Below are positions 1 to 64,000 of a stretch of 64,000 nucleotides of DNA, piece by piece. The translations under genes and the position numbers were made by a program. The first letter of the stretch is position 1. The number at the start of each line of letters is the position of its first letter. The stretch is from a virus, in IMG/VR virus record IMGVR_UViG_3300023179_000040, positions 42,613 through 106,612 of that record; one strand, written 5' to 3'. The notes under the pieces are model-generated. The model did not search any database. It had not been told where the DNA came from and saw only the letters and a list, made by a program, of their open reading frames with translations.

Positions 1-2
1 GT

Positions 3-1631
3 GATGGGCCAGGATATACTGTTGGAGAAAAAATCTATTTACAAGGAGGTGGCGGCTCTGGTGGAATAATTGTGGTTACTAAGGTTGATGCTAATGGTAA
101 TATACTAGATTTTGCTATAGAGGGCAGCGGTTGCTGCTACACTTCTACCCCATTATTCTTTGATGAGAACGGCGCGACCATTGTTCCGACTCCCACCATT
201 AATTTTAGTAAGCTTATTGAGAATCCCATAGTAGTTATTGATTCTGGATCAGGATATGGAGATGCTAACAATCCATTAGTTATTAGAGATGATGCTACTG
301 GTACTATCATCGCTAATCCGGGCTTAACTATTTTAGATTTTACACAAAATATACCATTAGGCCCCAACGGGCCTATAGTAATTATTAACGCTGGTAGTTT
401 TCCTCCACCAGACTCTCCCATAAGTCCTCCAGAGCCTATTCCTTCAGATCTAAATATATGCTGTATAGAAACATCATATACTCAACCTCTTAGAGGCTCT
501 ATTGTTTGTTCAGGATCTATCACTAAGGACGTAGTAAGTAATTTAATTGGTAAATCTGGATTTGCATTAAATGAAAAAATATATGTAGAGTCCGCTAATG
601 GAGGTAATGGTGCTGGTGGTGTGATTCAAGTTACAGCAGTAAGTGGCAATATTATTACAGACTTTGTGGTATATAATGGAGGATGCTATTATTCTGATCC
701 TATAGCCTTAAGAAAGTCTAATGGTAGTATCATTACTAATGTTATCATAGATTATGATGCATTAACTGGCTCTCCCATAACAGTTATTGATCCGGGCGAT
801 ATTAAAGGAAATGGCTGTACCTCTTGCTGTGAAACTATTACTGGTTATGGTATTTGTCCTGATCCTGAAGATATAGTATTTTTTGATCATCTACAACCAG
901 ATTATGGTCCGCCTAGAACCCCCACACCTACGCCAACAGTTAGTCTAACGCCCTCTCCAACACCACCAGTATTATGCAATGATATTCAATCTGCTGGTGG
1001 TCAAAATGTAACATCTATTACAAAAATTATTAATGCTGCTGTAGCTGGTCAGAATTATTTAATTATTAAAGATGTTGATGGTTTGAGTAAAAATACTGTT
1101 GTTAATGCCGATGGTATACCTGCTGGTACATATATTACTGAAATAATTAATTGGTTTTCAGATTTTGATAATCGCGTAGTCAATAAAAAAATCTTTTTAA
1201 GTAATGCTATTACAAAAAATATATCCACCAATACAGATTTAAATTTATATTTTGTTGATATCAGATTGATTCAAGTACCTTATTGGCCAGGAGTTATGAC
1301 TTTTGATTATGATGCCTATAGTGTTCCAGACAGATTTTTAGTTTTTGCTGTGCCGTTAGATAGTAGATTAAACGATGTTTTACTATTTGATAGTAGATAT
1401 AGAGGAGCAGCAACTTGCGGCTATGCAGATAGTATAAGTGGAACGGGAAGAGGCTCAGTTAATTTAAATAAGCCAGATGGATGTACATACATTAAGGTTA
1501 TAGTAGAAGCCCCATGCGAGGGAACAGCTTGGGAATATGCCTTATCTTGTCCACAAAGAACATTTACTACCGTGAGTAGCACCCCTACTGTTACCCCAAC
1601 TATAACACCAACCCCATCCTCATTACCTTAA
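3..1631 (+). CDS. Partial phage fibre/decoration-like protein with Gly-rich repeats and Pro/Thr linkers
   Basis: The reading frame is open from base 3, so the gene enters from outside the window; a GTG at base 72 is only an internal codon. The translation has a repeated Gly-rich unit: the incomplete copy at bases 3-330 and the copy around 545-820 share G-Y/F-x3-E-K-I-Y, then a GG-rich loop, V-T-x-V and G-N-I. After a short Pro/Thr linker (about 910-965) comes a beta-rich domain containing YDAY-x-VPDR and a GTAWEY-x3-CP ending, then a second Pro/Thr tail up to the TAA. The composition (Asn, Gly, Ser, Thr, few charges) suits an extracellular virion protein. It is followed 7 nt later by the next fibre-like gene. 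The family is not recognised; the role as tail fibre or decoration is inferred from composition and context. Confidence 0.7.
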   Translation, partial: DGPGYTVGEKIYLQGGGGSGGIIVVTKVDANGNILDFAIEGSGCCYTSTPLFFDENGATIVPTPTINFSKLIENPIVVIDSGSGYGDANNPLVIRDDATGTIIANPGLTILDFTQNIPLGPNGPIVIINAGSFPPPDSPISPPEPIPSDLNICCIETSYTQPLRGSIVCSGSITKDVVSNLIGKSGFALNEKIYVESANGGNGAGGVIQVTAVSGNIITDFVVYNGGCYYSDPIALRKSNGSIITNVIIDYDALTGSPITVIDPGDIKGNGCTSCCETITGYGICPDPEDIVFFDHLQPDYGPPRTPTPTPTVSLTPSPTPPVLCNDIQSAGGQNVTSITKIINAAVAGQNYLIIKDVDGLSKNTVVNADGIPAGTYITEIINWFSDFDNRVVNKKIFLSNAITKNISTNTDLNLYFVDIRLIQVPYWPGVMTFDYDAYSVPDRFLVFAVPLDSRLNDVLLFDSRYRGAATCGYADSISGTGRGSVNLNKPDGCTYIKVIVEAPCEGTAWEYALSCPQRTFTTVSSTPTVTPTITPTPSSLP

Positions 1632-1638
1632 TTAAGCC

Positions 1639-2832
1639 ATGAATCCAAACTATTTATTATTTAAAGTATCTGTTTTACAACATGCTACAGAAGGAACTAA
1701 TTGTTCCTATGCTGAAGATATATTGACGGTTGTTTGTAATCCTCAACCAACACCAACATGTACTAATACTCCAACATCTAGCAATACTCCTACACCAACT
1801 CCATCTATCACTGCTACAGCTACAGTAACACCATCTATCACTCCTACTATAAGTATAACTCCATCGATTACTGCTACTGTTAGTTTAACACCATCTATAA
1901 CTCCTACTAATACTCAAACACCTACTCCTACAACAACACCGACTCCAACACTACCTCCAGTCATTCCACCACTACAGAGCATATCTATTGATAATGATCT
2001 AGTTTGGTTATTCAACACTAACGAATATCCTGTTTTGATTCAATCTCAAAGATCAGATACTAATGGAATGTCTTGGCAAGATATTGGCCCGTTTGTGAAT
2101 GTTGTTGCAAATGGATCGTCGTCTATATTCTATAACGGCGATACTAATACAAAGTATAGATCCAGAGCATTTTCTCTAGGCGCAGGAACCTTATCTAGCC
2201 CATGGTCTAATGTATATATCTATACCAATCCAGATGCTATAGCTGCACCTATTATTAATTATGACTTTAATACCTCATATTTATATATTTTTAATGTTAA
2301 TGATGTTTTAGTAAATATGATCATTGAAAAATCTGAAGATGGTATAGTTTGGCAATATGCATTGAGTACATCAGAAAGTATAAATGCTAACACTAATAAG
2401 TCTTTTACAATATCAGGAACTCCTTATACTAAATTCAGAGCTTTATATTTTAGTGCTGGTTTAGGATATTCGGTCAGCTCATGGAGTTATACTGATCTAA
2501 TTCTACCAACACCGACTTCAACACGAACTCCGACTCCTACTATTACTCCAACTAGTACTTCTAATTTTATTAATAGCTTAACAATATTGTCTGGATCTAA
2601 CTATATTTCTGGTAATGGATTAACTTTTAGTGGTAATACAGGAGATAGAATTGAATATATAGCACAAAATGGGTATGATTTACCATCCACTATGAATATT
2701 AGTGTTGGTGGTATTATCAAAGCCACAGTAATATTCCCAGCATCAATTTATAATAATAAATTATTTAAAGTTACTATTAGCGGTATTCCATATATAGGCA
2801 ATTTTATTGCTGGAAATATTAATTTTATTTAA
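1639..2832 (+). CDS. Modular fibre-like protein with two FnIII-like domains and Pro/Thr linkers
   Basis: A 397-residue protein. Residues 1-35 match the second half of an Ig-like module seen complete in the gene at 5016 (pattern TEGxxC...D-x2-TV-x-CN). A Pro/Thr/Ser linker spans about residues 36-110, followed by two related beta-sandwich repeats (about 112-195 and 200-288, each with W near the start and a Y/F-R-A-x-Y/F strand near the end), a short linker, and an 85-residue C-terminal module. The last 50 residues (LPST...ISGI-x-Y...INF) are shared with the C terminus of the next gene. No Shine-Dalgarno is visible before the ATG, which lies 7 nt after the upstream TAA, so reinitiation is plausible. 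No enzyme motif is seen. An exposed virion fibre or decoration is inferred. Confidence 0.75.
   Translation: MNPNYLLFKVSVLQHATEGTNCSYAEDILTVVCNPQPTPTCTNTPTSSNTPTPTPSITATATVTPSITPTISITPSITATVSLTPSITPTNTQTPTPTTTPTPTLPPVIPPLQSISIDNDLVWLFNTNEYPVLIQSQRSDTNGMSWQDIGPFVNVVANGSSSIFYNGDTNTKYRSRAFSLGAGTLSSPWSNVYIYTNPDAIAAPIINYDFNTSYLYIFNVNDVLVNMIIEKSEDGIVWQYALSTSESINANTNKSFTISGTPYTKFRALYFSAGLGYSVSSWSYTDLILPTPTSTRTPTPTITPTSTSNFINSLTILSGSNYISGNGLTFSGNTGDRIEYIAQNGYDLPSTMNISVGGIIKATVIFPASIYNNKLFKVTISGIPYIGNFIAGNINFI
1740..1965 (+). repeat. Pro/Thr/Ser linker array 1
   Basis: Codes for runs such as PTPTPSITATATVTPSITPT, with more Ser and Ile than the other arrays. Imperfect repeats of about 30 bp (CCATCTATCACTCCTACT type). 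Less similar at DNA level to the later arrays, so it is older or separately derived. Confidence 0.8.
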
Positions 2833-2848
2833 TTAAAGGAAATAATTC

Positions 2849-4954
2849 ATGGTATATCCTACTGGAAATAATAGTGCAAATTATAATTCTTGTGCTAATT
2901 GGGATGGTTCGATAAATGGCAATGTTACTACTGTTGGAAGTAATGGTGGGCCATCTGCTTATGGTACTTATGACCAGAGCGGTAACGTTAATGAATGCGT
3001 TATATCATCAAACCAAAGTTATTTGTTCGGTGGTGATTTTAATGACCCCGATTTCTATTTATCTGCTGCTGCTGCAACTCCAGTAGCACCATTTGCTACA
3101 TATACATTAGGATCTCCTAGCATGGGTTTTCGTTTAGCGTCATTATTAGACATTTATAGCTATAGTAGTTTTGTTGCGGTAGGAGATGCATCTAATCTTA
3201 ATAATATCTATGGATGTGGATTTGTCCCTTATGCCTATAAAATAGGTCAATATACAGTAACTGTTTGTGAATATGTTGAGTTTTTAAATTCTATAGCAAA
3301 AACAGATACTAATAAAGTATATGATATTAATATGGCTAGTGATAGATGCGGGATATTAAGATCTGGAACACCTGGTAATTATATATATGATATTCGCTCC
3401 ACATATGCTAATAAACCAGTTGTTTATGTTAGTGTTATGAATATGTTGAGATATTGTAATTGGCTACACAATAGAAAGCTATCTGGTACACAGGATGAAA
3501 CTACAACAGAGGACGGTGCATATTATATATCGCCGCTCGCAGTAATTCAACAAAGACCTAATCCCCTGTATAGACTGCCAACAGTAAATGAATGGCATAA
3601 AGCAGCTTATTACAAGGGTGGTGGTACTAACGCTGGTTATTGGACTTATGCTACTCAAACAGACACAGCCCCAATATGTGTAACGGCAAATTCCAATGGC
3701 GATGGACCTTTCTTGTCCAATTATATATGCTCTTATGTTGTTCCTGGTCCTACTCCAACACCTACTAATACCGTAACACCATCAGAAACACCAACAAATA
3801 CTCCTACGCCAACTGTTACTCCAACCAACACAATCACTCCGACAGTCACCCCAACTAATACCGTAACACGAACAAATACTCCAACACCTACTGTTACTCC
3901 AACTGTTACTCCAACCAACACAATCACTCCGACAGTCACCCCAACTAATACAAGAACTCCAACCGTTACTCCTACTAATACCGTAACACCATCAGAAACA
4001 CCAACAAATACTCCTACGCCAACTGTTACTCCAACCAACACAATCACTCCGACAGTCACCCCAACTAATACCGTAACACCAACAGTGACAAAAACACCTA
4101 CTCATACTCCAAGAATAACGAGCACACCAACACCGTCACCAACCAAACCTGTACCCCCCACAATGATTACTCAAAAACTTCAATTTGTTAAATATTTAGG
4201 ACAATCTGATATAGAAATATCTTCATTATCCAGTAATATATTGAATCAAATAGACACTATATACTATATTGACAATCAATCTTCATGGCTCTCATGGAGT
4301 GCTAACGGAATCAATAGTTTAAGCTCTTTACAAAGATATAAAACATATTTAATTATTAGCAAAAATAGTAATCCTAATTATAGTCTATATAGCAATACAG
4401 ATATATTGGATTCAACATCATTTACTATTCTTAATAAAAATATTTCTATAGAAACTTATCGAGGACATAGCTCTTTGATTATTAATAATGCATCATGGAA
4501 GAATAATATTAATAAAATTATAGGATTAAATAGCACTAGTTCGTCGTATATTAGTTGGGATTCATTAATACCAGCTAATCTGAATAGTCTAATGTCTTTA
4601 GAACCGAATAATGGATATATCTTTTTTGCAAATACAACACCCATAGTATTATGGTCAGAGACTTTAAGATCAATTAATAATTGGACATATAGATATAATA
4701 ATTTTTTGTCTTTAAGATTCATACCTAATACATTTGAATCCACCATAGAACTATCTGTACCAATGGTGGACACTTTAGATCTTCCTTCTGTTGGAACACC
4801 AGCTCCACTACCGTCTACTTGTGTAGTAACCAGAAATGGTAGTAAAATTGGAGATTTACTATTTATACCAGCATATAATGGTAAAAATATAACAGCTATT
4901 ATCAGTGGAATATCATATTCATCCACTATTAATAATGGTCAAATTAATTTTTAA
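2849..4954 (+). CDS. Modular fibre-like protein with permuted FGE/C-type-lectin domain
   Basis: A 701-residue protein with an AAAGGA ribosome site 8 nt before the ATG. Residues 1-98 look like the C-terminal half of a formylglycine-generating-enzyme (SUMF1-type) domain: [19 protein letters not shown], a GGDF strand and the terminal GFRLAS. Residues 106-294 look like the N-terminal half: [46 protein letters not shown]. The order is therefore reversed relative to the family. The catalytic cysteines of true FGEs are not apparent, so a C-type-lectin binding role is likelier than enzymatic activity. A mucin-like Pro/Thr linker (about 301-435) follows, then two similar sub-repeats each with a W-x-SW or ISW core, and the C-terminal LPST...INF cap shared with the upstream gene. 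Receptor binding is an inference. Confidence 0.75.
3749..4158 (+). repeat. Pro/Thr linker array 2
   Basis: Imperfect tandem units of 24-30 bp coding [10 protein letters not shown]-type decapeptides. Bases 3895-4068 are identical to 6649-6822. The arrangement gives a rigid, Thr-dense stalk of about 130 residues. Confidence 0.9.
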
Positions 4955-4961
4955 TAACATC

Positions 4962-4970
4962 GGTGTATAT
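4962..4970 (+). promoter_or_regulatory. GGTGTATAT motif upstream of 5016
   Basis: First G 54 nt before the ATG, in the 61-nt gap between two fibre genes. One of six recurrent GTGTAT motifs in intergenic gaps; candidate promoter element. Confidence 0.35.
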
Positions 4971-5015
4971 TACTATCGCTAACCATATATTCTTATATTA
5001 TAAAGAGGCGCTAAA

Positions 5016-6089
5016 ATGTTGATTAATAATGAATTTGCTATAGAGAGATACAACGGTCAATATGCTCTAACTTTATTATCCGCTCCCGCAGGAATGGATA
5101 GTGCTACTCAGCAACAGTATACGTCTTTTATGAGTAATATTGTTACTATATATGGTAGTCAAAATGAACAAGGCGCTGTTCCTGTTTTTTTCAAAAATAG
5201 TTCTGGCGCCCCTAGTTCTAGTAGCACTCTTACTCAATTAGAATCTGGTCAAGAATATTATTTTATTTCCAAAAATACAGCAGTATTTCCATATGCTATT
5301 CCCGCTATCGGCGGACCAGCAACAGCGTCATGCCCCACTTTACCAACATGCTGCCCATATATTAATTTTACATCTAACAATGTTACATTATCAGGGCCGC
5401 CAGAAAATATTTATGCTTATCTTACTGCTAATATTAGCGGATTAGAGCCAGGAAAAGAATATAGGTACTCTTTTGAATCAGTAGCGGCTAATTGGCCATC
5501 TAGAGTTAGTCCAATAAGTGGAACATTTATTCCTATGTCTTATAGCGATACTATTGATGCTGTATTTCGTTTTTGTCCAGAATCTGGTAATTGCACTGAA
5601 TATTGGCAATATACTGCTGATACTAATCTTAACAAAGATTATAGTCAAAAAAATATTTTTTCATCTGTTAAAATCAAACTATATCCTACAGAAGGATCAG
5701 ATTGTGATGTTATGAGTGATATGGTAACTGTAAAGTGCAATAAATGTTTGCCTGGAGGATTATACTATAGACCCAAACCATCTATTGCTGGATCTCCAAA
5801 ATTATCTTTAACCGCTGGATGTTGTGCTAATCCTATTCCTTTAACTATTAATATTACCGGGGCTGAACCAGGTAAAAATTATACTTTTAATGTACAAGCT
5901 TGGCCAGATACTGTAGCGGTTAGTCCAGCTACTGGTATTAGTAGTTTTGGTGATGGAACTGGTAAAATATTATCTATGGTTAGTATGAGCGGTATCCCTA
6001 GTAGTGTTGTTAAATTTGTATTAAATGATAATGTTACTGGAGAAAGTTTCGTTGATTTTACCAGTATAGTATGCAACTCTAGTTGTTAA
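5016..6089 (+). CDS. Ig-like modular virion surface protein
   Basis: A 357-residue protein with a good AGAGG ribosome site 7 nt before the ATG. Residues 1-100 form a module ending in YYFISKN and resemble the sub-repeats in the C-terminal part of the preceding gene. Residues about 113-245 and 255-357 are two Ig-like modules with the recurrent signature ISG-x-EPGK-x-Y, a VSP...SG segment, and a closing strand T-V-x-C-N or S-I-V-C-N. Paired CC motifs at module starts suggest disulphides or metal binding outside the cell. The gene lacks a Pro/Thr linker, unlike its neighbours. A GGTGTAT-type motif about 54 nt upstream may be a promoter. Function beyond virion surface protein cannot be assigned. 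Confidence 0.75.
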   Translation: MLINNEFAIERYNGQYALTLLSAPAGMDSATQQQYTSFMSNIVTIYGSQNEQGAVPVFFKNSSGAPSSSSTLTQLESGQEYYFISKNTAVFPYAIPAIGGPATASCPTLPTCCPYINFTSNNVTLSGPPENIYAYLTANISGLEPGKEYRYSFESVAANWPSRVSPISGTFIPMSYSDTIDAVFRFCPESGNCTEYWQYTADTNLNKDYSQKNIFSSVKIKLYPTEGSDCDVMSDMVTVKCNKCLPGGLYYRPKPSIAGSPKLSLTAGCCANPIPLTINITGAEPGKNYTFNVQAWPDTVAVSPATGISSFGDGTGKILSMVSMSGIPSSVVKFVLNDNVTGESFVDFTSIVCNSSC

Positions 6090-6121
6090 TTTATAGGAAT
6101 TTTAGTATCATAGGATAGAGT

Positions 6122-8266
6122 ATGCCATATGTTGTTCCTAGTCCAACGGTTACACCAACATCATCAGTTACTCCGTCTGTAACTCCTACACATAGTATTA
6201 CACCAACAGTTACACAGACCAATCGTATCAGATATCATAAAACTAATTTGCCAGATACTGTAAATATTGATTGTATTGATGATTGTACAGTGCAAAATTT
6301 TACAGGATATGGATCTGATCGATCAGTATCATTGAGCTGGGAGCTTGATTCTTATTGCTCTAGTTTAGTTAAAAACTTTACTATAGAATATAAATTATCT
6401 GGAGCATCAAGTTGGACTTTTTATAGTAATGCAACTAATACAGATAGAAGTATTATTGTAAATAATTTAATTAATAATTATGCATATATTTTTAAATTAT
6501 CTATGATTAGATATAGTAGTAGCGTATCTTCTAGCTATTGTAGCGTTGTAATATCTCCTTCTGAGTCAAAAACCCCCACACCAACCGTTACTCAAACAGT
6601 TACTCCAACACATAGTTTAACTCCATCTGTTACTCCAACTAACACAAGTACTCCAACTGTTACTCCAACCAACACAATCACTCCGACAGTCACCCCAACT
6701 AATACAAGAACTCCAACCGTTACTCCTACTAATACCGTAACACCATCAGAAACACCAACAAATACTCCTACGCCAACTGTTACTCCAACCAACACAATCA
6801 CTCCGACAGTCACCCCAACTAACACAAGTACTCCAACCGTTACTCCTACTAATACCGTAACACCATCAGAAACACCAACAAATACTCCTACGCCAACTGT
6901 TACTCCTACTAACACAGTAACTCCCACTAACACTGTTACCCCAACTAATACTGTGACTCCAACCAACACAATCACTCCGACAGTCACCCCAACTAACACA
7001 AGTACTCCAACCGTTACTCCTACTAATACCGTAACACCAACAAATGCTCCTACTAATACCGTAACACCAACAAATACTCCTACGCCAACTGTTACTCCTA
7101 CTAACACAGTAACTCCCACTAACACTGTTACCCCAACTAATACTGTGACTCCAACCAACACAAGTACTCCAATTGATACCGTAAAACCAACAAATACTCC
7201 AACACCTACAGTTACTCCAACACATAGTTTAACTCCATCTGTTACTCCAACTAACACAGCTACTCCAACTAACACAAGTACTCCAACTGTTACTCCTACT
7301 AATACCGTAACACCATCAGAAACACCAATGCCGCCGCCATCACAAACTCCAATCCTCGAGTTTCCAACTCCTACGCCGCAGGCACCACAACCTCCGGTGC
7401 CGGTGCCGTGCGACTGTACTTTGCCACAAAGTATTAATCAATATTATATATATGACAGCAATGGTAACCCAGCTCCAAATTCTTTTGCCGAATTATATAG
7501 TAAGTGTACTGTTTATGCTGCAGGAGGATTTGCACGGTGTGAGTTTGTCGGATTTCCTTGTCATTATTTTGGTGATGATGTAGGGTTAAATGGCGGAGAT
7601 TGTATATTAAAATGGACATACGGATATTTAGATACTAAAATAGGTTCTACATTTTTAGCCAGAGGTATATTCAGTATGACTTTTGAAGGATATAGCTTAA
7701 GTAAAATTAAAATATATGAGTGTACCGGGAAAACCTGGACAGATGTTTCTGAACAAGCATTGTCACCCGAATTTGGTAGTACTGTTCCTTTTATTAATGG
7801 GTGGTGGTGGAATGATTTTGAAAGACCATCTGCTGCTCCGGGAGGTGATGTATCTCCACCGATTACTATTCCGTTAACGCCGCCGTGCTGCGTGCCCAAT
7901 GCTCCTTGTGATGGTGATTGCTATAATCTTTTCGGAGCGTCAATTTGTGACGATTGTCCACCAGGATATACTAATAATGGAATGAATTGTAATTATCCAT
8001 GTATTAAAAATTGTGAATGTTGTTTATGTGATATTCCGAATAATAATCTTGTTTCAGTAAGTATAGAAGAATTTAATTTAAGTAATGGACCAGAAGTATG
8101 CGTTTCAGATATTGAATTATTTACAAGTCCTTCCGGATCAGGTACTATTTATTGTGGTCATGCTTTAGATCTAAATGCCTTTTCCATTATTTGGACAGAT
8201 TCTGGTAATACAGACTCTAATGGGAATAGTGTATATGATGTTATGAAAACAAAAAAATATGTATAA
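6122..8266 (+). CDS. Mucin-like Pro/Thr-repeat fibre protein with FnIII-like and Cys-rich C-terminal domains
   Basis: A 714-residue protein with an AGGA ribosome site 6 nt before the ATG. It opens directly at a linker ([11 protein letters not shown]) that resembles the linker following the FGE-like domain in the gene at 2849. An FnIII-like domain (about 55-150, S-L-S-W and Y-x-F-K-L strands) is followed by a roughly 255-residue Pro/Thr array built on [12 protein letters not shown]-terminal domain with C-D-C, a W-x-DVSEQALS strand and WWW follows, then an EGF-like Cys cluster (CxGDCYN...CDDCPPGYT...C) and a last beta module. Its C-terminal domain is distantly similar to the G+C-rich domain at 9.6-10.2 kb (DVSE/DITE-x-ALS). 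It overlaps the next gene by 8 nt. Probably an exposed virion stalk or fibre. Confidence 0.75.
6571..7332 (+). repeat. Pro/Thr linker array 3 (longest)
   Basis: About 254 codons of [10 protein letters not shown]-type units. Contains the 174-bp block shared with array 2 and the 188-bp block 6893-7080 shared with array 4. Several internal near-identical 120-bp duplications (for example 6715-6780 and 6835-6900). Confidence 0.9.
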
Positions 8267-8915
8267 TTTTAATTGTCAATTTAGAGAATCCGATAATAGT
8301 CCTTGTATTTGTAAATATCAATCGTTAAAATTAGGACATATAGTAAAAACATCTTCACTATTTTGTAATCATGAATGTCCGAAAAATGTTTATGAACAAG
8401 GAGAAGAAGATAAAGAATTTTTAATAAAGTGTTTTAATAGAAGATATAATCATGAATTTATAAATAAAGTAATAAATAAATTTGCTAAACAAACTAAACT
8501 TATAGTACCATCTATTTGGCCAGAAGTATTCCGCACTCTTTATGATATTTTGTCTCAAGAGTTATGGTTTGATGATATTGGGTTAACAGGATCCATAATA
8601 GTTGATGGAGTAGATAATCAAAAAGATATTGATATTGTAATAGGTATTAAAGACATAAATGAGTATATACAATGGTCAAAAAATAACTCATTACCAAACT
8701 ACATTAATAATATTAAAACAGATTATTATCTTTATGCAACTCCTATGGATCAAGCCAAAGAAACTATTTGTGGATCGTTTTTTTTATCTTTATGGCCAAA
8801 TAAAAAAATTATTTATACTAATGAATTATTTAAAAAAAATATAATTTTTCCAAATGATTATCAGGTATTTTATAATAATATTATCGATCAACTTTTTTAC
8901 AATATTGGTAAATAA
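8259..8915 (+). CDS. Nucleotidyltransferase-like protein with Cys-rich N terminus
   Basis: A 218-residue protein overlapping the stop of the preceding gene by 8 nt. Residues 109-129 hold a GS-x10-KDIDIVIG signature (G111, S112, D123, D125), which matches the GS...DxD core of the polymerase-beta-type minimal nucleotidyltransferase fold. The N terminus has cysteines at 6, 16, 18, 36 and 40 that could bind zinc. The A+T-rich, Lys-rich composition is unlike the Thr/Ser/Gly-rich structural proteins around it, so it looks like a cytoplasmic protein placed among virion genes. No third catalytic Asp is obvious, so activity is uncertain. It could be an accessory or moron gene, or a nucleotidyltransferase acting on sugar or RNA. 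The substrate cannot be inferred. Confidence 0.55.
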
Positions 8916-8988
8916 ATGATAATGTTTCCAAAGAGAGTATAATTTCTAACAGTGGGGATCTCAAGCTTTAATAACTATTTACATACAT

Positions 8989-9000
8989 AGTGTATATAAT
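8989..9000 (+). promoter_or_regulatory. AGTGTATATAAT motif upstream of 9029
   Basis: Lies 40 nt before the ATG in the 113-nt gap after the nucleotidyltransferase-like gene. Includes TATAAT. Variant (A for first G) of the recurrent gap motif. The rest of the gap holds nothing else recognisable. Confidence 0.4.
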
Positions 9001-9028
9001 AGTAACTTTAAAAATTAATAAGTAATTT

Positions 9029-10195
9029 ATGATATTTAATAATACTAATTATATAGAATTTGCATATAACATTACTATTACCAATTTAACAATCGGAGAT
9101 GCCTATTCTATTAGTCTATCTTTGCTATCTGATTTTGCTCCAGAGCTAGCTTCTGTTAATCCTTCCACAATTTCTTTTATAGCTTCAGATTACTATCAGA
9201 ATATCTCTCTGCTAATAACTATGGATAAAAATGATCTACTAATACTAAAAATAGATAGCTTAAATACTACAAAAAATAAAAGAGATATTGATAGTGTTTT
9301 TATTAAATGTAGTGAAAGAAATTTATGTTCTCCTAGACCAACAAAAACACCGACAGTCACCCCAACTAACACAAGTACTCCAACTGTTACTCCTACTAAC
9401 ACAGTAACTCCCACTAACACTGTTACCCCAACTAATACTGTGACTCCAACCAACACAATCACTCCGACAGTCACCCCAACTAACACAAGTACTCCAACCG
9501 TTACTCCTACTAATACCGTAACACCAACAAATGCTCCTACTAATACCGTAACACCAACAAATACTCCACCTCTTTACACCACGCCGCCGCCACCTTGTTA
9601 TTGCAGATCTAATTGCACAATAAGCATGCCGGAGCCAGAAGGCAGCGAATCATGGAATTGGACGTTTTATTCTCAAGCGTTCTTAAATACGACGCCGCAA
9701 TCATTTTCACTGCAATCTGCTTACCAAGATTATTTGAGCGGATGTACCTACGTTTGGGTTTATTCGCACAGGCAGACGCTTGGCATTGATGATTTGTTCG
9801 TAGATGGGTGCCAAGCAAACGTTGGAGTGAACTTGCCAGGCAAAGGCTTTACTGGATTGTTGGGAATCGGGCGCGTCAAATTTCAATATCGTCTGATGCT
9901 ATGCCAAGACAACGTGTTTTTTGACATTACAGAAGACGCGCTAAGCGCGTGCGGTTATTCGGGCAGCACTCCTCAAAACGGGCCTCCATATACTAATCTT
10001 GTTTCGTCAAATTGTTTGAGCGGGGAGTATATGTGGTGGCAAACTAGCCAGGAGTCTGGTTTTGCCAGCGTTTCGGACGAGTTTTTGTACAAACGGTCGT
10101 GGTGTGACGGTAGCGTAGTGCTTGCACCAGAACGGCCGCCGTCGCCAGTAGGCACGCTCGATGTTGTTCCGACCCTTAATTGCGCAAACCCCTAG
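9029..10195 (+). CDS. Modular fibre-like protein with Pro/Thr array and G+C-rich C-terminal domain
   Basis: A 388-residue protein. Residues 1-100 are an Ig-like module (ITNLTIGDAY...VFIKCSE) of the kind found in the gene at 5016. Residues about 105-190 are Pro/Thr linker whose DNA is identical over 188 bp to part of the gene at 6122. From about base 9575 the base composition changes sharply to roughly half G+C, with codons such as GCG, CCG and CGC that neighbours avoid. The C-terminal domain has about a dozen cysteines and an FFDITEDALS strand that resembles the C-terminal domain of the gene at 6122. A TAG ends the frame, but the same frame stays open for 29 more codons of Pro/Thr linker type. 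The start has no clear ribosome site. Virion surface role inferred. Confidence 0.7.
   Translation: MIFNNTNYIEFAYNITITNLTIGDAYSISLSLLSDFAPELASVNPSTISFIASDYYQNISLLITMDKNDLLILKIDSLNTTKNKRDIDSVFIKCSERNLCSPRPTKTPTVTPTNTSTPTVTPTNTVTPTNTVTPTNTVTPTNTITPTVTPTNTSTPTVTPTNTVTPTNAPTNTVTPTNTPPLYTTPPPPCYCRSNCTISMPEPEGSESWNWTFYSQAFLNTTPQSFSLQSAYQDYLSGCTYVWVYSHRQTLGIDDLFVDGCQANVGVNLPGKGFTGLLGIGRVKFQYRLMLCQDNVFFDITEDALSACGYSGSTPQNGPPYTNLVSSNCLSGEYMWWQTSQESGFASVSDEFLYKRSWCDGSVVLAPERPPSPVGTLDVVPTLNCANP
9340..9570 (+). repeat. Pro/Thr linker array 4
   Basis: About 77 codons of the same unit. Bases 9380-9567 are identical to 6893-7080 (188 bp). It stops abruptly where the G+C-rich domain begins. Confidence 0.9.
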
Positions 10196-10285
10196 CCGCT
10201 GCCATCACAAACTCCAATCCTCGCGTTTCCAACTCCAACACCAACCATTACGCCGACTACAACATACACAAATACGCCCGGGTGA
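10196..10285 (+). other. In-frame Pro/Thr extension behind a TAG stop
   Basis: The frame of the preceding gene continues after its TAG (10193-10195) for 29 sense codons reading PLPSQTPILAFPTPTPT and more linker-like sequence, up to TGA at 10283-10285. The first part repeats bases 7336-7371 of the gene at 6122 almost exactly (23 identical bases, one mismatch, 12 identical bases). It is either a relic of a longer fibre gene cut by a point mutation or a readthrough tail. TAG ends other genes here (12771, 25818), so general TAG recoding is unlikely. Confidence 0.5.
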
Positions 10286-10422
10286 GTTTAGTTCTTAATT
10301 TTGTCTTAAATCCGCTCAAAAGTGAAAATTTATTTTTAGTGGATCATATTTTATGTGCTTTTTGTGGATTTTTTAATCTATACTTTGTGCGTAATAAACT
10401 TGTTCCTTTTAAAGACTACTAG
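10285..10422 (+). pseudogene. 5'-truncated remnant of a small membrane-protein gene
   Basis: In the frame ending at the TAG at 10420-10422, the translation SLVLNFVLNP...ILCAFCGFF-NLYFVR...VPFKD aligns end to end with the last 45 residues of the intact minus-strand gene at 55401-55688 (SLLLTCFINP...ILSAFCGFFINLYFVR...IPFRD). The DNA is also close, including a 20-base run identical around GTGCTTTTTGTGGATTTTTT. The first half of the gene, including the CxxC motif, is absent and there is no plausible start. One Ile codon is deleted relative to the intact copy. It begins exactly where the relic linker ends, so both seem to mark a recombination junction. Confidence 0.7.
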
Positions 10423-10465
10423 TAATAAGTGTTCCAATTTGCTCCTTTAAACAAGCTTAATATTT

Positions 10466-10483
10466 AATCATATATTTATGATT
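10466..10483 (+). other. A+T-rich perfect hairpin in the 10.4-10.54 kb gap
   Basis: AATCATA-TATT-TATGATT gives a 7-bp stem with a 4-nt loop; flanking AAGCT (10453) and AGCTT (10484) extend it imperfectly. It sits between the remnant gene and the promoter of the small Ig-like gene, and could be a weak terminator or recombination scar. Confidence 0.4.
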
Positions 10484-10489
10484 AGCTTA

Positions 10490-10518
10490 TTGACTATTAG
10501 CTTGGTGTATTCTAATAT
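10490..10518 (+). promoter_or_regulatory. Sigma70-like promoter with GTGTAT motif, upstream of 10542
   Basis: TTGACT (10490-10495), 17-bp spacer, TAATAT (10513-10518); the spacer contains GGTGTAT (10504-10510), which recurs in five other gaps. The ATG follows 24 nt after the -10 with GGGAG between. Confidence 0.5.
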
Positions 10519-10541
10519 AGAGTACATTATGGGAGAATATT

Positions 10542-10781
10542 ATGGCTAATTCAAATTTAAAAGTAGTTTTTTCTTTTGGTAATATTGTTCAATTAGACAA
10601 TAATCAATGCTCTTGCCCAAATATGGTTGAGGTCAATGTGTCTAATTTAACTATAGGAAAAAATTATACGGTCTATATCAATAATTTAAATAATGTGCCA
10701 GTAAGAACTTTCCCCGAAAGCTACTCCTTTACTGCAACAAACGAAACCAAAAATTTATCATTCTATTATCAGTTTGCTTAA
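10542..10781 (+). CDS. Small single Ig-like half-module protein
   Basis: A 79-residue protein with a GGGAG ribosome site 7 nt before its ATG. The sequence contains the strand pattern VNVSNLTIGKNYTVYINN, which matches the first half of the Ig-like modules of the genes at 5016 and 9029, including the CSC cluster before it. The second half, which carries the closing T-V-x-C-N strand elsewhere, is missing. A probable promoter with a GTGTAT motif lies 38-52 nt upstream. It may be a free-standing virion decoration module or a decaying piece of a larger fibre gene. The ribosome site and promoter favour expression. Confidence 0.6.
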   Translation: MANSNLKVVFSFGNIVQLDNNQCSCPNMVEVNVSNLTIGKNYTVYINNLNNVPVRTFPESYSFTATNETKNLSFYYQFA

Positions 10782-10814
10782 ATAGGTATAAGGACAACAC
10801 TAGGATAAGTTTTC

Positions 10815-12773
10815 ATGGTATATGCTGCGCCTATTAATTTAGATACTAATAATAATTCTAATAATATTATTACTAAATTAGACGATCCCGCTTATTCTAC
10901 AAGACAAACGCCGGTAAGAGTCTATTACGCATATAAGGCTATTGACGAGATAACCGGGCCGGTGCCAATGGTTGATCTTAGTAAGACATATAATGTATCT
11001 GAAGGTGGTATTACTTATAGTGTCACAACAAAAGCAACACTATCTGGTAAAATAGTAAGATCAAAATATTATGATCCACTAGTAAATCCTAGTGGTAGCG
11101 GAACCGCAGTTATTGCAAGGGCTATTAATGATTTAACAGATCTGTTTAAATCTCCCACAGGAATTTTTGAAATTAAATGTGGTAGCACGGTAATATTGTC
11201 TGGATCAGGCGTAAAAGTATTAAATTTAACAGCAAATAAAAGTAATGATAATTGGATATTTTCATCAGACTATAATATAGAATTAGAATTTTCTGAACCT
11301 ATATATAGTGGTATACCACTTATTAAAAACGGTACCGATTCTTGGTCATTAGAGCCTGTTGAAGAATATGTATATATGAATCAAAAAATAACTGTCAATG
11401 GTAATCAAGAATATCATAATCCTATTTTAGGTTATTCTAACGCAGGAACAAACCCAAAAAGTGGACCAACATCTCCTAATTTAGACATTGTTACTATACC
11501 TCAATTTAGATTATCCAGAAAAGTATCAGCGGATGGATTACCTTCACATAATGTTGTTAATTACGGAGGAGTGCCGGCTAGTGCAAATTATTCTGCATAT
11601 ATTAATGCGAAAAAGTGGGTTGAGATGCAATTAGCATCTTCATTTAATGGCAATAGTGCATCGGGATATCCTAAATTTTCTTCTAATACTATTTTTAGTA
11701 TAGATAGTTTTGATAAAATATTTTTATATAATCATCTTAGAACCATAAATTTTAATACAAATGCTGGATCCTATGAAGTCAATGACACCTGGTTAGCGAT
11801 GCCCACAGGGTTAAATTATTTGGAAGACTATACTGTTGAATCTAATACTGATGAAAAAAATATTAAAACAGTAAAAGTCCAGGGACAAATCAAAGGCTTA
11901 ATGATGTCTAGTCTTCCTGTTATGACCGGACAAGCAGATAAAATGATACCAGATAATAATGGTATTATATCAATAACAGGATTATTAGCAGCTGGCACAA
12001 CCGGCGGAAAATCTATGCAAAGATTAGACGAATTGTCTCAAACAGGATTGGTTTTAAGCGACAGCAAATATATAAATGCTGTTAGCGGATGGTTGCATGA
12101 TATTAAACCATATATTTATCGTAGAGCATGTATGGTTGTGGATAGTCTCGACAGAAACGCCCCGTATGTACAATTTAACTATTCTCCACAACCACCATTA
12201 AATAATCCTATTTATTCTCATGAAAGAATGTTGAACATTATTCCTATTGCTACTACAGAATCTCATGATCCTAGAAAAGGAATAGTATCATATACATATG
12301 AATTTAATAATAAACTTAAACTTTTAAGTGGTGTAATTTCTGAAAATATTACTATTAATGATACTGGCCCTGTAGACGTTATTAATCAGGCTTTCGTATT
12401 AGGTCGCAGATTAGGTCCAGTGCTTCAGTCTTTGGGTACTACCACAAGCTCCACCAAAAGCGTTACTGTAGAAATTATTGTAGGTACACCAACAGGAATA
12501 GATGGATGTTTAATTACCAGTAACTATTGTCCGGTATGGACAGGCGGAACCACATATAAAGCTATAGAAGAATTGATTGATGGATTAGCACCTTTTGGTC
12601 GTAGGGTTGTAAATATTTTCCCAAATATGAGCAGAGAGCCTTTAACTGGTCAGGTCTATTTACAACAAAATGATTTGAGTTGGAATCCCACTGAGGGTAG
12701 ATATATAAGAAATGTTAGCTGGGTTTATCAACATTGTTCTATTGGAAATAACTACAATAGACTTAATCATTAG
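10815..12773 (+). CDS. Virion structural protein (probable tail/baseplate component)
   Basis: A 652-residue protein with an AGGA ribosome site 9 nt before ATG; TAG stop. The sequence is beta-rich with no signal peptide, no membrane segment and no enzyme motif. Segments such as VTVEIIVGTPTG, a terminal NVSWVYQHCSIGNNYN and the strand-rich middle are of the kind seen in phage tail or baseplate proteins. It is the first of three large genes spaced by 33 and 6 nt on the same strand, so co-expression and co-assembly are likely. Composition (Asn, Ser, Ile, Thr) matches the next two giant proteins rather than the Pro/Thr fibres before it. Family not recognised; the structural assignment rests on size and context. 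Confidence 0.65.
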   Translation: MVYAAPINLDTNNNSNNIITKLDDPAYSTRQTPVRVYYAYKAIDEITGPVPMVDLSKTYNVSEGGITYSVTTKATLSGKIVRSKYYDPLVNPSGSGTAVIARAINDLTDLFKSPTGIFEIKCGSTVILSGSGVKVLNLTANKSNDNWIFSSDYNIELEFSEPIYSGIPLIKNGTDSWSLEPVEEYVYMNQKITVNGNQEYHNPILGYSNAGTNPKSGPTSPNLDIVTIPQFRLSRKVSADGLPSHNVVNYGGVPASANYSAYINAKKWVEMQLASSFNGNSASGYPKFSSNTIFSIDSFDKIFLYNHLRTINFNTNAGSYEVNDTWLAMPTGLNYLEDYTVESNTDEKNIKTVKVQGQIKGLMMSSLPVMTGQADKMIPDNNGIISITGLLAAGTTGGKSMQRLDELSQTGLVLSDSKYINAVSGWLHDIKPYIYRRACMVVDSLDRNAPYVQFNYSPQPPLNNPIYSHERMLNIIPIATTESHDPRKGIVSYTYEFNNKLKLLSGVISENITINDTGPVDVINQAFVLGRRLGPVLQSLGTTTSSTKSVTVEIIVGTPTGIDGCLITSNYCPVWTGGTTYKAIEELIDGLAPFGRRVVNIFPNMSREPLTGQVYLQQNDLSWNPTEGRYIRNVSWVYQHCSIGNNYNRLNH

Positions 12774-12806
12774 CTTTTAATTTTTTTAAATAGGATAATA
12801 TTTATT

Positions 12807-15800
12807 ATGCCATTGTGTGCCCCAACAGGAAAAATGATAGCGCAAACCTTATTTTTAGGTGCAAGCATATCAAGTATTAATGTAAGTAAAGGATGGAGTG
12901 GTCAAGCATCCCAGCTAACTGTATCATTAATAGAGGACAAAAATCCTGTTTGTGGTAATGCTCAAATTATTAATAATAGTACACCCCCAATAACATGGGC
13001 CGATAATCACTATCATACTTGTAGTGGTATAGAGTGTTATATATCAACTGTAAGTGGGGCCCCTATTAGCGCCAACACTCCGCCAAGTGAATGGATGTTA
13101 CCGGGTAAAGTATATTATTATCTTGATGATACTTCAAACATAGTATCTAAATATTATACCGATCAAGATCCAGGTTTTTTTGGTAATAAAACTAAAATTA
13201 ATACTAGTGGAGATATTACTACATCAGAATATGTATATGATATCATAGGTAGTCCTGTTATTTTTAAATTAGGAGACTTTTCATTTGGCGGAATTGTGCA
13301 GTCATGGAGCAGAACAGAGAATACTTCTGGTCGTGGATATAGTGTTAATATTCAAGGTTTTGAAAGTATTTTAGCTCAGTCATATATTTTATTAAGCGAT
13401 TTTGCCGGAGCTATATACGCAGCCGATAGTAGTAATAGTGAGTGGGGTGGTCCTCGTAATATTATGACATCAGATGCTGTTTATAATAACAGTATTGGTA
13501 AGGGTAATATTCCTAATGTTTTTAATATTTATGGATTTTTGGAATCTATGAATAAAGGAGGATTTGGGGGAGCTAATCTTAATGAAAATGGTATAGAAGT
13601 ACAAAAAATTGTAGATGCCTTATTAGTACTAACATCTTCTACAAATTCTAATATTACTCCAGGATCTACTCCATTATTATCTCAGGTTGGTTCTGATCCC
13701 GATTATGGTGCGCCAAAATCTGCATTTTCCCCGTTTGGACGCATAGTAGTTAAAAAAATGCAGGAAGAAATTTCTTCCACCACTATTGGTACAACATTTA
13801 AAAGTTATGGCGTTATTCCACCAGATGACCCATTTATTACAAATGGAACCAATAATACCTATTGTGAATTTTTATTAGACTTATCTGAATTACCAACATT
13901 TCCTAAAGATTATAGAATAGCTGGCCCTAGTATTAGTATTTTAGATTTTATAACGCAAATTACTGAAGAGTCCGGATATGATTATCATATCAGTATGTAC
14001 AGACTATATGGACAAAATTATATTAAAGTACATACTATACCACGTAACCAGCAACCAGTACCTAATATGATTAGTAATACTGTTAAATTGTTACGCTGTA
14101 ATGGATATCCAGTATCTTCTGTCAATACTGGTAAAGAATTAAATGAATCTAATGCTAGAACTATGATTATTGGAGGAAAACAACAAAGACTATATCAGGC
14201 AAAATCATTACGATTAGCATATACTCAAAGCTCTTATATATATAATCCTCAATCTAAAAAGTTTGTTGATTATATACAAATATCAGGAACATCCAAGCCA
14301 TTCAATCATGGCAAAATTAAATTTCCTAATCCTTTATCAACCCATAATCTAGTAGTATCTACCGGTATAAATCCTACTTTTACTGGAATATATAATGAAT
14401 TAAATGCTATAGCTCCTACGGGATTTAGCAGTAATGATACGGTGTGGAATGATAATCTTAATTTGGCGAGCAATCAGTCCGATATGGTTGTCGGAAATTA
14501 TTATCTCAGCAAAGAGATACTACCAACAGGCACTATGCCGAATAGATTTTACCCGATATACAATGATGTGATATCCCCATTTTTTGGATATATTTCTGAT
14601 ACAGAGTATTCGATTGATACTTCGGCCGCTAATAATGAATTTAAAAGAATTCGACCAGTATACTTTGACACATGGACCGGTCAATGTATTGTAGTATTAA
14701 AAATCCATGAACTTCCTTTAACTAAAGTTAATTTGGAAGGTTTTTATACTGATAGAGGTGTCGGCACCTTTATTGTTACAGAAAATGAGATACGAGCAGC
14801 TTTGGCTGGGTTCGATAATTTCATTATCTATTCTTTGTCAAAAACTTATAAAAATGATCTTATCGAGATGGTTAGAAGAGCCTATTATGACAAATATAAA
14901 AAAGAATTTATCGATTCTGGAATCTCTACATCAAATGCTGAAGCCTTAGCAAAAGATAAAACTAATTGGTATTGGAATTTAATAGGCGGGAATATAGCTG
15001 GCTTATATGGTCAACCATCCGCAATATCTCCAGATGAAGGTGATGGTTCACATGAAATCGATGAAGATGCCATACAAGACCTACAGTTAATCCATAGTTT
15101 TGTATCAAAGCTCGGAGAATTTTATGGTAAAAAATATATGGTGTCAGCTCCAAGATTAAGAGCATATAAGGATGATCAATATGCCGATATTACTGTCAGC
15201 ACCAATATTGGTGATGCTTATGTTTTTCAAGGAGGAGGTAATTTATACTATAATTATGAACCGACTAATGATGGGGCCTGGGAAGAGTATGGCAATATTA
15301 TAGATGATACTATGGTTGTTGGTGGAAATGATTGGTATAATTTGACTGATGATAGTGGTAAAATAAAGCCCATTATAGGATATAACGCTAATAATACTAT
15401 AGATATAGTTAGACAAAAATTATGTGAATTTTCTAAAAATAATCTCAATACATATATTGATAATAAGTCCAATGATCCCTTTTGGAACTATGAAGCATAC
15501 GAGTATTTAAAATCTATTGCAAAAAGTGACTGTCTAAAATTTACCCTAGAATCTTTAGACCTGTCAAGTCTAGATTCGTCTGATTACATTATAAAAACTG
15601 TTCGGTCTAGTAATGCTAATTCTCGCCCTACGAATAATCGTGGAAATGTTAATTGGAATGTAACAACAGCCAGAGACGCTTGGGGAAGTGGTATCCCAAC
15701 AACAGGCACAAACTACGACCTGATGCAAAAACTATATTTGAATACTTCTATAGAAGAAGGTTTTACATTTTTAGACCCTATTAATTTACGTGGCGCAAAA

Positions 15801-18800
15801 ATCATTGTTGATGCACCAAGTATCAAGCTTAATTCTACACAAGCAGAAATAGATAAAGATCCTAATAGAACAGTAATTTCGACAGTGGCCATGGAGGATC
15901 TCAGCATTTATTTGCATAAAACCCATCCAAGTAAACGTAATAAACATTGGATTAAATATATGCTTTATTATACTGGAGATATTAATTATGAAGCCTTGAT
16001 ATCTGATCAAGGTGTGGCAGCTCCAGATATAGTCGGATCTGAAGCCTCGTCGAATATGAGGTCTTCTAATTTCGTTGAAATAGCACCAAAAGTTGCTCAT
16101 CCGTTTTTTGTTGGTATACCAATTAAAATTAATCAATATTCATATGGCCCATGGACTAACTATCCTTCACATGTAAGTAATATTTTTCCAAGCGGAACAT
16201 ATGTCAATATATCCGATACTTTTCCGTCAACATGTGTTTCCTCTGGTATTTCTGGTATTAGTGTCGCTAATACTATAGACAACTGGATTACTCCAACCAA
16301 AATCTTGGTAGACCCAGATCTTGTACCATGGAACTACGGAGGATCTGCATTATTGGACAGAGCAGCACTTAATATTATAGAAAAAGACCTAAATTATCAA
16401 TCAATACTAGAAACTGCACAAATCGATCTTGTTGGTTTGCCTTATTTTGGTTTGGGTATGACATTTAGTTATGATGCGCTAACTCCTCCAATATTAAGCT
16501 TAAATTCAAAAACCATATCATATACTGATATAAAAGGTCCGTCATTTGATTCCGCTTCATTGACTCCTATTACAGGAGGTTATCCTATAGGCATATTTGA
16601 TTTGCCTACAACCACCACGACTACAAAGAATTTTAATATTAAAAGTATTAGCGGCACATATTCTAATACTAATGGAGGTCCATTAATTACGAATATACAA
16701 ACATCTATAGGTCAAGGTGGAGTTACAACCACATATACATTTAGAACTTATACGGCTAAAGTAGGTTTATTTAATAAACTTTCTAATGATAAATTAAAGA
16801 GATTTTATCAACAAAACTTTAAAAGAAATAAACAATTAGCCAAAATTAATCAACAAACACAAAACCTGGGTAGTGTACAACAAAGAACTATAGATAATTT
16901 AAGATTCAATAAAGCTGAATTATCTTCTGAAAGTTTTCGTAGTAAACTTTTTGGTTGGAGTCCAAGCACTGTTCTAATTGCTCAGGCCCATCCTTATCTT
17001 AGAGATGTAGAACAGCCCCCAATTTCTGGAAATGAACTTTATGCACAAACCTTAATCATGGATGAGACTCCCGGCATAGGATCTCCCGCTATAGCATATT
17101 CTATCCCAGAATCTAAAGATATAGGAGTTACTGGAGTATTTACGGTTGGTCGTTTTACTACTAGTGACTTATCTATTCCGGTATTGTCAGATGCTACAAC
17201 ACTAAATACTAGCGTTGGTTTATACGAATTAAAAGAAGTTAATGCTCAGTTAAAAAAACAATACGGCTTACAGTCTGTAATGAGTTTAGATGGTATATTT
17301 TCTCCTATATCTTTTTATCCTACACTAAAAAATAGTACCTTTCATTATGGACTGTATGATACTAGTATGTGCCCATTTTGCTCTGGGACCAAAAATATTA
17401 ATGTCACAGCATATAAAAGAGATCCGACAACATTAAATTCAATTGCGTATAAAAAATATTGTACTAAATGCGGCAGAGTAGATCAGAATAATATAGATAC
17501 GCTAAAAGGAAGCGCCACTACTACCGCCGGTAGTCAGTCTATAGAAACACTGCCCCCATATATAGTAAGTAGTGGTACGGATATTAGTATATTAAAGGAG
17601 TTTAAATCTTTAGCCGGATCAACATCTACAGCGACTATTACAACTAGTACAAGTAGTGTGGGTGGCGCCGGAGTTTCTATACCTATTAATTTAGTCACTT
17701 TAAATCCTATCATTGTACCATACGGTAATTTTAGAAATTTGAATGCTCAAAACTATACAGGTATTCATCCAGACGGTTCTGGAGTACATGGCATACTATC
17801 TTATCCAAATGGCGGTACAAGATATTTTCATGATAGATGCAGACATAGTATAGGTATTGTAGGGCGTGGAGCTGTAAGAAATGAATTAAAGATTTATAAA
17901 AATCAAAATAAATTAGTACAAAATCATCATCCAGATTACTATAACGATGATTTATTATTATATGAAAAATTAAATAAACTAGGACAACCTAAAACCTATC
18001 AAATGAATCAAAGATTTTTAGGCTTAAGAGGTCCACTATCTATGCATTCTTGGGGATATGATTTAGAAGGTTATCCAGTACCTAATGCCGCGGATGAACC
18101 CTATGAAATAGATACAAATGGCGAACCTCTCAGATTTAAATTAAAACTTAAAGATGGATATCCTAAAAAAACTGCATATAAGAATTTAACTGATGGGGCT
18201 TTATACATGTACCCATTAAATGAAAGTGGTAATGCTCCACAGACGTATGCAAAAGAATACGTTAAAAAACCAAGGACTAAACCAGAAAAACAAACTATTA
18301 TTGTACCAGATCAGGATGCTCCTATAGAATTCACTGTTACCGATGATACCGAGGTACTGGAATATATTTATGAAGACGATATGACACAGACAGGCTTTTC
18401 TGCTGGTGTTACAGGTATGGGTACGGATAGAACTGCTGGATATCAAGGATCAGTAGTTAGTAAAACACAAAAGCTTGGCAGCGATGGCAAGTGGACAGAA
18501 AAGAAAAAATTAAAAGATTTTTATTTAAATTGGGGTGAAAGACCAGATTTATGGCCTGTTGGCCCGATTGATCTTAGATGGGATAGTAATAGAAGAGTGT
18601 GGACAATGAAATCTTCTGAAGCTGCTACTATTTATAAGATGGTTTATGTGACATTGGAAGAAGATCTTATGAAAGATGATGATGTTGATGATACTTATCC
18701 AGCAAGAGGATTTTTGGATGATTTGGAATACTCTACTCAGCCATTAGCTAGCGGTCTAAGAAGATTAGTTTTTGTAAAAGATAGATCTGGATATACTGCT

Positions 18801-19070
18801 CCTAGAGGAGCAAAGCTATTATGTCGCTATGATAAAGATACAGGTTTTTATGAGCCTGTTAGTAAATCTGCTTTTATAGTAAAAGGATCAATTGTTCCAG
18901 GAACAAATACTGCCACTTTGGAAATGTCGTATGCTCCAGGTAAAAAACGAGGAGAACCGTATCCTACTATGTTAGTAAATTTTGATAATCCATTTGATCT
19001 ATCAACAACTAATAATAAAGGATTATTCACTTATATGAACAGCAAATGGATTTTAACTACTAGTAGGTAA
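12807..19070 (+). CDS. Giant virion protein, tail-hub/baseplate-like, with zinc-ribbon motif
   Basis: A 2087-residue protein with AGGA 11 nt before ATG. Residues about 140-205 (FKLGDFSFGGIVQSW...GYSVNIQGFESILAQ) and about 370-420 (SILDFITQITEESGYDYHI, KVHTIPR) resemble the beta-barrel and peptide segments of phage tail-hub proteins (gp27/late-control-D type), a weak similarity judged by eye. A CPFC...KYCTKCG pair at C1522, C1525, C1552 and C1555 looks like a zinc ribbon. Residues near 1330-1375 are Lys/Gln-rich and probably helical. The C-terminal 300 residues are charged with Lys/Asp-rich loops. The gene abuts the next one with a 6-nt gap, and the ribosome site of that gene overlaps this stop. 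Baseplate hub is the best guess, at moderate to low certainty. Confidence 0.65.
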   Translation: MPLCAPTGKMIAQTLFLGASISSINVSKGWSGQASQLTVSLIEDKNPVCGNAQIINNSTPPITWADNHYHTCSGIECYISTVSGAPISANTPPSEWMLPGKVYYYLDDTSNIVSKYYTDQDPGFFGNKTKINTSGDITTSEYVYDIIGSPVIFKLGDFSFGGIVQSWSRTENTSGRGYSVNIQGFESILAQSYILLSDFAGAIYAADSSNSEWGGPRNIMTSDAVYNNSIGKGNIPNVFNIYGFLESMNKGGFGGANLNENGIEVQKIVDALLVLTSSTNSNITPGSTPLLSQVGSDPDYGAPKSAFSPFGRIVVKKMQEEISSTTIGTTFKSYGVIPPDDPFITNGTNNTYCEFLLDLSELPTFPKDYRIAGPSISILDFITQITEESGYDYHISMYRLYGQNYIKVHTIPRNQQPVPNMISNTVKLLRCNGYPVSSVNTGKELNESNARTMIIGGKQQRLYQAKSLRLAYTQSSYIYNPQSKKFVDYIQISGTSKPFNHGKIKFPNPLSTHNLVVSTGINPTFTGIYNELNAIAPTGFSSNDTVWNDNLNLASNQSDMVVGNYYLSKEILPTGTMPNRFYPIYNDVISPFFGYISDTEYSIDTSAANNEFKRIRPVYFDTWTGQCIVVLKIHELPLTKVNLEGFYTDRGVGTFIVTENEIRAALAGFDNFIIYSLSKTYKNDLIEMVRRAYYDKYKKEFIDSGISTSNAEALAKDKTNWYWNLIGGNIAGLYGQPSAISPDEGDGSHEIDEDAIQDLQLIHSFVSKLGEFYGKKYMVSAPRLRAYKDDQYADITVSTNIGDAYVFQGGGNLYYNYEPTNDGAWEEYGNIIDDTMVVGGNDWYNLTDDSGKIKPIIGYNANNTIDIVRQKLCEFSKNNLNTYIDNKSNDPFWNYEAYEYLKSIAKSDCLKFTLESLDLSSLDSSDYIIKTVRSSNANSRPTNNRGNVNWNVTTARDAWGSGIPTTGTNYDLMQKLYLNTSIEEGFTFLDPINLRGAKIIVDAPSIKLNSTQAEIDKDPNRTVISTVAMEDLSIYLHKTHPSKRNKHWIKYMLYYTGDINYEALISDQGVAAPDIVGSEASSNMRSSNFVEIAPKVAHPFFVGIPIKINQYSYGPWTNYPSHVSNIFPSGTYVNISDTFPSTCVSSGISGISVANTIDNWITPTKILVDPDLVPWNYGGSALLDRAALNIIEKDLNYQSILETAQIDLVGLPYFGLGMTFSYDALTPPILSLNSKTISYTDIKGPSFDSASLTPITGGYPIGIFDLPTTTTTTKNFNIKSISGTYSNTNGGPLITNIQTSIGQGGVTTTYTFRTYTAKVGLFNKLSNDKLKRFYQQNFKRNKQLAKINQQTQNLGSVQQRTIDNLRFNKAELSSESFRSKLFGWSPSTVLIAQAHPYLRDVEQPPISGNELYAQTLIMDETPGIGSPAIAYSIPESKDIGVTGVFTVGRFTTSDLSIPVLSDATTLNTSVGLYELKEVNAQLKKQYGLQSVMSLDGIFSPISFYPTLKNSTFHYGLYDTSMCPFCSGTKNINVTAYKRDPTTLNSIAYKKYCTKCGRVDQNNIDTLKGSATTTAGSQSIETLPPYIVSSGTDISILKEFKSLAGSTSTATITTSTSSVGGAGVSIPINLVTLNPIIVPYGNFRNLNAQNYTGIHPDGSGVHGILSYPNGGTRYFHDRCRHSIGIVGRGAVRNELKIYKNQNKLVQNHHPDYYNDDLLLYEKLNKLGQPKTYQMNQRFLGLRGPLSMHSWGYDLEGYPVPNAADEPYEIDTNGEPLRFKLKLKDGYPKKTAYKNLTDGALYMYPLNESGNAPQTYAKEYVKKPRTKPEKQTIIVPDQDAPIEFTVTDDTEVLEYIYEDDMTQTGFSAGVTGMGTDRTAGYQGSVVSKTQKLGSDGKWTEKKKLKDFYLNWGERPDLWPVGPIDLRWDSNRRVWTMKSSEAATIYKMVYVTLEEDLMKDDDVDDTYPARGFLDDLEYSTQPLASGLRRLVFVKDRSGYTAPRGAKLLCRYDKDTGFYEPVSKSAFIVKGSIVPGTNTATLEMSYAPGKKRGEPYPTMLVNFDNPFDLSTTNNKGLFTYMNSKWILTTSR

Positions 19071-19076
19071 TCTAAG

Positions 19077-22000
19077 ATGTATTATCCAATTAATAATTTC
19101 TCTAACTGTAATATTTTTTCTAATAGCTTTTTACAAGATTTAGAATCTTATAACTTACTAAATGACAGCAATAGTGATCTACATATAGTCTATGATGGTG
19201 ATAGTATATCGTCTTCTAATTTGATCGATTTTAAGATAAATGATATGCTTTCTTTGATTCCAGAAACAAATCTGTCACTTACGAAAGATGTGTGGTTTCC
19301 TGCTATTGCTTATTATGATATTTTAAATCCATCATTAACTAGTAAATATAAGCCTGTATTTGACAAGACAATCAACTATAACCCTATTTTAGGTATAGAC
19401 TCCATGATTGTATTTCAACCAAAATTTAAAAATTGGACTATGACTATCAATGGTGAGACACAAAAAAACATGGTTTGTAATTGGCATATTAATTCTATAC
19501 TATCAAATGTAGAAGCCAGATATGGAATAATGTATTGGTATAAATATACTGACTATGGACGTCAGCAAAATTTTAATTATGCCGATTTATCGAATCATAC
19601 TAAATTTACTTTAGATTTTAATATTACCTATGGCCCGAGTAATGCCTTAAAGACCATATCGGCTAATTCTGTTTTAGAAAAATATGATAACACATACATT
19701 AAACTTCCAGAAACTTATAGAGCAAAAATAGAGTCTGGATCGGATGTCAATTCTGACAGTAATCCTATTTCATTTGGTCCTTCTTGGCCATTATTGGCCA
19801 TTTCTGATATAAATACAAATAATTGGCAAAGTCAATGTAAAATTATTAAAGATAGTATTTTTAGTCGTAACAATACTAATTTAGATATATATATCAGTAA
19901 TGGAGATTGTTTTTCTTATTATGAAAGCTACGCAGATAGATTGAGAAGTATGGCAGCCAGTATGCCGACAAAAACCTATTTATCTCATGGGCTCTTTAAT
20001 ATTTATAGAGAAATTTATCATAGATTATCTATTTCAAGACCAAAAAAATTTAATAAATCTTTATCGGTTAAACAAGCTAGATTATTACAAAAATTATCTT
20101 ATTTTTTGAGCAGTGGTCCTTTAATGGATCGAACCACCGTCGATCTTTTATTAGATGATAGTATACAACAGTCTGTTAGAGATTATATTGATAGTGATAC
20201 ATCTAGTGTAGCGTCTGAGATTACCGGATTAAAAAATATTTTGCAGACGATATATAGTAAATTTACAAATTTATCTACGTATCAATATAAGCAAACTCAA
20301 AATTTAAATTATATATTAACAAAAAAAGATCTTTTTAAGTGCTTAACACCCAAATATGGTTGTGGTTTATGGATAGATAATCCGACAACTATACAATATA
20401 AATATCCATTAAAAAATGGTCCACATTTATTATCTACTCAGAATTATACTAGCTGGTGTAAACCCAATAGTATTGTTGATTCTTCCAATGAAATTTTCTT
20501 TAATAATAGTGCTATTTCAGTAGGTAATTTACTATATCAAACTAGTATATCTACGACAGGATCAGTTGTACGCTTTGCTACTAATTTTACGAGTAATAAT
20601 ACTATTGTTGATGTACCACTTGCCGATATTTCTTTACATCAAACCAAATTAGATAAACTATTTTTAAGTTCTGGTATATATCAGCCTTGGACCGGATATG
20701 AAACAGAATTTAATCTATCGGACGTACTCGGCACCACAGATGATGCTACATATTTTTGGGAACAAATTGGCGGACCCAATTGTTTGCGATTTAATGATTA
20801 TAATAAAGATAAATCTAGTAGGGGTAGTTTTTTAAATATACGTAGATTTTTCACAAGCACTTTCGATTCTCCATCGGTATATACTAGGCAGTCCGGTACT
20901 TATTTGATTAAGTGTACCAGAAATAGTAAAGGAAGCACAGATTCTGATATTGTGATATTAACTAATGATCCCACAGGTATTCCTACTATTTCTATACCAA
21001 CAAAAATCGGTAATTCTCTTTATCCTACTATTATTTCTAGCATACCAAAAACTATAGCTTTTAATAAACAGGGTATGATTGGCATGATCTCATCTGAGAA
21101 TTATGTAGATACAGACGATATTAATGTGAGTGAAGATTTTGATGAATATGGTATAGCAAAATTTAAAGACTATAAAATTAATTTAAACGAAGGTTATCGT
21201 ATACCAGTTTTACAAACAGGTGGTTATTTTTCATTAAATATTAATCCCTCTGGACTATATACATTTTTGTCTTCTATATCTTTACAAAATATGAGGGATG
21301 AAAAGTATGAATATTGTCAATGCCCTTCTTTATACGAAGAAAAAATCCTGAGAAAACCACGCAAAGGTATAAGTTTACCAGTATTAGGTAGCAGTGATTT
21401 TACTAGAGACATAGATGCACAATATAAATTTATTTACCATAATAGAAATGGTAAAATGTTGGATGCTCCGCCGGTAGTTATTAACGTACCCACAGCATCC
21501 ACAGCATATTCTCCGAAAATACTGCCATATGGAGGATATGGAAAAGATATTGTTGATTCAATCGGTATTAATATGCCAGGACATCCAAAGCCTTTGAGTG
21601 GACTTATCCCTCCAGTAACAGGTAGTTTAGCAAATGCATTACCAATCTTAACAGAGCGTAATAATTTTGAAATGAGTGCTGATGTTAATAAAAAATTAAT
21701 ATGCCACTTAAGAGAGATACAACCAACAGGAACTAAGCATTATGTAAATATGAGCCGTGGTCATTTCCATCCTATTAGCGGATGGATCACAGATACTAAA
21801 TATATCGGTAAATCTAATGTATGGAGAAACAAGCCTTATCTTAGATCTTCTTATGAATTTGTTGGTGCTGGTTTTGCTGATATATCTCCTAAAAATACTT
21901 TTGATAATAATTTATATATTTATTCTAGTGATATTAATTTATTACCTATTATATATGAAAATATTGATCAGGATGATAAATATGGATTTTATAATATAAA

Positions 22001-25000
22001 TAGTGATCCCAAACTAGAACCAGACTTTATAATCGAAGATCAAGGATATGATGATTTTATTGATAGTGGTAGTTGTGGTAGCAATAAAACCATCTATAGA
22101 TTACCTGACTCCATAAACAATCGTACTATTAAGAGTCTCGATGTAAAAATAAATTTAATGAATCACTTTAATCCTAAAAATTTAGTGATTTGGCTGGAGG
22201 TAAAAAATACAGACAGCCCCATTAGCGGCATAGTATCTAATGATCCTACTAATTTATACATAGATAGTACAAGATATCAAAATCATTCGACATCTATGTC
22301 TGGGTATTTAAATAATTTACAGATATCTAATAGCGGTATCGATAATCTAAAAATTTATTTATTGAATCAACAGCATATTAGTAATTATAGTTTAGATTTC
22401 ACTATTAACTTTTCAGATTTTGCAGACAAATATGTTTTAGCTAATCGTTCATTATATGGCAATAATAATATTTCCTGTAATTATCTTAATAATAATAGCT
22501 TAATTACATCGACACTATCTAGTGTTTCAGGATATAATGATATAGAACTAGATAAGTTTACGAAAGCTATAAAATTTAATCAAATAAATTTAATTAATAA
22601 TAATCTATCTAAATTTAAAAATATTCCACTTAAAAATACCACGATTACACTTAAAATAGCAAATATAGAACCCCTGGAACACACATACTCTGTATTAGAC
22701 AATTTGAATAATCATAATAATCTATTGGGCCTTAATACTACCGAAAGACACAGGGTTTCTGGACAATTAAGAGACAGTATTTGTAAATGGTCTGTGGTTG
22801 TACACACATCATCGACAACAAGATCTAGTACTCAGGGTATAGATGCTTATATAGACTATAATGGTAGTATATCAAATATTATACCAACAGGAGAATATCT
22901 AAATAGCCAGACCAATAAATTTGATCCTAATATAGGATATGCCGGAAATAGTAATTATCTGCCTACTAATATTAGTGGTTATGATTTTATAGGAGATTTT
23001 TCTGATAAAAATTTTCTTATACCACTAGTTAATATTAATGCTCCATATAATTATTTAGCTAATATTTCTGAATGTTTTTATAATGATCCTAATATACCAA
23101 GATTAATTTCTAATTTTCCGCCACAATTCCCATCGCTATTGGGATATTTGGTTATGGGTGTAGGGGCGGCTTCTCTTGCCGGTTTCGGTTTAGCCGGCGC
23201 TATGGCAGGATTAGCCTTGATAGGCCAGGCATTAAGTCAAGGAGGTAGAAATGATCCTATCATTAATTTTCTAATAGATAGTAGAAACTATAATCAAACA
23301 GCAGTAAGTAATGCTCAATTTTATAAGCCAGTATATTCATCAGAAAATTATGGATATGGAGATAGGGCTATAGTGGCTGTAAGTCAAGATGGGGCATTAT
23401 GGTATAATGTAGAAGTACCTATTTTTAGATATTCAAATACTCCTCTAGTAGCCAAGAATATATATAAATATATTAAGTTAAATAATAATGCTCCAAATAT
23501 TTTAAGTAAATTTAATTTTAAGGTCCTTACAGATCAAAAGGATTTAGATTTAGCCTATTGTATTGGAACTATTTCTGAAGATATAGAAAGCGACGATTAT
23601 CAACCTGACAATTTTTATTTAAGTTTAAAAACTAATGATATAGTATATTTAGATAATCAAAATTCTGATAGAGATAATGGCTACTATTGTGTTAATTTAG
23701 TTCCTAATACTGATAGATCATCAACAATAGATTCTTGGTATAAAATTCCTTCTAGAAATTCTGTACATTTTTTATCTTACAATAATGTTGGTAGCGGATT
23801 ATTTAATAGCATAAATAGTTCTGGTACTATCAAAAATAATATTATTATTGATGGTATACGGGCTTATAATTTTTTTGATATTGGCGAAACAGCCACCCTG
23901 TCCGAACCATTAGGGGCGTCTGTTAGTATTACAGATAAATCTATTATTGCTACTCGAACAGGACAAAAAACCATTTTAACTTTGTCATCTGGATTAAAAT
24001 TAAAAGCTGATGCTCAAATTTTTAAAGCAGACAGCGCTGCTAATGTTATTTTCTTATATAAAGATTCTGTATCTAGCGTGGCGGGAGACACTGTTCCTAT
24101 TAATCAGTGGGCTTCTGATAGTAAAAAGTCTTTTGATAGTAAATCTAAAGATACTGAAATCAGACTTAGCTGTATAGGAGAAGGAAGTATTGGGTGGGGA
24201 ACAGATAGTATTTTCCCAGAAACAGTTTCATGGCTAAAGCCCCAAGAACAAAATAACAACAACGCCGATATAAATAATCATAACAATGATATTATAAATA
24301 TAAATAATTTAGCTATTATTACTGGTGAAGTAGTTCAATATATCACTGCTGGTCCTACTAAATTCAGTTTAGACGGAACAATTTCTGATAGAGACATAAA
24401 AGATAGAATTAAGGCATCATTATATAGTTTTGATAATATTGGATTATCATTCAACGATATTTCTAGTATATCAAATAGTGATAATATTATTATAAATACT
24501 ATACTTAAAAGAGGTTATCAGACATCATATCCAGATCAAAAAAATAAAATATTTATTGATTTAAAATCTGATGAATTTATTAATATACCAGAATCTGGAT
24601 CTATAGTGCTTGATCAAGATAATTTATATTACAAGTCTATTAAATTTTTAGATTCTGACATCACAACCATAAAAAATAGATTAACAGATTTGTTGTCTGT
24701 TGATAATGATTTTAATCCTGGTTCGATAAGCGATATATATACTATCAATAGTATTGATAATTGTCAAAAATATTATAACTCTTTAAGTGATGATCCTGAA
24801 CAATGTTATCAAGCGAATAGAAGTACTGTGCTTGTTTGTAATAAACTAAAAGCAGAAAAAAGATTAAAAGAACTATATAAAGAAAAATATGATCTTGATA
24901 TGGCATTAATGCTTAATAGCAGTGGTATACAAATGCCCCATATAAGCGGGTCTATAGTAAACTCATTACCCACTGGCATAACGATCAAATATACGGAAAA

Positions 25001-25820
25001 TACCAATTTATATTGGATACATATAGACCCAAATCAAAAATGTTCCATCAATGACGAACTTACAGTTAAAGTCCTAACAAAAACTAACGTGTACGCTGTA
25101 CCAGTAACTGACACATTTGTGCCATCTAATATGATTACGCCAAATTATGATGAAGCATCAAATTTTGTGTCTGGTGTTAATGTTACTACTAAATGGAATG
25201 GATATGAAACCGAATATACGATACCAGATAGTATTGTTCAGAGAGAAAAGAATAATATCGCTACAAAATATTCTAGTCTAGACTGGACAGAAGATGATGA
25301 AATTTTTGTTTATGGGCAGGCCCCAGTACAAGAAGATAGAACTAATAGTAAAAAAGTTATGATCTGCCCTAATACATCTAGAGATTATATTATACAGCTC
25401 AAAGAGACTTATATTAGACCACCATGCAGATATACTGGTCCGATTTCTGGAGTTATAGATTTTAGTCAAAATGATCTTAAATTAAAATTTAGAAATCTAC
25501 CAAGAAAACTGAAAAGTGTAGACTCTGAAATGTATCAAAGATACACATATGATACTAGGGGTAATTTAGTAAAAGATACTTCATTCTTTGCTAATGTAGG
25601 CCAGATAGCAAATAATTTTGTTTGTTGGCAATGTTTTAATACTAGTGGTATTTATGTAACGGGTATACCACCATACTTTATAGCAGCCAACGAAATGAGG
25701 TATCGCTCATTCTTTGGTAGTATAGACGGCATAGAGCACAAGAATACCTTTGTATCAGATTCCAAAGAGGACTGGGAATGGATACCATACGAGTATTATC
25801 AGCCTACGGGCGTTATTTAG
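19077..25820 (+). CDS. Giant virion structural protein with one hydrophobic segment
   Basis: A 2247-residue protein starting 6 nt after the preceding stop; AGG in the overlap acts as ribosome site. Mostly beta-rich Asn/Ser/Ile/Tyr sequence. A PKD-like stretch occurs around residues 560-640 (WEQIGGPN...SGTYLIKCTRNS...DSDIVILTND). A Gly/Ala/Leu-rich hydrophobic segment lies at about residues 1352-1386 (GYLVMGVGAASLAG and onward) and could be a membrane-active helix or a buried hinge. A basic, helical stretch near 1890-1925 contains ERLKELYKEKYDLD-like sequence. It is the last rightward gene. Its TAG (25818-25820) overlaps the end of the first leftward gene. Tail or baseplate role is inferred from size and position. 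It lacks the helical heptad character expected of a tape measure. Confidence 0.65.
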   Translation: MYYPINNFSNCNIFSNSFLQDLESYNLLNDSNSDLHIVYDGDSISSSNLIDFKINDMLSLIPETNLSLTKDVWFPAIAYYDILNPSLTSKYKPVFDKTINYNPILGIDSMIVFQPKFKNWTMTINGETQKNMVCNWHINSILSNVEARYGIMYWYKYTDYGRQQNFNYADLSNHTKFTLDFNITYGPSNALKTISANSVLEKYDNTYIKLPETYRAKIESGSDVNSDSNPISFGPSWPLLAISDINTNNWQSQCKIIKDSIFSRNNTNLDIYISNGDCFSYYESYADRLRSMAASMPTKTYLSHGLFNIYREIYHRLSISRPKKFNKSLSVKQARLLQKLSYFLSSGPLMDRTTVDLLLDDSIQQSVRDYIDSDTSSVASEITGLKNILQTIYSKFTNLSTYQYKQTQNLNYILTKKDLFKCLTPKYGCGLWIDNPTTIQYKYPLKNGPHLLSTQNYTSWCKPNSIVDSSNEIFFNNSAISVGNLLYQTSISTTGSVVRFATNFTSNNTIVDVPLADISLHQTKLDKLFLSSGIYQPWTGYETEFNLSDVLGTTDDATYFWEQIGGPNCLRFNDYNKDKSSRGSFLNIRRFFTSTFDSPSVYTRQSGTYLIKCTRNSKGSTDSDIVILTNDPTGIPTISIPTKIGNSLYPTIISSIPKTIAFNKQGMIGMISSENYVDTDDINVSEDFDEYGIAKFKDYKINLNEGYRIPVLQTGGYFSLNINPSGLYTFLSSISLQNMRDEKYEYCQCPSLYEEKILRKPRKGISLPVLGSSDFTRDIDAQYKFIYHNRNGKMLDAPPVVINVPTASTAYSPKILPYGGYGKDIVDSIGINMPGHPKPLSGLIPPVTGSLANALPILTERNNFEMSADVNKKLICHLREIQPTGTKHYVNMSRGHFHPISGWITDTKYIGKSNVWRNKPYLRSSYEFVGAGFADISPKNTFDNNLYIYSSDINLLPIIYENIDQDDKYGFYNINSDPKLEPDFIIEDQGYDDFIDSGSCGSNKTIYRLPDSINNRTIKSLDVKINLMNHFNPKNLVIWLEVKNTDSPISGIVSNDPTNLYIDSTRYQNHSTSMSGYLNNLQISNSGIDNLKIYLLNQQHISNYSLDFTINFSDFADKYVLANRSLYGNNNISCNYLNNNSLITSTLSSVSGYNDIELDKFTKAIKFNQINLINNNLSKFKNIPLKNTTITLKIANIEPLEHTYSVLDNLNNHNNLLGLNTTERHRVSGQLRDSICKWSVVVHTSSTTRSSTQGIDAYIDYNGSISNIIPTGEYLNSQTNKFDPNIGYAGNSNYLPTNISGYDFIGDFSDKNFLIPLVNINAPYNYLANISECFYNDPNIPRLISNFPPQFPSLLGYLVMGVGAASLAGFGLAGAMAGLALIGQALSQGGRNDPIINFLIDSRNYNQTAVSNAQFYKPVYSSENYGYGDRAIVAVSQDGALWYNVEVPIFRYSNTPLVAKNIYKYIKLNNNAPNILSKFNFKVLTDQKDLDLAYCIGTISEDIESDDYQPDNFYLSLKTNDIVYLDNQNSDRDNGYYCVNLVPNTDRSSTIDSWYKIPSRNSVHFLSYNNVGSGLFNSINSSGTIKNNIIIDGIRAYNFFDIGETATLSEPLGASVSITDKSIIATRTGQKTILTLSSGLKLKADAQIFKADSAANVIFLYKDSVSSVAGDTVPINQWASDSKKSFDSKSKDTEIRLSCIGEGSIGWGTDSIFPETVSWLKPQEQNNNNADINNHNNDIININNLAIITGEVVQYITAGPTKFSLDGTISDRDIKDRIKASLYSFDNIGLSFNDISSISNSDNIIINTILKRGYQTSYPDQKNKIFIDLKSDEFINIPESGSIVLDQDNLYYKSIKFLDSDITTIKNRLTDLLSVDNDFNPGSISDIYTINSIDNCQKYYNSLSDDPEQCYQANRSTVLVCNKLKAEKRLKELYKEKYDLDMALMLNSSGIQMPHISGSIVNSLPTGITIKYTENTNLYWIHIDPNQKCSINDELTVKVLTKTNVYAVPVTDTFVPSNMITPNYDEASNFVSGVNVTTKWNGYETEYTIPDSIVQREKNNIATKYSSLDWTEDDEIFVYGQAPVQEDRTNSKKVMICPNTSRDYIIQLKETYIRPPCRYTGPISGVIDFSQNDLKLKFRNLPRKLKSVDSEMYQRYTYDTRGNLVKDTSFFANVGQIANNFVCWQCFNTSGIYVTGIPPYFIAANEMRYRSFFGSIDGIEHKNTFVSDSKEDWEWIPYEYYQPTGVI

Positions 25821-26145
25821 ACGAGTCTTTATTCCACTTGTGCCAGCCTTTATTTGGCAAATAGTTATTCTCATCATCTTTTCTTTTAGGAAATAGAGTA
25901 CCACCCTTTTTGTGTTGTCCAAAAGATAATATTGCTCCGCATTTGATATCTGTGCATCTTAGCTCATAATAATCATTGCTATCAACATTTCTCACTATAA
26001 ACTTAATATTTATGCCGCCACATAGACCGCAACGATCTTCTGAAAAAATTTCTTGTATTGTCGCAAGTTCTTTGAAAACTTCTTTTTGTCCATCAGCTTC
26101 TATTTCAAATGATAATTTATCATTAGCGGTATATTTGACTTTCAT
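25813..26145 (-). CDS. Small zinc-ribbon protein
   Basis: A 110-residue protein with a CGLCGG...CTDIKCGA zinc-ribbon (two Cys pairs about 22 residues apart). The N-terminal half is a charged beta/helix segment (KVKYTANDKLSFEIEADG). The C terminus is basic and contains KGWHKW. It lies 3 nt behind the putative annealing protein gene and is the last gene of the leftward arm, ending in an 8-bp convergent overlap with the giant virion gene. Similar zinc-ribbon proteins often accompany phage recombination genes, so a nucleic-acid-binding partner of the upstream protein is a reasonable guess. No enzyme motif. Confidence 0.6.
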   Translation of the reverse strand: MKVKYTANDKLSFEIEADGQKEVFKELATIQEIFSEDRCGLCGGINIKFIVRNVDSNDYYELRCTDIKCGAILSFGQHKKGGTLFPKRKDDENNYLPNKGWHKWNKDSSK

Positions 26146-26148
26146 AGT

Positions 26149-26886
26149 TTATTTCCATTCATTGTTAAAGCCCAATAATTCGCTCGGAATCTTAGACATA
26201 TCCTGTTGATATTGAGATAGTAGTCTTATCACAGACACCGCATCATCATGATTTAACGAGTATATGTTTTTTGATTCCAAAGAATTATTTTCTAAAAGTT
26301 TGGTTACATTTATATTAAGTCTTTTTGACAATACGTCAATAAAATTAATTTGATTATTTGTTATTTTAGATACAGAATTTTCATCTGGATGATCTTCTAT
26401 ATCTTTAGCCAATTCTTCAGCTGCTACTACTTTTCTTAGCTTAAGAGCTCTTCTTAGTGCTCTACCTTCTGCTCGTGTTTCGGCTACCGCTACAGGATGA
26501 TTACGATATACTTTATCGCAATTACCCCAATAAACGTCCGCAGAGCCATCCACTGTCACGGTATTTAATTCATTGATGGTGGACCCTGTGTCTTTTAAAT
26601 AAAAGCATAGGGAGTGTACCACAGTGGCCCTTTTTTCATTATCCGGTGATGGAGCTTGTACAACTTGGCTGGTTGATGATAATATTTGGCAATTTAATGC
26701 TATTTCAAATATGCGCCTAAGACCGTCAGTGGTTGGATTACCAGAAATTTTTTCATCATCCGCCAACAAAGATAACACATGGTCTGTCCAGGCTATATCG
26801 TTCGGTGTTATCTTGATAGTCTCCTGAACATTTTCTGATTGTGGTTCGGTATTTGATACTGCATTTTCTTTTTTAGATTTTGCCAT
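26149..26886 (-). CDS. Putative single-strand annealing protein (Erf/Rad52-like)
   Basis: A 245-residue protein with AGAGGA ahead of the ATG. The central region runs from a beta-rich segment (ATVVHSLCFYLKD, GSADVYWG) into PVAVAETRAEGRALRRALKLR (AETRAxGRALR core), a pattern typical of Erf/Sak/Rad52-type phage annealing proteins. The C-terminal 60 residues (ITNNQINFIDVLSKRLNI...AVSVIRLLSQ) resemble the small helical C-terminal domain common in that group. It would anneal single-stranded DNA during phage recombination. It is preceded by a nuclease gene and followed by a zinc-ribbon gene, consistent with a recombination module. The assignment is by motif pattern only; another nucleic-acid-binding protein is possible. 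Confidence 0.5.
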   Translation of the reverse strand: MAKSKKENAVSNTEPQSENVQETIKITPNDIAWTDHVLSLLADDEKISGNPTTDGLRRIFEIALNCQILSSTSQVVQAPSPDNEKRATVVHSLCFYLKDTGSTINELNTVTVDGSADVYWGNCDKVYRNHPVAVAETRAEGRALRRALKLRKVVAAEELAKDIEDHPDENSVSKITNNQINFIDVLSKRLNINVTKLLENNSLESKNIYSLNHDDAVSVIRLLSQYQQDMSKIPSELLGFNNEWK

Positions 26887-27694
26887 TATAATCCTCTATA
26901 ATAAATGTCCTATTGTCTGCGGATGGAAAATTAGTAGATATATTCTTTAATATGTCTGATAGTTGGGAATAAATCAGATTTGCTCTAGTTACTGAAAAAT
27001 CTTTAGTTTGTTTAATCCTGATCAAAGCCATTCCTTTGCCAAGTAGAAGACCCTCTTTTTTACTATCATATGTTTGATTCTTTTTGAGTACTTCTTCACC
27101 CCACACCGGCAAAAAATGAGATGGTCCATCTACCTCTATGGCCGTATTCATGGTAGGTAGGAACAGATCTATTTGCAACTTTGTATTTGATAAGGTTTGT
27201 TCTTTATGAAAATCTACTTTATAGCCATTACTGATTAATTTATCTAATAGAAATCTTTCAAGTTTTGATCCAACTTTACTAGAATTCCTTACGGCCTGAT
27301 TAGCTTTTTTAATCATGTTTTGTTTAGTGTCTTCATCCATCTGATCCCATAGTTCTTTACTTTTATTTTTTCTATTTGCTAATTCTTGATCATCCAATGA
27401 ATCCCATGATTTTAATACTCCTTTACCAATTTTGGCCTTCTCAGAGTCCGAACGCTTACTACCTTTGGTCGGATGCTTATGTTTTCCAGTGCTTAGTGCA
27501 TTTTTTTGTGCATTAGATTTGTCTCGTATAGGTATTTTAAAGCTAATAGCATCTCTACGGACTTTATTGGCATATGTATTATATGACGCTGCTATATCGG
27601 CAAAACTATTTTTTTGTTTAATATATAGTTCTCTGATAAGCTGTTCTTTTTGTATTTTAGATAGTAGATTATAAGATTTCGGATAATTTGTCAT
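26873..27694 (-). CDS. HTH plus Vsr/PD-(D/E)XK-type endonuclease
   Basis: About 273 residues from the ATG at 27694, which is 10 nt after GGAG; an in-frame TTG lies 6 nt earlier. The N terminus (EQLIRELYIKQKNSFADIAASYNTYANKVRRD) is a helix-turn-helix. A basic middle (KGSKRSDSEKAKIG) resembles DNA-binding linkers (NUMOD3-like) of homing endonucleases. The C-terminal domain (GSKLERFLLDKLISNGY...LQIDLFLPTMNTAIEVDGPSHF...LIRIKQ) has the D...E-x-DG...H arrangement of the Vsr/DUF559 branch of PD-(D/E)XK nucleases. It could be a free-standing homing nuclease or a repair/recombination enzyme. It sits between the glycan block and the annealing protein and overlaps both neighbours. Confidence 0.65.
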   Translation of the reverse strand: MTNYPKSYNLLSKIQKEQLIRELYIKQKNSFADIAASYNTYANKVRRDAISFKIPIRDKSNAQKNALSTGKHKHPTKGSKRSDSEKAKIGKGVLKSWDSLDDQELANRKNKSKELWDQMDEDTKQNMIKKANQAVRNSSKVGSKLERFLLDKLISNGYKVDFHKEQTLSNTKLQIDLFLPTMNTAIEVDGPSHFLPVWGEEVLKKNQTYDSKKEGLLLGKGMALIRIKQTKDFSVTRANLIYSQLSDILKNISTNFPSADNRTFIIEDYNGKI

Positions 27695-28142
27695 AGTCAA
27701 AATTCTCCACCATAGTAACGGGTTTTCTCCATACTATGCTATAAAGGTCATCTATTTCTTGATTGGAAGAAATAATATCGATATTATCAGACATAAATAA
27801 TGATTTCCAATAATTAATTGGTTTACGATTTTTTTCCCACGGTATATTTATGGCGTAATAAAAAAGTTTATTAGCGTTGATCAGCTTTGTTGCAAAGAAT
27901 AGGTCTTCTTCATTAAATGTTATGATATTACCGTAGAAAAACTTGGCTTGATTAATATTTAATATCGGAATATTTTTGCTGTCTATTAACTCACAATAAC
28001 TATTAAATACTACTATCTGATTAAATGGTCTATTATTAATGAATGAGCTTATTGTTTGTAAAATATTATTACTTACAGGGTCATTTTGTAGTGTTGGTAT
28101 CAAAAATCCAAGATCTTTATATTTCATAGTATGATGACTCAT
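27669..28142 (-). CDS. Uncharacterised protein of the glycan gene block
   Basis: A 157-residue protein whose ATG overlaps the stop of the upstream gene in an ATGA, so translational coupling is likely. The sequence is alpha/beta (GFLIPTL, QIVVFNSYCELI, KLFYYAINIPWEKNRKPINYW) with no recognisable catalytic motif. The stretch NRPFNQIVVFNS followed by a short Rossmann-like alternation could be part of a degenerate glycosyltransferase fold. It is the last member of an eight-gene coupled block carrying glycosyltransferase-like and nucleotidyltransferase-like proteins, so a role in the same glycan pathway is inferred from context alone. Confidence 0.55.
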   Translation of the reverse strand: MSHHTMKYKDLGFLIPTLQNDPVSNNILQTISSFINNRPFNQIVVFNSYCELIDSKNIPILNINQAKFFYGNIITFNEEDLFFATKLINANKLFYYAINIPWEKNRKPINYWKSLFMSDNIDIISSNQEIDDLYSIVWRKPVTMVENFDYDKLSEIL

Positions 28143-28831
28143 GCGAATAGTTGTTGTAAGAATAGAGAATATGAAGTATATGACGGTATATCAAGACTCT
28201 GGTCTTTGACCAAATCATTATTAAGTATTTTTATAACACTAGCACCGCACAATTTGGCCTCAATATAGTATGATCCATCAAGATCCAAATATGCATCGCA
28301 GGAATTAAGAAGCTCCGCTTTTTCTGCTTCATTAACAAATCCTAAATTTTGAGCATGAGTAATGTTTTTATTAAAGAATTTTATTCGTTTGTTGGATTTG
28401 GGATATAATAGGCTCATTAACTCATCAGGTATAGTAGTATAGCCATCTAAAAAACATATAATATCATTATTTCTTTCTGTCTGTTTGTTACCGATAAATA
28501 TATCGGTGTTAACGAGTCTTGGTATATGTCTGGTGAAAGAGTCTATATTGTGACTGATATGAATGCATTTTTTGGGTAAATTATTAATTAATTCTACTAG
28601 TGTAGTATCATGATGATATAATACAATATTTTTATTTGTTATGAATTCTTCTATAAATTGATATATTTCAGGAGTACACAAATTAGCACAAAAAATATAT
28701 GTATCAAAATTATAACGATAATGTATTTCGTATAAATTATTATTAATAACGCCAGAGGCTGTTTCCATATTACTTATAACTGATAAACTGTTAATAAATT
28801 TATCATCTATATATTGACTAAAAATTTTCAT
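28139..28831 (-). CDS. Glycosyltransferase-like protein (GT-B type)
   Basis: A 230-residue protein coupled to both neighbours by 4-nt overlaps. The N-terminal half has alternating strands and helices (NFDTYIFCANLCTPEIYQFIEEFI, NIVLYHHDTTLV). The C-terminal half reads NITHAQNLGFVNEAEKAELL, then SCDAYLDLDGSYYIEAKLCGASVIKI, which has the Asp-Gly, Glu and Ala/Gly spacing of the nucleotide-sugar binding loop of GT-B glycosyltransferases. At 230 residues it is short for a full GT-B enzyme (typically about 350), so it may be a reduced or inactive form. Context is the phage glycan block. Sugar and acceptor unknown. Confidence 0.5.
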   Translation of the reverse strand: MKIFSQYIDDKFINSLSVISNMETASGVINNNLYEIHYRYNFDTYIFCANLCTPEIYQFIEEFITNKNIVLYHHDTTLVELINNLPKKCIHISHNIDSFTRHIPRLVNTDIFIGNKQTERNNDIICFLDGYTTIPDELMSLLYPKSNKRIKFFNKNITHAQNLGFVNEAEKAELLNSCDAYLDLDGSYYIEAKLCGASVIKILNNDLVKDQSLDIPSYTSYSLFLQQLFA

Positions 28832-29496
28832 ATAAATACTTTGGCCTTAGAAATATCTTTGGTGCTATTAATTTTCATTATGTTTTTCTTATTAATAAAA
28901 TCTCGATCAAAATGGATATTATGTTTTTCAATTAAAAGATTGATCAGTTCAAATAAATACATTTGACTAATGTTTATTTCTTTATTTATATGGTTAATAC
29001 AATTAACGGCCATCCTGTTAAAGCTAACACACTCAGACCAAGCTATCGGTAAATCATAGAATAAATAATGGATATCATCTGATTCCGAACATCCTATGGT
29101 AAAATTATATTTTGGCTTGTCTATCAAAAAAATTTTAGACTCATCACTCATTTTAAATGGATTATTCTTAAATAATATACCATTACTAATCACCAATAAC
29201 TGATTAGATGAGTATTCTTGAGCAAATTTTCCTAATATGTAAGCTTGATTAGTTCTGGAGTACTCAGGATTTTCTATAAAATAAAGATTTTTATGATAGC
29301 TTTTGAATATTTTTTTAATTTTCTCAGACTCAAAGCCTGTTCCTATAAAAATATTTGCATGCTTATCATATTTTTTAATTTGATCTATTTGATATTGTAA
29401 AACAGAAACAGAATTCTTGATATGTAGTAAAGCTTTGGATCCTACCGATTTCATACCTTTTGTAATTTCTGGTACTAATATTAGAATATCAGGCAT
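28828..29496 (-). CDS. Sugar-phosphate nucleotidyltransferase-like protein
   Basis: A 222-residue protein with a Rossmann-like N terminus (DILILVPEITKGMKSVGSKALLHI) that echoes the G-x-G...PKxL loop of NTP-transferase enzymes, though the loop is altered. It continues with VLQYQIDQIKKY, IFIGTGFESEKI and IENPEYSRTNQAYIL, the same order as in LicC-type cytidylyl- and other NDP-sugar pyrophosphorylases, where the N-P-x-Y...TN-x-Y-S/I-L segment is diagnostic. It would make an activated sugar or alcohol (NDP- or CDP-linked) for the adjacent glycosyltransferases. The altered loop lowers certainty on activity. 4-8 nt overlaps with neighbours. Confidence 0.6.
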   Translation of the reverse strand: MPDILILVPEITKGMKSVGSKALLHIKNSVSVLQYQIDQIKKYDKHANIFIGTGFESEKIKKIFKSYHKNLYFIENPEYSRTNQAYILGKFAQEYSSNQLLVISNGILFKNNPFKMSDESKIFLIDKPKYNFTIGCSESDDIHYLFYDLPIAWSECVSFNRMAVNCINHINKEINISQMYLFELINLLIEKHNIHFDRDFINKKNIMKINSTKDISKAKVFI

Positions 29497-30226
29497 AGTA
29501 ATAAATTTGTGGGTTATCTATTTCCTTAAAACTATCGTAAATATTTTTTTTGGTATATTTCATAAGCTCATAATAGTTTCTAAATGATAAAAATAGACCA
29601 TCTCCATTTTTTCTCATTAGCGCATGTATAATAGGCTGTTCTATGGCTACAATACTATTTAGTTTATTGATATCGCTGTTCCATGAGTTGCTGCTTTCTG
29701 ATTTATTTATCCATAGAAAATCTATTTTACTAATGATGTCATTGGTATCAAATACAGTATCTAAAACTCCTTGAGGGTCTAAATCTTCTAAGATATTATG
29801 CAACTTCCATGATATATCACCCAGCATTTTTGTACATATATCTATAATAGTTTTTGTATTATTGTTTCGTCTTACAACTAATGAGACGAACATGGGTTTG
29901 ACAGACAATGAGGCTATGCTTTGACAAATATCATAACATTCATCCTCATTTGAAATCATTACACATAAATAATACTTTATATTAGCATTATTGATAAGTC
30001 TTATTTTAAGCTGTTCAATATCTCCTATTGATTCTTGATATTGCTTATATGTTTCAATATTGAACGCAAATGGACACCTATATTCTAAAATTTTATTAAA
30101 ATTAGATTCTGATATATGGATAGTTTTTTTATTTTTTATTTGAGCTATAATAGACATAGCACATGGCTCGTCCGAGTTTGCATAATCAGCGAAAATACAT
30201 TTTTCACAATTAGTAGTTGTTTTCAT
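29489..30226 (-). CDS. Cys-rich glycosyltransferase-like protein (GT-A type)
   Basis: A 245-residue protein. The N terminus has CEKCIFADYANSDEPCAMS and a later YRCPFAF, four to five cysteines that may bind a metal or iron-sulphur cluster. From residue about 84 it reads YYLCVMISNEDECYDICQSIASL, then FVSLVVRRNN and a later FLWINKSES, an order seen in degenerate GT-A glycosyltransferases (GT2-like), but no clear DxD motif is present. It is coupled to its neighbours by 4- and 8-nt overlaps in the glycan block. Function is uncertain: glycosyltransferase-like scaffold or a block-specific accessory protein. Confidence 0.45.
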   Translation of the reverse strand: MKTTTNCEKCIFADYANSDEPCAMSIIAQIKNKKTIHISESNFNKILEYRCPFAFNIETYKQYQESIGDIEQLKIRLINNANIKYYLCVMISNEDECYDICQSIASLSVKPMFVSLVVRRNNNTKTIIDICTKMLGDISWKLHNILEDLDPQGVLDTVFDTNDIISKIDFLWINKSESSNSWNSDINKLNSIVAIEQPIIHALMRKNGDGLFLSFRNYYELMKYTKKNIYDSFKEIDNPQIYYYA

Positions 30227-30654
30227 AGACTGTTCCTTTGAGCACTAATAGTGATTGATGTTTGATCATCGGCGTAAACTGTCTGGACAACTTTAAATGT
30301 ATTATTTTGTTCTATTGTTAGAGATAAAATTTCTGGAGATATAATCATTTGTTTGTCTTTAATATATTCTAAAAAATCTTTATCATCTATAGAATTCATA
30401 CTATATAGTCTAGTCACATATTTCATATTTGTTATTTCTGTCGTCAGTAATCCGCCCGGTCTAATTTTAGACATAATTTTTGGTAATATTATAGAGAGCT
30501 GTTCCGGCGTGATTTGTTCTAAAACATTTGTATAAATATGATCGACAGAACAATTAACAACCGTGTCTAATGCTCGAATGTCTAATTCTGTAAAACCGTC
30601 AATATGCTTATGATTATCGTTTATATAAATATTAATAAGTCTGGTCATGGTCAT
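30223..30654 (-). CDS. Truncated SAM-methyltransferase-like protein
   Basis: A 143-residue protein (ATG at 30654, second ATG at 30648). The sequence INIYINDNHKHIDGFTELDIR, then VDHIYTNVLEQITPEQLSIILPKIMSKIRPGGLLTTEI resembles the C-terminal half of a class I methyltransferase: the acidic 'D-x-I' strand, the E-H/Q-I-x-P helix and the RPGG turn. The glycine-rich SAM-binding motif I is absent, so it is probably not an active enzyme on its own; it may be a pseudo-enzyme or pair with another protein. Coupled by 4-nt overlaps in the glycan block. Confidence 0.5.
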   Translation of the reverse strand: MTMTRLINIYINDNHKHIDGFTELDIRALDTVVNCSVDHIYTNVLEQITPEQLSIILPKIMSKIRPGGLLTTEITNMKYVTRLYSMNSIDDKDFLEYIKDKQMIISPEILSLTIEQNNTFKVVQTVYADDQTSITISAQRNSL

Positions 30655-31508
30655 AGATTGGGCTTTCTGATTATATGATATATATGTGATAGTATCTCTT
30701 GGTTAAACTTTTCAAAACTATAATTCGTATTAATATTTTCAATTTGCTTATCAATATCTTTATTTTTGTATATTTCTAATTGTTGAGATATGATAGATGT
30801 TAGCTGATTTAAATCATATAATACTGTGTGATCGCATTTTTCTAGATTATGACTAGAAATAACAGAACAGCCATTGATCATTCCGAATAATACATTATAA
30901 TCATCCTGAAAATCAACTAACACACAATACTGTTGCGCTATACTACACAGATTATCGTATGATAATTCATTAATACTATTCAACATACCAGCATCAGGCC
31001 ACGTATGTATCAAGTTTTTATATAAAGTATTGACAATATGATTATTCTGATAGTTAACAAAAAGTACGGATTTTCTATTTTTATTTGATATTTGTTTTGG
31101 TAATGGTATACCATATTCGACTATTGGTGATTCTTCATTTATATGCCAACTATTTTTTATCGAGAGATTCCGAAATATTTTATATGATGATGCAAGATTA
31201 TTTTGAATTAAAAACTTATCTTCTTTCTTAACATCGTGTGCAGCGGTGTGTCGATAGTAGATTAAATCATTAATACATAAATGTTTTATGTGGTTTTTGT
31301 TAGACGCATACATACTAGGATTATTTGTCCAATATATATCATATCCGATTAATAAATGATTAAGAGCACTATCTGGTACTATTAATAATTTTTCGCATTT
31401 TTCTAGAGATTTATCAAAAATACTATTATTATAGTCATAAGATACGTATACGGGCACACCATTACCGTGTTCAGTAATAGTAAAAATAGGCTTTAAAATA
31501 TTCTGCAT
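30651..31508 (-). CDS. Glycosyltransferase-like protein (GT-B-like, divergent)
   Basis: A 285-residue protein from the ATG at 31508, which overlaps the upstream stop as TAATG; an ATG six codons earlier (31526) is also possible. The sequence shows strand-helix alternation (KLLIVPDSALNHLLIGYDIYWTN split over two Rossmann-like parts, SVLFVNYQNNHIVNTLYKNLI, AGMLNSINELSYDNLCSIAQQYCVLVDF). The DDYNVLFGMINGCSVISSHN loop resembles the GT-B nucleotide-sugar site with small residues before the turn. No canonical E-x7-E is present. A role in the glycan block is inferred from position and fold pattern. Confidence 0.45.
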   Translation of the reverse strand: MQNILKPIFTITEHGNGVPVYVSYDYNNSIFDKSLEKCEKLLIVPDSALNHLLIGYDIYWTNNPSMYASNKNHIKHLCINDLIYYRHTAAHDVKKEDKFLIQNNLASSYKIFRNLSIKNSWHINEESPIVEYGIPLPKQISNKNRKSVLFVNYQNNHIVNTLYKNLIHTWPDAGMLNSINELSYDNLCSIAQQYCVLVDFQDDYNVLFGMINGCSVISSHNLEKCDHTVLYDLNQLTSIISQQLEIYKNKDIDKQIENINTNYSFEKFNQEILSHIYHIIRKPNL

Positions 31509-32536
31509 TATTGAAGTATGTTGCATACAGCATCGCCAACCGACTGGTGTTTGTTTTTGGAATGTTTTTGCTTAATTTTTTTATGTGATATATTGCTCAT
31601 TCTTGATAAAATATCCTCAACAGATATGCTATGCAAAAGGTCTTCTGTATCATATAAATTATTGATTTCAAGGCTATGTTCAGTATTATTAAATTGTGAA
31701 ATACTAATACAATCTTTATCTTGCATAGCTATATAGTAATCAAATAAATGCAAATAGGAATCTTCATTAAGAGCTAATAGACAGTCCATGCTATTTATTG
31801 CCGATATACATGTTTTTTCTTCTAGATCCATAAAATAAATTTTAATATTGATATTAGATATAATATTCAATTTGTTTTGTGTATCAAGTATAAATTTTTC
31901 TATAGACTCTTTGTCTGTTTGTGTGCCTCTTAAAAATAAAACTAATTTTTTAGATAAGTCAGCTCTGTATCCTATAAGAAAAGCTGTGATAATTTTTTCT
32001 ATAACAGGCCTATTTAAGCTATAGTAGCCTATAAAACCAAAGTAATAATCATTTAATTTACTTTTAAAGTCATATCTTTGAGAAATAAATTCTTTATTCA
32101 TATATGAAGTTATATCTTCATAGCAAACATGTATAGGTTTTTTAATTTCAGATTTAAGTAAGATTTGTTTTTCATATTCACTATTGACGATTATATGATC
32201 GCATCTATTTAATATTTGTAGATGACTATATTTTGATGCTTTATATAGCTTAGGATCAAGTATTGGTATGCAAATATTAGTCCATTTTGTAATAAAAGAT
32301 AATTCGCTAGGCTTACTATGACTTATGACAGCATCACATCTATCAAAGTTATTCGGTAAGGTTTCTTCGATATTCACATTAGTGTTTTTATTCATATCTA
32401 CCATGTAGGATAATGACCTACCATATACAGAAAATCGCCCAGCGCTTTTATTTTGTATAGAATTTAAATAGATTCTGGATAGTATACCGTCTATACCATT
32501 ATTGCGATATGGACCTATATATATTAGATTTTTCAT
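31508..32536 (-). CDS. Glycosyltransferase-like protein (GT-B type)
   Basis: A 342-residue protein opening with NLIYIGPYRNNGIDGILSRI, a typical GT-B N-terminal donor/acceptor loop. Later parts include CDAVISHSKPSELSFI, CDHIIVNSEYEKQILLKS, the pattern 'x-x-V-x-S-E-Y' used by GT4-like enzymes, and YYFGFIGYYSLNRPVIEKII where the second Rossmann domain starts. The C-terminal SMDCLLALNEDSYLHLFDYYIAM corresponds to the nucleotide-sugar site but lacks the usual second Glu. The C terminus is Lys/His-rich. Coupled by 4 nt to the upstream GT4 enzyme. Likely an active or accessory sugar transferase; substrate unknown. Confidence 0.6.
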   Translation of the reverse strand: MKNLIYIGPYRNNGIDGILSRIYLNSIQNKSAGRFSVYGRSLSYMVDMNKNTNVNIEETLPNNFDRCDAVISHSKPSELSFITKWTNICIPILDPKLYKASKYSHLQILNRCDHIIVNSEYEKQILLKSEIKKPIHVCYEDITSYMNKEFISQRYDFKSKLNDYYFGFIGYYSLNRPVIEKIITAFLIGYRADLSKKLVLFLRGTQTDKESIEKFILDTQNKLNIISNINIKIYFMDLEEKTCISAINSMDCLLALNEDSYLHLFDYYIAMQDKDCISISQFNNTEHSLEINNLYDTEDLLHSISVEDILSRMSNISHKKIKQKHSKNKHQSVGDAVCNILQ

Positions 32537-34245
32537 ATATTTAATGGATTAATGGTATTTTGTTTAATAGAGGCGTATTGTATAAAATCATCCGTAAAAT
32601 CTATATTTTGTATTCTTGCTTGTTCTGATTGATTATTGTTGTTAATAACCATGTTAGCAAAATTAATAGCGTCACCGAACGAATGCTTATTTACCGACAT
32701 ACCATGCATACTAAAGCCATAATCAGCTTGTTGCATTAGGTTTAGAGAGATCATAGATCCTATTAAGTTTTTATTACCAAGTCTTTTTGCAAATATGTTG
32801 TTAATTATACTATAATGATTATTTGGTGATACATTGGACAATTTTTGATCTAGTGGTTCAAAAAATGCTGGTGCTGCATCCCATTTCGGCTGACATGATT
32901 CTGCTAAGTGATCCAAATGTTTTATCCATTTATTGGCTATATCGTCCCAATGATAGTATTTTTCTGTTAATTTTCTTGTTTCATCGCCCAAGACTTTTCT
33001 TTCATCTTCACTCATATTTGCGACGGTAATAATGGCTGATGATAGTTGTTTATTATCTGGATATACTCTTATAGCTTTAGTTTCTAGCTCTTTAAAAAAT
33101 GCTGCCGGTTGTATGGGAATAGCATTTAATTTTTTAACAATGTCGCACATAGCACTATAATTCACTGTGATAATCGGCAATCCAGATGCTCCAGCCTCGG
33201 TCTGAGGACATCCAAACCCTTCACATATCGAGTACTGAATATATGCATCAAAAGAGCTATAAACCTTAGCTAATTGATCTGATGTGATACCGTTTGTTAC
33301 AGAGGAAAACGTCATTAATTTTTCCATACATGATGGACAAGCTATAGCGGGTCCGGTAAATACTTTAGATAGTACTGCACCGCACTTACGACATAAATAG
33401 GTAAAAAATACTCTATTACATAATCTATTGTCTTTAAGTATTTCTGGAATATCCCAACCAGCATCAGGATAGCTAGTATGTAAATATAGATAAAGTTTAG
33501 ATGCTTTATCAGGATCAGTTTCTGATAGTTTGTCTAGCGCATTTCTAAATGATAAAAATAATTCTGGAATTAGTTTGCGTTTTTGATTTCTCATAACAGA
33601 TCCAAAAATAATAGCATCTTCCGGAAGACCTAAAATTTTTCGGATTTGATTTTTTTCTTGTTTGCTACGATTTTGAAAAATAGATAAATCTACACCCGGA
33701 GAAACTGTAGCTATATAATTAATTTTATTAGAGCTTTGCTGCTTTAATACTTCTGCTCCCCAATCAGAATATGTAAAAACACTATCGGCTGAAAGAAATG
33801 TATCAATCCAATCTTCTTGTTGTGGTGCAGAATCGACAGTAGGCATTAGGATCCAATGGAAAAATTTTCTAAGAGGAGATAATGCCTGATATGAATTCAT
33901 CCAATAATCTCTGATATCTATCACTATATCTGGCTTAAAATCTAAAAGAACTTTTTCAAATCTCCATCTACCGAATTGATTATCTGATCTAGATGAGTAT
34001 TCGCTATATCTAGGATCGTCCTCCCTAACAGCATTAGCATAATATTTCCATGGAATATTTTTATCTCTCGGATCATTGACTAAACCATAACATGCAAATT
34101 CTGCTATATCATATTTATTGGTCTTATATAGTCTTGATAATATCTCTCTAGTATAAACAGCAAATCCGGAACTAAGAAAGCTAGCTTCGGATACCATTAA
34201 TATTCTGAGTTTGCGTTTTTTGGTAATCAAAGACAAATGTTCCAT
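32533..34245 (-). CDS. GT4-family glycosyltransferase with inserted zinc ribbon
   Basis: About 570 residues from ATG 34245; a GTG at 34290 would add 15 residues that cross a G+C-rich hairpin, so I prefer the ATG. The N-terminal domain begins LRILMVSEASFLSSGFAVYTREIL, the GT-B acceptor side. VSPGVDLSIF and SVMRNQKRKLIPELF open the donor domain, and SICEGFGCPQTEAGASGLPII gives the E-x7-E motif (E342, E350). Between them CRKCGAVLSK...CPSC (Cys 285, 288, 303, 306; CX2CX14CX2C) forms a zinc ribbon placed inside the donor domain. About 130 extra residues follow the catalytic domain. It is the first gene of the coupled glycan block. It should transfer a hexose from a nucleotide sugar in the cytoplasm; acceptor unknown. 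Confidence 0.8.
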   Translation of the reverse strand: MEHLSLITKKRKLRILMVSEASFLSSGFAVYTREILSRLYKTNKYDIAEFACYGLVNDPRDKNIPWKYYANAVREDDPRYSEYSSRSDNQFGRWRFEKVLLDFKPDIVIDIRDYWMNSYQALSPLRKFFHWILMPTVDSAPQQEDWIDTFLSADSVFTYSDWGAEVLKQQSSNKINYIATVSPGVDLSIFQNRSKQEKNQIRKILGLPEDAIIFGSVMRNQKRKLIPELFLSFRNALDKLSETDPDKASKLYLYLHTSYPDAGWDIPEILKDNRLCNRVFFTYLCRKCGAVLSKVFTGPAIACPSCMEKLMTFSSVTNGITSDQLAKVYSSFDAYIQYSICEGFGCPQTEAGASGLPIITVNYSAMCDIVKKLNAIPIQPAAFFKELETKAIRVYPDNKQLSSAIITVANMSEDERKVLGDETRKLTEKYYHWDDIANKWIKHLDHLAESCQPKWDAAPAFFEPLDQKLSNVSPNNHYSIINNIFAKRLGNKNLIGSMISLNLMQQADYGFSMHGMSVNKHSFGDAINFANMVINNNNQSEQARIQNIDFTDDFIQYASIKQNTINPLNI

Positions 34246-34263
34246 AAAAATATGTGTGTCGAA

Positions 34264-34281
34264 GGGGCGTATTTCAGCCCC
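34264..34281 (-). other. Short G+C-rich hairpin between ssb and the glycan block
   Basis: On the minus strand GGGGC-TGAAATAC-GCCCC forms a 5-bp perfect stem with an 8-nt loop in an otherwise A+T-rich 77-nt gap. No adjacent U-run follows, so it is a poor intrinsic terminator. It could be an mRNA processing or translation-control element before the glycosyltransferase gene. Confidence 0.35.
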
Positions 34282-34321
34282 AACGAACACAACTAGTTAA
34301 TGATATAAATTATATAATCAC

Positions 34322-34702
34322 TTAAAAAGCAACGGTTTCAGTCGTATCAGACTGGCTTACCTTCATCTGCTTAGAAAGCTTAGTAATCTTAGAGAAGTTA
34401 TTTACTCTAACCTTCAAACTACTATGCTTAACTCCATCCTTTTCCCAGCTATCATTTCTGAGAGAACCTTCTACTAGTACTAGATCGCCCTTTTTAAAAG
34501 ATGATCCAATAACATCAGCCCCACTATCCCAAGCTTCACAGTTGATAAAAGAAGTAATCTTATCCTTTTCACCGCTAGCCTTCGTATATTCCCTAGAAAC
34601 TGCAACAGTAAAATTAACCACAGATGTCTGCTTACCACCAGTATTAACAACTCGTAGCTCAGGATCTCTAGCTAAATTACCTCTCAAAATAGTAATATTC
34701 AT
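34322..34702 (-). CDS. ssb: Single-stranded DNA-binding protein
   Basis: A 126-residue bacterial-type SSB with an AAGGAG ribosome site 5 nt before the ATG. The OB fold is clear: MNITILRGNLARDPELR, VVNFTVAVSREY, SFINCEAWDSGADVIGSSFKKGDLVLVEGSLR, and HSSLKVRVNNF. The C-terminal tail is short and ends ETVAF; it has only two acidic residues rather than the DDDIPF tip of cellular SSBs, so partner binding may differ. It coats single-stranded DNA at the phage replication fork. It has its own sigma70-like promoter inside the end of the polymerase gene, which would allow high expression independent of the replisome operon. Confidence 0.93.
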   Translation of the reverse strand: MNITILRGNLARDPELRVVNTGGKQTSVVNFTVAVSREYTKASGEKDKITSFINCEAWDSGADVIGSSFKKGDLVLVEGSLRNDSWEKDGVKHSSLKVRVNNFSKITKLSKQMKVSQSDTTETVAF

Positions 34703-34748
34703 ATCATCTCCTTGTTTAAAAATAAAACCAATACCAACACAGTACTAT

Positions 34749-34776
34749 ATCATAGGTCCGCCCAAGAAGCTGTCAA
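34749..34776 (-). promoter_or_regulatory. Sigma70-like promoter of ssb
   Basis: Minus strand: a perfect TTGACA (34776-34771), 16-bp spacer, TATGAT (34754-34749). The -35 overlaps the stop codon of the polymerase C-terminal half. Transcription would start near 34742, giving a leader of about 40 nt with AAGGAG. Confidence 0.65.
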
Positions 34777-36395
34777 GTTTTGGGCATAAAACATTTTTCT
34801 ACCAGAAAACCGTCCTTTGTGTTGCTTTTTTTTCCTACAAAAACTAGCACATTACCGACAAATAGATGATGTTTATAAACACTGAGCTGATCTGGAAAGA
34901 AAATAACAGAATCCAATAATCCATAAGCATCTTCTATGCTAACAAAAGCCATCTCTTGTCCTGGATTTTTACCGGTCTTAGTCTTTATAATATTTATATT
35001 GCTTATCTCTCCCGCCAAAATAATATTTTCTCGTAAATGAGTATTTTTAAATTCTTTACAGTTTGTGTTTGCCATGCTAATATCGTAAGAATCTAATTTT
35101 GAACAGGATATAGATACTCCTAGCAGACCACTTTCGGAATCAGATAGCCATTCTATCTTATCTATCAGAGAATACGGCGGATTCTTTAAAGAACCAATCA
35201 AGTGATTAATATGCTCTACTCGTTTTTTAGTTATCTTCATAGTTAGTAATCTAACCAGAGCATCGGATAAAGATATTTTTGGGGCTTTATTGATAATGTC
35301 AATAAGTTGAGAAAGCTCCTTTTTTGTTAATGAAGATATGGTTTCGTATTCAAAAAGCATTTCAGATCTATTCTTTTTGAAATAATCCATAGCGCCACCA
35401 CCAATAAGTGCTTTTGATGCTATTGAATTTAAATTAACTAAAATATTAGATAGGGTTTGTAAATATGAAAAACTATTAAGATCTATATTTTCTGTTAGAT
35501 CTAATATCTTTTGATATACTGAGTCTCCGACTCCTTTGATGTCTGTTAAACCAAAATGTATATTTTTATTAACAATAGCAAAATGCCTATTTTTTAGTCT
35601 TAGGTCTGGTAATCTAATATCTATGCCCATTTCATTAGCATTACGAACCAACTCTTTTATTTCTTGTTGTGGATCTATTTTGTCTTTGGCAAATTTCAAA
35701 TATGAAGCAAAAAATACTCTTGGGAAATGCGTCTTTGTATATGCAGAAAGATAAGCATTCATTGCGTAGCTAATACTATGAGACTTATTAAAGCTATATC
35801 GTTGACTTTTTTCGATCCAACTGAAAATTTCTTCTGCTTGTTTTTCAGTGACTATACCTTGAGTTTTAGCTCCCGATAAAAATTTATGTTTAATTTTGGC
35901 CATTTCTTCCGGTTTCTTTTTACCAATAGCTTTTCTAAGCATGTCTGCTTCTTGCAAATCAAAACCGGCTATATCGTGAGCTATTTGCATACTTTCTTCT
36001 TGATAAATCATCTCGCCATAAGTTGTTTTAAGGGCGGGTTCTAATGATGGATGGAAAAAATCAATACTTTCTTGTCCATTCTTTTTATCTATATAATGAT
36101 TAGTAATGCTCTTGTTGTCTCTCACAGACTCTAAGCATCCCGGTCTTAAAATAGCAATCAAGCCAGATAACTGCTCTATATTTTCTGGCTTAAGTTTTTT
36201 AGACATCATTTGTCCTAGTCTTGACTCCAATTGAAAACACCCCTTAGTATTTCCACTAGATATCAAATCCCAAGTTTTGCTACAATCAAGACTAATATCC
36301 TCTATCTTGGCAGAGAAATCTATTTTGGGAGTTTTCCCTGTATTATCGATAATAGGAAATTTACAACCGCAATCAAAACCAAAATACTCAGACAT
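34773..36395 (-). CDS. dnaE: DNA polymerase III alpha subunit, C-terminal half (fingers, HhH, OB)
   Basis: 540 residues equivalent to the part of bacterial DnaE after the palm. It starts with KTWDLISSGNTKGCFQLESRLGQMM (FQLES finger motif), IAILRPG, DFFHPSLEPALKTTYGEMIYQEESMQIA, ADMLRKAIGKKKPEEM, and YSFNKSHSISYAMNAY, all fingers hallmarks. A helix-hairpin-helix-like segment (FGLTDIKGVGDSV) and a C-terminal OB domain (LAGEISNI...MAFVSIEDAYG) follow. The catalytic aspartates lie on the separate upstream gene 37261-39126. The two products must assemble to form the replicase. It overlaps the exonuclease gene by 8 nt. No intein sequence is present at the break. Confidence 0.9.
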   Translation of the reverse strand: MSEYFGFDCGCKFPIIDNTGKTPKIDFSAKIEDISLDCSKTWDLISSGNTKGCFQLESRLGQMMSKKLKPENIEQLSGLIAILRPGCLESVRDNKSITNHYIDKKNGQESIDFFHPSLEPALKTTYGEMIYQEESMQIAHDIAGFDLQEADMLRKAIGKKKPEEMAKIKHKFLSGAKTQGIVTEKQAEEIFSWIEKSQRYSFNKSHSISYAMNAYLSAYTKTHFPRVFFASYLKFAKDKIDPQQEIKELVRNANEMGIDIRLPDLRLKNRHFAIVNKNIHFGLTDIKGVGDSVYQKILDLTENIDLNSFSYLQTLSNILVNLNSIASKALIGGGAMDYFKKNRSEMLFEYETISSLTKKELSQLIDIINKAPKISLSDALVRLLTMKITKKRVEHINHLIGSLKNPPYSLIDKIEWLSDSESGLLGVSISCSKLDSYDISMANTNCKEFKNTHLRENIILAGEISNINIIKTKTGKNPGQEMAFVSIEDAYGLLDSVIFFPDQLSVYKHHLFVGNVLVFVGKKSNTKDGFLVEKCFMPKT

Positions 36396-37083
36396 TTAAA
36401 AATGATCCCTTAAATTTAATTTTATTAGATAGATTTCTATGTAATTTCATAAATCTTATAAGGATATTCGCGGTATCTTTAACGTCCTTGAGTGCGTCGT
36501 GGGCACCTTCTTTGGATATACCCATATAATCACGCAAAGTATCTAATGTATAGTTTTTAAGTTCACTATTGTTTTCAAACCAATAGAACACAACGTTCAT
36601 TAAGTCTATTACATCTCTTGGATAAAATAAGCTGGTACGACCTTCTTTATTAAGATTATTGTACTTTTGACTCAGACGATCTATAATACGCAAATCAAAT
36701 CTATTGATATTATATCCAGCGGCAATGGGGGCACTAAAACAAGACTTTCTTTCGGATCTAGAATGATACATTTCTAAATATGATGTAAACAATTTCCATC
36801 CATGATCTTGCTTTTGAAAAGAATGCCACTCCTTCAAAATATCTGCTTTAGTTGATGATCTAACCTTAGCATGAAAGTCTAAAACATCACTATCACTATA
36901 ATCATAGTTTGGGTTATCACTAAGTTGTTCTGGTTTGAGAGTTATATTAAACTCAGAACTAGAAATAATATCTAACTTTATTGGATCAATCATCACAGCT
37001 GCAATTTGTACCGGGCTACACTTATCAGGATTCGATCCGTCAGTTTCCAAATCAAAAACACAAATTTTTTGTAAATTAGGCAT
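36388..37083 (-). CDS. DnaQ-like 3'-5' proofreading exonuclease (DEDDh)
   Basis: A 231-residue DnaQ/epsilon-type exonuclease. ExoI FDLETDG (D11, E13), ExoII GYNINRFDLRII (D130), and ExoIII AHDALKDVKDT (H195, D200) make the DEDDh set complete. It would remove misincorporated nucleotides for the phage polymerase III alpha subunit. The gene sits between the two halves of the split alpha subunit and overlaps both neighbouring genes (8 nt each), so the three replisome parts are produced together. No clamp-binding motif is obvious at the C terminus (FKGSFLNV). Confidence 0.9.
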   Translation of the reverse strand: MPNLQKICVFDLETDGSNPDKCSPVQIAAVMIDPIKLDIISSSEFNITLKPEQLSDNPNYDYSDSDVLDFHAKVRSSTKADILKEWHSFQKQDHGWKLFTSYLEMYHSRSERKSCFSAPIAAGYNINRFDLRIIDRLSQKYNNLNKEGRTSLFYPRDVIDLMNVVFYWFENNSELKNYTLDTLRDYMGISKEGAHDALKDVKDTANILIRFMKLHRNLSNKIKFKGSFLNV

Positions 37084-37258
37084 TAACGCTCACCACTGTA
37101 TTGTCTTGAACAAATATCCTTGCCGTATTATTATCTACCAAATAAGCATTAATTGATTGACAGCAACTTACCCTAACATTTTCTATCTTAACATATTCTG
37201 TACCGTTAAGATTAAATTTATCGCCTACTCTAACTTCAGCAAAAGTTTTTTCTACCAT
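37076..37258 (-). CDS. Small conserved phage protein, SCC-SINA type
   Basis: A 60-residue protein: KTFAEVRVGDKFNLNGTEYVKI, then VRVSCCQSINAYLVDN, ending with TVVSVNA. The G-D-x-F...YVKI...SCC-x-S-x-NA pattern is one I have seen in many small phage and bacterial proteins of unknown role. It is a compact beta fold. It lies between the polymerase N-terminal half (2-nt gap) and the exonuclease (8-nt overlap), so it belongs to the replisome operon. Function unknown. Confidence 0.7.
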   Translation of the reverse strand: MVEKTFAEVRVGDKFNLNGTEYVKIENVRVSCCQSINAYLVDNNTARIFVQDNTVVSVNA

Positions 37259-37260
37259 TC

Positions 37261-39126
37261 TTATTCTCCATTTTTAAGTAGTTCTGATATAGTCATCACT
37301 TTATCTAACATTGCTACTCCTAGAATATCAAATTTTATTACACCCAAAGATTCTAGGTCCTGCATCTCCATACCAGCAATTAATTGATCGTTTTTTGAAT
37401 CATAAATCATTGGACAAACATCGCTAAGATCATCAGTACTAATAACGATTCCGGCAGCATGTTTGGATTGATTAGATTTTGTTCCCTCTAGACGAATAGC
37501 TTGTTCAAATCTTTTAGCCATAGGACCAGATAAAACACCATCGTCATTAATATAGCACCATTCTTTGAGTTTGTCAACATTATTTTCTAATGCCCATCGT
37601 ATGATCGAAGCTTCACCCGTATCCTCTTTCATTTCTTGAAGTTCGTCGGCAATTTTGGCTTCGTCTGGTATATTTTTAGTAATACGATTCATTTCTTCAA
37701 ATGATATATTTCCATATACTCTAAGAACTTCTTTTAAAGCCCCTCTGCCTTTCATAGTATTGTATGTAATCATTTGAGATACTTTATTATGTCCATATTT
37801 ATTTTTGATATATGTAATAATATCTTCTCTCTTATTAATAGGAACATCTACATCAATATCTGGCATGGAGATTCTATCGGCTGTATTTCTACCAGCATTA
37901 TAAAAACGACTAAATAATAAATCGTATTTAATAGGATCAATCGATGTAATTCCTATAAGATAAGATACTAAACACCCCGCCGCTGATCCTCTACCCGGAC
38001 CCGGCAACCATCCATTAGATCTCACATATTCCAATATGTCTTGTAAAATTAAAAAATAACTAGATAACCCCGCACCTTGTAAAATATCTAATTCTTCTTT
38101 TATTCTATTTACATATATTTGTTGCTTATCTTTATCTATAGTGTTGGCGATTTTATCTTTCCACCCTTTTCTGCATAAATGTCTCAGATATTCATCAGGA
38201 CTAAGTCCGTCTGGACACGAGAAAGATGGTAAAGATGGCTTACTTAGTATATCGTACTCTTCAATCATACTATTTACATAATTAGTATTTTCAATTTCTT
38301 CTTCTGTATGCAAATGTCTCATTTCTTCAGGTGATAGTATATAATAATTTTCTGATTTAAAGAAACATGACATTGGAACATCCTCATTGTTGAGCATTTT
38401 TTTATTAATGTCAATCAATGTTGTTTTTAAATTATTACATAATAATATTCTTTGATCTACGGCATCTGATTTTTCACAATAATGAGCATCTGGTGTGCAA
38501 ATAACCTTGGTTCCTGTTTTTTCTCCAATAGCTATCATTAAATCTGATAGGTCTTTTTGCTCCGGTAGATTTTCGTGATCCATTAGTTGTGATTCAAGAA
38601 AGAAGTTCTCTTTCCCAAAGACGGAACGCATTTCTGCAACAAATTCTATACCTAATTTTAGACTATCGTTGGGTTGACTTAATAGTTTATTAGCTAGACA
38701 AGATCCCAAGTGACCACAAAATGCTATTAGATTGCCATCAACTATCTCTGCTAATTTATCAAAACTAATTCTAGGCTTATGATAGAAATTATCTTTATGG
38801 TTAGTAGCAGATACTATCTTGATCAGATTCTTCCATCCTTTGAAGTTTTTAGCTAATACAACCAAATGTCCTAATTTACTATTTTCTTTGGTTTTGATAG
38901 ATGAATTTTGTTCACTAATATATAATTCACAGCCTAGTATTGGTTTTATATTTTTAGATCTCATAGCCTGATAAAATTGTACAGCGCCGGATATAGTCCC
39001 GTGATCTGTCAAGGCACAAGACGAAACCCCTATTGACAAACATCTGTCAGCAATTTGATGAGGCTTACTTAGACCATCTAATAAAGAAAAATGTGAATGT
39101 ACATGCAAAGGAATATACGGATTCAT
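37261..39126 (-). CDS. dnaE: DNA polymerase III alpha subunit, N-terminal half (PHP and palm)
   Basis: 621 residues. The PHP domain opens with LHVHSHFSLLDGLSKP and CALTDHGTISG. The palm has WLPGPGRGSAAGCLVSYLIGI, MPDIDVDVP (catalytic D423, D425) and VIKFDILG (third aspartate D600). The frame stops 21 residues after that aspartate, before the fingers, which are encoded by 34773-36395. All three metal-binding aspartates are therefore on this fragment. It overlaps the RecB-like nuclease gene by 4 nt. The bacterial protein is about 1100-1160 residues, and 621 plus 540 match that total, so no large part is lost. This is a genuine gene split, not a frameshift, because two genes lie in the gap. Confidence 0.92.
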   Translation of the reverse strand: MNPYIPLHVHSHFSLLDGLSKPHQIADRCLSIGVSSCALTDHGTISGAVQFYQAMRSKNIKPILGCELYISEQNSSIKTKENSKLGHLVVLAKNFKGWKNLIKIVSATNHKDNFYHKPRISFDKLAEIVDGNLIAFCGHLGSCLANKLLSQPNDSLKLGIEFVAEMRSVFGKENFFLESQLMDHENLPEQKDLSDLMIAIGEKTGTKVICTPDAHYCEKSDAVDQRILLCNNLKTTLIDINKKMLNNEDVPMSCFFKSENYYILSPEEMRHLHTEEEIENTNYVNSMIEEYDILSKPSLPSFSCPDGLSPDEYLRHLCRKGWKDKIANTIDKDKQQIYVNRIKEELDILQGAGLSSYFLILQDILEYVRSNGWLPGPGRGSAAGCLVSYLIGITSIDPIKYDLLFSRFYNAGRNTADRISMPDIDVDVPINKREDIITYIKNKYGHNKVSQMITYNTMKGRGALKEVLRVYGNISFEEMNRITKNIPDEAKIADELQEMKEDTGEASIIRWALENNVDKLKEWCYINDDGVLSGPMAKRFEQAIRLEGTKSNQSKHAAGIVISTDDLSDVCPMIYDSKNDQLIAGMEMQDLESLGVIKFDILGVAMLDKVMTISELLKNGE

Positions 39127-40205
39127 TCTGTGCTTCCAGGAGCCTTATATTTACCAAAAGAATGGTTCGGGTGTTTGTACAAATCTACCACGGCGTTCAT
39201 TCCGTGCAAGTCTATATCATGTTTGATTTGTTCGCATTTGGTCATAGTTGTTCCTATGTTACAAATTTGCCCTTCCCTATATTCTGTTTGTGCCGGTATA
39301 TGGGTGTTCTCAAAAGTTGTTTTACCAAAATGACACAACTTATTACACATCCAGCTCTTATTAAGTTTTGGTCTTCTGGTATTTTTAACAATCTCAAACT
39401 TTTTTCTTAGCATATCCTCGGTTTTAGGTAGATCCGATTTATCGAAACATATCGAAAAAGGCCCGCCGTCATTTATAAAATATATAGAAAAAATGATATG
39501 ATTTATATTTGGATACAGATGGTTAACGGCGTAATGATATATTCTTAATTGAGGATCGTTTTCAAGTTTTTCTTGGGTTTTTTCTTCTCCAGTTGCCCAA
39601 TCCAATCTTCTACCGCTCTTCCAGTCTATAATTTCTATAGTATTATCATTAACTTGAGTTATTAGGTCTATAGTACCCTTAATAGCTAAATAGCCTTCAA
39701 GTTTACCTTCTGATGTATCATATTCATAATATGACCATGGTTTTTTTATTTCAATATCAAAATGTTGTTCTGGTTGAAGTATAAGTCTATTTCTTGGATC
39801 AAACATACCATTATTAAATTCAATAGCCTTATATACCCAGGCATGACAATCTTTATAGTCTTTAACTGACCATTTATGGTGGGGATTTGCTTCAGAATAG
39901 TATTTATATATTTTTTCAATTAATGTGTTTAAATTATAGCTATTACAGTCAACAGGACCTAAGATATCATCCTCTACCGATGATATTTTGTCTTGCTGTG
40001 CTTTTTTAATAACTGCTAAAATTTCCAATACCTTATGTAGTATTGTACCCTTATCGGCCTTATGTCCGGATGGTCCTCTCCAACCCAAAACATATTCGGC
40101 AAAAAATTGCTGTTCGCACATACTATGAGTATTATAGGATGAGCTTCTAAAATAAGTAACTATTATGACATCACCTCTAATAGAATTTTTTGTAGTTCCA
40201 TACAC
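39123..40205 (-). CDS. RecB/Cas4-like PD-(D/E)XK nuclease with possible Fe-S cluster
   Basis: A 360-residue protein. Motifs of the RecB nuclease family: YNTHSMCEQQFFAEYVLGW, KGTILHKVLE (H57), KGTIDLI (D180), and EIIDWKSGRRLD (D194, K196), followed by a Q-x-R-I-Y-H-Y-A helix. Cysteines at 30, 287, 291 and 315 have the split spacing of the 4Fe-4S cluster in Cas4 and AddB nucleases. It would process DNA ends or flaps during replication and recombination. The ATG overlaps the preceding kinase gene by 43 nt; the next ATG would remove the first conserved motif, so I keep this start. Strongly linked to replisome genes on both sides. Confidence 0.85.
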   Translation of the reverse strand: MYGTTKNSIRGDVIIVTYFRSSSYNTHSMCEQQFFAEYVLGWRGPSGHKADKGTILHKVLEILAVIKKAQQDKISSVEDDILGPVDCNSYNLNTLIEKIYKYYSEANPHHKWSVKDYKDCHAWVYKAIEFNNGMFDPRNRLILQPEQHFDIEIKKPWSYYEYDTSEGKLEGYLAIKGTIDLITQVNDNTIEIIDWKSGRRLDWATGEEKTQEKLENDPQLRIYHYAVNHLYPNINHIIFSIYFINDGGPFSICFDKSDLPKTEDMLRKKFEIVKNTRRPKLNKSWMCNKLCHFGKTTFENTHIPAQTEYREGQICNIGTTMTKCEQIKHDIDLHGMNAVVDLYKHPNHSFGKYKAPGSTE

Positions 40206-40882
40206 TGATCATAGATATTTAGGTCTTTATTATCTACGATATAGTCGAAATTTGCCCAATCATAAGATTCTTTATTTAAGATATTTTCACTGATATGATC
40301 CGATTTAAATGGTTCTTTTGTTAATCTGATAACTTTACCATTATTCGCTCGTATAGCTTCCACTTCATTTGGAAATCTACAATCCGTAATAATTGCTAAT
40401 TTTGGTTTTTCTCTAGCTATCTTTTTTAAAGTAGCATCAACCCATACATTTGGTTTTAATGATCTGAATATATCAGTACCGACAAATTGCATAATATCAC
40501 GAGCCGTCATATTTTTATTATCTATATACATATCAGTATATGTATTTTTATCATCATCTGAACCATAGCACTGATCATAGTCCATACCTAGTATATTCAT
40601 ACAAATATCTTGTTTCAGAATATCTGCAAAACTATATAGTTTAATTTCTGGATCAAGTAATGAAAAAACTTGTTGCAATATGAAGTCGTTATGATTGCGT
40701 TTACAAGGATCGAATACTCCTCTGTATAGAGGATTTTTTAATAAATCGGAAACTTCTATTTGCCCCGAGTTATTGATTTGTATCTTATCGCACACTTCTA
40801 AATTAGCCATAAAAATAGAAAAGAAAAAATTACCAGAGGTGGTTTTACCAGATTGTTTTTTCCCAGAAATACCTATAATCAT
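40163..40882 (-). CDS. Deoxynucleoside monophosphate kinase-like P-loop protein
   Basis: A 239-residue protein with Walker A IIGISGKKQSGKTT at the N terminus. TARDIMQFVGTDIFRSLKPNVWVDA and LAIITDCRFPNEVEAI are typical for phage dNMP kinases of the T4 gp1 type. It would phosphorylate dNMPs released from host DNA or made by the phage. Its N terminus overlaps the primase end by 4 nt, and its end lies inside the nuclease gene's start. Acts in the cytosol alongside the dCMP deaminase and ribonucleotide reductase encoded upstream. Confidence 0.85.
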   Translation of the reverse strand: MIIGISGKKQSGKTTSGNFFFSIFMANLEVCDKIQINNSGQIEVSDLLKNPLYRGVFDPCKRNHNDFILQQVFSLLDPEIKLYSFADILKQDICMNILGMDYDQCYGSDDDKNTYTDMYIDNKNMTARDIMQFVGTDIFRSLKPNVWVDATLKKIAREKPKLAIITDCRFPNEVEAIRANNGKVIRLTKEPFKSDHISENILNKESYDWANFDYIVDNKDLNIYDQCMELQKILLEVMS

Positions 40883-42045
40883 ATATAATCTTTAATTTGT
40901 GGTATAATTTGTTGATTAATTTCGTCCAAAGTCATATCTGCAACATCTTGTGATGAAATATCTATATTAATAATATTGTATGTTTTTTCACATTTTGATC
41001 TGATTTGTTGAGCGGCTTTTTTACCAGCATCATCATTATCCATTATGGTTATAATAGTCATAGCGCCAGAAGTATCCAGTATCATTTTTTGTCGATCACC
41101 TAAGGAAGATCCAAATATACCAACAACATTCAATATACCCGCCTCCGATAATCTCCAAACATTTCCTGGGCTTTCAACAAGAATTACTGCAGCAGTTTCT
41201 TTGATTCTAGGTTTAGCTACCCAATAATTGTATAGGTGTTCTTGCGTTTTAAATCCTGTATTATGTCTCCATTTGGAATATTTCCAAATATTTTCTTGTG
41301 ATGGACACGATTGTGCTGGGTCGTGATAAGCTCTGCAAGAAGAACATTTTTCATATATACTTCTACCAGTACATCCAACCATATATTTATGGTCTTCATC
41401 ATATATAGGTACCACCGCTCTTCCGTACATTTCTTTATCTAAGATTTTACAATCCCCAACATCATAATTAATTAAAGTTTGTTTATTAAAACCTCTAGAT
41501 ATAAAATAATCAGAAGGAATATTTAAACTTTTTCTGATAATATCTTTAGATATTTTGGTAATATTATTATGATTGTTATTACTCAGATATTTGACAGTAT
41601 TGACGAACGTACTTTTTTCTTTATATTTTCTAGAAACTTTAATAGAGTCTAGATCTTGTTCAATAAAAGATAAAGCGAAATCTAGAGCCTCTTGAAATGA
41701 GCACATCTGATCGCCTTCCTTATTCCACCCATAAGAATTATGAGACAAACAGCCACGTATAAAACCTATAATAGAGCCCTTGAAGACTTCTTCACATTGA
41801 TGGGTTCTACATTTCCAATTACCTCTATAATGATCTCCTTGATAATAAATATTTAGGGCTGTCTCATTATCTCCACCATGTATAGGACAACTCATGGCTA
41901 TTAGCTTACCAAGATTTTTATATGACTCGATACCTAGTATATTCAATAAACCATCAATATCATTACAAAGCATATCTGATATATATTTCAGTTTTGCTTG
42001 ATCATACGAACGGTATGTTTTCTGTTTGTTCTTCATGGTTATCAT
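40879..42045 (-). CDS. DnaG-type DNA primase with CHC2-like zinc site and Toprim
   Basis: A 388-residue primase. The zinc site at the N terminus reads CPIHGG (C53, H56) and CRTHQC (C79, C84). A second Cys cluster, CSSCRAYHDPAQSC, is unusual and lies ahead of the Toprim. The Toprim shows VILVESPGNVWRLSEAGI with the catalytic Glu and IMDNDDAGKKAA with the DxD. ISRGFNKQTLINYDVG fits the primase core. It makes RNA primers for lagging-strand synthesis. It overlaps the helicase gene by 44 nt (35 nt if the ATG at 42036 is used), so the two are coupled. It lacks the long C-terminal helicase-binding domain of cellular DnaG. Confidence 0.88.
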   Translation of the reverse strand: MITMKNKQKTYRSYDQAKLKYISDMLCNDIDGLLNILGIESYKNLGKLIAMSCPIHGGDNETALNIYYQGDHYRGNWKCRTHQCEEVFKGSIIGFIRGCLSHNSYGWNKEGDQMCSFQEALDFALSFIEQDLDSIKVSRKYKEKSTFVNTVKYLSNNNHNNITKISKDIIRKSLNIPSDYFISRGFNKQTLINYDVGDCKILDKEMYGRAVVPIYDEDHKYMVGCTGRSIYEKCSSCRAYHDPAQSCPSQENIWKYSKWRHNTGFKTQEHLYNYWVAKPRIKETAAVILVESPGNVWRLSEAGILNVVGIFGSSLGDRQKMILDTSGAMTIITIMDNDDAGKKAAQQIRSKCEKTYNIINIDISSQDVADMTLDEINQQIIPQIKDYI

Positions 42046-43471
42046 TGATTATAAACCCAGCCTCATTAGTCTTATTGTTGTGCATTACTTCTAATTTTGT
42101 TTTACCTTCTACGATCTTAGCACACCAACCCTTCATATGACAATTTATATAGTCATTATCGTCTAATCCTCCTCCATGTCTACTAATAACAGGAATAAGC
42201 TTTCTATTACCGGACTTTCCACCATCTTCCGCAATTTCTTCATCTGATTTTCTTTTGAAGATAGAAAAATTACTACACAACCAAATAATTCTATCTGATC
42301 CACTAGCTGAATCGGTGCTTTCTTTAGTGATACCGTCGCGGTTCAACTGAATAAAAGCTAAAATAGGCACCTTGTATTTAACGGCAAAATTATGCAAAGC
42401 TGTCATCATGAAGCCTAGAATTTGATATTCTTTTAAGTCTTGAGATAACCCATTAGAATCCATAAGCTTGAGATAATCATATATAATAACGCAATCTTTT
42501 GCTGTACCGTCATCATTCAAACCAACATCTTTGACTAACCATCTACGCATTATAGCTAATTGTTCATCAAATGGTTTTCCTGCAATAGATTTATGAAATA
42601 ATGGTGCATTTTTTAGCACCGATACCGCTTCTTTAATTTTGGCGCTATTTACAGGCGACTCAGCAAATTTTCCGCTCTCAATTTTATTAATTTCTATTTC
42701 GGTAGACATAGCTAATAGTCTATGTATATGGTCTTCTTTATTCATTTCTGTATCCATATTCAATACCGGAATATTCTGTTTGGCGATGTGTAGCCCGATA
42801 TTATCAGATAGTAATGTTTTACCAACCTTTGGTCTAGCACCAATAACATTGATGGTGCCTTTTCTTAATCCTCCGCCAATTGCTTGATCATAAACAGGTA
42901 AGCCGGTTGAAATACCCACTTGATCAACAGGATTGCTTTGTAAATAGTCTATATAGTCATCAATACCATCTGATATTGGAATAGGATTATTGTCTTTATC
43001 GTTATTTAATGACGAACCAAAATTGAGCACAGTATCTTCTGCTATACCTAGAATAGAAGAAATACTCTCAGAGCCATTAATATCTAAAAGCTTTTCTTGA
43101 GTATCTCCAAGGGCTTTATGTAAAGATCTAGCTATTTCTAGCTTGCGAATCTTAACTGCAAATTTTCTAATATTCTCTTTTAGAACAGGAAAGTCCTTGA
43201 TAGCTTTTAAATGCTGTGTTTCCTCTTTTTGAGATAAGATATGGGATACGCCTAGTTCTTGCGCCTTAGAATATATAGATGCTATATCTATAGACTTAAT
43301 ATTTTGATCTTTTTCTATTAAGTCTTTACAACACCTAAAAATCATTTGGTTACTATCAACAGTAAATGTTGAATCCTGTACAATATCGCTAATGTCAAGA
43401 TAAACATCTTCACCGAACTGTAACAATCCACTTAAAACCGCTCTTTCTGCCGAAGTATCACACAAAATCAT
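42002..43471 (-). CDS. DnaB-type replicative helicase
   Basis: A 489-residue protein. The N-terminal domain (CDTSAERAVLSGLLQFGEDV) and helical linker are of DnaB type, and the RecA-like motor has INVIGARPKVGKTLLSDNIG (Walker A, residues 211-219), VLNMDTEMNKEDHIHRLLAM, CVIIYDYLKLMD (Walker B) and KVPILAFIQLNRD (sensor). It unwinds DNA at the replication fork as a hexamer. The order helicase-primase-kinase-nuclease-polymerase on one strand suggests a single replisome operon. Length fits the family (about 450-480). Ends with acidic NDNHEEQTENIPFV inside the primase start. Confidence 0.93.
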   Translation of the reverse strand: MILCDTSAERAVLSGLLQFGEDVYLDISDIVQDSTFTVDSNQMIFRCCKDLIEKDQNIKSIDIASIYSKAQELGVSHILSQKEETQHLKAIKDFPVLKENIRKFAVKIRKLEIARSLHKALGDTQEKLLDINGSESISSILGIAEDTVLNFGSSLNNDKDNNPIPISDGIDDYIDYLQSNPVDQVGISTGLPVYDQAIGGGLRKGTINVIGARPKVGKTLLSDNIGLHIAKQNIPVLNMDTEMNKEDHIHRLLAMSTEIEINKIESGKFAESPVNSAKIKEAVSVLKNAPLFHKSIAGKPFDEQLAIMRRWLVKDVGLNDDGTAKDCVIIYDYLKLMDSNGLSQDLKEYQILGFMMTALHNFAVKYKVPILAFIQLNRDGITKESTDSASGSDRIIWLCSNFSIFKRKSDEEIAEDGGKSGNRKLIPVISRHGGGLDDNDYINCHMKGWCAKIVEGKTKLEVMHNNKTNEAGFIINDNHEEQTENIPFV

Positions 43472-43475
43472 ATTA

Positions 43476-43880
43476 TTAACCAGCCGAAGCTGCGCACCTA
43501 TTACATTTGTATCGAGTTGCTGATTCTACCAAACTTGGACTAATTTTTTCTTTTTTACCACAGACTCTACACATAACTTCCACAGGCTCAAATTCTCTTG
43601 TTCTAGCCACTGGCGGATGCTTCAATAGGCTTTTATCTATTGATACATCTTCTTTATGCATATTCATTTCTGGCATAGATAGAAATTTATTAACTCTTGT
43701 TGGTTGAGTATGTGAGTTGTTAGGCGTTTCCTGTTTTTGAGGGGACACCTTAAACTCTGTATTATTCTGTGTAGATACCGAACCTGTCTGCTGCTTATCT
43801 TGTTCTGGTAACAAAGACTGCAATAGGCTTATAAGTTGTTGTATTTGCTGTGGGTTTTTTGTTAACTCATTAAGATCCAT
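43476..43880 (-). CDS. Phage zinc-ribbon protein
   Basis: A 134-residue protein. The N terminus is helical and Gln-rich (DLNELTKNPQQIQQLISLL). A long disordered, Gln/Thr/Pro-rich middle follows, and the C terminus carries a zinc ribbon, VMCRVCGKKEKISPSL...RYKCNRCA. It lies 4 nt from the helicase start and overlaps the preceding helical-protein gene by 11 nt. The arrangement helix, tether, zinc ribbon suggests an adaptor that binds nucleic acid or a replisome partner. Family not named; function inferred from context. Confidence 0.6.
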   Translation of the reverse strand: MDLNELTKNPQQIQQLISLLQSLLPEQDKQQTGSVSTQNNTEFKVSPQKQETPNNSHTQPTRVNKFLSMPEMNMHKEDVSIDKSLLKHPPVARTREFEPVEVMCRVCGKKEKISPSLVESATRYKCNRCAASAG

Positions 43881-44352
43881 GTTTCACCTTAGACTTTTGT
43901 ATAGATAACATAATATCGGACAAATGTTTTATATTATTCGCTAAATACTGTAATCTGTCACTACGTTGTTTCGCGTATTTTTTTATCTTATTCAAAGATA
44001 TGGCTTTATCATTATTCTTAATTGCTTGATAAGATTTCTCTATATACCCATAACCTTTATAGTTATTAATATCATCGGCTATAGTCTCTTTTATTGTTTC
44101 ATCGGCCCAATTTAGTCTGGCTAATTCTCTATTAAGAGATCTTTGAATATGAAAAGCAAATTGACTTAATCTATATGCTATTTCACCACAAACTTCTGGT
44201 GTTGTTTTTTCTAGTTCATCTCTTGTCATTTGAAAATATTGATTTAATTCAGCCTCTGGTAAAGCATCATTCTTATATGTGCCTAATCCTATACTTCGCT
44301 CATATTCATCCAATACTTTATCCCATTCAGTAACTTGATCTTTAGTATTCAT
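43870..44352 (-). CDS. Helical protein of the replication operon
   Basis: 160 residues from the ATG at 44352, which follows AGGA by 6 nt; an ATG eight codons upstream (44376) is possible but would overlap the previous gene more. The protein is almost fully helical: VTEWDKVLDEYERSIGLG, ELNQYFQMTRDELEKTTPEVC, AYRLSQFAFHIQRSLNREL, and a basic C terminus. Placed between RecA/nuclease and helicase, so a helicase loader or mediator role is conceivable, but no loader motif is recognised. Unknown function. Confidence 0.6.
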   Translation of the reverse strand: MNTKDQVTEWDKVLDEYERSIGLGTYKNDALPEAELNQYFQMTRDELEKTTPEVCGEIAYRLSQFAFHIQRSLNRELARLNWADETIKETIADDINNYKGYGYIEKSYQAIKNNDKAISLNKIKKYAKQRSDRLQYLANNIKHLSDIMLSIQKSKVKHGS

Positions 44353-44749
44353 TTTTAATCCTACTTGGCCATTCATCTATTTTATCAAACGGTAGCTCTA
44401 TATGTTCTATATCGTTAATAAGACACCATTCTTTTTTATCTTGATCTCTTTTTTTGTGATTTATAAATCCTAGAGTTGTATGGTGGAAGAATCTATTAAA
44501 TTTATAGTGTTGTTCTCCATGAACCTCTATACATCTTTTAATTAATGGCAAATAGAAATCCAAATATAAAGTTTCTGATCTCCTTACCATAATAGGAACT
44601 TCTTCTAATAATTGCAATGTTGGGAAGCATGATTTAATTAAATTTCTAGCTTCTAAATGCAACGAAGACTTATTATGCAAACTACCATTAGCGATGGTAC
44701 CAATTAATTGCCAGTTATAAGAATTACCATCCAAATCCTTCACTTGCAT
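44342..44749 (-). CDS. Vsr/DUF559-like PD-(D/E)XK nuclease
   Basis: A 135-residue protein. ETLYLDFYLPLIKRCIEVHGEQHYKF has the D...E-x-H/D-G-x-QH arrangement of the small PD-(D/E)XK nuclease branch, followed by KKRDQDKKEWCLIN and IEHIELPFDKIDEWP, matching the R-D...L...G...I-x-I end of the fold. Its start overlaps the RecA gene by 10 nt and its end overlaps the helical-protein gene. In the recombination block a structure-specific or nicking nuclease is likely. It shares fold type with 26873-27694 but lacks its helix-turn-helix. Confidence 0.7.
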   Translation of the reverse strand: MQVKDLDGNSYNWQLIGTIANGSLHNKSSLHLEARNLIKSCFPTLQLLEEVPIMVRRSETLYLDFYLPLIKRCIEVHGEQHYKFNRFFHHTTLGFINHKKRDQDKKEWCLINDIEHIELPFDKIDEWPSRIKNEY

Positions 44750-45759
44750 GTGATGCCCATAGTTTCCTTAACTTTTGACCATAAATCTTCATAAACCTCT
44801 GGATGTTCTACTAAATATTGTCTAGCCTTTTCTAGGCCCTGAAATTTTGGCTTATCACTGACAGATGACATAGTATACCATGCTCCGCCTTTGGACACAA
44901 GCCCCAAATCTACAGACAGGTTCAATAATTCCATTTGTTTGTCTATTCCAGAACCATATCTCAAATATGATGTTATTTTACCTCCCGGAGCACCCAGTGC
45001 TGAACATACAACTTGCCAATGGACTTCTTGTCCTATTTGGGGACTATCGGTTGTTAGGTTCCATGGACTAAAATAATTTGCTTTGAGTTTGATATCCGTT
45101 TGATAAGCAATAGCCTGACCGCTCTTTTCTTTCCATTCACTATGACCCATGCCAGGATTACCCATCAAGTGAGTAATACCTATAACAATATTTTTATTTA
45201 CAGGAATAACATTCGCCACTTTTCGGCAAAATTTAGCAAGAAGTTTGGCTCCGTCTGCTCTCTGCATTTTATTCATATCGCTCGTTATCTCGGCTTCTGT
45301 ACAAAGGGCAGAATACGAATCTATAATTAGAATAGATCCTGGAACCTCATTTATAATTCTTTCTGCTATTTGCAAATATTCTTCTGCATGCAAGATCTTT
45401 CCTTCTTGAGAACCTATAATATTAAATCTTTCTAAATCTAATCCTGGTATTCCTTCTAAGTCTCTTTTTTTCAATCTACCTTCGATGTTCAGGTAGTACA
45501 CTTCTCTACCCTTTTTGAAAGATCCATGAGCGTATTGTTCTTTTTGTGCGGTTGCACAGAAATCTAGCGATGTTGTTGTTTTTCCGCATTTGGGATGTCC
45601 TGTAAGAATTACAAAACTTCCTTCTGGTATGCCTCCATTTAATACTACATCTATTGAAGGACTTACTGGGATGGTAATAAGCTTTTTATCAATAACAGCA
45701 TTTGCTGTGATTAAAATGTTATCACCAAAATTTTTTTTCACATCTTCTTTAATTGCCAT
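44740..45759 (-). CDS. recA: RecA-like recombinase
   Basis: 339 residues from the ATG at 45759, 8 nt after AGGA; a TTG two codons earlier is too close to that site. Core motifs: SIDVVLNGGIPEGSFVILTG, Walker A GHPKCGKTT, REVYYLNIEGRLKK (strand 2), SILIIDSYSALC (Walker B), NIVIGITHLMGN, and SGQAIAYQTDIKLKA near loop 2. The C-terminal part (YGSGIDKQMELLNLSVDLGLV, GGAWYTM, EKARQYLVEHPEVYEDL) matches the RecA C-terminal end. It would drive strand exchange and recombination-dependent replication. Overlaps neighbouring genes by 10-11 nt. Confidence 0.9.
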   Translation of the reverse strand: MAIKEDVKKNFGDNILITANAVIDKKLITIPVSPSIDVVLNGGIPEGSFVILTGHPKCGKTTTSLDFCATAQKEQYAHGSFKKGREVYYLNIEGRLKKRDLEGIPGLDLERFNIIGSQEGKILHAEEYLQIAERIINEVPGSILIIDSYSALCTEAEITSDMNKMQRADGAKLLAKFCRKVANVIPVNKNIVIGITHLMGNPGMGHSEWKEKSGQAIAYQTDIKLKANYFSPWNLTTDSPQIGQEVHWQVVCSALGAPGGKITSYLRYGSGIDKQMELLNLSVDLGLVSKGGAWYTMSSVSDKPKFQGLEKARQYLVEHPEVYEDLWSKVKETMGITCK

Positions 45760-46171
45760 TGTCAAGGTCCTTTAATTTAGATATAATATTATTCTTTTTG
45801 TTGTTTTGAAAGCTTTGTCTTCCAGATATTTTTTGTTCTCTATTAATCTCTATAGTAATCTTTGTATTCTGTTTGCTGATGATATCCTCGTGTTTTTCTA
45901 TTATAGGAATCAGGTGGGGCGCTCGCAAAGAATAGATTTTACTAGCCTCGACATCTCTTATTGCTCCTATAATAGCTTTAGGATCATATTTTGCTAATAG
46001 CTTATGAGCAGATGCTATCTGATTGCGATAGTACATACTCCATTTCTTGTTGGTCCAAAATCTAAAATGTAAATCGCATTTATCTTTTTTAGCTTTATTT
46101 TCGCATATTAGTTCAGTAATATATTGAGCCGCAGATACTTTTTTGTCGTTAGAGTATTTGGATATGTACAT
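45749..46171 (-). CDS. Conserved phage protein of the recombination operon
   Basis: A 140-residue protein with a charged helical middle: LHFRFWTNKKWSMYYRNQIAS, AHKLLAKYDPKAIIGAI, RDVEASKIYSLRAPHLIPII. The W-T-x-K-W...YYRNQI pattern suggests a nucleic-acid-binding or recombinase-associated protein, and I have seen similar sequences near phage recA genes, but I cannot name the family. The C terminus is basic and Asn-rich. It abuts the HTH gene on one side (1-nt overlap) and overlaps RecA by 11 nt on the other. Function unknown. Confidence 0.55.
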   Translation of the reverse strand: MYISKYSNDKKVSAAQYITELICENKAKKDKCDLHFRFWTNKKWSMYYRNQIASAHKLLAKYDPKAIIGAIRDVEASKIYSLRAPHLIPIIEKHEDIISKQNTKITIEINREQKISGRQSFQNNKKNNIISKLKDLDNGN

Positions 46172-46521
46172 TAGTTCTTTGGTCTAAAGATATATTTATC
46201 AGTATTCTTTGTTTTTGGTTGTGCTTGATTCTTTAAGGCATCATTAGCCATAGATGCTTCGCCAGTCATAATTGCTACAGAATTTATCTTTTTTCCAGCC
46301 GTTTCTCTAATCATAAGACTTTGAGATCTACTGACAGGAGCTTTAGCTGTATTAACATTATTAGTAGTAGTCGTAGCCTCGGTAGTTTTTTTATGTTTCT
46401 CCAAGGCTTTTAGTATTTGAGGTTCAGAGATGGATAATTCTTTAGCTATTTCATTAGTGGTTTTATTTTGACTATCAAGCCACAGTATAGCATATAAATT
46501 TGCTTTGCTAATTTTTGCCAT
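46171..46521 (-). CDS. Small helix-turn-helix protein
   Basis: 116 residues from the ATG at 46521, preceded by AAAGGG about 9 nt upstream; the longer frame begins inside the previous gene. The N terminus reads KANLYAILWLDSQNKTTNEIAKELSISEPQILKALEKH, a classic helix-turn-helix. A Thr/Asn/Ala-rich disordered segment follows. The tail TDKYIFRPKN is basic. It could be a transcription regulator of the operon or a DNA-binding adaptor. It overlaps the next gene by one base. Targets unknown. Confidence 0.6.
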   Translation of the reverse strand: MAKISKANLYAILWLDSQNKTTNEIAKELSISEPQILKALEKHKKTTEATTTTNNVNTAKAPVSRSQSLMIRETAGKKINSVAIMTGEASMANDALKNQAQPKTKNTDKYIFRPKN

Positions 46522-46522
46522 T

Positions 46523-46909
46523 TTATTGAACCCTTTCTGCATTATGTAACCAAGCTATATTCTTGGTTTTTAAAAAATAAAGATACATCTCAAAACTTTT
46601 TTGATTTACTTCTTTGTATTTATTATTCGATCTACACACCCTATCCAAAAAAGAACTAGCTTGGCTTTCACCATAAATAGACAAAGGATTATACATTTTG
46701 CCCCTATTATCTAATTTAATAGTATATTTAATTGACCCATCATCTCTAATAGTTTTTATAGCAAAAATATTTTTAGATGTTTCATTTGTGCATCGAGGTT
46801 GTTCATTTTCATCTAAAAAGTCCTGAGATCCCATTATAGTATAATATGATATGGAGTTGGATTCTTTATCGACTGCGTTTGTTGTAAAATTATTTATATT
46901 ATTTGTCAT
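46523..46909 (-). CDS. Paralogous small protein, copy A
   Basis: About 128 residues from the ATG at 46909, 7 nt behind GGA; longer starts at 46921 and 46942 overlap the upstream gene further. The protein resembles 47545-47952 along its length: SYYTIMGSQDFLDENEQPRC versus LYTISGKEEFIDDLSYPRV, and SFLDRVCRSNNKYKEV...YLYFLKTKNIAWLHNAER versus SFLNKICKSEEVFTEV...YIEFLRTKSTKYLQNAQR. The shared order of strands and final helix marks an old tandem duplication. No known motif. Confidence 0.55.
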   Translation of the reverse strand: MTNNINNFTTNAVDKESNSISYYTIMGSQDFLDENEQPRCTNETSKNIFAIKTIRDDGSIKYTIKLDNRGKMYNPLSIYGESQASSFLDRVCRSNNKYKEVNQKSFEMYLYFLKTKNIAWLHNAERVQ

Positions 46910-47192
46910 TGTTAATTCCATTATTTGATTTTTCAAAAGCATGTTCCGCAGAATTTGCCAAACAATTTTCTAAGAACAGAAAAAATGCATCCAGAAATGG
47001 TTTATAATCCATACCATCTTTAATTGGTATATGATAATTTTTGGCGCATAATCCTTCGCTACTTATATCTATGCCATCATCATTTTGTTTTAAAATATTT
47101 GCGGTTATATTAAATATAAGCTCATGAGTACAATCTATTTTTTTTTGATGACCTTCAAAAATTTCTTTGTATTGCAATTCTGAATTGTCCAT
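46899..47192 (-). CDS. Small hypothetical protein
   Basis: A 97-residue acidic, helical protein (ELQYKEIFEGHQKKIDCTHELI, MDYKPFLDAFFLFLENCLANSAEHAF). It lies between the two paralogous small genes and the zinc-ribbon gene in the same operon, with a 3-nt gap upstream and an 11-nt overlap downstream. No motif recognised; the ORF is supported by tight packing and the strand context only. Confidence 0.5.
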   Translation of the reverse strand: MDNSELQYKEIFEGHQKKIDCTHELIFNITANILKQNDDGIDISSEGLCAKNYHIPIKDGMDYKPFLDAFFLFLENCLANSAEHAFEKSNNGINNDK

Positions 47193-47195
47193 ATC

Positions 47196-47540
47196 CTATA
47201 CCCATTTGGTTCCTTTGGTTTTTTTCATTCTGGTCATATTTTTTGGGAGTTCTGTTTTCGGGGTTTCTTCTTTATATTCATTATGACGATTATAAAGATG
47301 TATCTTTTCATCATCAGACAATCGATCTCTATTCCTATTAGCCAAATCCCCAAGAGTTTTTAATTCACTATCATTCTTTTTAATAGAGGTATTCAAAGTA
47401 GATAGATCCTCAATATATCTCCTTATAACATTTTTAGACTTACAAAACTCACAAACAGGCTTGTCGGTATATTCTCTAATAGAACAAACCAACTCAAATA
47501 CCTTTTCGCATTTTTCACAAAAAAAAGTATACGTAGGCAT
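47196..47540 (-). CDS. FmdB-type zinc-ribbon protein
   Basis: A 114-residue protein beginning PTYTFFCEKCEKVFELVCSI, then KPVCEFCKSKNVIRRY, the CxxC...CxxC zinc ribbon of the FmdB family. A charged helical segment (DLANRNRDRLSDDEKIHLYNRHN) and a basic tail (MTRMKKTKGTKWV) follow. In phages such proteins occur in replication or transcription operons; a nucleic-acid-binding role is likely. Short 3-4 nt gaps separate it from both neighbours. Confidence 0.7.
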   Translation of the reverse strand: MPTYTFFCEKCEKVFELVCSIREYTDKPVCEFCKSKNVIRRYIEDLSTLNTSIKKNDSELKTLGDLANRNRDRLSDDEKIHLYNRHNEYKEETPKTELPKNMTRMKKTKGTKWV

Positions 47541-47544
47541 ATAA

Positions 47545-47952
47545 TTACTTTAGTTCTCTTTGTGCATTCTGCAAATATTTAGTACTCTTTGTTCTAAGAA
47601 ACTCTATATACTGATTAAAAACATATTCAGATACTTCTGTGAATACTTCTTCACTTTTACAAATCTTATTCAAAAAAGAGTTTTGGTTTTTGTCTCTAAC
47701 AGGATTAGTATCAATAGGATTGATGATATTTTTATTCGGATCTGTTTTAATATAAAATCTATATTGTAGAGGACTATTAAAGGCTTTACCTTTTTTATTT
47801 TTAGTACATTTTGCGAATACTAGGCTGTTCTCTATATTAACTCTGGGATAGGATAAGTCATCTATAAATTCTTCTTTACCAGATATAGTATAAAGCTTAG
47901 TTTCAAAGCTAGTTTGATGCTGTATATTGAATTGATCCCTGTTTATTTGCAT
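47545..47952 (-). CDS. Paralogous small protein, copy B
   Basis: A 135-residue protein related to 46523-46909 over its full length (see that entry for aligned segments). Contains a central beta sheet (LYTISGKEEFIDD, LVFAKCTKNKKGKAFN, YRFYIKTD) and a C-terminal helix (VFNQYIEFLRTKSTKYLQNAQREL). Located 4 nt from both the FmdB-like and the HNH genes. Function unknown. Confidence 0.55.
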   Translation of the reverse strand: MQINRDQFNIQHQTSFETKLYTISGKEEFIDDLSYPRVNIENSLVFAKCTKNKKGKAFNSPLQYRFYIKTDPNKNIINPIDTNPVRDKNQNSFLNKICKSEEVFTEVSEYVFNQYIEFLRTKSTKYLQNAQRELK

Positions 47953-47956
47953 AGCA

Positions 47957-48541
47957 TTATCCGAAATATGATGGTGGTATATACATTAACCATTCTTGTG
48001 GAATGTCATGTCTTATAGTAGATAGGTGATAGGACACAGGCAAGTATTTAAGATTTTTTTGTGGACACACTGGGATACTTAATAAGGGCATATTAGCTTG
48101 CTTTGGCGTCTTATTGTCCTTTTTTCTATTACAGTCTACACATGCAGTTACTATATTAGTCCAACAAGTTGGTGATGATATATTAAAATTCCATTTAGAT
48201 TTTGGTATAACATGATCATATGTTAATTTACTAATGTCTTTTTTAATACCGCAATATTGACAGGTATAATTATCTCTAATAAAAATATTTTTACGAGAAA
48301 AATTTACACGTTGAAAATTGAGTTTGAAATATTTACAAGTTCTCATAACACAAGGAATTGGGTATCTCTTATTATTTGTTCCAATAATATAATCGTCTTT
48401 ATAGAAATCCATAACTTCTATATCTCTATGAGATCCATTTTCATACTTTAAACTCCAAACAACTGCTCTTCTCCAATCTATTATACCTAATGGAGAATAA
48501 TCAGCGTTTAGAACTAAGCATCTATTGTTTTCCTGTTTCAT
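47957..48541 (-). CDS. HNH endonuclease
   Basis: A 194-residue protein. The C-terminal half has YTCQYCGIKKDISKLTYDHVIPKSKW, then TNIVTACVDCNRKKDNKTP, a CxxC...CxxC zinc frame enclosing DH and N, the HNH fold. The N-terminal half (CLVLNADYSPLGIIDWRRAVVWSL) is the arm typical of the phage and bacterial HNH group that cleaves DNA near its own gene. Its ATG lies inside the end of phoH (20-nt overlap). It may be a free-standing homing nuclease protecting an intein-bearing neighbour, or a phage DNA-processing enzyme. Confidence 0.8.
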   Translation of the reverse strand: MKQENNRCLVLNADYSPLGIIDWRRAVVWSLKYENGSHRDIEVMDFYKDDYIIGTNNKRYPIPCVMRTCKYFKLNFQRVNFSRKNIFIRDNYTCQYCGIKKDISKLTYDHVIPKSKWNFNISSPTCWTNIVTACVDCNRKKDNKTPKQANMPLLSIPVCPQKNLKYLPVSYHLSTIRHDIPQEWLMYIPPSYFG

Positions 48542-50477
48542 TTTCGTAAGAATCTAACCTGCTAATAATTTTACCTATAATAGGATTTCTAACAATATCG
48601 CTATTATTTAGTACAGCCAATCCTATGCCATCGATACCATGAAGAGCTTCTATCATATTATAGAAACCTCCTTGCATATGTCTATGCAAATCCGATTGGC
48701 TAGTATCTCCTGTTAATATCATTTTACTATTATTGCCTATTCTTGTTAGTAACATTTTTAGTTGATCATAAGATGCATTCTGACATTCATCAGCAACGAT
48801 AAAAGCATTATGAAAATTACGACCTCTCATTAAACCTAAAGGAACAATTTCAATTCTGTTATTTGTCTTTAATGATGTGTATTCAGCCATAGAGATAAAA
48901 TGATTAATTTCATCTAATAATGGTAATAGGTATGGGTGTAATTTTTCTTCTGCTGTATTATGAGTTACAATATAATTATCAGTAATATATAAGTGTTCTG
49001 GATGTTCGACTCTAATACACTGTACAGGTTTGGCTACTGTCTCAACTATATCACAAATACCGATACCATGCATAAAATTATTTTTATATTTATTAGCCTT
49101 TCTAGATATATAAAATGGATTCATATCATTGGGCAAAGTAATCGTGAATTCATAACTAATATGTCTAGCTGTTATTATTCTATTTGTTTTTTTAAGTACG
49201 GATGTCCTACCTCTACGATTTATAGATCTCAATTTGGCTCTACCTCCAAGAGATTGTACTAATTCTATCACATCTTGAGCCAATTGTTTGGATGTAGTAC
49301 AGAAAGAAGCCTCTCCGGTCTTCTCTTTAACGCTACCATCTGTATCCATGAGTCCTCTAAGTAACTCTAATCTATCTGTAATCGATGAATATTTATAGAT
49401 GTTTGGAATAGATTTATGTATAGCTCTCTTACCTAGAATACCAAGATTATATATAATTTCTTTGGCCGGATTAGTATATTTTTTATTGGTGTTTTCAAAA
49501 GAATACTGAAGACCTTCTACACAAGACGATCTTCTACATCTAGCTTGTAAAGTATTATTATTTATTGCTAGGTTTTGAGAAGCCACTCCTACGGAGCTAT
49601 ACTTAGCAATATCGCCAGTATGTGTATTTATTACACAAACCCCTTTGGCTGTTTTTTTATTATATAGATTGGATCTAATATTATAGGATATCCTATTTGG
49701 CGACTGTTTGACACAATAACATCCTATAAGGGACATCTCTGTATTAACCTTCTCTATCAGCTCATTGTCTGTATTAGAGAAAGTAATACTATTAGATAGG
49801 CTACCATCTCCCAAAAGAACCCCTAGAGAATACGGAGCCATAGGTAATTTTTGTTGAATAAACTGCACCGGTTCATTTCTTGGTAAAAAATGATTAATTT
49901 TATTTTTATTGTTTAATAAAGACAAGGATATTTCTTTTGTTGTTTTGACGGATCCTTTCTTATTTCTTTTTTTATCAGAGGCTGTTTGAGTAAACCACAG
50001 ATGATCTTCACAACATTCTGTGCTTCTACCGTCTGTGGTGGTGATCCTGTATACTTGCTTTATGCCTTTTGGAAAAACTCCTACTACTTTAGTAGGTAGT
50101 CCGTCTCGACCAATTACCATATCTCCGAGTTTGATATCTCCCATTAATACCCATCCAGATGGAGTTAGTATTTTTGCATCCAGCGGTTGTGGTCCTGGTA
50201 AATATCCTATTTTTTCACCGGACTCTACTACTGGTCTAGTAATAATAATTTTCTTAACTTTATTATCTAATAAATACTCTAGTGCCATGCCGATAGCTAT
50301 GTGACTTTTCCCTGATCCTGCAACACCTTGACAAAATGTTATGGTGTTTTCGGCTACTGTTCTGATATATTCTTTTTGATTTTCACTTCTGGGTTTTAAT
50401 TGATTTCTGTATAATTGAGGAGCTTGTAATTCTTTTGTAGCATCTATAACCTTCTTCTTTTTATTATTTTTTCTCAA
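48522..50477 (-). CDS. phoH: PhoH-like ATPase interrupted by an intein
   Basis: 651 residues, of which 96-507 are an intein. The extein is 239 residues, the usual size for phage PhoH: RSENQKEYIRTVAENTITFCQ, Walker A GVAGSGKS (51-58), IIITRPVVESGEKIGYLPG before the intein, TAEEKLHPYLLPLLDE directly after it, AFIVADECQNASYDQLKMLLTR (Walker B) and LTGDTSQSDLH. It is a P-loop ATPase with a helicase-like fold, possibly linked to RNA metabolism. The insertion splits an invariant loop (LPG|TAEEKL), so protein splicing is required for function. A GGTGTAT motif lies about 50 nt upstream of the ATG. Confidence 0.92.
   Translation of the reverse strand: MRKNNKKKKVIDATKELQAPQLYRNQLKPRSENQKEYIRTVAENTITFCQGVAGSGKSHIAIGMALEYLLDNKVKKIIITRPVVESGEKIGYLPGPQPLDAKILTPSGWVLMGDIKLGDMVIGRDGLPTKVVGVFPKGIKQVYRITTTDGRSTECCEDHLWFTQTASDKKRNKKGSVKTTKEISLSLLNNKNKINHFLPRNEPVQFIQQKLPMAPYSLGVLLGDGSLSNSITFSNTDNELIEKVNTEMSLIGCYCVKQSPNRISYNIRSNLYNKKTAKGVCVINTHTGDIAKYSSVGVASQNLAINNNTLQARCRRSSCVEGLQYSFENTNKKYTNPAKEIIYNLGILGKRAIHKSIPNIYKYSSITDRLELLRGLMDTDGSVKEKTGEASFCTTSKQLAQDVIELVQSLGGRAKLRSINRRGRTSVLKKTNRIITARHISYEFTITLPNDMNPFYISRKANKYKNNFMHGIGICDIVETVAKPVQCIRVEHPEHLYITDNYIVTHNTAEEKLHPYLLPLLDEINHFISMAEYTSLKTNNRIEIVPLGLMRGRNFHNAFIVADECQNASYDQLKMLLTRIGNNSKMILTGDTSQSDLHRHMQGGFYNMIEALHGIDGIGLAVLNNSDIVRNPIIGKIISRLDSYENETGKQ
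48957..50192 (-). other. PhoH intein, class 3-like, with LAGLIDADG endonuclease
   Basis: Residues 96-507 of the PhoH gene (412 residues). It starts with Pro (PQPLDAKILTPSGWVLMGD) instead of Cys or Ser, so the usual first nucleophile is missing. The class 3 set is present instead: Trp161 in block B (CCEDHLW), Cys487 in block F (KPVQCIRVEHPEHLYI) and Thr505 before the terminal His-Asn (VTHN), with Thr508 as the +1 residue. LAGLIDADG motifs lie at 215-226 (PYSLGVLLGDGS) and 372-382 (LLRGLMDTDGS). Between them residues about 281-327 (VINTHTGDIAKYSSVGVASQ onward) look like a NUMOD1-type DNA-binding module. Confidence 0.85.
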
Positions 50478-50526
50478 TTGTTACCCTTTGCTTATAGAGT
50501 TATGTATACCAATTATACATTGATAT

Positions 50527-50533
50527 ATACACC
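50527..50533 (-). promoter_or_regulatory. GGTGTAT motif upstream of phoH
   Basis: Minus-strand GGTGTATATAT, first G 56 nt before the phoH ATG, in a 61-nt gap after the MazG-like gene. One of six similar gap motifs; candidate phage promoter element. Confidence 0.35.
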
Positions 50534-50538
50534 ATACT

Positions 50539-50904
50539 CTATATAACATAAGGTTTCAGATTTGGAGATTTCCAGTTATCTGGTTTCAAAACTTTTCCAT
50601 CTGCTCGTTTTTTAACCTTGCCAGTTTCTGGATCAATTTTTGCAAAGTTTGTTTTCATAACTTCATCCCATGCAGCTTCTCCGTTAGCCCCCATACTGTT
50701 AATAGCACCAGCAGTAACAACTAAGATATCTATTAAAGCATCCAAAATTTCTACTCTATCATTATTATCGAAAGCTTCTTGAAGCTCTTGAGTTTCTTCT
50801 TTAATTAGATTATGATACATTTCTAATTGGGGTGCGTTCCACTCACACACTGTTTGATCGCAAGCCACCATAAATCTTATTTGATCATCAAATACATTTC
50901 CCAT
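50539..50904 (-). CDS. MazG-like nucleotide pyrophosphohydrolase
   Basis: A 121-residue all-helical protein. EETQELQEAFDNND (E36, E37, E40) followed by EILDALIDILVVTAGAINSMG (E52, D55/D59) is the EExxE...ExxD metal site of MazG/PRA-PH-type pyrophosphohydrolases. The C-terminal WDEVMKTNFAKIDPETGKV and KVLKPDNWKSPNL is characteristic of the phage subgroup. It would hydrolyse (d)NTPs or ppGpp-like nucleotides to monophosphates, tuning the nucleotide pool during infection. It is 22 nt from the ribonucleotide reductase gene. Confidence 0.85.
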   Translation of the reverse strand: MGNVFDDQIRFMVACDQTVCEWNAPQLEMYHNLIKEETQELQEAFDNNDRVEILDALIDILVVTAGAINSMGANGEAAWDEVMKTNFAKIDPETGKVKKRADGKVLKPDNWKSPNLKPYVI

Positions 50905-50926
50905 ATATAATCCTTTTTAAAAATGA

Positions 50927-53707
50927 CTAAGACTCACAACTGCTACAGGTTAAAATACTTCGTGCCAACTCTTGAGCTGGATTTGAGCTTCTTTGGTAAT
51001 AAAATGTCTTTATCCCATTCTCCCATCCGTATATTAATAAGTCGCTAACATCTTTTGCTGGACAATTCGGTGGAATCATCATATTAAGAGAAACGGCCTG
51101 ATCTATATATTTTTGTCTTTGAATATTTTGAATAACAATTTCTTTCTGACTAATCTCACCAAAGGTTTTGAATACATCTTTTTCTTCCTGTGTTAAGCAT
51201 TCTAAATGTTGTACGCTTCCTCCTCTGACTAATATATCTTTCCAAACTTGTTCGGTATCATGATTTTTGTCTTTTAATATCTTTTTGAGATATGGATTTT
51301 TATATGTGAAACTACCTTTAGCTAATTTTTTAACAAAATAGTTACTATTAAGTGGTTCTATACTAGGACTAACTTGGCCCAATATAAATGAACTACTGGT
51401 TGTTGGAGCAACTGCAAGAGTGGTGATATTACGTCTATGATAACCTTTTAATAATTCTGGTTCACCCAATAATTTAGCTAGATCTATTGATGCTTTATCT
51501 GCTCGTGATTTTATAGTTTTCCATATTTCGACATTTAAGCTTTTAGCCATCATGGATTCAAAAGATATCATCTTGGATTGTAGCAGAGAGTGCCACCCTA
51601 GTACACCCATGCCTAATGCTCGTTGATTCTTGGCAAAGTTATGAGCGGCTGACATAAATTTACTATTATGAGTTTTGCGAATAAACTCCTCATTCACAGC
51701 ATCTAGAAAATAAATCAATGTTTCTATAGCATCTGTTTCCTTAATCTCGTCCCAGTGCAATAAATTCAGAGAAGATAGTACACAAACAAAACTATTATTT
51801 TCGTCAGAATTGAGCGTGATCTCTGAACAGTTGTGTGTGATTATCCCATTACAAATCCATAAATGCTCAGGACTATCTACTTTACAACAATAAACATCTT
51901 CTTTGCCGACATATTCTATATTTACTATTTTATAGAATTTCTTAGTATTATTACGATATTGTCTATTTTCTAGCACAATTCCTTTTCTATCTAAAAACCC
52001 AGTATGTTTATTAAATATAATAGCATCATTTTTATTACCAATAATTAATCTCCAACAATCTTTAGTATTATAAAATTTATAACCTCCTTTACCATCAGGT
52101 AAATATTGTTTTCCTGCTTTTCTTAATATTCTAATCGAAGATTGCATACCTAAATTTGCTAATAATAACTGTATTTGCTGCAAAAATTCTTTGTTAATAT
52201 TAGCTAATGATATTGATATAGGTTTTCCAAGGGATTGGGCGTTAAAAGCTGTACCATCTGAGTAATATAATCCTTTTATATATTCCCATTGTGTTTTTTC
52301 ATTAGATTCCCATATCCAGCTAGGAACAGAACCCTTTTGAAAATTTAGGCTTTTCTTTAGAGCTTTACTACATAGTCGTTTTTTTTGAATTTTACTTTGA
52401 TTTACAACACAAGTATTAAATTTTGCATTATCATATAATCTATTATTTTTAGCAGAGTATTGTGTTGTGTATTTTTTACATACATAGTCGTGGTATGACT
52501 GAACTGTTTCTAATAAATCAAAATCTTTTTCCCAAAGATCTATCATAATTTGGTCTTTGTATTGTGTACCATCAGCTTGATACAAACCTAATAAAAAGGC
52601 TTCTCGGCGCATATTTTTAGTGCCAAAAATACCCCTATTTGTTTGTATAGCTACCTTATCTCCTATTTTTAGATTTTCACATTCTATATTTTTTGTGCGT
52701 ACTGTCCATTTATTAGTTGAAACACTCCGCTCCGAGTAATCAAAAATACAAACTTTATGATACTTAGTTATAGTATGAGTCATTCCGTTATCAAGAGTAA
52801 TTCTGTAAACATCTGCATTTTTTTCAATTAATTGCATAGGAGAAGCATTTACTTGTTTATTATTATCAAATAACATAAGCTTATCTCCAATATCATGCAA
52901 TTCCTTAGCTGTTAATAGACCAAAATTAGAAACAACTCTCTGATCTCCTGTAACACACAAATTACTACTTTTTATTTTGAGTCTTTTATCTTTATATGCT
53001 TGAGGAGCATTATTATTTACATTATCACTAAACATAATGTATGGATATCCAGTTTGGAATCTTTTTTGAATAATTTTTGCCCAAATTTTTCTTTTATCTT
53101 TATCGCCAGATACCATATCTTTCATCCAATCGTCAGATATAGTAACTCCTATACTCATATTTTGAATAGGATGTCCTTCTGATCTTATTTGTAAGAATTC
53201 CTCTACGTCTGGATGCTCCACTGGTAAATAAGCAGCAAATGATCCTCTTCTAGCAGAACCCTGAGAAACTACTTCCGCAACCTTATCGAATAATTCCATA
53301 AAGTGAACCGGGCCACTGCTTTCTCCACCAACACTTATTTTTGCACCGCGTGGTCTGAGGTCACCAAAGTAACCGCTAGTACCGCCACCCAGTTTACTCA
53401 TCATTCCAACCTCAGCGACTTTATTTAAAATATCGTCCATAGTATCCGGAATATAAGAATTAAAGCAAGAGACGGGTAGCCCTCTATCGTTGCCAAAGTT
53501 TGTCCAAACAGGAGTGGCCAAAGAATAGAATCCTCTGGACATATAATCTTCAAACTTATCTGCAAAACCATCTATATTTAGAATAGCTTGGGCTGTTTCT
53601 GCTATTTGACGTATTCTAACTTCTGGAGTTATGCCTTCTTTGAGATATCCTCTTTCCAAGAATATGCGACTATGAGAATTAAGCCAATAATACTTTTTAT
53701 TTGTCAT
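50927..53707 (-). CDS. nrdA: Class I ribonucleotide reductase large subunit with intein
   Basis: 926 residues, of which 251-626 are an intein; the extein is 550 residues, compact and without the N-terminal ATP-cone. Conserved parts: YSLATPVWTNFGN, LPVSCFNSYIPD (C81, one of the redox cysteines), KLGGGTSGYFGDLRPRG, SSGPVHFMELFD, SQGSARRGSFAAYLP, then SSNL|CSEI around the intein (N249, C627, E629 of the N-x-C-x-E site), VCVLSSLNLL (C642), NQRALGMGVLGWHSLLQ, APTTSSSFILGQVSPSIEP, and a C-terminal CSSC pair. It makes deoxynucleotides with the small subunit encoded just upstream. Lack of the ATP-cone suggests no dATP shut-off, which would suit a phage. Confidence 0.93.
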   Translation of the reverse strand: MTNKKYYWLNSHSRIFLERGYLKEGITPEVRIRQIAETAQAILNIDGFADKFEDYMSRGFYSLATPVWTNFGNDRGLPVSCFNSYIPDTMDDILNKVAEVGMMSKLGGGTSGYFGDLRPRGAKISVGGESSGPVHFMELFDKVAEVVSQGSARRGSFAAYLPVEHPDVEEFLQIRSEGHPIQNMSIGVTISDDWMKDMVSGDKDKRKIWAKIIQKRFQTGYPYIMFSDNVNNNAPQAYKDKRLKIKSSNLCVTGDQRVVSNFGLLTAKELHDIGDKLMLFDNNKQVNASPMQLIEKNADVYRITLDNGMTHTITKYHKVCIFDYSERSVSTNKWTVRTKNIECENLKIGDKVAIQTNRGIFGTKNMRREAFLLGLYQADGTQYKDQIMIDLWEKDFDLLETVQSYHDYVCKKYTTQYSAKNNRLYDNAKFNTCVVNQSKIQKKRLCSKALKKSLNFQKGSVPSWIWESNEKTQWEYIKGLYYSDGTAFNAQSLGKPISISLANINKEFLQQIQLLLANLGMQSSIRILRKAGKQYLPDGKGGYKFYNTKDCWRLIIGNKNDAIIFNKHTGFLDRKGIVLENRQYRNNTKKFYKIVNIEYVGKEDVYCCKVDSPEHLWICNGIITHNCSEITLNSDENNSFVCVLSSLNLLHWDEIKETDAIETLIYFLDAVNEEFIRKTHNSKFMSAAHNFAKNQRALGMGVLGWHSLLQSKMISFESMMAKSLNVEIWKTIKSRADKASIDLAKLLGEPELLKGYHRRNITTLAVAPTTSSSFILGQVSPSIEPLNSNYFVKKLAKGSFTYKNPYLKKILKDKNHDTEQVWKDILVRGGSVQHLECLTQEEKDVFKTFGEISQKEIVIQNIQRQKYIDQAVSLNMMIPPNCPAKDVSDLLIYGWENGIKTFYYQRSSNPAQELARSILTCSSCES
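51830..52957 (-). other. Ribonucleotide reductase intein with LAGLIDADG endonuclease
   Basis: Residues 251-626 (376 residues) of the large subunit. Standard class 1 features: starts CVTGDQRVVSNFGL, block B TITKYHKV, block F VYCCKVDSPEHLWI and block G IITHN followed by Cys627. LAGLIDADG motifs read AFLLGLYQADGTQ (370-382) and YIKGLYYSDGTAF (477-488). The +1 residue is the active-site cysteine of the reductase. Confidence 0.93.
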
Positions 53708-53745
53708 ACTTTTCCTTTATGTCTCTGATATGATTATTAAGAATA

Positions 53746-54720
53746 TCAGTTAAATAAATCATCCACGTCGAAGCTTTGAGAACATTTTGCATATTCGACA
53801 GGACGGCTGTGAAAGAAGTCTGTCATGTTATTTCCTAATACCTGTTCATCAAACCAGGATGTTTTAGAGATAGTATTTTGATCAGCCTCAAATATAGGAT
53901 TATAACCTATTTTCATTAAAGATTCATTCATTCTGTTCTTAATAAATTCTTTCAATAATGGTGAATTTAATTTTTCATGATCATAACCATTTACGATCCA
54001 TTCTATAATCTGGCATTCATATTTAACAGCATCTCTGGCTTCGTGTTCGATTTTGGCTTGTAATTCATTATCAAATAATTCTGGATATTCTTGTTTAATG
54101 GTATTAATAATTTTTATACCTATCATTGCATGTAAATTTTCTTCACGTGATGTATATTCTACTTGTTTATTTGTATCTTTAAGCACATTTTTATACCGAC
54201 CAAAAAAACTAATAGTATAAAACTGAGAAAATAAAGCTATATTTTCTACAAATAATGTAAATAGTATTAATGAATAAATAAATTGCTTTTTATTATTATC
54301 GTGAAATTTATGTAAGTGTTTTCTAAGATAGTTCACACGACCTTTAATAATATCTAATTCTAATATATTGTCAAAAGTGTCATCTATTCCTAGTACCTCC
54401 AGAAGTCTCTCATAAGCATCGCCGTGAACAACCTCAACATTGGCCATAACGTACCCCATATCATTAAGACTAGGATGGGGCAAATTATCTCCTAGTTTGG
54501 CCCAAAACTTTTTAACGCTAATTTCTAGTTGACCGATAGTAGAAAGGGCTCTGGTAACAATTTGCTGTTCCTGTTCGGAAAGATTCACGCGAAAATCTTG
54601 AATATCGCTACTAAAATTAAATTCTCTGTGTGTCCAAAAGCCATTGTGCATAGCCTCTATGAATTCTTGGGTCCAAGGATAGTTATCTGGCTTGCGACTA
54701 ATTTGTTCATCAAATATCAT
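53746..54720 (-). CDS. nrdB: Class I ribonucleotide reductase small subunit
   Basis: A 324-residue protein with AAAGAGG before the ATG. The di-metal ligands follow the family pattern: E66, E96-x2-H99 (NVEVVHGDAYERLLE), a Glu in FTLFVENIALFSQF, and E-x2-H in EENLHAMIG. Y103, four residues after H99, fits the radical tyrosine. The first ligand is Glu rather than Asp. The C terminus KCSQSFDVDDLFN should dock into the large subunit. It generates the tyrosyl radical. Gene order is small then large subunit, 38 nt apart. Upstream lies a 47-codon membrane-protein gene whose stop overlaps this ribosome site. Confidence 0.93.
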   Translation of the reverse strand: MIFDEQISRKPDNYPWTQEFIEAMHNGFWTHREFNFSSDIQDFRVNLSEQEQQIVTRALSTIGQLEISVKKFWAKLGDNLPHPSLNDMGYVMANVEVVHGDAYERLLEVLGIDDTFDNILELDIIKGRVNYLRKHLHKFHDNNKKQFIYSLILFTLFVENIALFSQFYTISFFGRYKNVLKDTNKQVEYTSREENLHAMIGIKIINTIKQEYPELFDNELQAKIEHEARDAVKYECQIIEWIVNGYDHEKLNSPLLKEFIKNRMNESLMKIGYNPIFEADQNTISKTSWFDEQVLGNNMTDFFHSRPVEYAKCSQSFDVDDLFN

Positions 54721-54724
54721 AATT

Positions 54725-54868
54725 CTACCTCTTTATTTTTGTCAAAATGGCTATAAGACCCACAAATATAACCGATACAAATTCTTGACCGACATAATTA
54801 AAATTAGTTGCAATACACATTCTGATAAAATATATTATCATCAAAACATAAAATACTAGATGAATCAT
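54725..54868 (-). CDS. 47-residue membrane peptide between dCMP deaminase and nrdB
   Basis: A short frame whose ATG overlaps the dCMP deaminase TGA as ATGA, so translation is coupled. It reads MIHLVFYVLMIIYFIRMCIA (hydrophobic helix 1), then FNYVGQEFVSVIFVGLIAIL (helix 2) and a basic TKIKR end, stopping at TAG just before nrdB. Two helices with a positive tail suggest an inner-membrane microprotein. It fills a gap otherwise unexplained between packed genes. No family recognised. Confidence 0.55.
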   Translation of the reverse strand: MIHLVFYVLMIIYFIRMCIATNFNYVGQEFVSVIFVGLIAILTKIKR

Positions 54869-55341
54869 AGTACACCAGCCAGTTGTTTCAGCCAATCAAA
54901 ATTTGGTGTAGTTTTTATGATTTTTATTCCGCTCATCTCAACAAAAACATCAAATCTTTTTTTAGCTTCTTCATCAAATAAATGTGTACCATGATCATCG
55001 ATCATATATACTGTTGATACGCCTTCTTGCCATAAGCTCATAATACAATTATTACAACATTGTCCAGTTACATAAGCTATACCATTAGCGGGTCTAACAA
55101 CACAATTAGCTAGAGCATTGATTTCTGAGTGTATTATCCAATGATATTTATCTGGTCTATTTGTTGGTAAATTTTCATCATCCAGACCTCGTGGGAACCC
55201 ATTATATCCTACTCCTAGTATTCTATGATTTTGATCGGTAATGACGCATCCGTGTTTGGTATGTATGTCGTGACTACGCTGAGACACTACCTTAGCCAAA
55301 CCTAAAAAATAATTAACCCACGATGGTCTCATTAGATGCAA
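54865..55341 (-). CDS. dCMP deaminase
   Basis: A 158-residue zinc deaminase: HTKHGCVITDQNHRILGVGYNGFPRG, IIHSEINALANC (H71, E73), GQCCNNCIMSLWQ (C96, C99). The usual Pro before the first zinc Cys is Cys95, a small oddity. It deaminates dCMP to dUMP for dTTP synthesis. The start at 55341 is TTG, 7 nt behind AAGGA; an ATG three codons later (55332) is the alternative. A strong sigma70-like promoter lies just upstream. First gene of the ribonucleotide reductase operon. Confidence 0.9.
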   Translation of the reverse strand: MHLMRPSWVNYFLGLAKVVSQRSHDIHTKHGCVITDQNHRILGVGYNGFPRGLDDENLPTNRPDKYHWIIHSEINALANCVVRPANGIAYVTGQCCNNCIMSLWQEGVSTVYMIDDHGTHLFDEEAKKRFDVFVEMSGIKIIKTTPNFDWLKQLAGVL

Positions 55342-55362
55342 TCCGTTTTCCTAAGATGATCT

Positions 55363-55391
55363 ATTGTACCTAGATCGTGGTCGTGTGTCAA
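55363..55391 (-). promoter_or_regulatory. Sigma70-like promoter of the dCMP deaminase/nrd operon
   Basis: Minus strand: TTGACA (55391-55386), 17-bp spacer, TACAAT (55368-55363). Consensus -35 and near-consensus -10 at optimal spacing; start near 55356, giving a leader of about 15 nt. Confidence 0.7.
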
Positions 55392-55400
55392 GAAACTTTT

Positions 55401-55688
55401 TTAATCACGAAACGGAATAATATGCTTACGAACAAAATATAGATTGATAAAAAATCCACAAAAAGCACTAAGAATATTAGAAACCACAGGAAAGGTAATA
55501 TCCTCGAACGGATTAATAAAACAAGTAAGCAGTAGGCTTATCCAAAAACTACTACATTCATGACACAACAGAGGTTTGCTAAGTATAGGAAATTTTGCTA
55601 TATAATTTCTGAATGGGACACTAACCTCTGTGTCGCTCCATGCATAACAAACACCTAAAGATAAACATAAAAAATATAATAAAATCAT
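55401..55688 (-). CDS. Small membrane protein with CHEC motif
   Basis: A 95-residue protein with a hydrophobic N terminus (ILLYFLCLSLGVCYAW), a soluble loop, LLCHECSSFWISLLLTCFINPF with a CxxC next to a second membrane segment, and a third segment ILSAFCGFFINLYFV ending in RKHIIPFRD. Similar CxxC-SFW membrane proteins are common in phages. Its C-terminal half exists as a broken copy at 10285-10422 on the other arm. Translationally coupled (4-nt overlap) to the upstream gene. Function unknown; perhaps a superinfection or lysis-control membrane protein, which is a guess. Confidence 0.65.
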   Translation of the reverse strand: MILLYFLCLSLGVCYAWSDTEVSVPFRNYIAKFPILSKPLLCHECSSFWISLLLTCFINPFEDITFPVVSNILSAFCGFFINLYFVRKHIIPFRD

Positions 55689-56089
55689 ACAAAATATATA
55701 GCTATGCTATTTTCTCTTTCCACTACTGTAAAACCTCTAAAGGCTTTATTAAATAATGTACTGGCAAACTGTGACCAAGCTTGTTCTGTTTTGTCTATAA
55801 TAATAATCCTACCAGAATAGTTGTTCGCTGCTCGGTCTATATTAATTTTATTTAATTCGGCTTGTAGTACTGCTGTATCCTTGATATATTTATCTAACAG
55901 GCCAGGGGTTTGTTCTAGCTTTTCGGTAAAGTATTTGAAAACCCTACCTCTACAACTACAATTAGGATTGGTTTTAAATGTGGTAAGATCAGCTAAAATA
56001 TCTGGAAAATCTGTTTTAAGCTGATAAAAAATAGTATCATCTTTAATTAGAATAGTTAAAGCATCACCCATATTTGCAACAGTAATCAT
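55685..56089 (-). CDS. Conserved phage hypothetical protein
   Basis: 134 residues from the ATG at 56089, 8 nt after AAGGA; an ATG three codons earlier touches that site. An alpha/beta protein: ITVANMGDALTILIKDDTIF, CSCRGRVFKYFTEKLEQTPGL, RIIIIDKTEQAWSQFASTLFNKAF, FTVVERENSIAIYFV. The CSC-RG loop and the ordered strands suggest a folded protein rather than a chance frame. It heads a two-gene unit with the CHEC membrane protein and has a possible promoter 40-70 nt upstream. Function unknown. Confidence 0.6.
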   Translation of the reverse strand: MITVANMGDALTILIKDDTIFYQLKTDFPDILADLTTFKTNPNCSCRGRVFKYFTEKLEQTPGLLDKYIKDTAVLQAELNKINIDRAANNYSGRIIIIDKTEQAWSQFASTLFNKAFRGFTVVERENSIAIYFV

Positions 56090-56128
56090 TTTTAGCATCC
56101 TTTTGAATAAGAATAAAACTTCTGTATT

Positions 56129-56157
56129 CTAGTAAAGAAGCTGGCGTAGATTGTCAA
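56129..56157 (-). promoter_or_regulatory. Possible sigma70-like promoter
   Basis: Minus strand: perfect TTGACA (56157-56152), 17-bp spacer, TACTAG (56134-56129), a weak -10. It lies in the 69-nt gap before the gene at 55685. Confidence 0.4.
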
Positions 56158-56167
56158 GAATTTGGGT

Positions 56168-56419
56168 TTATTTTTTTTCTATTAGTTTATTATAAACTAT
56201 TAGAGACACAACACCTCCCACTATTCCCATCAAAATTCCACATGGAGATAATGCTTCATAGCTTCCCAGCAAATATAAACAAGCGCCACCAACATATGAG
56301 CCAGCAACCCCCAAAGCTACCGTTTTAATAAAACCAAAATTTTCTTCTCCTGGCACTAAGCTTTTAGCTATACTACCTACAAACAAACCATATACACACC
56401 ACACTAATAAACTAAACAT
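56168..56419 (-). CDS. GlsB/YeaQ-type small membrane protein
   Basis: An 83-residue protein with three membrane helices: FSLLVWCVYGLFVGSIAKSL, TVALGVAGSYVGGACLYLLG, and PCGILMGIVGGVVSLIVY. The order G-x-x-x-G-x-I-A-x-x-L-x-P-G-x-E...G-x-x-G...G matches the GlsB/YeaQ/YmgE family (once called transglycosylase-associated). In bacteria it is a small inner-membrane stress protein. Here it belongs to the phage membrane/lysis cassette and overlaps the upstream gene by 8 nt. A role as holin-like or envelope-modifying protein is inference. Confidence 0.75.
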   Translation of the reverse strand: MFSLLVWCVYGLFVGSIAKSLVPGEENFGFIKTVALGVAGSYVGGACLYLLGSYEALSPCGILMGIVGGVVSLIVYNKLIEKK

Positions 56420-56807
56420 TGGCTGCCTCCACTAGGGTTTTAATATCTTCATCCGTGAGGGTTTCTCCGTTATCTAATAAACTCTTCACTATGGATAATG
56501 AATATTTATTATAATCATCTGGTTTCATTTCTCGACGTAGTATTTTTTTTATTCTCATTTTTGTAAACCACCCTTGACGCAAGCTGTATTCTTTAACTTG
56601 TTCACCATATAATGAATATTTGTCTTGCATTGAGCAATCTTTACTAAGTTTATTTTTATTACATTCTTGTAGAATACGTATAAGAGTTAATATTACACTA
56701 ATAATCATAAGAATAGTTAATGGATCAAAACTATAGTTATCATTTTTAGGTAAAGTGGTTTTTGATAAAACTTTAAGTGCTAACTTTTTAAGTTCATCAT
56801 TATTCAT
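56412..56807 (-). CDS. Small single-pass membrane protein
   Basis: 131 residues from the ATG at 56807, 5 nt after the upstream stop; a longer frame would overlap the upstream gene. One membrane helix (LTILMIISVILTLIRIL) near residue 30 with a basic cytoplasmic part afterwards (LRQGWFTKMRIKKILRREM). The end, TLTDEDIKTLVEAANV, is acidic and helical. No known family. Member of the membrane cassette with holin-like and papain-like proteins. Confidence 0.55.
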   Translation of the reverse strand: MNNDELKKLALKVLSKTTLPKNDNYSFDPLTILMIISVILTLIRILQECNKNKLSKDCSMQDKYSLYGEQVKEYSLRQGWFTKMRIKKILRREMKPDDYNKYSLSIVKSLLDNGETLTDEDIKTLVEAANV

Positions 56808-56811
56808 TAGA

Positions 56812-57135
56812 CTATTTCTTTCTAATAGGACATATGCCATTCGGACAATCTGATCCGGGAGCTTTTGGAGCAGGAACTACGTTTTGGGACATTTGACCTT
56901 TTTCTGGCTCACAGTATGTACAATCAATTTTTTTAATATTATCCCCGCTCATGTACCATCCCTTACCTTTGCATACAGGACAGTCTTTGCGCTTGTATTT
57001 AACCTGTACATCATGAGGATGCTTGGCTTTTATAATCGCTCCAGCAAGAGTCACAGGAGCGGTTGTGGAGCCATAATAACCGGTCGAAGAAAACCACAAA
57101 GATATTGCTAATAATCCAAATAATAATTTATTCAT
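56812..57135 (-). CDS. Exported Cys-rich protein with DnaJ-like zinc motif
   Basis: A 107-residue protein with a signal peptide (KLLFGLLAISLWFSSTGYYG, probable cleavage after SSTG). It has CPVCKGKGWYMSGDNIKKIDCTYC, which matches half of a DnaJ zinc finger (CxxCxGxG...CxxC). The C-terminal DCPNGICPIRKK adds two cysteines. Likely periplasmic or surface-located, binding zinc or forming disulphides. In the membrane cassette; could be a lysis or envelope accessory protein. Function unknown. Confidence 0.6.
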   Translation of the reverse strand: MNKLLFGLLAISLWFSSTGYYGSTTAPVTLAGAIIKAKHPHDVQVKYKRKDCPVCKGKGWYMSGDNIKKIDCTYCEPEKGQMSQNVVPAPKAPGSDCPNGICPIRKK

Positions 57136-57136
57136 A

Positions 57137-57340
57137 TTATTTTCTCCATGGTAATGGTACTATATTATTAATAGTATCAACTACCTTTTTAAGAGGTCTT
57201 TTCTTTTCTGGTTTAACAACGGGTGGAGAGACGGGGCTATTTTTAGGAGATAGTTTAATAATTAAATTAACTAGTCTCTCAATAACACTAATTACTAGAT
57301 TAACCAAAGCTCGAACTTTTAGACGTTCTCTAAGATTCAT
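57137..57340 (-). CDS. Small basic protein, possibly membrane-associated
   Basis: A 67-residue protein with AAGGA before its ATG. It has an amphipathic, hydrophobic segment (ALVNLVISVIERLVNLIIKL) flanked by basic ends and a Pro/Lys-rich tail. One base separates its end from the start of the exported Cys-rich gene. A GGTGTAT motif lies 43 nt upstream, which suggests a transcription start here. No family recognised. Confidence 0.5.
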   Translation of the reverse strand: MNLRERLKVRALVNLVISVIERLVNLIIKLSPKNSPVSPPVVKPEKKRPLKKVVDTINNIVPLPWRK

Positions 57341-57376
57341 AAAATATTCCTTATGGTATATTTATTCTATATAATA

Positions 57377-57383
57377 ATACACC
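57377..57383 (-). promoter_or_regulatory. GGTGTAT motif upstream of 57340
   Basis: Minus-strand GGTGTATTATTATA, first G 43 nt before the ATG at 57340, in the gap between the papain-like and the small basic gene. Candidate promoter element by recurrence. Confidence 0.35.
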
Positions 57384-57399
57384 ATTAATATTTTAAGAA

Positions 57400-58329
57400 T
57401 TATAGATAAGTATCAAATCCGTAGTCTGGTAGTTTTTGTACAGGAAAACCATCGAAATTACTTATGGCGAATGCCCCGCCCTGTTTTATCATTCTTTCTG
57501 CCACATCACTATGAATTAAAAATGAGCCATCTGGCAATTGTCCCCAATCTGGATGGCCACCACTATTCCATCCTTTTCCCCAACTATTCAATACAAGAAA
57601 ACTTAAATCGGAACCCGTATCATCACAACTTCCCCAACACATCGCGTGGAGCCACTGTCCTTGTGGTTTAGCAAATCCTTTTTTGTCTCTTACACTACTA
57701 AAACCCTGATTACTACAAACAGATAATCCATAGCCATTAGCCAAAGCATCTCGTGCTTCTTCTAAGGTTCTGATTAAACTTGCAGTTTTCATTTGATGGT
57801 CATTGGCTAAATCTATAACTTTATCTGGTAATCCTCGTCCTCCCCAATTGCCACCCATGCTACCATTATACTTACTAAAATCAGCAACTCCCGGATAATT
57901 TTGTCTAGCTATAATTCCACCAACTCTAGTAACAAAATCTACAGTTCTTGCACAGCTAGATCCCTCTCCGCTATGCCCACGATTTCCATATATGGCTTCT
58001 GTTGCTCCTCTTGCTATCCATGCTTCACGGTCTCCTTTTATATCTATCTCTACCGCCCTACTAATATCACAAGCGTTCCTTGTGCTGTGGCTAGTGCAGT
58101 CACCTAAAGTCTGGCGTTCACTAAAAGCCCCTTTATCAAATTTTAAATAAGAAAGGTACGGTCTGCTTAATTGTCCTTTGCCGGTATTTTTAATTTTTTT
58201 TGCTCCGTCTGCAAAATAAGCATATTTAGCATTTTCCATGAAATGATCAAACACATGAGGTTCATACACGCATCCCGCAAATCCATTTTTATATTTTTCG
58301 TATAGTTGTTGAGATGTCATTCTTGGCAT
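57400..58329 (-). CDS. Papain-like cysteine protease (C1-type)
   Basis: A 309-residue protein with the papain-fold set: ERQTLGDCTSHSTRNA (Q73 oxyanion hole, nucleophile C78), GQWLHAMCWGSC (H228) and LSFLVLNSWGKGWN (N248, followed by S-W-G). No signal peptide and no propeptide are evident. The ATG overlaps the upstream stop by one base. It could cleave phage proteins during assembly, act on host proteins, or contribute to host lysis. In this cassette of membrane and holin-like genes a late function is plausible. The protease assignment is firm; the target is unknown. Confidence 0.82.
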   Translation of the reverse strand: MPRMTSQQLYEKYKNGFAGCVYEPHVFDHFMENAKYAYFADGAKKIKNTGKGQLSRPYLSYLKFDKGAFSERQTLGDCTSHSTRNACDISRAVEIDIKGDREAWIARGATEAIYGNRGHSGEGSSCARTVDFVTRVGGIIARQNYPGVADFSKYNGSMGGNWGGRGLPDKVIDLANDHQMKTASLIRTLEEARDALANGYGLSVCSNQGFSSVRDKKGFAKPQGQWLHAMCWGSCDDTGSDLSFLVLNSWGKGWNSGGHPDWGQLPDGSFLIHSDVAERMIKQGGAFAISNFDGFPVQKLPDYGFDTYL

Positions 58330-58829
58330 TATTTGCTACCCTCATTATAAGCCCAGGCTAAAGCATTAAAACCATCTACAGCTTTGGGTCGTAGTTCTTT
58401 GGATAATGTAACATTATCATCCCCAATACTTGCCACTATAACATCTTGACTTTCTTTTTTAAGATCTTTATATTTGTTTTTCATATCAAGTCTTAACATG
58501 GGACCAGATAAACTGTTAGCCTGACGAATTTCATCAGTATTTTTTACAACTTCGTCTTCACCGTCTAATTCGACCAAGCGACCCAAATCTAACATAAGAT
58601 CACGCAATCTTTTAAAATCACTTTTAGAGCCGCCGTAAGATTTTACCAAACTTACCACCTCGTCAGCTTCTTTTTTAACAGCTGGATCATTTGGTGGTAA
58701 TAGTTCCATAACATCTACTGAAATAGGATTATTTGGATTAATAACTGTTGATAGTTTATTTCCAACCAACCCCCAAATTACCAACAAAACCCCGATCCCT
58801 AATAAAACTTTAGTTAAATTATTATTCAT
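58329..58829 (-). CDS. Membrane-anchored helical protein
   Basis: A 166-residue protein with an N-terminal membrane helix (VLLGIGVLLVIWGLVG) and a helical, charged exterior domain (VKKEADEVVSLVKSYGGSKSDFKRLRDLMLDLG). The topology resembles phage spanin- or holin-partner proteins, but no such motif is certain. Coupled to both neighbours (4-nt overlap upstream, 1-nt overlap downstream with the papain-like gene). It may anchor or regulate the protease, a guess from coupling. Confidence 0.6.
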   Translation of the reverse strand: MNNNLTKVLLGIGVLLVIWGLVGNKLSTVINPNNPISVDVMELLPPNDPAVKKEADEVVSLVKSYGGSKSDFKRLRDLMLDLGRLVELDGEDEVVKNTDEIRQANSLSGPMLRLDMKNKYKDLKKESQDVIVASIGDDNVTLSKELRPKAVDGFNALAWAYNEGSK

Positions 58830-59206
58830 GACGCTTCCTTCTTTGAGCAGACAGTGGGACTTAGGTATGGAAACATTTGATCAGCAACCTTGACAGCTTC
58901 GCTACAGTTACTGGCTACTGCTAAATCTCGTGTTTGTTTCCAACTGGCCACCAATTTAAAAAATAGATCATCAGTATCAACAACACTTTCTTTAGCATTA
59001 ACAGGAACCGGAACAACAGGACTAGTAGTCTTGTTTGAAGCTAGTAAATTTTTAACACTATCTACCAAGCCAGCCAATAGTTTTTGTACTGGGCTTAGTT
59101 TGCCCTTGAATAATACCCACAATACCAATCCGGCGCCCGCATATAGGGCCAAATCTGTTGTTGTTACTCTACTACTAAATTCTTGGAACGTTTCGTTGAA
59201 ATTCAT
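58826..59206 (-). CDS. Small membrane protein of the late cassette
   Basis: A 126-residue protein with one membrane helix near residue 25 (ALYAGAGLVLWVLF) and a helical outer part (KLLAGLVDSVKNLLASNK, FKLVASWKQTRDLAVASN). Two Cys residues at the C-terminal end (NCSEAV, TVCSKK). AGGA-like site before the ATG. It is coupled by a 4-nt overlap to the next membrane protein. Unknown function. Confidence 0.55.
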   Translation of the reverse strand: MNFNETFQEFSSRVTTTDLALYAGAGLVLWVLFKGKLSPVQKLLAGLVDSVKNLLASNKTTSPVVPVPVNAKESVVDTDDLFFKLVASWKQTRDLAVASNCSEAVKVADQMFPYLSPTVCSKKEAS

Positions 59207-59217
59207 TTTTTCCTCAC

Positions 59218-59637
59218 TTATTTGTCTGAAACTTTTGGATTGTTATCAACTTCTGGAACTACTGTATCTGACTTAAGAAAAACGCCACTATTTCTAAAAA
59301 TAGTAACCAAAGAATCGATACTAGCACTAACTAAAATCATCATCAAGCTCTTTACGCTCTTTTGTATAATAGGCTGTAAAAATTTAGGAACAAATGGAAA
59401 ATTTATTATTGTGAATACTTGATCATAAAAATTGCTAATCATAGTCATAGCCAATGTTTTTTTGTCAGCTCCCTTTAAATTAGGACTATTATCTTCTATG
59501 CTTTGTATAACTTCTGCCACAGCCAGTTGTAAAACTTTCCATGCTTCTGGCATAGCAACAATTGAGACTGATTTCAAAGTTTTTTTGGCACTATCTACTA
59601 AAGTTTCTATATTATTTACTGATAGGGTTGTTGTCAT
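59218..59637 (-). CDS. Helical protein with hydrophobic segment (holin cassette)
   Basis: A 139-residue helical protein: IETLVDSAKKTLKSVSIVAM, WKVLQLAVAEVIQSI, QVFTIINFPFVPKFLQPII, SLMMILVSASIDSLVTIF. The last two segments are hydrophobic enough for membrane association. Overlaps the holin candidate gene by 26 nt and precedes the small membrane protein by 11 nt. It may act as holin partner or antiholin; no conserved motif supports this beyond context. Confidence 0.5.
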   Translation of the reverse strand: MTTTLSVNNIETLVDSAKKTLKSVSIVAMPEAWKVLQLAVAEVIQSIEDNSPNLKGADKKTLAMTMISNFYDQVFTIINFPFVPKFLQPIIQKSVKSLMMILVSASIDSLVTIFRNSGVFLKSDTVVPEVDNNPKVSDK

Positions 59638-59956
59638 TATTTTGAACCTTTATTTTTGGTTTGGGTTTACTTTTTTTCTTACTTTTAATATTTCTACGAT
59701 TAGCAGCTTTTCTTTCTTCTGGAGAGGCAGTAGTCCACCAAGTTTTTTTAAGTTCGCTACGACCCTTCACATATTTATATAATACTGTTAATTGACCAAT
59801 AATTAAAATAACAGCCTCAACTCCTCTGCTGCCTTCCATTATTAAATCTTCTTTTTGATTATGGTCATCTAGTAAGCCTACTAGATATAAACCACTAAAT
59901 AAGAAGCTTACAGCAGTTACCCAAAACTCACTTGATCTCCAGCCAGGTTTGATCAT
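59612..59956 (-). CDS. Holin-like membrane protein
   Basis: A 114-residue protein starting MIKPGWRSSEFWVTAVSFLF. One helix (FWVTAVSFLFSGLYLVGLL) and a second (GVEAVILIIGQLTVLYKYV) are followed by a strongly basic C-terminal tail (ERKAANRRNIKSKKKSKPKP), the layout of small phage holins with two membrane segments. The K-P-G-W/Y-x-S/T-x-E-F-W start is common in phage holins. AAGGA precedes the ATG. A GGTGTATAAATA motif lies 42 nt upstream, so this may be the first gene of a late transcript. Assignment as holin is likely but not certain. Confidence 0.65.
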   Translation of the reverse strand: MIKPGWRSSEFWVTAVSFLFSGLYLVGLLDDHNQKEDLIMEGSRGVEAVILIIGQLTVLYKYVKGRSELKKTWWTTASPEERKAANRRNIKSKKKSKPKPKIKVQNNDNNPISK

Positions 59957-59991
59957 TGATATTATCCTTAATAATTTAAGATAATATATTT

Positions 59992-59998
59992 ATACACC
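59992..59998 (-). promoter_or_regulatory. GGTGTAT/TATAAATA motif upstream of the holin-like gene
   Basis: Minus-strand GGTGTATAAATATATT, first G 42 nt before the ATG at 59956. It contains TATAAATA, the T4-type late -10 consensus, and shares GGTGTAT with five other gaps. Best candidate for a late promoter in the window. Confidence 0.45.
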
Positions 59999-60045
59999 AT
60001 TCTTTTAACGGTATATTTTGCTCGAAATTAGTTTTTAAATACTCT

Positions 60046-60507
60046 CTACAAACCAACAGCTTCTATAAAAGCATTATTTAAATCTTCTTCAGACAATCCT
60101 AGAGCTAATGATAATGGAACTAACATAGGATGACTTTTTTCAATATATGGAGCATATTCCCACTCTACTCTAGTTTTTTCCCTTAAAATTGGATCTTCTA
60201 TACTATCAATAGCTCTCTCTACAGAACTTAAAGAAATTCCCCTATTAATTAGCCATAATCTTACTTGTCTAGCACTAACTCTTGGTTCTGGTAATACTGG
60301 TTCATTTTCACTATTAATTCTAGGAGAGATCATAACCTCATTACATTTGCTAACATATTCATTATAATCATTTCCAATATAATATAGAGTCCAACCATTA
60401 CCAACAGTAGTTACCTGATCAGGACCAGTAATTCCATCAGCATAACTTCCATTATTAGTAATAATCCAATACGAGATTGAATCTGGTTTGTTAATTTGAG
60501 CTGTCAT
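60046..60507 (-). CDS. Tail-fibre-associated protein with helical C-terminal domain
   Basis: 153 residues from the ATG at 60507, which follows AAAGGA; a longer frame starts inside the upstream fibre gene and is unlikely. The C-terminal part (RVSARQVRLWLINRGISLSSV, RVEWEYAPYIEKSHPMLVPL, LGLSEEDLNNAFIEA) is a small helical domain I know from many phage tail proteins encoded next to fibres, with the P/S-A-R-Q-x-R-L-x-L-I pattern. The N-terminal part has short strands (SYWIITNNGSYADG). Probably a fibre assembly or tip protein. Confidence 0.65.
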   Translation of the reverse strand: MTAQINKPDSISYWIITNNGSYADGITGPDQVTTVGNGWTLYYIGNDYNEYVSKCNEVMISPRINSENEPVLPEPRVSARQVRLWLINRGISLSSVERAIDSIEDPILREKTRVEWEYAPYIEKSHPMLVPLSLALGLSEEDLNNAFIEAVGL

Positions 60508-60529
60508 AAAATTCCTTTCGTATAAAAAA

Positions 60530-62215
60530 TTAAACGCTTCCACCATCTGTAATCGTCCACCCGTAACTAACCAATGCTGCTCGTGCTGTTGCTGCGGCAC
60601 CGCCTGCGGTATATTTTGCTCCGCCAAAATTTGGTCGTAAATCGGTTCGCCAATTAGCTACTCCGTTAGTTGCTGCTAACTTATTATTGTTCCAGCCTAT
60701 TAATAATGCGTCGTAGTTTGCTGTTGATAATGCAACTATTGAACCTCCTGTTTTATTTAACATAAAATTATCTAGGCTAGTACTAGCATTAAGACCAGCC
60801 AAATTCCAATTGCTTATATTTTGGTCAAATAAACGAGCTGCACTAAACATACTACTCATATCAGCTACTTTACTAACATTCCAATTGCCTATGGGTTGAT
60901 TAAAATATGTATTATAAAACATTAAAGTCATAGTAGTAACATTACTAGTATTCCATCCATTTATACTTGAACTACCACCATTATTAAAAGGAGTATTATT
61001 ATAGAACATTAAACTCATATTAGTAACACTACTAGTATTCCAAGATCCTATATCTTGATTAAAACCACTAGCAGAAGTAATATTTGCAAACATATTACTC
61101 ATATTAGTAACTTTAGATGTATCCCAACTGGAAATAGAGTTATTATTAAATGCAGAGCTTTGAAACATACTTGAACAATTTGCTCCAGCAGTATCTGCGC
61201 CAAGAGCCCAACCACTTAAACTACTATTAAAGCTACCAGCACCGTTAAACATACTAGTAAAATTAGTAACTTTTCTAACATTCCAATTACTTAAATTTTG
61301 ATTAAAAACTGTATTGTAAAAAAACATACTACTCATATCTGTAGCTTTAATGGTATTCCAAGATCCTATTGGTTGATTAAAAGGAGTATTGTTGCTAAAC
61401 ATACTACCCATATCCGTAGCATTACTAGTATCCCAAGAACTAATATTTTGATTAAATGCTGATCCATTAAAAATGCCTCTAAAAGTAGTAACTTTAGAAG
61501 TATTCCAATTATTCAATGGCTGGTTCATAGCAGTGCTCTGAAACATATAGCTCATATCTGTTACATTACTAACATTCCAATTATTTAAATTTTGATTAAA
61601 TGAACCTGCTCCATTAAATAAACCTTGCATACTGGTAACATTACTAACATCCCAAGAGCTTAATTTAGGATCATTCAAAAAAAAACAACCAGCGAAACAA
61701 CTATTTAAATTAGTAATAGTAGTGGGTATAGATTTAGGTATTTCTATCAAATTTGGGTGACCAATATTAGAGCTATTACTAAAACCATAATTTAATGATG
61801 TCAAAGAGGGTAAATTGCCAAAACTTAATAATTTAATTGTTTTATTATTATTAGAATTAGTAAAATTAGAACCAAAAACTACTAAACTACCACTAATTTG
61901 AACAGTATAAATTCCATGATTATTATAAGTATATGTAATATTAGAAGATCCAGAATAAGAATTAATAATTCCGTCTCCCCAATCAATAACTATATTATAT
62001 GATCCTCCTCCAACTTGTAGAGTTATGCTGGTATTAGTTCCGTATCTAGTATCATAAACCAAGACTAGTTTATTATTTAAATCAATTTTCCAATCGCCAC
62101 CAGGATAATGATAGGGCATGGGCAGAGGGTTGGGTGAACCAGTTAATACCCTTGGTAATCCAGCATCAAATCCAGGTTTCCCATAAACATCTTGAACAAA
62201 TATACCATTATTCAC
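60530..62215 (-). CDS. BspA-like (DUF285) repeat tail-fibre protein
   Basis: A 561-residue protein starting at GTG, 7 nt after AGGGG and overlapping the upstream TGA as GTGA. A PKD-like N-terminal segment (IVIDWGDGIINSYSGS, YTYNNHGIYTVQISG) leads into about 12 repeats of 24-27 residues with the pattern W-N/D-V/T-S-N/K-V-T-D-M-S-x-MF...FNQ. These are leucine-rich-like BspA/DUF285 repeats used for surface attachment. The C terminus (YDALLIGWNNNK, GGAKYTAGGAAATARAALVS, GWTITDGG) is like bacterial BspA proteins. A receptor-binding tail fibre is the likely role. Confidence 0.8.
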   Translation of the reverse strand: MNNGIFVQDVYGKPGFDAGLPRVLTGSPNPLPMPYHYPGGDWKIDLNNKLVLVYDTRYGTNTSITLQVGGGSYNIVIDWGDGIINSYSGSSNITYTYNNHGIYTVQISGSLVVFGSNFTNSNNNKTIKLLSFGNLPSLTSLNYGFSNSSNIGHPNLIEIPKSIPTTITNLNSCFAGCFFLNDPKLSSWDVSNVTSMQGLFNGAGSFNQNLNNWNVSNVTDMSYMFQSTAMNQPLNNWNTSKVTTFRGIFNGSAFNQNISSWDTSNATDMGSMFSNNTPFNQPIGSWNTIKATDMSSMFFYNTVFNQNLSNWNVRKVTNFTSMFNGAGSFNSSLSGWALGADTAGANCSSMFQSSAFNNNSISSWDTSKVTNMSNMFANITSASGFNQDIGSWNTSSVTNMSLMFYNNTPFNNGGSSSINGWNTSNVTTMTLMFYNTYFNQPIGNWNVSKVADMSSMFSAARLFDQNISNWNLAGLNASTSLDNFMLNKTGGSIVALSTANYDALLIGWNNNKLAATNGVANWRTDLRPNFGGAKYTAGGAAATARAALVSYGWTITDGGSV

Positions 62216-62598
62216 AAGTCTGCCCCTAAAGCAAATACATTGATAGCTTCAGCATTGTTGGTGCTAGCAGTAATTTTCCAGTTATTACTAGGCAATATAA
62301 GATTATTATAAGTAGTACTTACTCTGGTACCTTTGGTACTGGCTCCTACAGTAGCTGCTGCTATACTTACTTCATCGAACATTCTGGTAGTAGAACCATC
62401 TGTAATAAATAATCTTACCATACCAGCAGTAGTAGTAACTGTTGCTTGAACTACAATTTCTGCTATTCTGGTTCCTGTGCTGGCCCCCACAATAAGATCA
62501 GCATAAGTGCCCGTGGTGCCATCTCTATTAGTGTTAGCCGTACTTACCTGAGTAAAACCTATACGCGGAGTAACCGCAAAAACCGGATTAGTTGCCAT
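62212..62598 (-). CDS. Small phage virion/fibre protein
   Basis: A 128-residue beta-rich protein: MATNPVFAVTPRIGFTQVST, NTNRDGTTGTYADLIVGA, TRIAEIVVQATVTTTAGMVR, LFITDGSTTRMFDEV. The start MATNP-x-F-A-x-TP-R and NTNRDGT occur in many phage virion genes located beside fibres, likely a decoration or fibre-joint protein. A strong GGAGAA precedes the ATG. It overlaps the BspA-like gene (GTGA). Exact place in the particle unknown. Confidence 0.7.
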   Translation of the reverse strand: MATNPVFAVTPRIGFTQVSTANTNRDGTTGTYADLIVGASTGTRIAEIVVQATVTTTAGMVRLFITDGSTTRMFDEVSIAAATVGASTKGTRVSTTYNNLILPSNNWKITASTNNAEAINVFALGADL

Positions 62599-62610
62599 TT
62601 TTTTCTCCTA

Positions 62611-62838
62611 TTATCTAAAGTTTGCCCATAAATATAACATGCTGCCCACATTACTAACTACCCCACTAGAACTAACATTCAAACCGGCCCCAATTTGAAC
62701 TCCCCCAATGCTACTAGTAGTAGCTATTGGCAAACTATATGAAACTAGTTGCCATGCTGATCCGTTCCATTTATATAAACGATTATTCACAGAAGCTGTT
62801 TGATTTAAAACCGGATTGTTTGGAAAATTAAGTGCCAT
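62611..62838 (-). CDS. Small tail-fibre-type protein
   Basis: A 75-residue protein: MALNFPNNPVLNQTASVNNR, LYKWNGSAWQLVS, SSIGGVQIGAGLNVSSSGVV. The F-P-x-x-P-x-x-x-Q-x-Y...WNG-x-x-W pattern begins many phage tail fibre and collar proteins, and the rest reads like one fibre repeat (S-I-G-G-V-x-I-G-x-G-L). Located 12 nt from both neighbours' ends. Probably a minor fibre component. Confidence 0.7.
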   Translation of the reverse strand: MALNFPNNPVLNQTASVNNRLYKWNGSAWQLVSYSLPIATTSSIGGVQIGAGLNVSSSGVVSNVGSMLYLWANFR

Positions 62839-62849
62839 GATTAAATACT

Positions 62850-64000
62850 CTATAAATTTTTAATTGTATTAATTAAACTATTGATTCTTGATTCTAATAA
62901 GCTTAATGTTAAATAAGCTCCAACAAAATAAAATGCTATTTTCCCATCGAACCATTGAACATCACCTCTAGAAAATATATTCCAATTACTATTAGGTATA
63001 CTTTCTGAGTTTCTAGTAATAATAGTGTCTGATGATAATGATCGAACTATATAATTAGTAGAATTATTTCTAGATGATCCATAAAAACCAGCAAAAGGAG
63101 ATTTGATTCCTAAGTTATCAGGAGTAACACTTCTATTCCATACAAGTAATGACCCATCCGGGAAATATGATGGAGTTATAGCAGAACTACCCGCCACGCC
63201 ACCTCCTCCATTGCTAATGGCTTGACCATTAAATATTGATGGCAATGAATTAATATAAACTCCAAAAGAAAAATTATTTTGATTATCTATAGATGCTAGT
63301 CTATTTGTATTTATATACTTATTAGTAGTATTACCTTGTAATCCTAATGAATTACCTTTCCTAGTATAGTCAGAAGATACAAAATTAAAATTTGTAAGGC
63401 TTGGTCCTTTTAATGGAATTAAACAGCCATTAAGTGTTTTAGCTCCACAAAAAATAGCGCAACTCCCGATAGCAGACCAAATACCGTCAGATTTACATCC
63501 AATTACAAAATTGTCTATAGCTTGTCTTAAAGAAGGCTCTAAATGATCACCATCGGCAATTTCAACAGCTTGAATATATGTCAGAGCATCATAATCTATA
63601 GGTTGATAATTTAATATTCTATCTATACTTAATAAAAATTTATTAATACATTGCTGTAATAATCTTAAATCTAAACTTTCTCCTATACTATAAAAAGAAG
63701 CTCTAGATGATGAATTACTCAAGCCGCTCATAAAACCTAATATTGCTATATTACTAGAATTAGCATTATTATTAGAGACACTATTAATATTCTGAGTAAT
63801 ATTATTTAATCTAATAGAAATTGTTGAGCTATTATTTCTTGAAATTCCAATGAAACCAGCTGGATAAGTAAAACCGATTGTATTGTTAGAGGAAGAATTA
63901 AGCATCAACTGTAGTCCATTAATATTGCTTCCTATTAATGAACCACTACTGCTTCCTGTTCCTATCAAGCCATTAGAGACTAAAGACGATGGTGATCCTG
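62850..64000 (-). CDS. Partial tail-fibre protein with lectin/LamG-like segment
   Basis: The frame is open to the right edge, so the true start is outside the window; a TTG at 63968 is internal. The visible 380 residues are Ser/Asn-rich (SLVSNGLIGTGSSSGSLIG), with a helical stretch (DLRLLQQCINKFLLSID), CKSDGIWSAIGSCAIFCGAKT, and a C-terminal beta sandwich (NNFSFGVYINSLPS, GSLLVWNRSVT, WFDGKIAFYFVGAYL) that looks like a concanavalin/LamG-type lectin fold. It ends with a helix (LSLLESRINSLINTIKNL). Likely a receptor-binding fibre. Confidence 0.7.
   Translation of the reverse strand, partial: GSPSSLVSNGLIGTGSSSGSLIGSNINGLQLMLNSSSNNTIGFTYPAGFIGISRNNSSTISIRLNNITQNINSVSNNNANSSNIAILGFMSGLSNSSSRASFYSIGESLDLRLLQQCINKFLLSIDRILNYQPIDYDALTYIQAVEIADGDHLEPSLRQAIDNFVIGCKSDGIWSAIGSCAIFCGAKTLNGCLIPLKGPSLTNFNFVSSDYTRKGNSLGLQGNTTNKYINTNRLASIDNQNNFSFGVYINSLPSIFNGQAISNGGGGVAGSSAITPSYFPDGSLLVWNRSVTPDNLGIKSPFAGFYGSSRNNSTNYIVRSLSSDTIITRNSESIPNSNWNIFSRGDVQWFDGKIAFYFVGAYLTLSLLESRINSLINTIKNL

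What the first reader, a model, noticed from the sequence alone, without database searches (positions are those of the whole stretch)
34773..39126. Polymerase III alpha split in two genes with the proofreading exonuclease between
The PHP and palm (all three catalytic Asp) form one gene of 621 residues; fingers, HhH and OB form another of 540. The break lies 21 residues after the third catalytic Asp. The gap holds a 60-residue gene and a DEDDh exonuclease. Cyanobacterial dnaE is split by a split intein, but no intein halves are present here, so the replicase must assemble in trans without splicing. The order palm-exonuclease-fingers may favour co-translational assembly.
Basis: partly seen in the sequence, partly recalled or inferred. 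Interest (0 to 1): 0.72.

Follow-up and report, generated by a model that had tools for sequence, protein, structure and literature searches.

The report
Viral DNA polymerase permanently cut in two
A large group of uncultured aquatic viruses encodes its only DNA-copying enzyme as two separate proteins, cut between the catalytic domain and the fingers domain with no sign of a splicing element, so the working enzyme very probably assembles from two pieces; in some relatives the two genes lie 12,000 bases apart.

Summary
A DnaE-type Pol III alpha is encoded as PHP+palm (37261-39126, 621 aa, all three catalytic Asp) and fingers+HhH+OB (34773-36395, 540 aa). A 60-aa gene and a DEDDh exonuclease lie between. 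Asp600 is followed by 21 residues and a stop. No intein half or known intron is at the break.

The arrangement is not a local accident. Of 177 distinct related loci, 171 carry the same split. The catalytic residues checked in both halves are invariant, and substitution is strongly purifying. It is the only DNA polymerase found in 12 large related contigs (106-224 kb). Split inteins do occur in this family, but inside the halves, never at this break.

The order palm-exonuclease-fingers is not essential: in deep relatives the gap holds RNase HII, or 5-12 kb of glycosyltransferase and methyltransferase genes and no exonuclease, while the flanking nuclease and SSB genes stay in place. One relative (L295) has nuclease-fused polymerase-SSB, which looks like the uncut locus.

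Best reading: insertional fission of dnaE at the palm/fingers boundary, giving an obligate two-subunit replicase that docks non-covalently, and a slot that then filled with varying genes. Assembly itself is inferred, not shown.

The parts
37261..39126 (-). N half of Pol III alpha: PHP + palm/thumb, 621 aa; catalytic D423, D425, D600; PHP signature HHDHEHHDH intact
37076..37258 (-). 60-aa small protein of unknown function (weak phrog_2183 match); lacking or replaced in some relatives, so not part of the core
36388..37083 (-). DEDDh (DnaQ-like) 3'-5' exonuclease, 231 aa; overlaps the start of the C half by 8 nt
34773..36395 (-). C half of Pol III alpha: fingers + HhH + OB, 540 aa; no C-terminal tau-binding domain
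36282..36371 (-). CxC...C motif (C9, C11, C38) in the new N-terminal beta hairpin of the C half; in 26 of 29 split C halves, not in fused L295 or phiT1
34322..34702 (-). SSB, conserved downstream flank of the split locus
39123..40205 (-). PD-(D/E)XK nuclease, conserved upstream flank of the split locus
40163..40882 (-). deoxynucleoside monophosphate kinase, same replication operon
40879..42045 (-). DNA primase (Toprim), same replication operon
42002..43471 (-). DnaB-like replicative helicase, same replication operon

Best explanation
The virus encodes an obligate two-subunit Pol III alpha. An ancestral gene in the order nuclease-dnaE-SSB was broken at the palm/fingers boundary by insertion of other genes (insertional fission). 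The halves fold separately and dock non-covalently through the native palm/fingers interface into one active polymerase, without intein or RNA splicing. The new N-terminus of the fingers protein gained a conserved Cys-containing hairpin that may help docking. The slot between the halves has since held different cargo: here a small gene and a DnaQ-type proofreading exonuclease. Shown: the break, its conservation, intact catalytic residues in both halves, purifying selection, no intein or known intron, no other DNA polymerase found, variable cargo, and an uncut relative with the same flanks. Inferred: physical assembly, activity, and the role of the Cys hairpin.
For: 171 of 177 distinct related loci are split at this point. 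D423, D425, D600 and the fingers residues R154, K159, K160, K204, H206 are invariant. dN 0.13-0.29 with dS near or at saturation in N, C and exo. One Pol III fingers gene and no PolA, PolB or beta clamp in 12 contigs of 106-224 kb. Halves 5.0, 10.6 and 11.8 kb apart in L373, L372, L371, with the same nuclease upstream and, where the held stretch reaches it (L371, L373), the same SSB downstream. In L295/L376 the order is nuclease-fused polymerase-SSB. Confident models of each half alone (mean pLDDT 91.7 and 89.8) match Pol III alpha crystal structures.
Against: No direct evidence of association or activity. A complex could not be predicted with these tools. The fused L295 falls beside split L274 in the trees, so a single fission event needs one re-fusion; otherwise there were two fissions.
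Confidence: 0.86

Rival explanations
1. Protein trans-splicing by unrecognised split-intein halves at the termini of the two halves joins them into one chain.
For: Inteins are common in this virus group: PhoH and NrdA in the window, and split inteins inside polymerase halves of L040 and L357.
Against: The N half ends 21 residues after D600 and the C half has only about 30 residues before homology starts, too short for intein halves. No intein domain by Pfam. Where split inteins exist in the family they are easy to see and sit elsewhere.
Confidence: 0.02
2. An RNA intron (group I or II) spans the gap and is spliced out, giving a fused polymerase.
For: Introns or homing endonuclease inserts seem to break Pol III genes in some named phages (KLEB27-3 and Jayan).
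Against: No Rfam match in the window, L019, L040 or L061. The gap is filled by closely packed, conserved genes, with exonuclease stop and C-half start no more than 10 nt apart in 118 of 123 loci. In relatives the gap holds up to 11.8 kb of other genes. Both halves keep their own stop and start.
Confidence: 0.02
3. The halves are decaying remnants or accessory factors, and the host polymerase replicates the virus.
For: No beta clamp was detected in 12 related contigs, so the virus leans on the host to some degree.
Against: All catalytic residues invariant, strong purifying selection on both halves, conservation across many contigs, and replication-operon neighbours.
Confidence: 0.04
4. The palm-exonuclease-fingers order is itself functional: adjacency drives co-translational assembly of a polymerase-proofreader complex.
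For: Exonuclease and C half are tightly coupled in the exonuclease-bearing clade.
Against: Deep relatives keep the split with no exonuclease between and with 5-12 kb of unrelated genes. N-to-exonuclease distances of about 6 kb occur in L374 and L375.
Confidence: 0.06

Closest known systems
Rossellomorea phage phiT1 (PV767480) gp20/gp19/gp18
   Same: Pol III alpha in two annotated genes broken at the same palm/fingers linker, with a small gene (49 aa) between
   Different: No exonuclease between; no CxC...C start; does not group with the split lineage plus L274 (AU p 0.0019), though a wider grouping that includes fused L295 is not rejected (p 0.31); probably an independent fission
Split minimal Pol III alpha of group 2.2 jumbo phages (Iyer et al. 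2021, PMC7824862)
   Same: Pol III alpha core encoded as two standalone proteins proposed to reconstitute an enzyme
   Different: Break is described as between NTP-binding and Mg/template-binding subdomains; minimal core without the other domains; the phages also have a family B polymerase. Here the palm is whole, PHP/HhH/OB are present, and no other polymerase is found
Cyanobacterial DnaE with a split intein
   Same: dnaE in two genes
   Different: Joined by protein trans-splicing; from own knowledge its break is at Y|CFNKSH, about residue 200 of the C half here, so well downstream of this break
Split PolB3 of Methanobacteriales (Kelman et al. 1999, cited in PMC4104785)
   Same: Replicative polymerase encoded by a split gene
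   Different: Family B, archaeal, proposed in PMC4104785 to derive from erratic intein excision
Fractured genes with split inteins and homing endonucleases (Dassa et al. 2009, cited in PMC6892783)
   Same: Genes interrupted by another ORF; truly present inside the halves of L040 and L357
   Different: No intein at the palm/fingers break

Membership tests
DnaE-type DNA polymerase III alpha | Three palm carboxylates | tested here: met
   D423, D425, D600 invariant in 26 of 26
DnaE-type DNA polymerase III alpha | PHP, palm, fingers, HhH, OB in this order | tested here: met
   Pfam and PHROGs; Foldseek to 2hpi, 7pu7, 3e0d; OB by PHROG and structure only
DnaE-type DNA polymerase III alpha | Single polypeptide | tested here: not met
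   Two genes with own stop and start in 171 distinct loci
DnaE-type DNA polymerase III alpha | Beta-clamp binding motif and tau-binding C-terminal domain | tested here: inconclusive
   The C half ends after OB, so no C-terminal domain; the region between HhH and OB is poorly conserved and no clamp motif was noticed by eye
DnaE-type DNA polymerase III alpha | Polymerase activity | not testable with these tools
   Needs biochemistry
Cyanobacterial split-intein DnaE | Intein halves at the break | tested here: not met
   No intein domain in either half; termini too short
Group 2.2 jumbo-phage split minimal Pol III | Break between NTP-binding and Mg-binding subdomains, minimal domains, PolB present | tested here: not met
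   Palm intact in one gene; PHP, HhH present; no PolB in 12 contigs; definition from PMC7824862
Intron-interrupted gene | Intron RNA structure between the exons | tested here: not met
   No Rfam family at gathering score in the window and three relatives; only described families are covered
DnaQ-like DEDDh exonuclease | D-E-D-H-D catalytic residues | tested here: met
   Invariant in 10 of 10

The most novel reading that the evidence does not exclude
The fission is maintained because it is useful. The break between two essential halves of the replicase is a protected landing slot where new genes (exonuclease, RNase HII, ThyX, UDG, glycosyltransferase islands up to 12 kb) can enter and be kept, and the fingers subunit carries a purpose-built Cys (perhaps zinc) docking module that exists only in split polymerases.
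Probability: 0.3. Interest if true: 0.78.

Novelty: new variant of a known kind. Interest (0 to 1): 0.62.

Why it matters
Replicative Pol III alpha is normally one long chain. Here is a widespread natural lineage in which the catalytic palm and the fingers are different proteins and appear to be the only replicase. That gives a natural test of whether a C-family polymerase can be rebuilt from two parts, a ready-made split replicase for engineering, and a clear case of insertional fission with an uncut relative (nuclease-polymerase-SSB) for comparison.

Tried and rejected
Intron: rejected (and the gap contents). Intein at the break: rejected. KLEB27-3 as a precedent: rejected, its break lies later (after FQIE, inside the fingers) with an HNH gene, so it looks like an intron. 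Jayan: broken near residue 419 while nearly identical PS1 is whole, a different and recent break. Single origin including phiT1: rejected in one test (AU p 0.0019), but the wider set with L295 was not rejected (p 0.31), so left open. All split forms as one clade without L295: rejected (p 0.012), so either two fissions or one re-fusion. The 60-aa gene as an essential bridge: rejected because L009 lacks it. Gap as a general insertion hot spot: only partly supported. The nuclease-N gap also gains genes (18 of 165 loci, up to 1.9 kb), but gaps above 3 kb occur only between N and C. Papers: no description of this lineage's split was found in the held library, but several key papers are not held.

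Full report
What is there. The window is bases 42613-106612 of a 106,612-base IMG/VR virus record. On the minus strand a replication operon reads DnaB helicase, primase, deoxynucleoside monophosphate kinase, PD-(D/E)XK nuclease, N half of Pol III alpha, 60-aa gene, DEDDh exonuclease, C half of Pol III alpha, SSB. The N half holds PHP and the whole palm with D423, D425 and D600 and stops 21 residues after D600. The C half starts just before the fingers and holds fingers, HhH and OB. The break falls in the linker between palm and fingers.

Is it conserved. Searches of the viral contigs gave many relatives down to about 30-40% identity. In the first set, all 218 loci with both halves were split with an exonuclease between; these include repeated contigs. 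After removing duplicates, 171 distinct C-half sequences are split and 6 are fused. The catalytic Asp of the palm and the conserved fingers residues checked are invariant in all sampled split forms. Nonsynonymous change is far below synonymous change in N, C and exonuclease (synonymous sites are near saturation, so only the direction is safe). In 12 large related contigs there is exactly one Pol III fingers match and no PolA, PolB or beta clamp; all are possibly incomplete records. The split enzyme is therefore most likely the virus's replicase.

How the break is not bridged. Inteins occur in this virus (PhoH and NrdA), and split inteins with homing endonucleases occur inside polymerase halves of relatives: L040 at YSFNK|SH in the C half and L357 at GPGRG|SAAG in the N half. 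They are easily recognised, and none is at the palm/fingers break. No Rfam intron is present. In L371, L372 and L373 the two halves lie 11.8, 10.6 and 5.0 kb apart, separated by glycosyltransferase, methyltransferase and similar genes, yet still preceded by the same nuclease and, in the two stretches that reach it, followed by SSB. This makes splicing very unlikely and separate proteins very likely.

What lies between. The gap content varies while the break does not: 60-aa gene plus exonuclease here; exonuclease without the small gene in L009; an unrelated 89-aa gene plus exonuclease in L019; a 110-aa ORF, RNase HII and a zinc ribbon in L274; UDG in L291, ThyX in L232, RCC1 repeats in L343, aldehyde dehydrogenase and other metabolic genes in L375. 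Gaps above 3 kb were seen only between N and C, but smaller insertions also occur between nuclease and N. The exonuclease and C half stay closely coupled (118 of 123 within 10 nt). So the exonuclease is a frequent tenant of the slot, not the reason for it.

Origin. In trees of concatenated halves, the exonuclease-bearing clade and the far-apart clade form one group at 100/100, with split L274 and fused L295 as sisters to it. L295 has DnaB, primase, nuclease, fused polymerase, SSB in the same order, with an ordinary linker, so it looks like the uncut locus. L274, the far-apart clade and most of the main clade share a CxC...C start of the C half (26 of 29) that L295 and phiT1 lack. This favours one fission followed by re-fusion in L295, but the AU test rejects all split forms as one clade without L295 (p 0.012), so two fissions remain possible. 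Rossellomorea phage phiT1 has the same break with a 49-aa gene, probably independently (but).

How it works, in order of certainty. Shown: two genes, intact active-site residues on both sides, purifying selection, no splicing element, no other DNA polymerase found in 12 large contigs. Strongly implied: each half folds alone, as predicted models of N (pLDDT 91.7) and C (89.8) are confident and match Pol III alpha structures. Inferred: the halves dock at the native palm/fingers interface to form the active site; the Cys hairpin aids docking, perhaps through zinc; the host beta clamp is borrowed. Two possible proofreaders are present: the DEDDh exonuclease and a PHP site intact by the nine-residue signature used in PMC12926913; some relatives (L312, L321, L314) have lost the PHP site.

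Comparison with the known. Split replicative polymerases are a known kind: split-intein DnaE of cyanobacteria, split PolB3 of Methanobacteriales (PMC4104785), and a minimal split Pol III alpha in group 2.2 jumbo phages (PMC7824862). This one differs in break point, in being a full PHP-to-OB enzyme, in being apparently the only polymerase, in lacking any intein at the break, and in its variable cargo. A survey of named phages found 1297 records with a match to the junction query, 1146 of them with one place covering at least 80% of it, so the break is rare among cultured phages. PF07733 is reported as a frequent gene of a marine jumbo-phage group (PMC9123017), so relatives may have been sampled before, but I found no description of the split. 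Absence from the held papers is not proof of novelty.

Noticed in passing
window 48522-50477 and 50927-53707: PhoH and ribonucleotide reductase large subunit each carry an intein with a LAGLIDADG endonuclease domain.
   Followed up: partly
L040 12330-15343: C half further cut by a split intein at YSFNK|SH with a free endonuclease gene between, close to the cyanobacterial DnaE intein site; the polymerase is then encoded in three pieces.
   Followed up: partly
L357 1912-5042: N half cut by a split intein at GPGRG|SAAG with a separate endonuclease-like gene between.
   Followed up: partly
L312, L321, L314: PHP active site lost (and PHP shortened in L312/L321) while palm residues stay intact.
   Followed up: partly
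L371, L372, L373: N half carries an insert of about 110 aa just before the PDID motif that does not look like an intein.
   Followed up: no
L376 4703-8059 (minus strand): Fused Pol III alpha with the same nuclease and SSB flanks: candidate uncut locus.
   Followed up: yes
L253 4986-8268 (PV767480): Rossellomorea phage phiT1 has Pol III alpha split at the same linker, annotated as two alpha genes.
   Followed up: yes
L269 3914-8284 (OM634661): KLEB27-3 Pol III gene interrupted by an HNH gene inside the fingers, probably an unannotated intron.
   Followed up: partly
L260 3845-7458 (MH884512): vB_BpsS-140 Pol III alpha is not annotated and its reading frame is broken near residue 313.
   Followed up: no
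L233, L234, L235: Contigs of this virus group are binned into Alphaproteobacteria, Flavobacteriales and Chitinophagia genomes; probably viral contamination of the bins.
   Followed up: partly
window 32533-34290: Glycosyltransferase-like gene downstream of SSB resembles one downstream of the C half in the deep relative L274 (7006-8721).
   Followed up: no
window 44342-44749 and 47957-48541: Free-standing homing/HNH endonuclease genes in the replication region.
   Followed up: no
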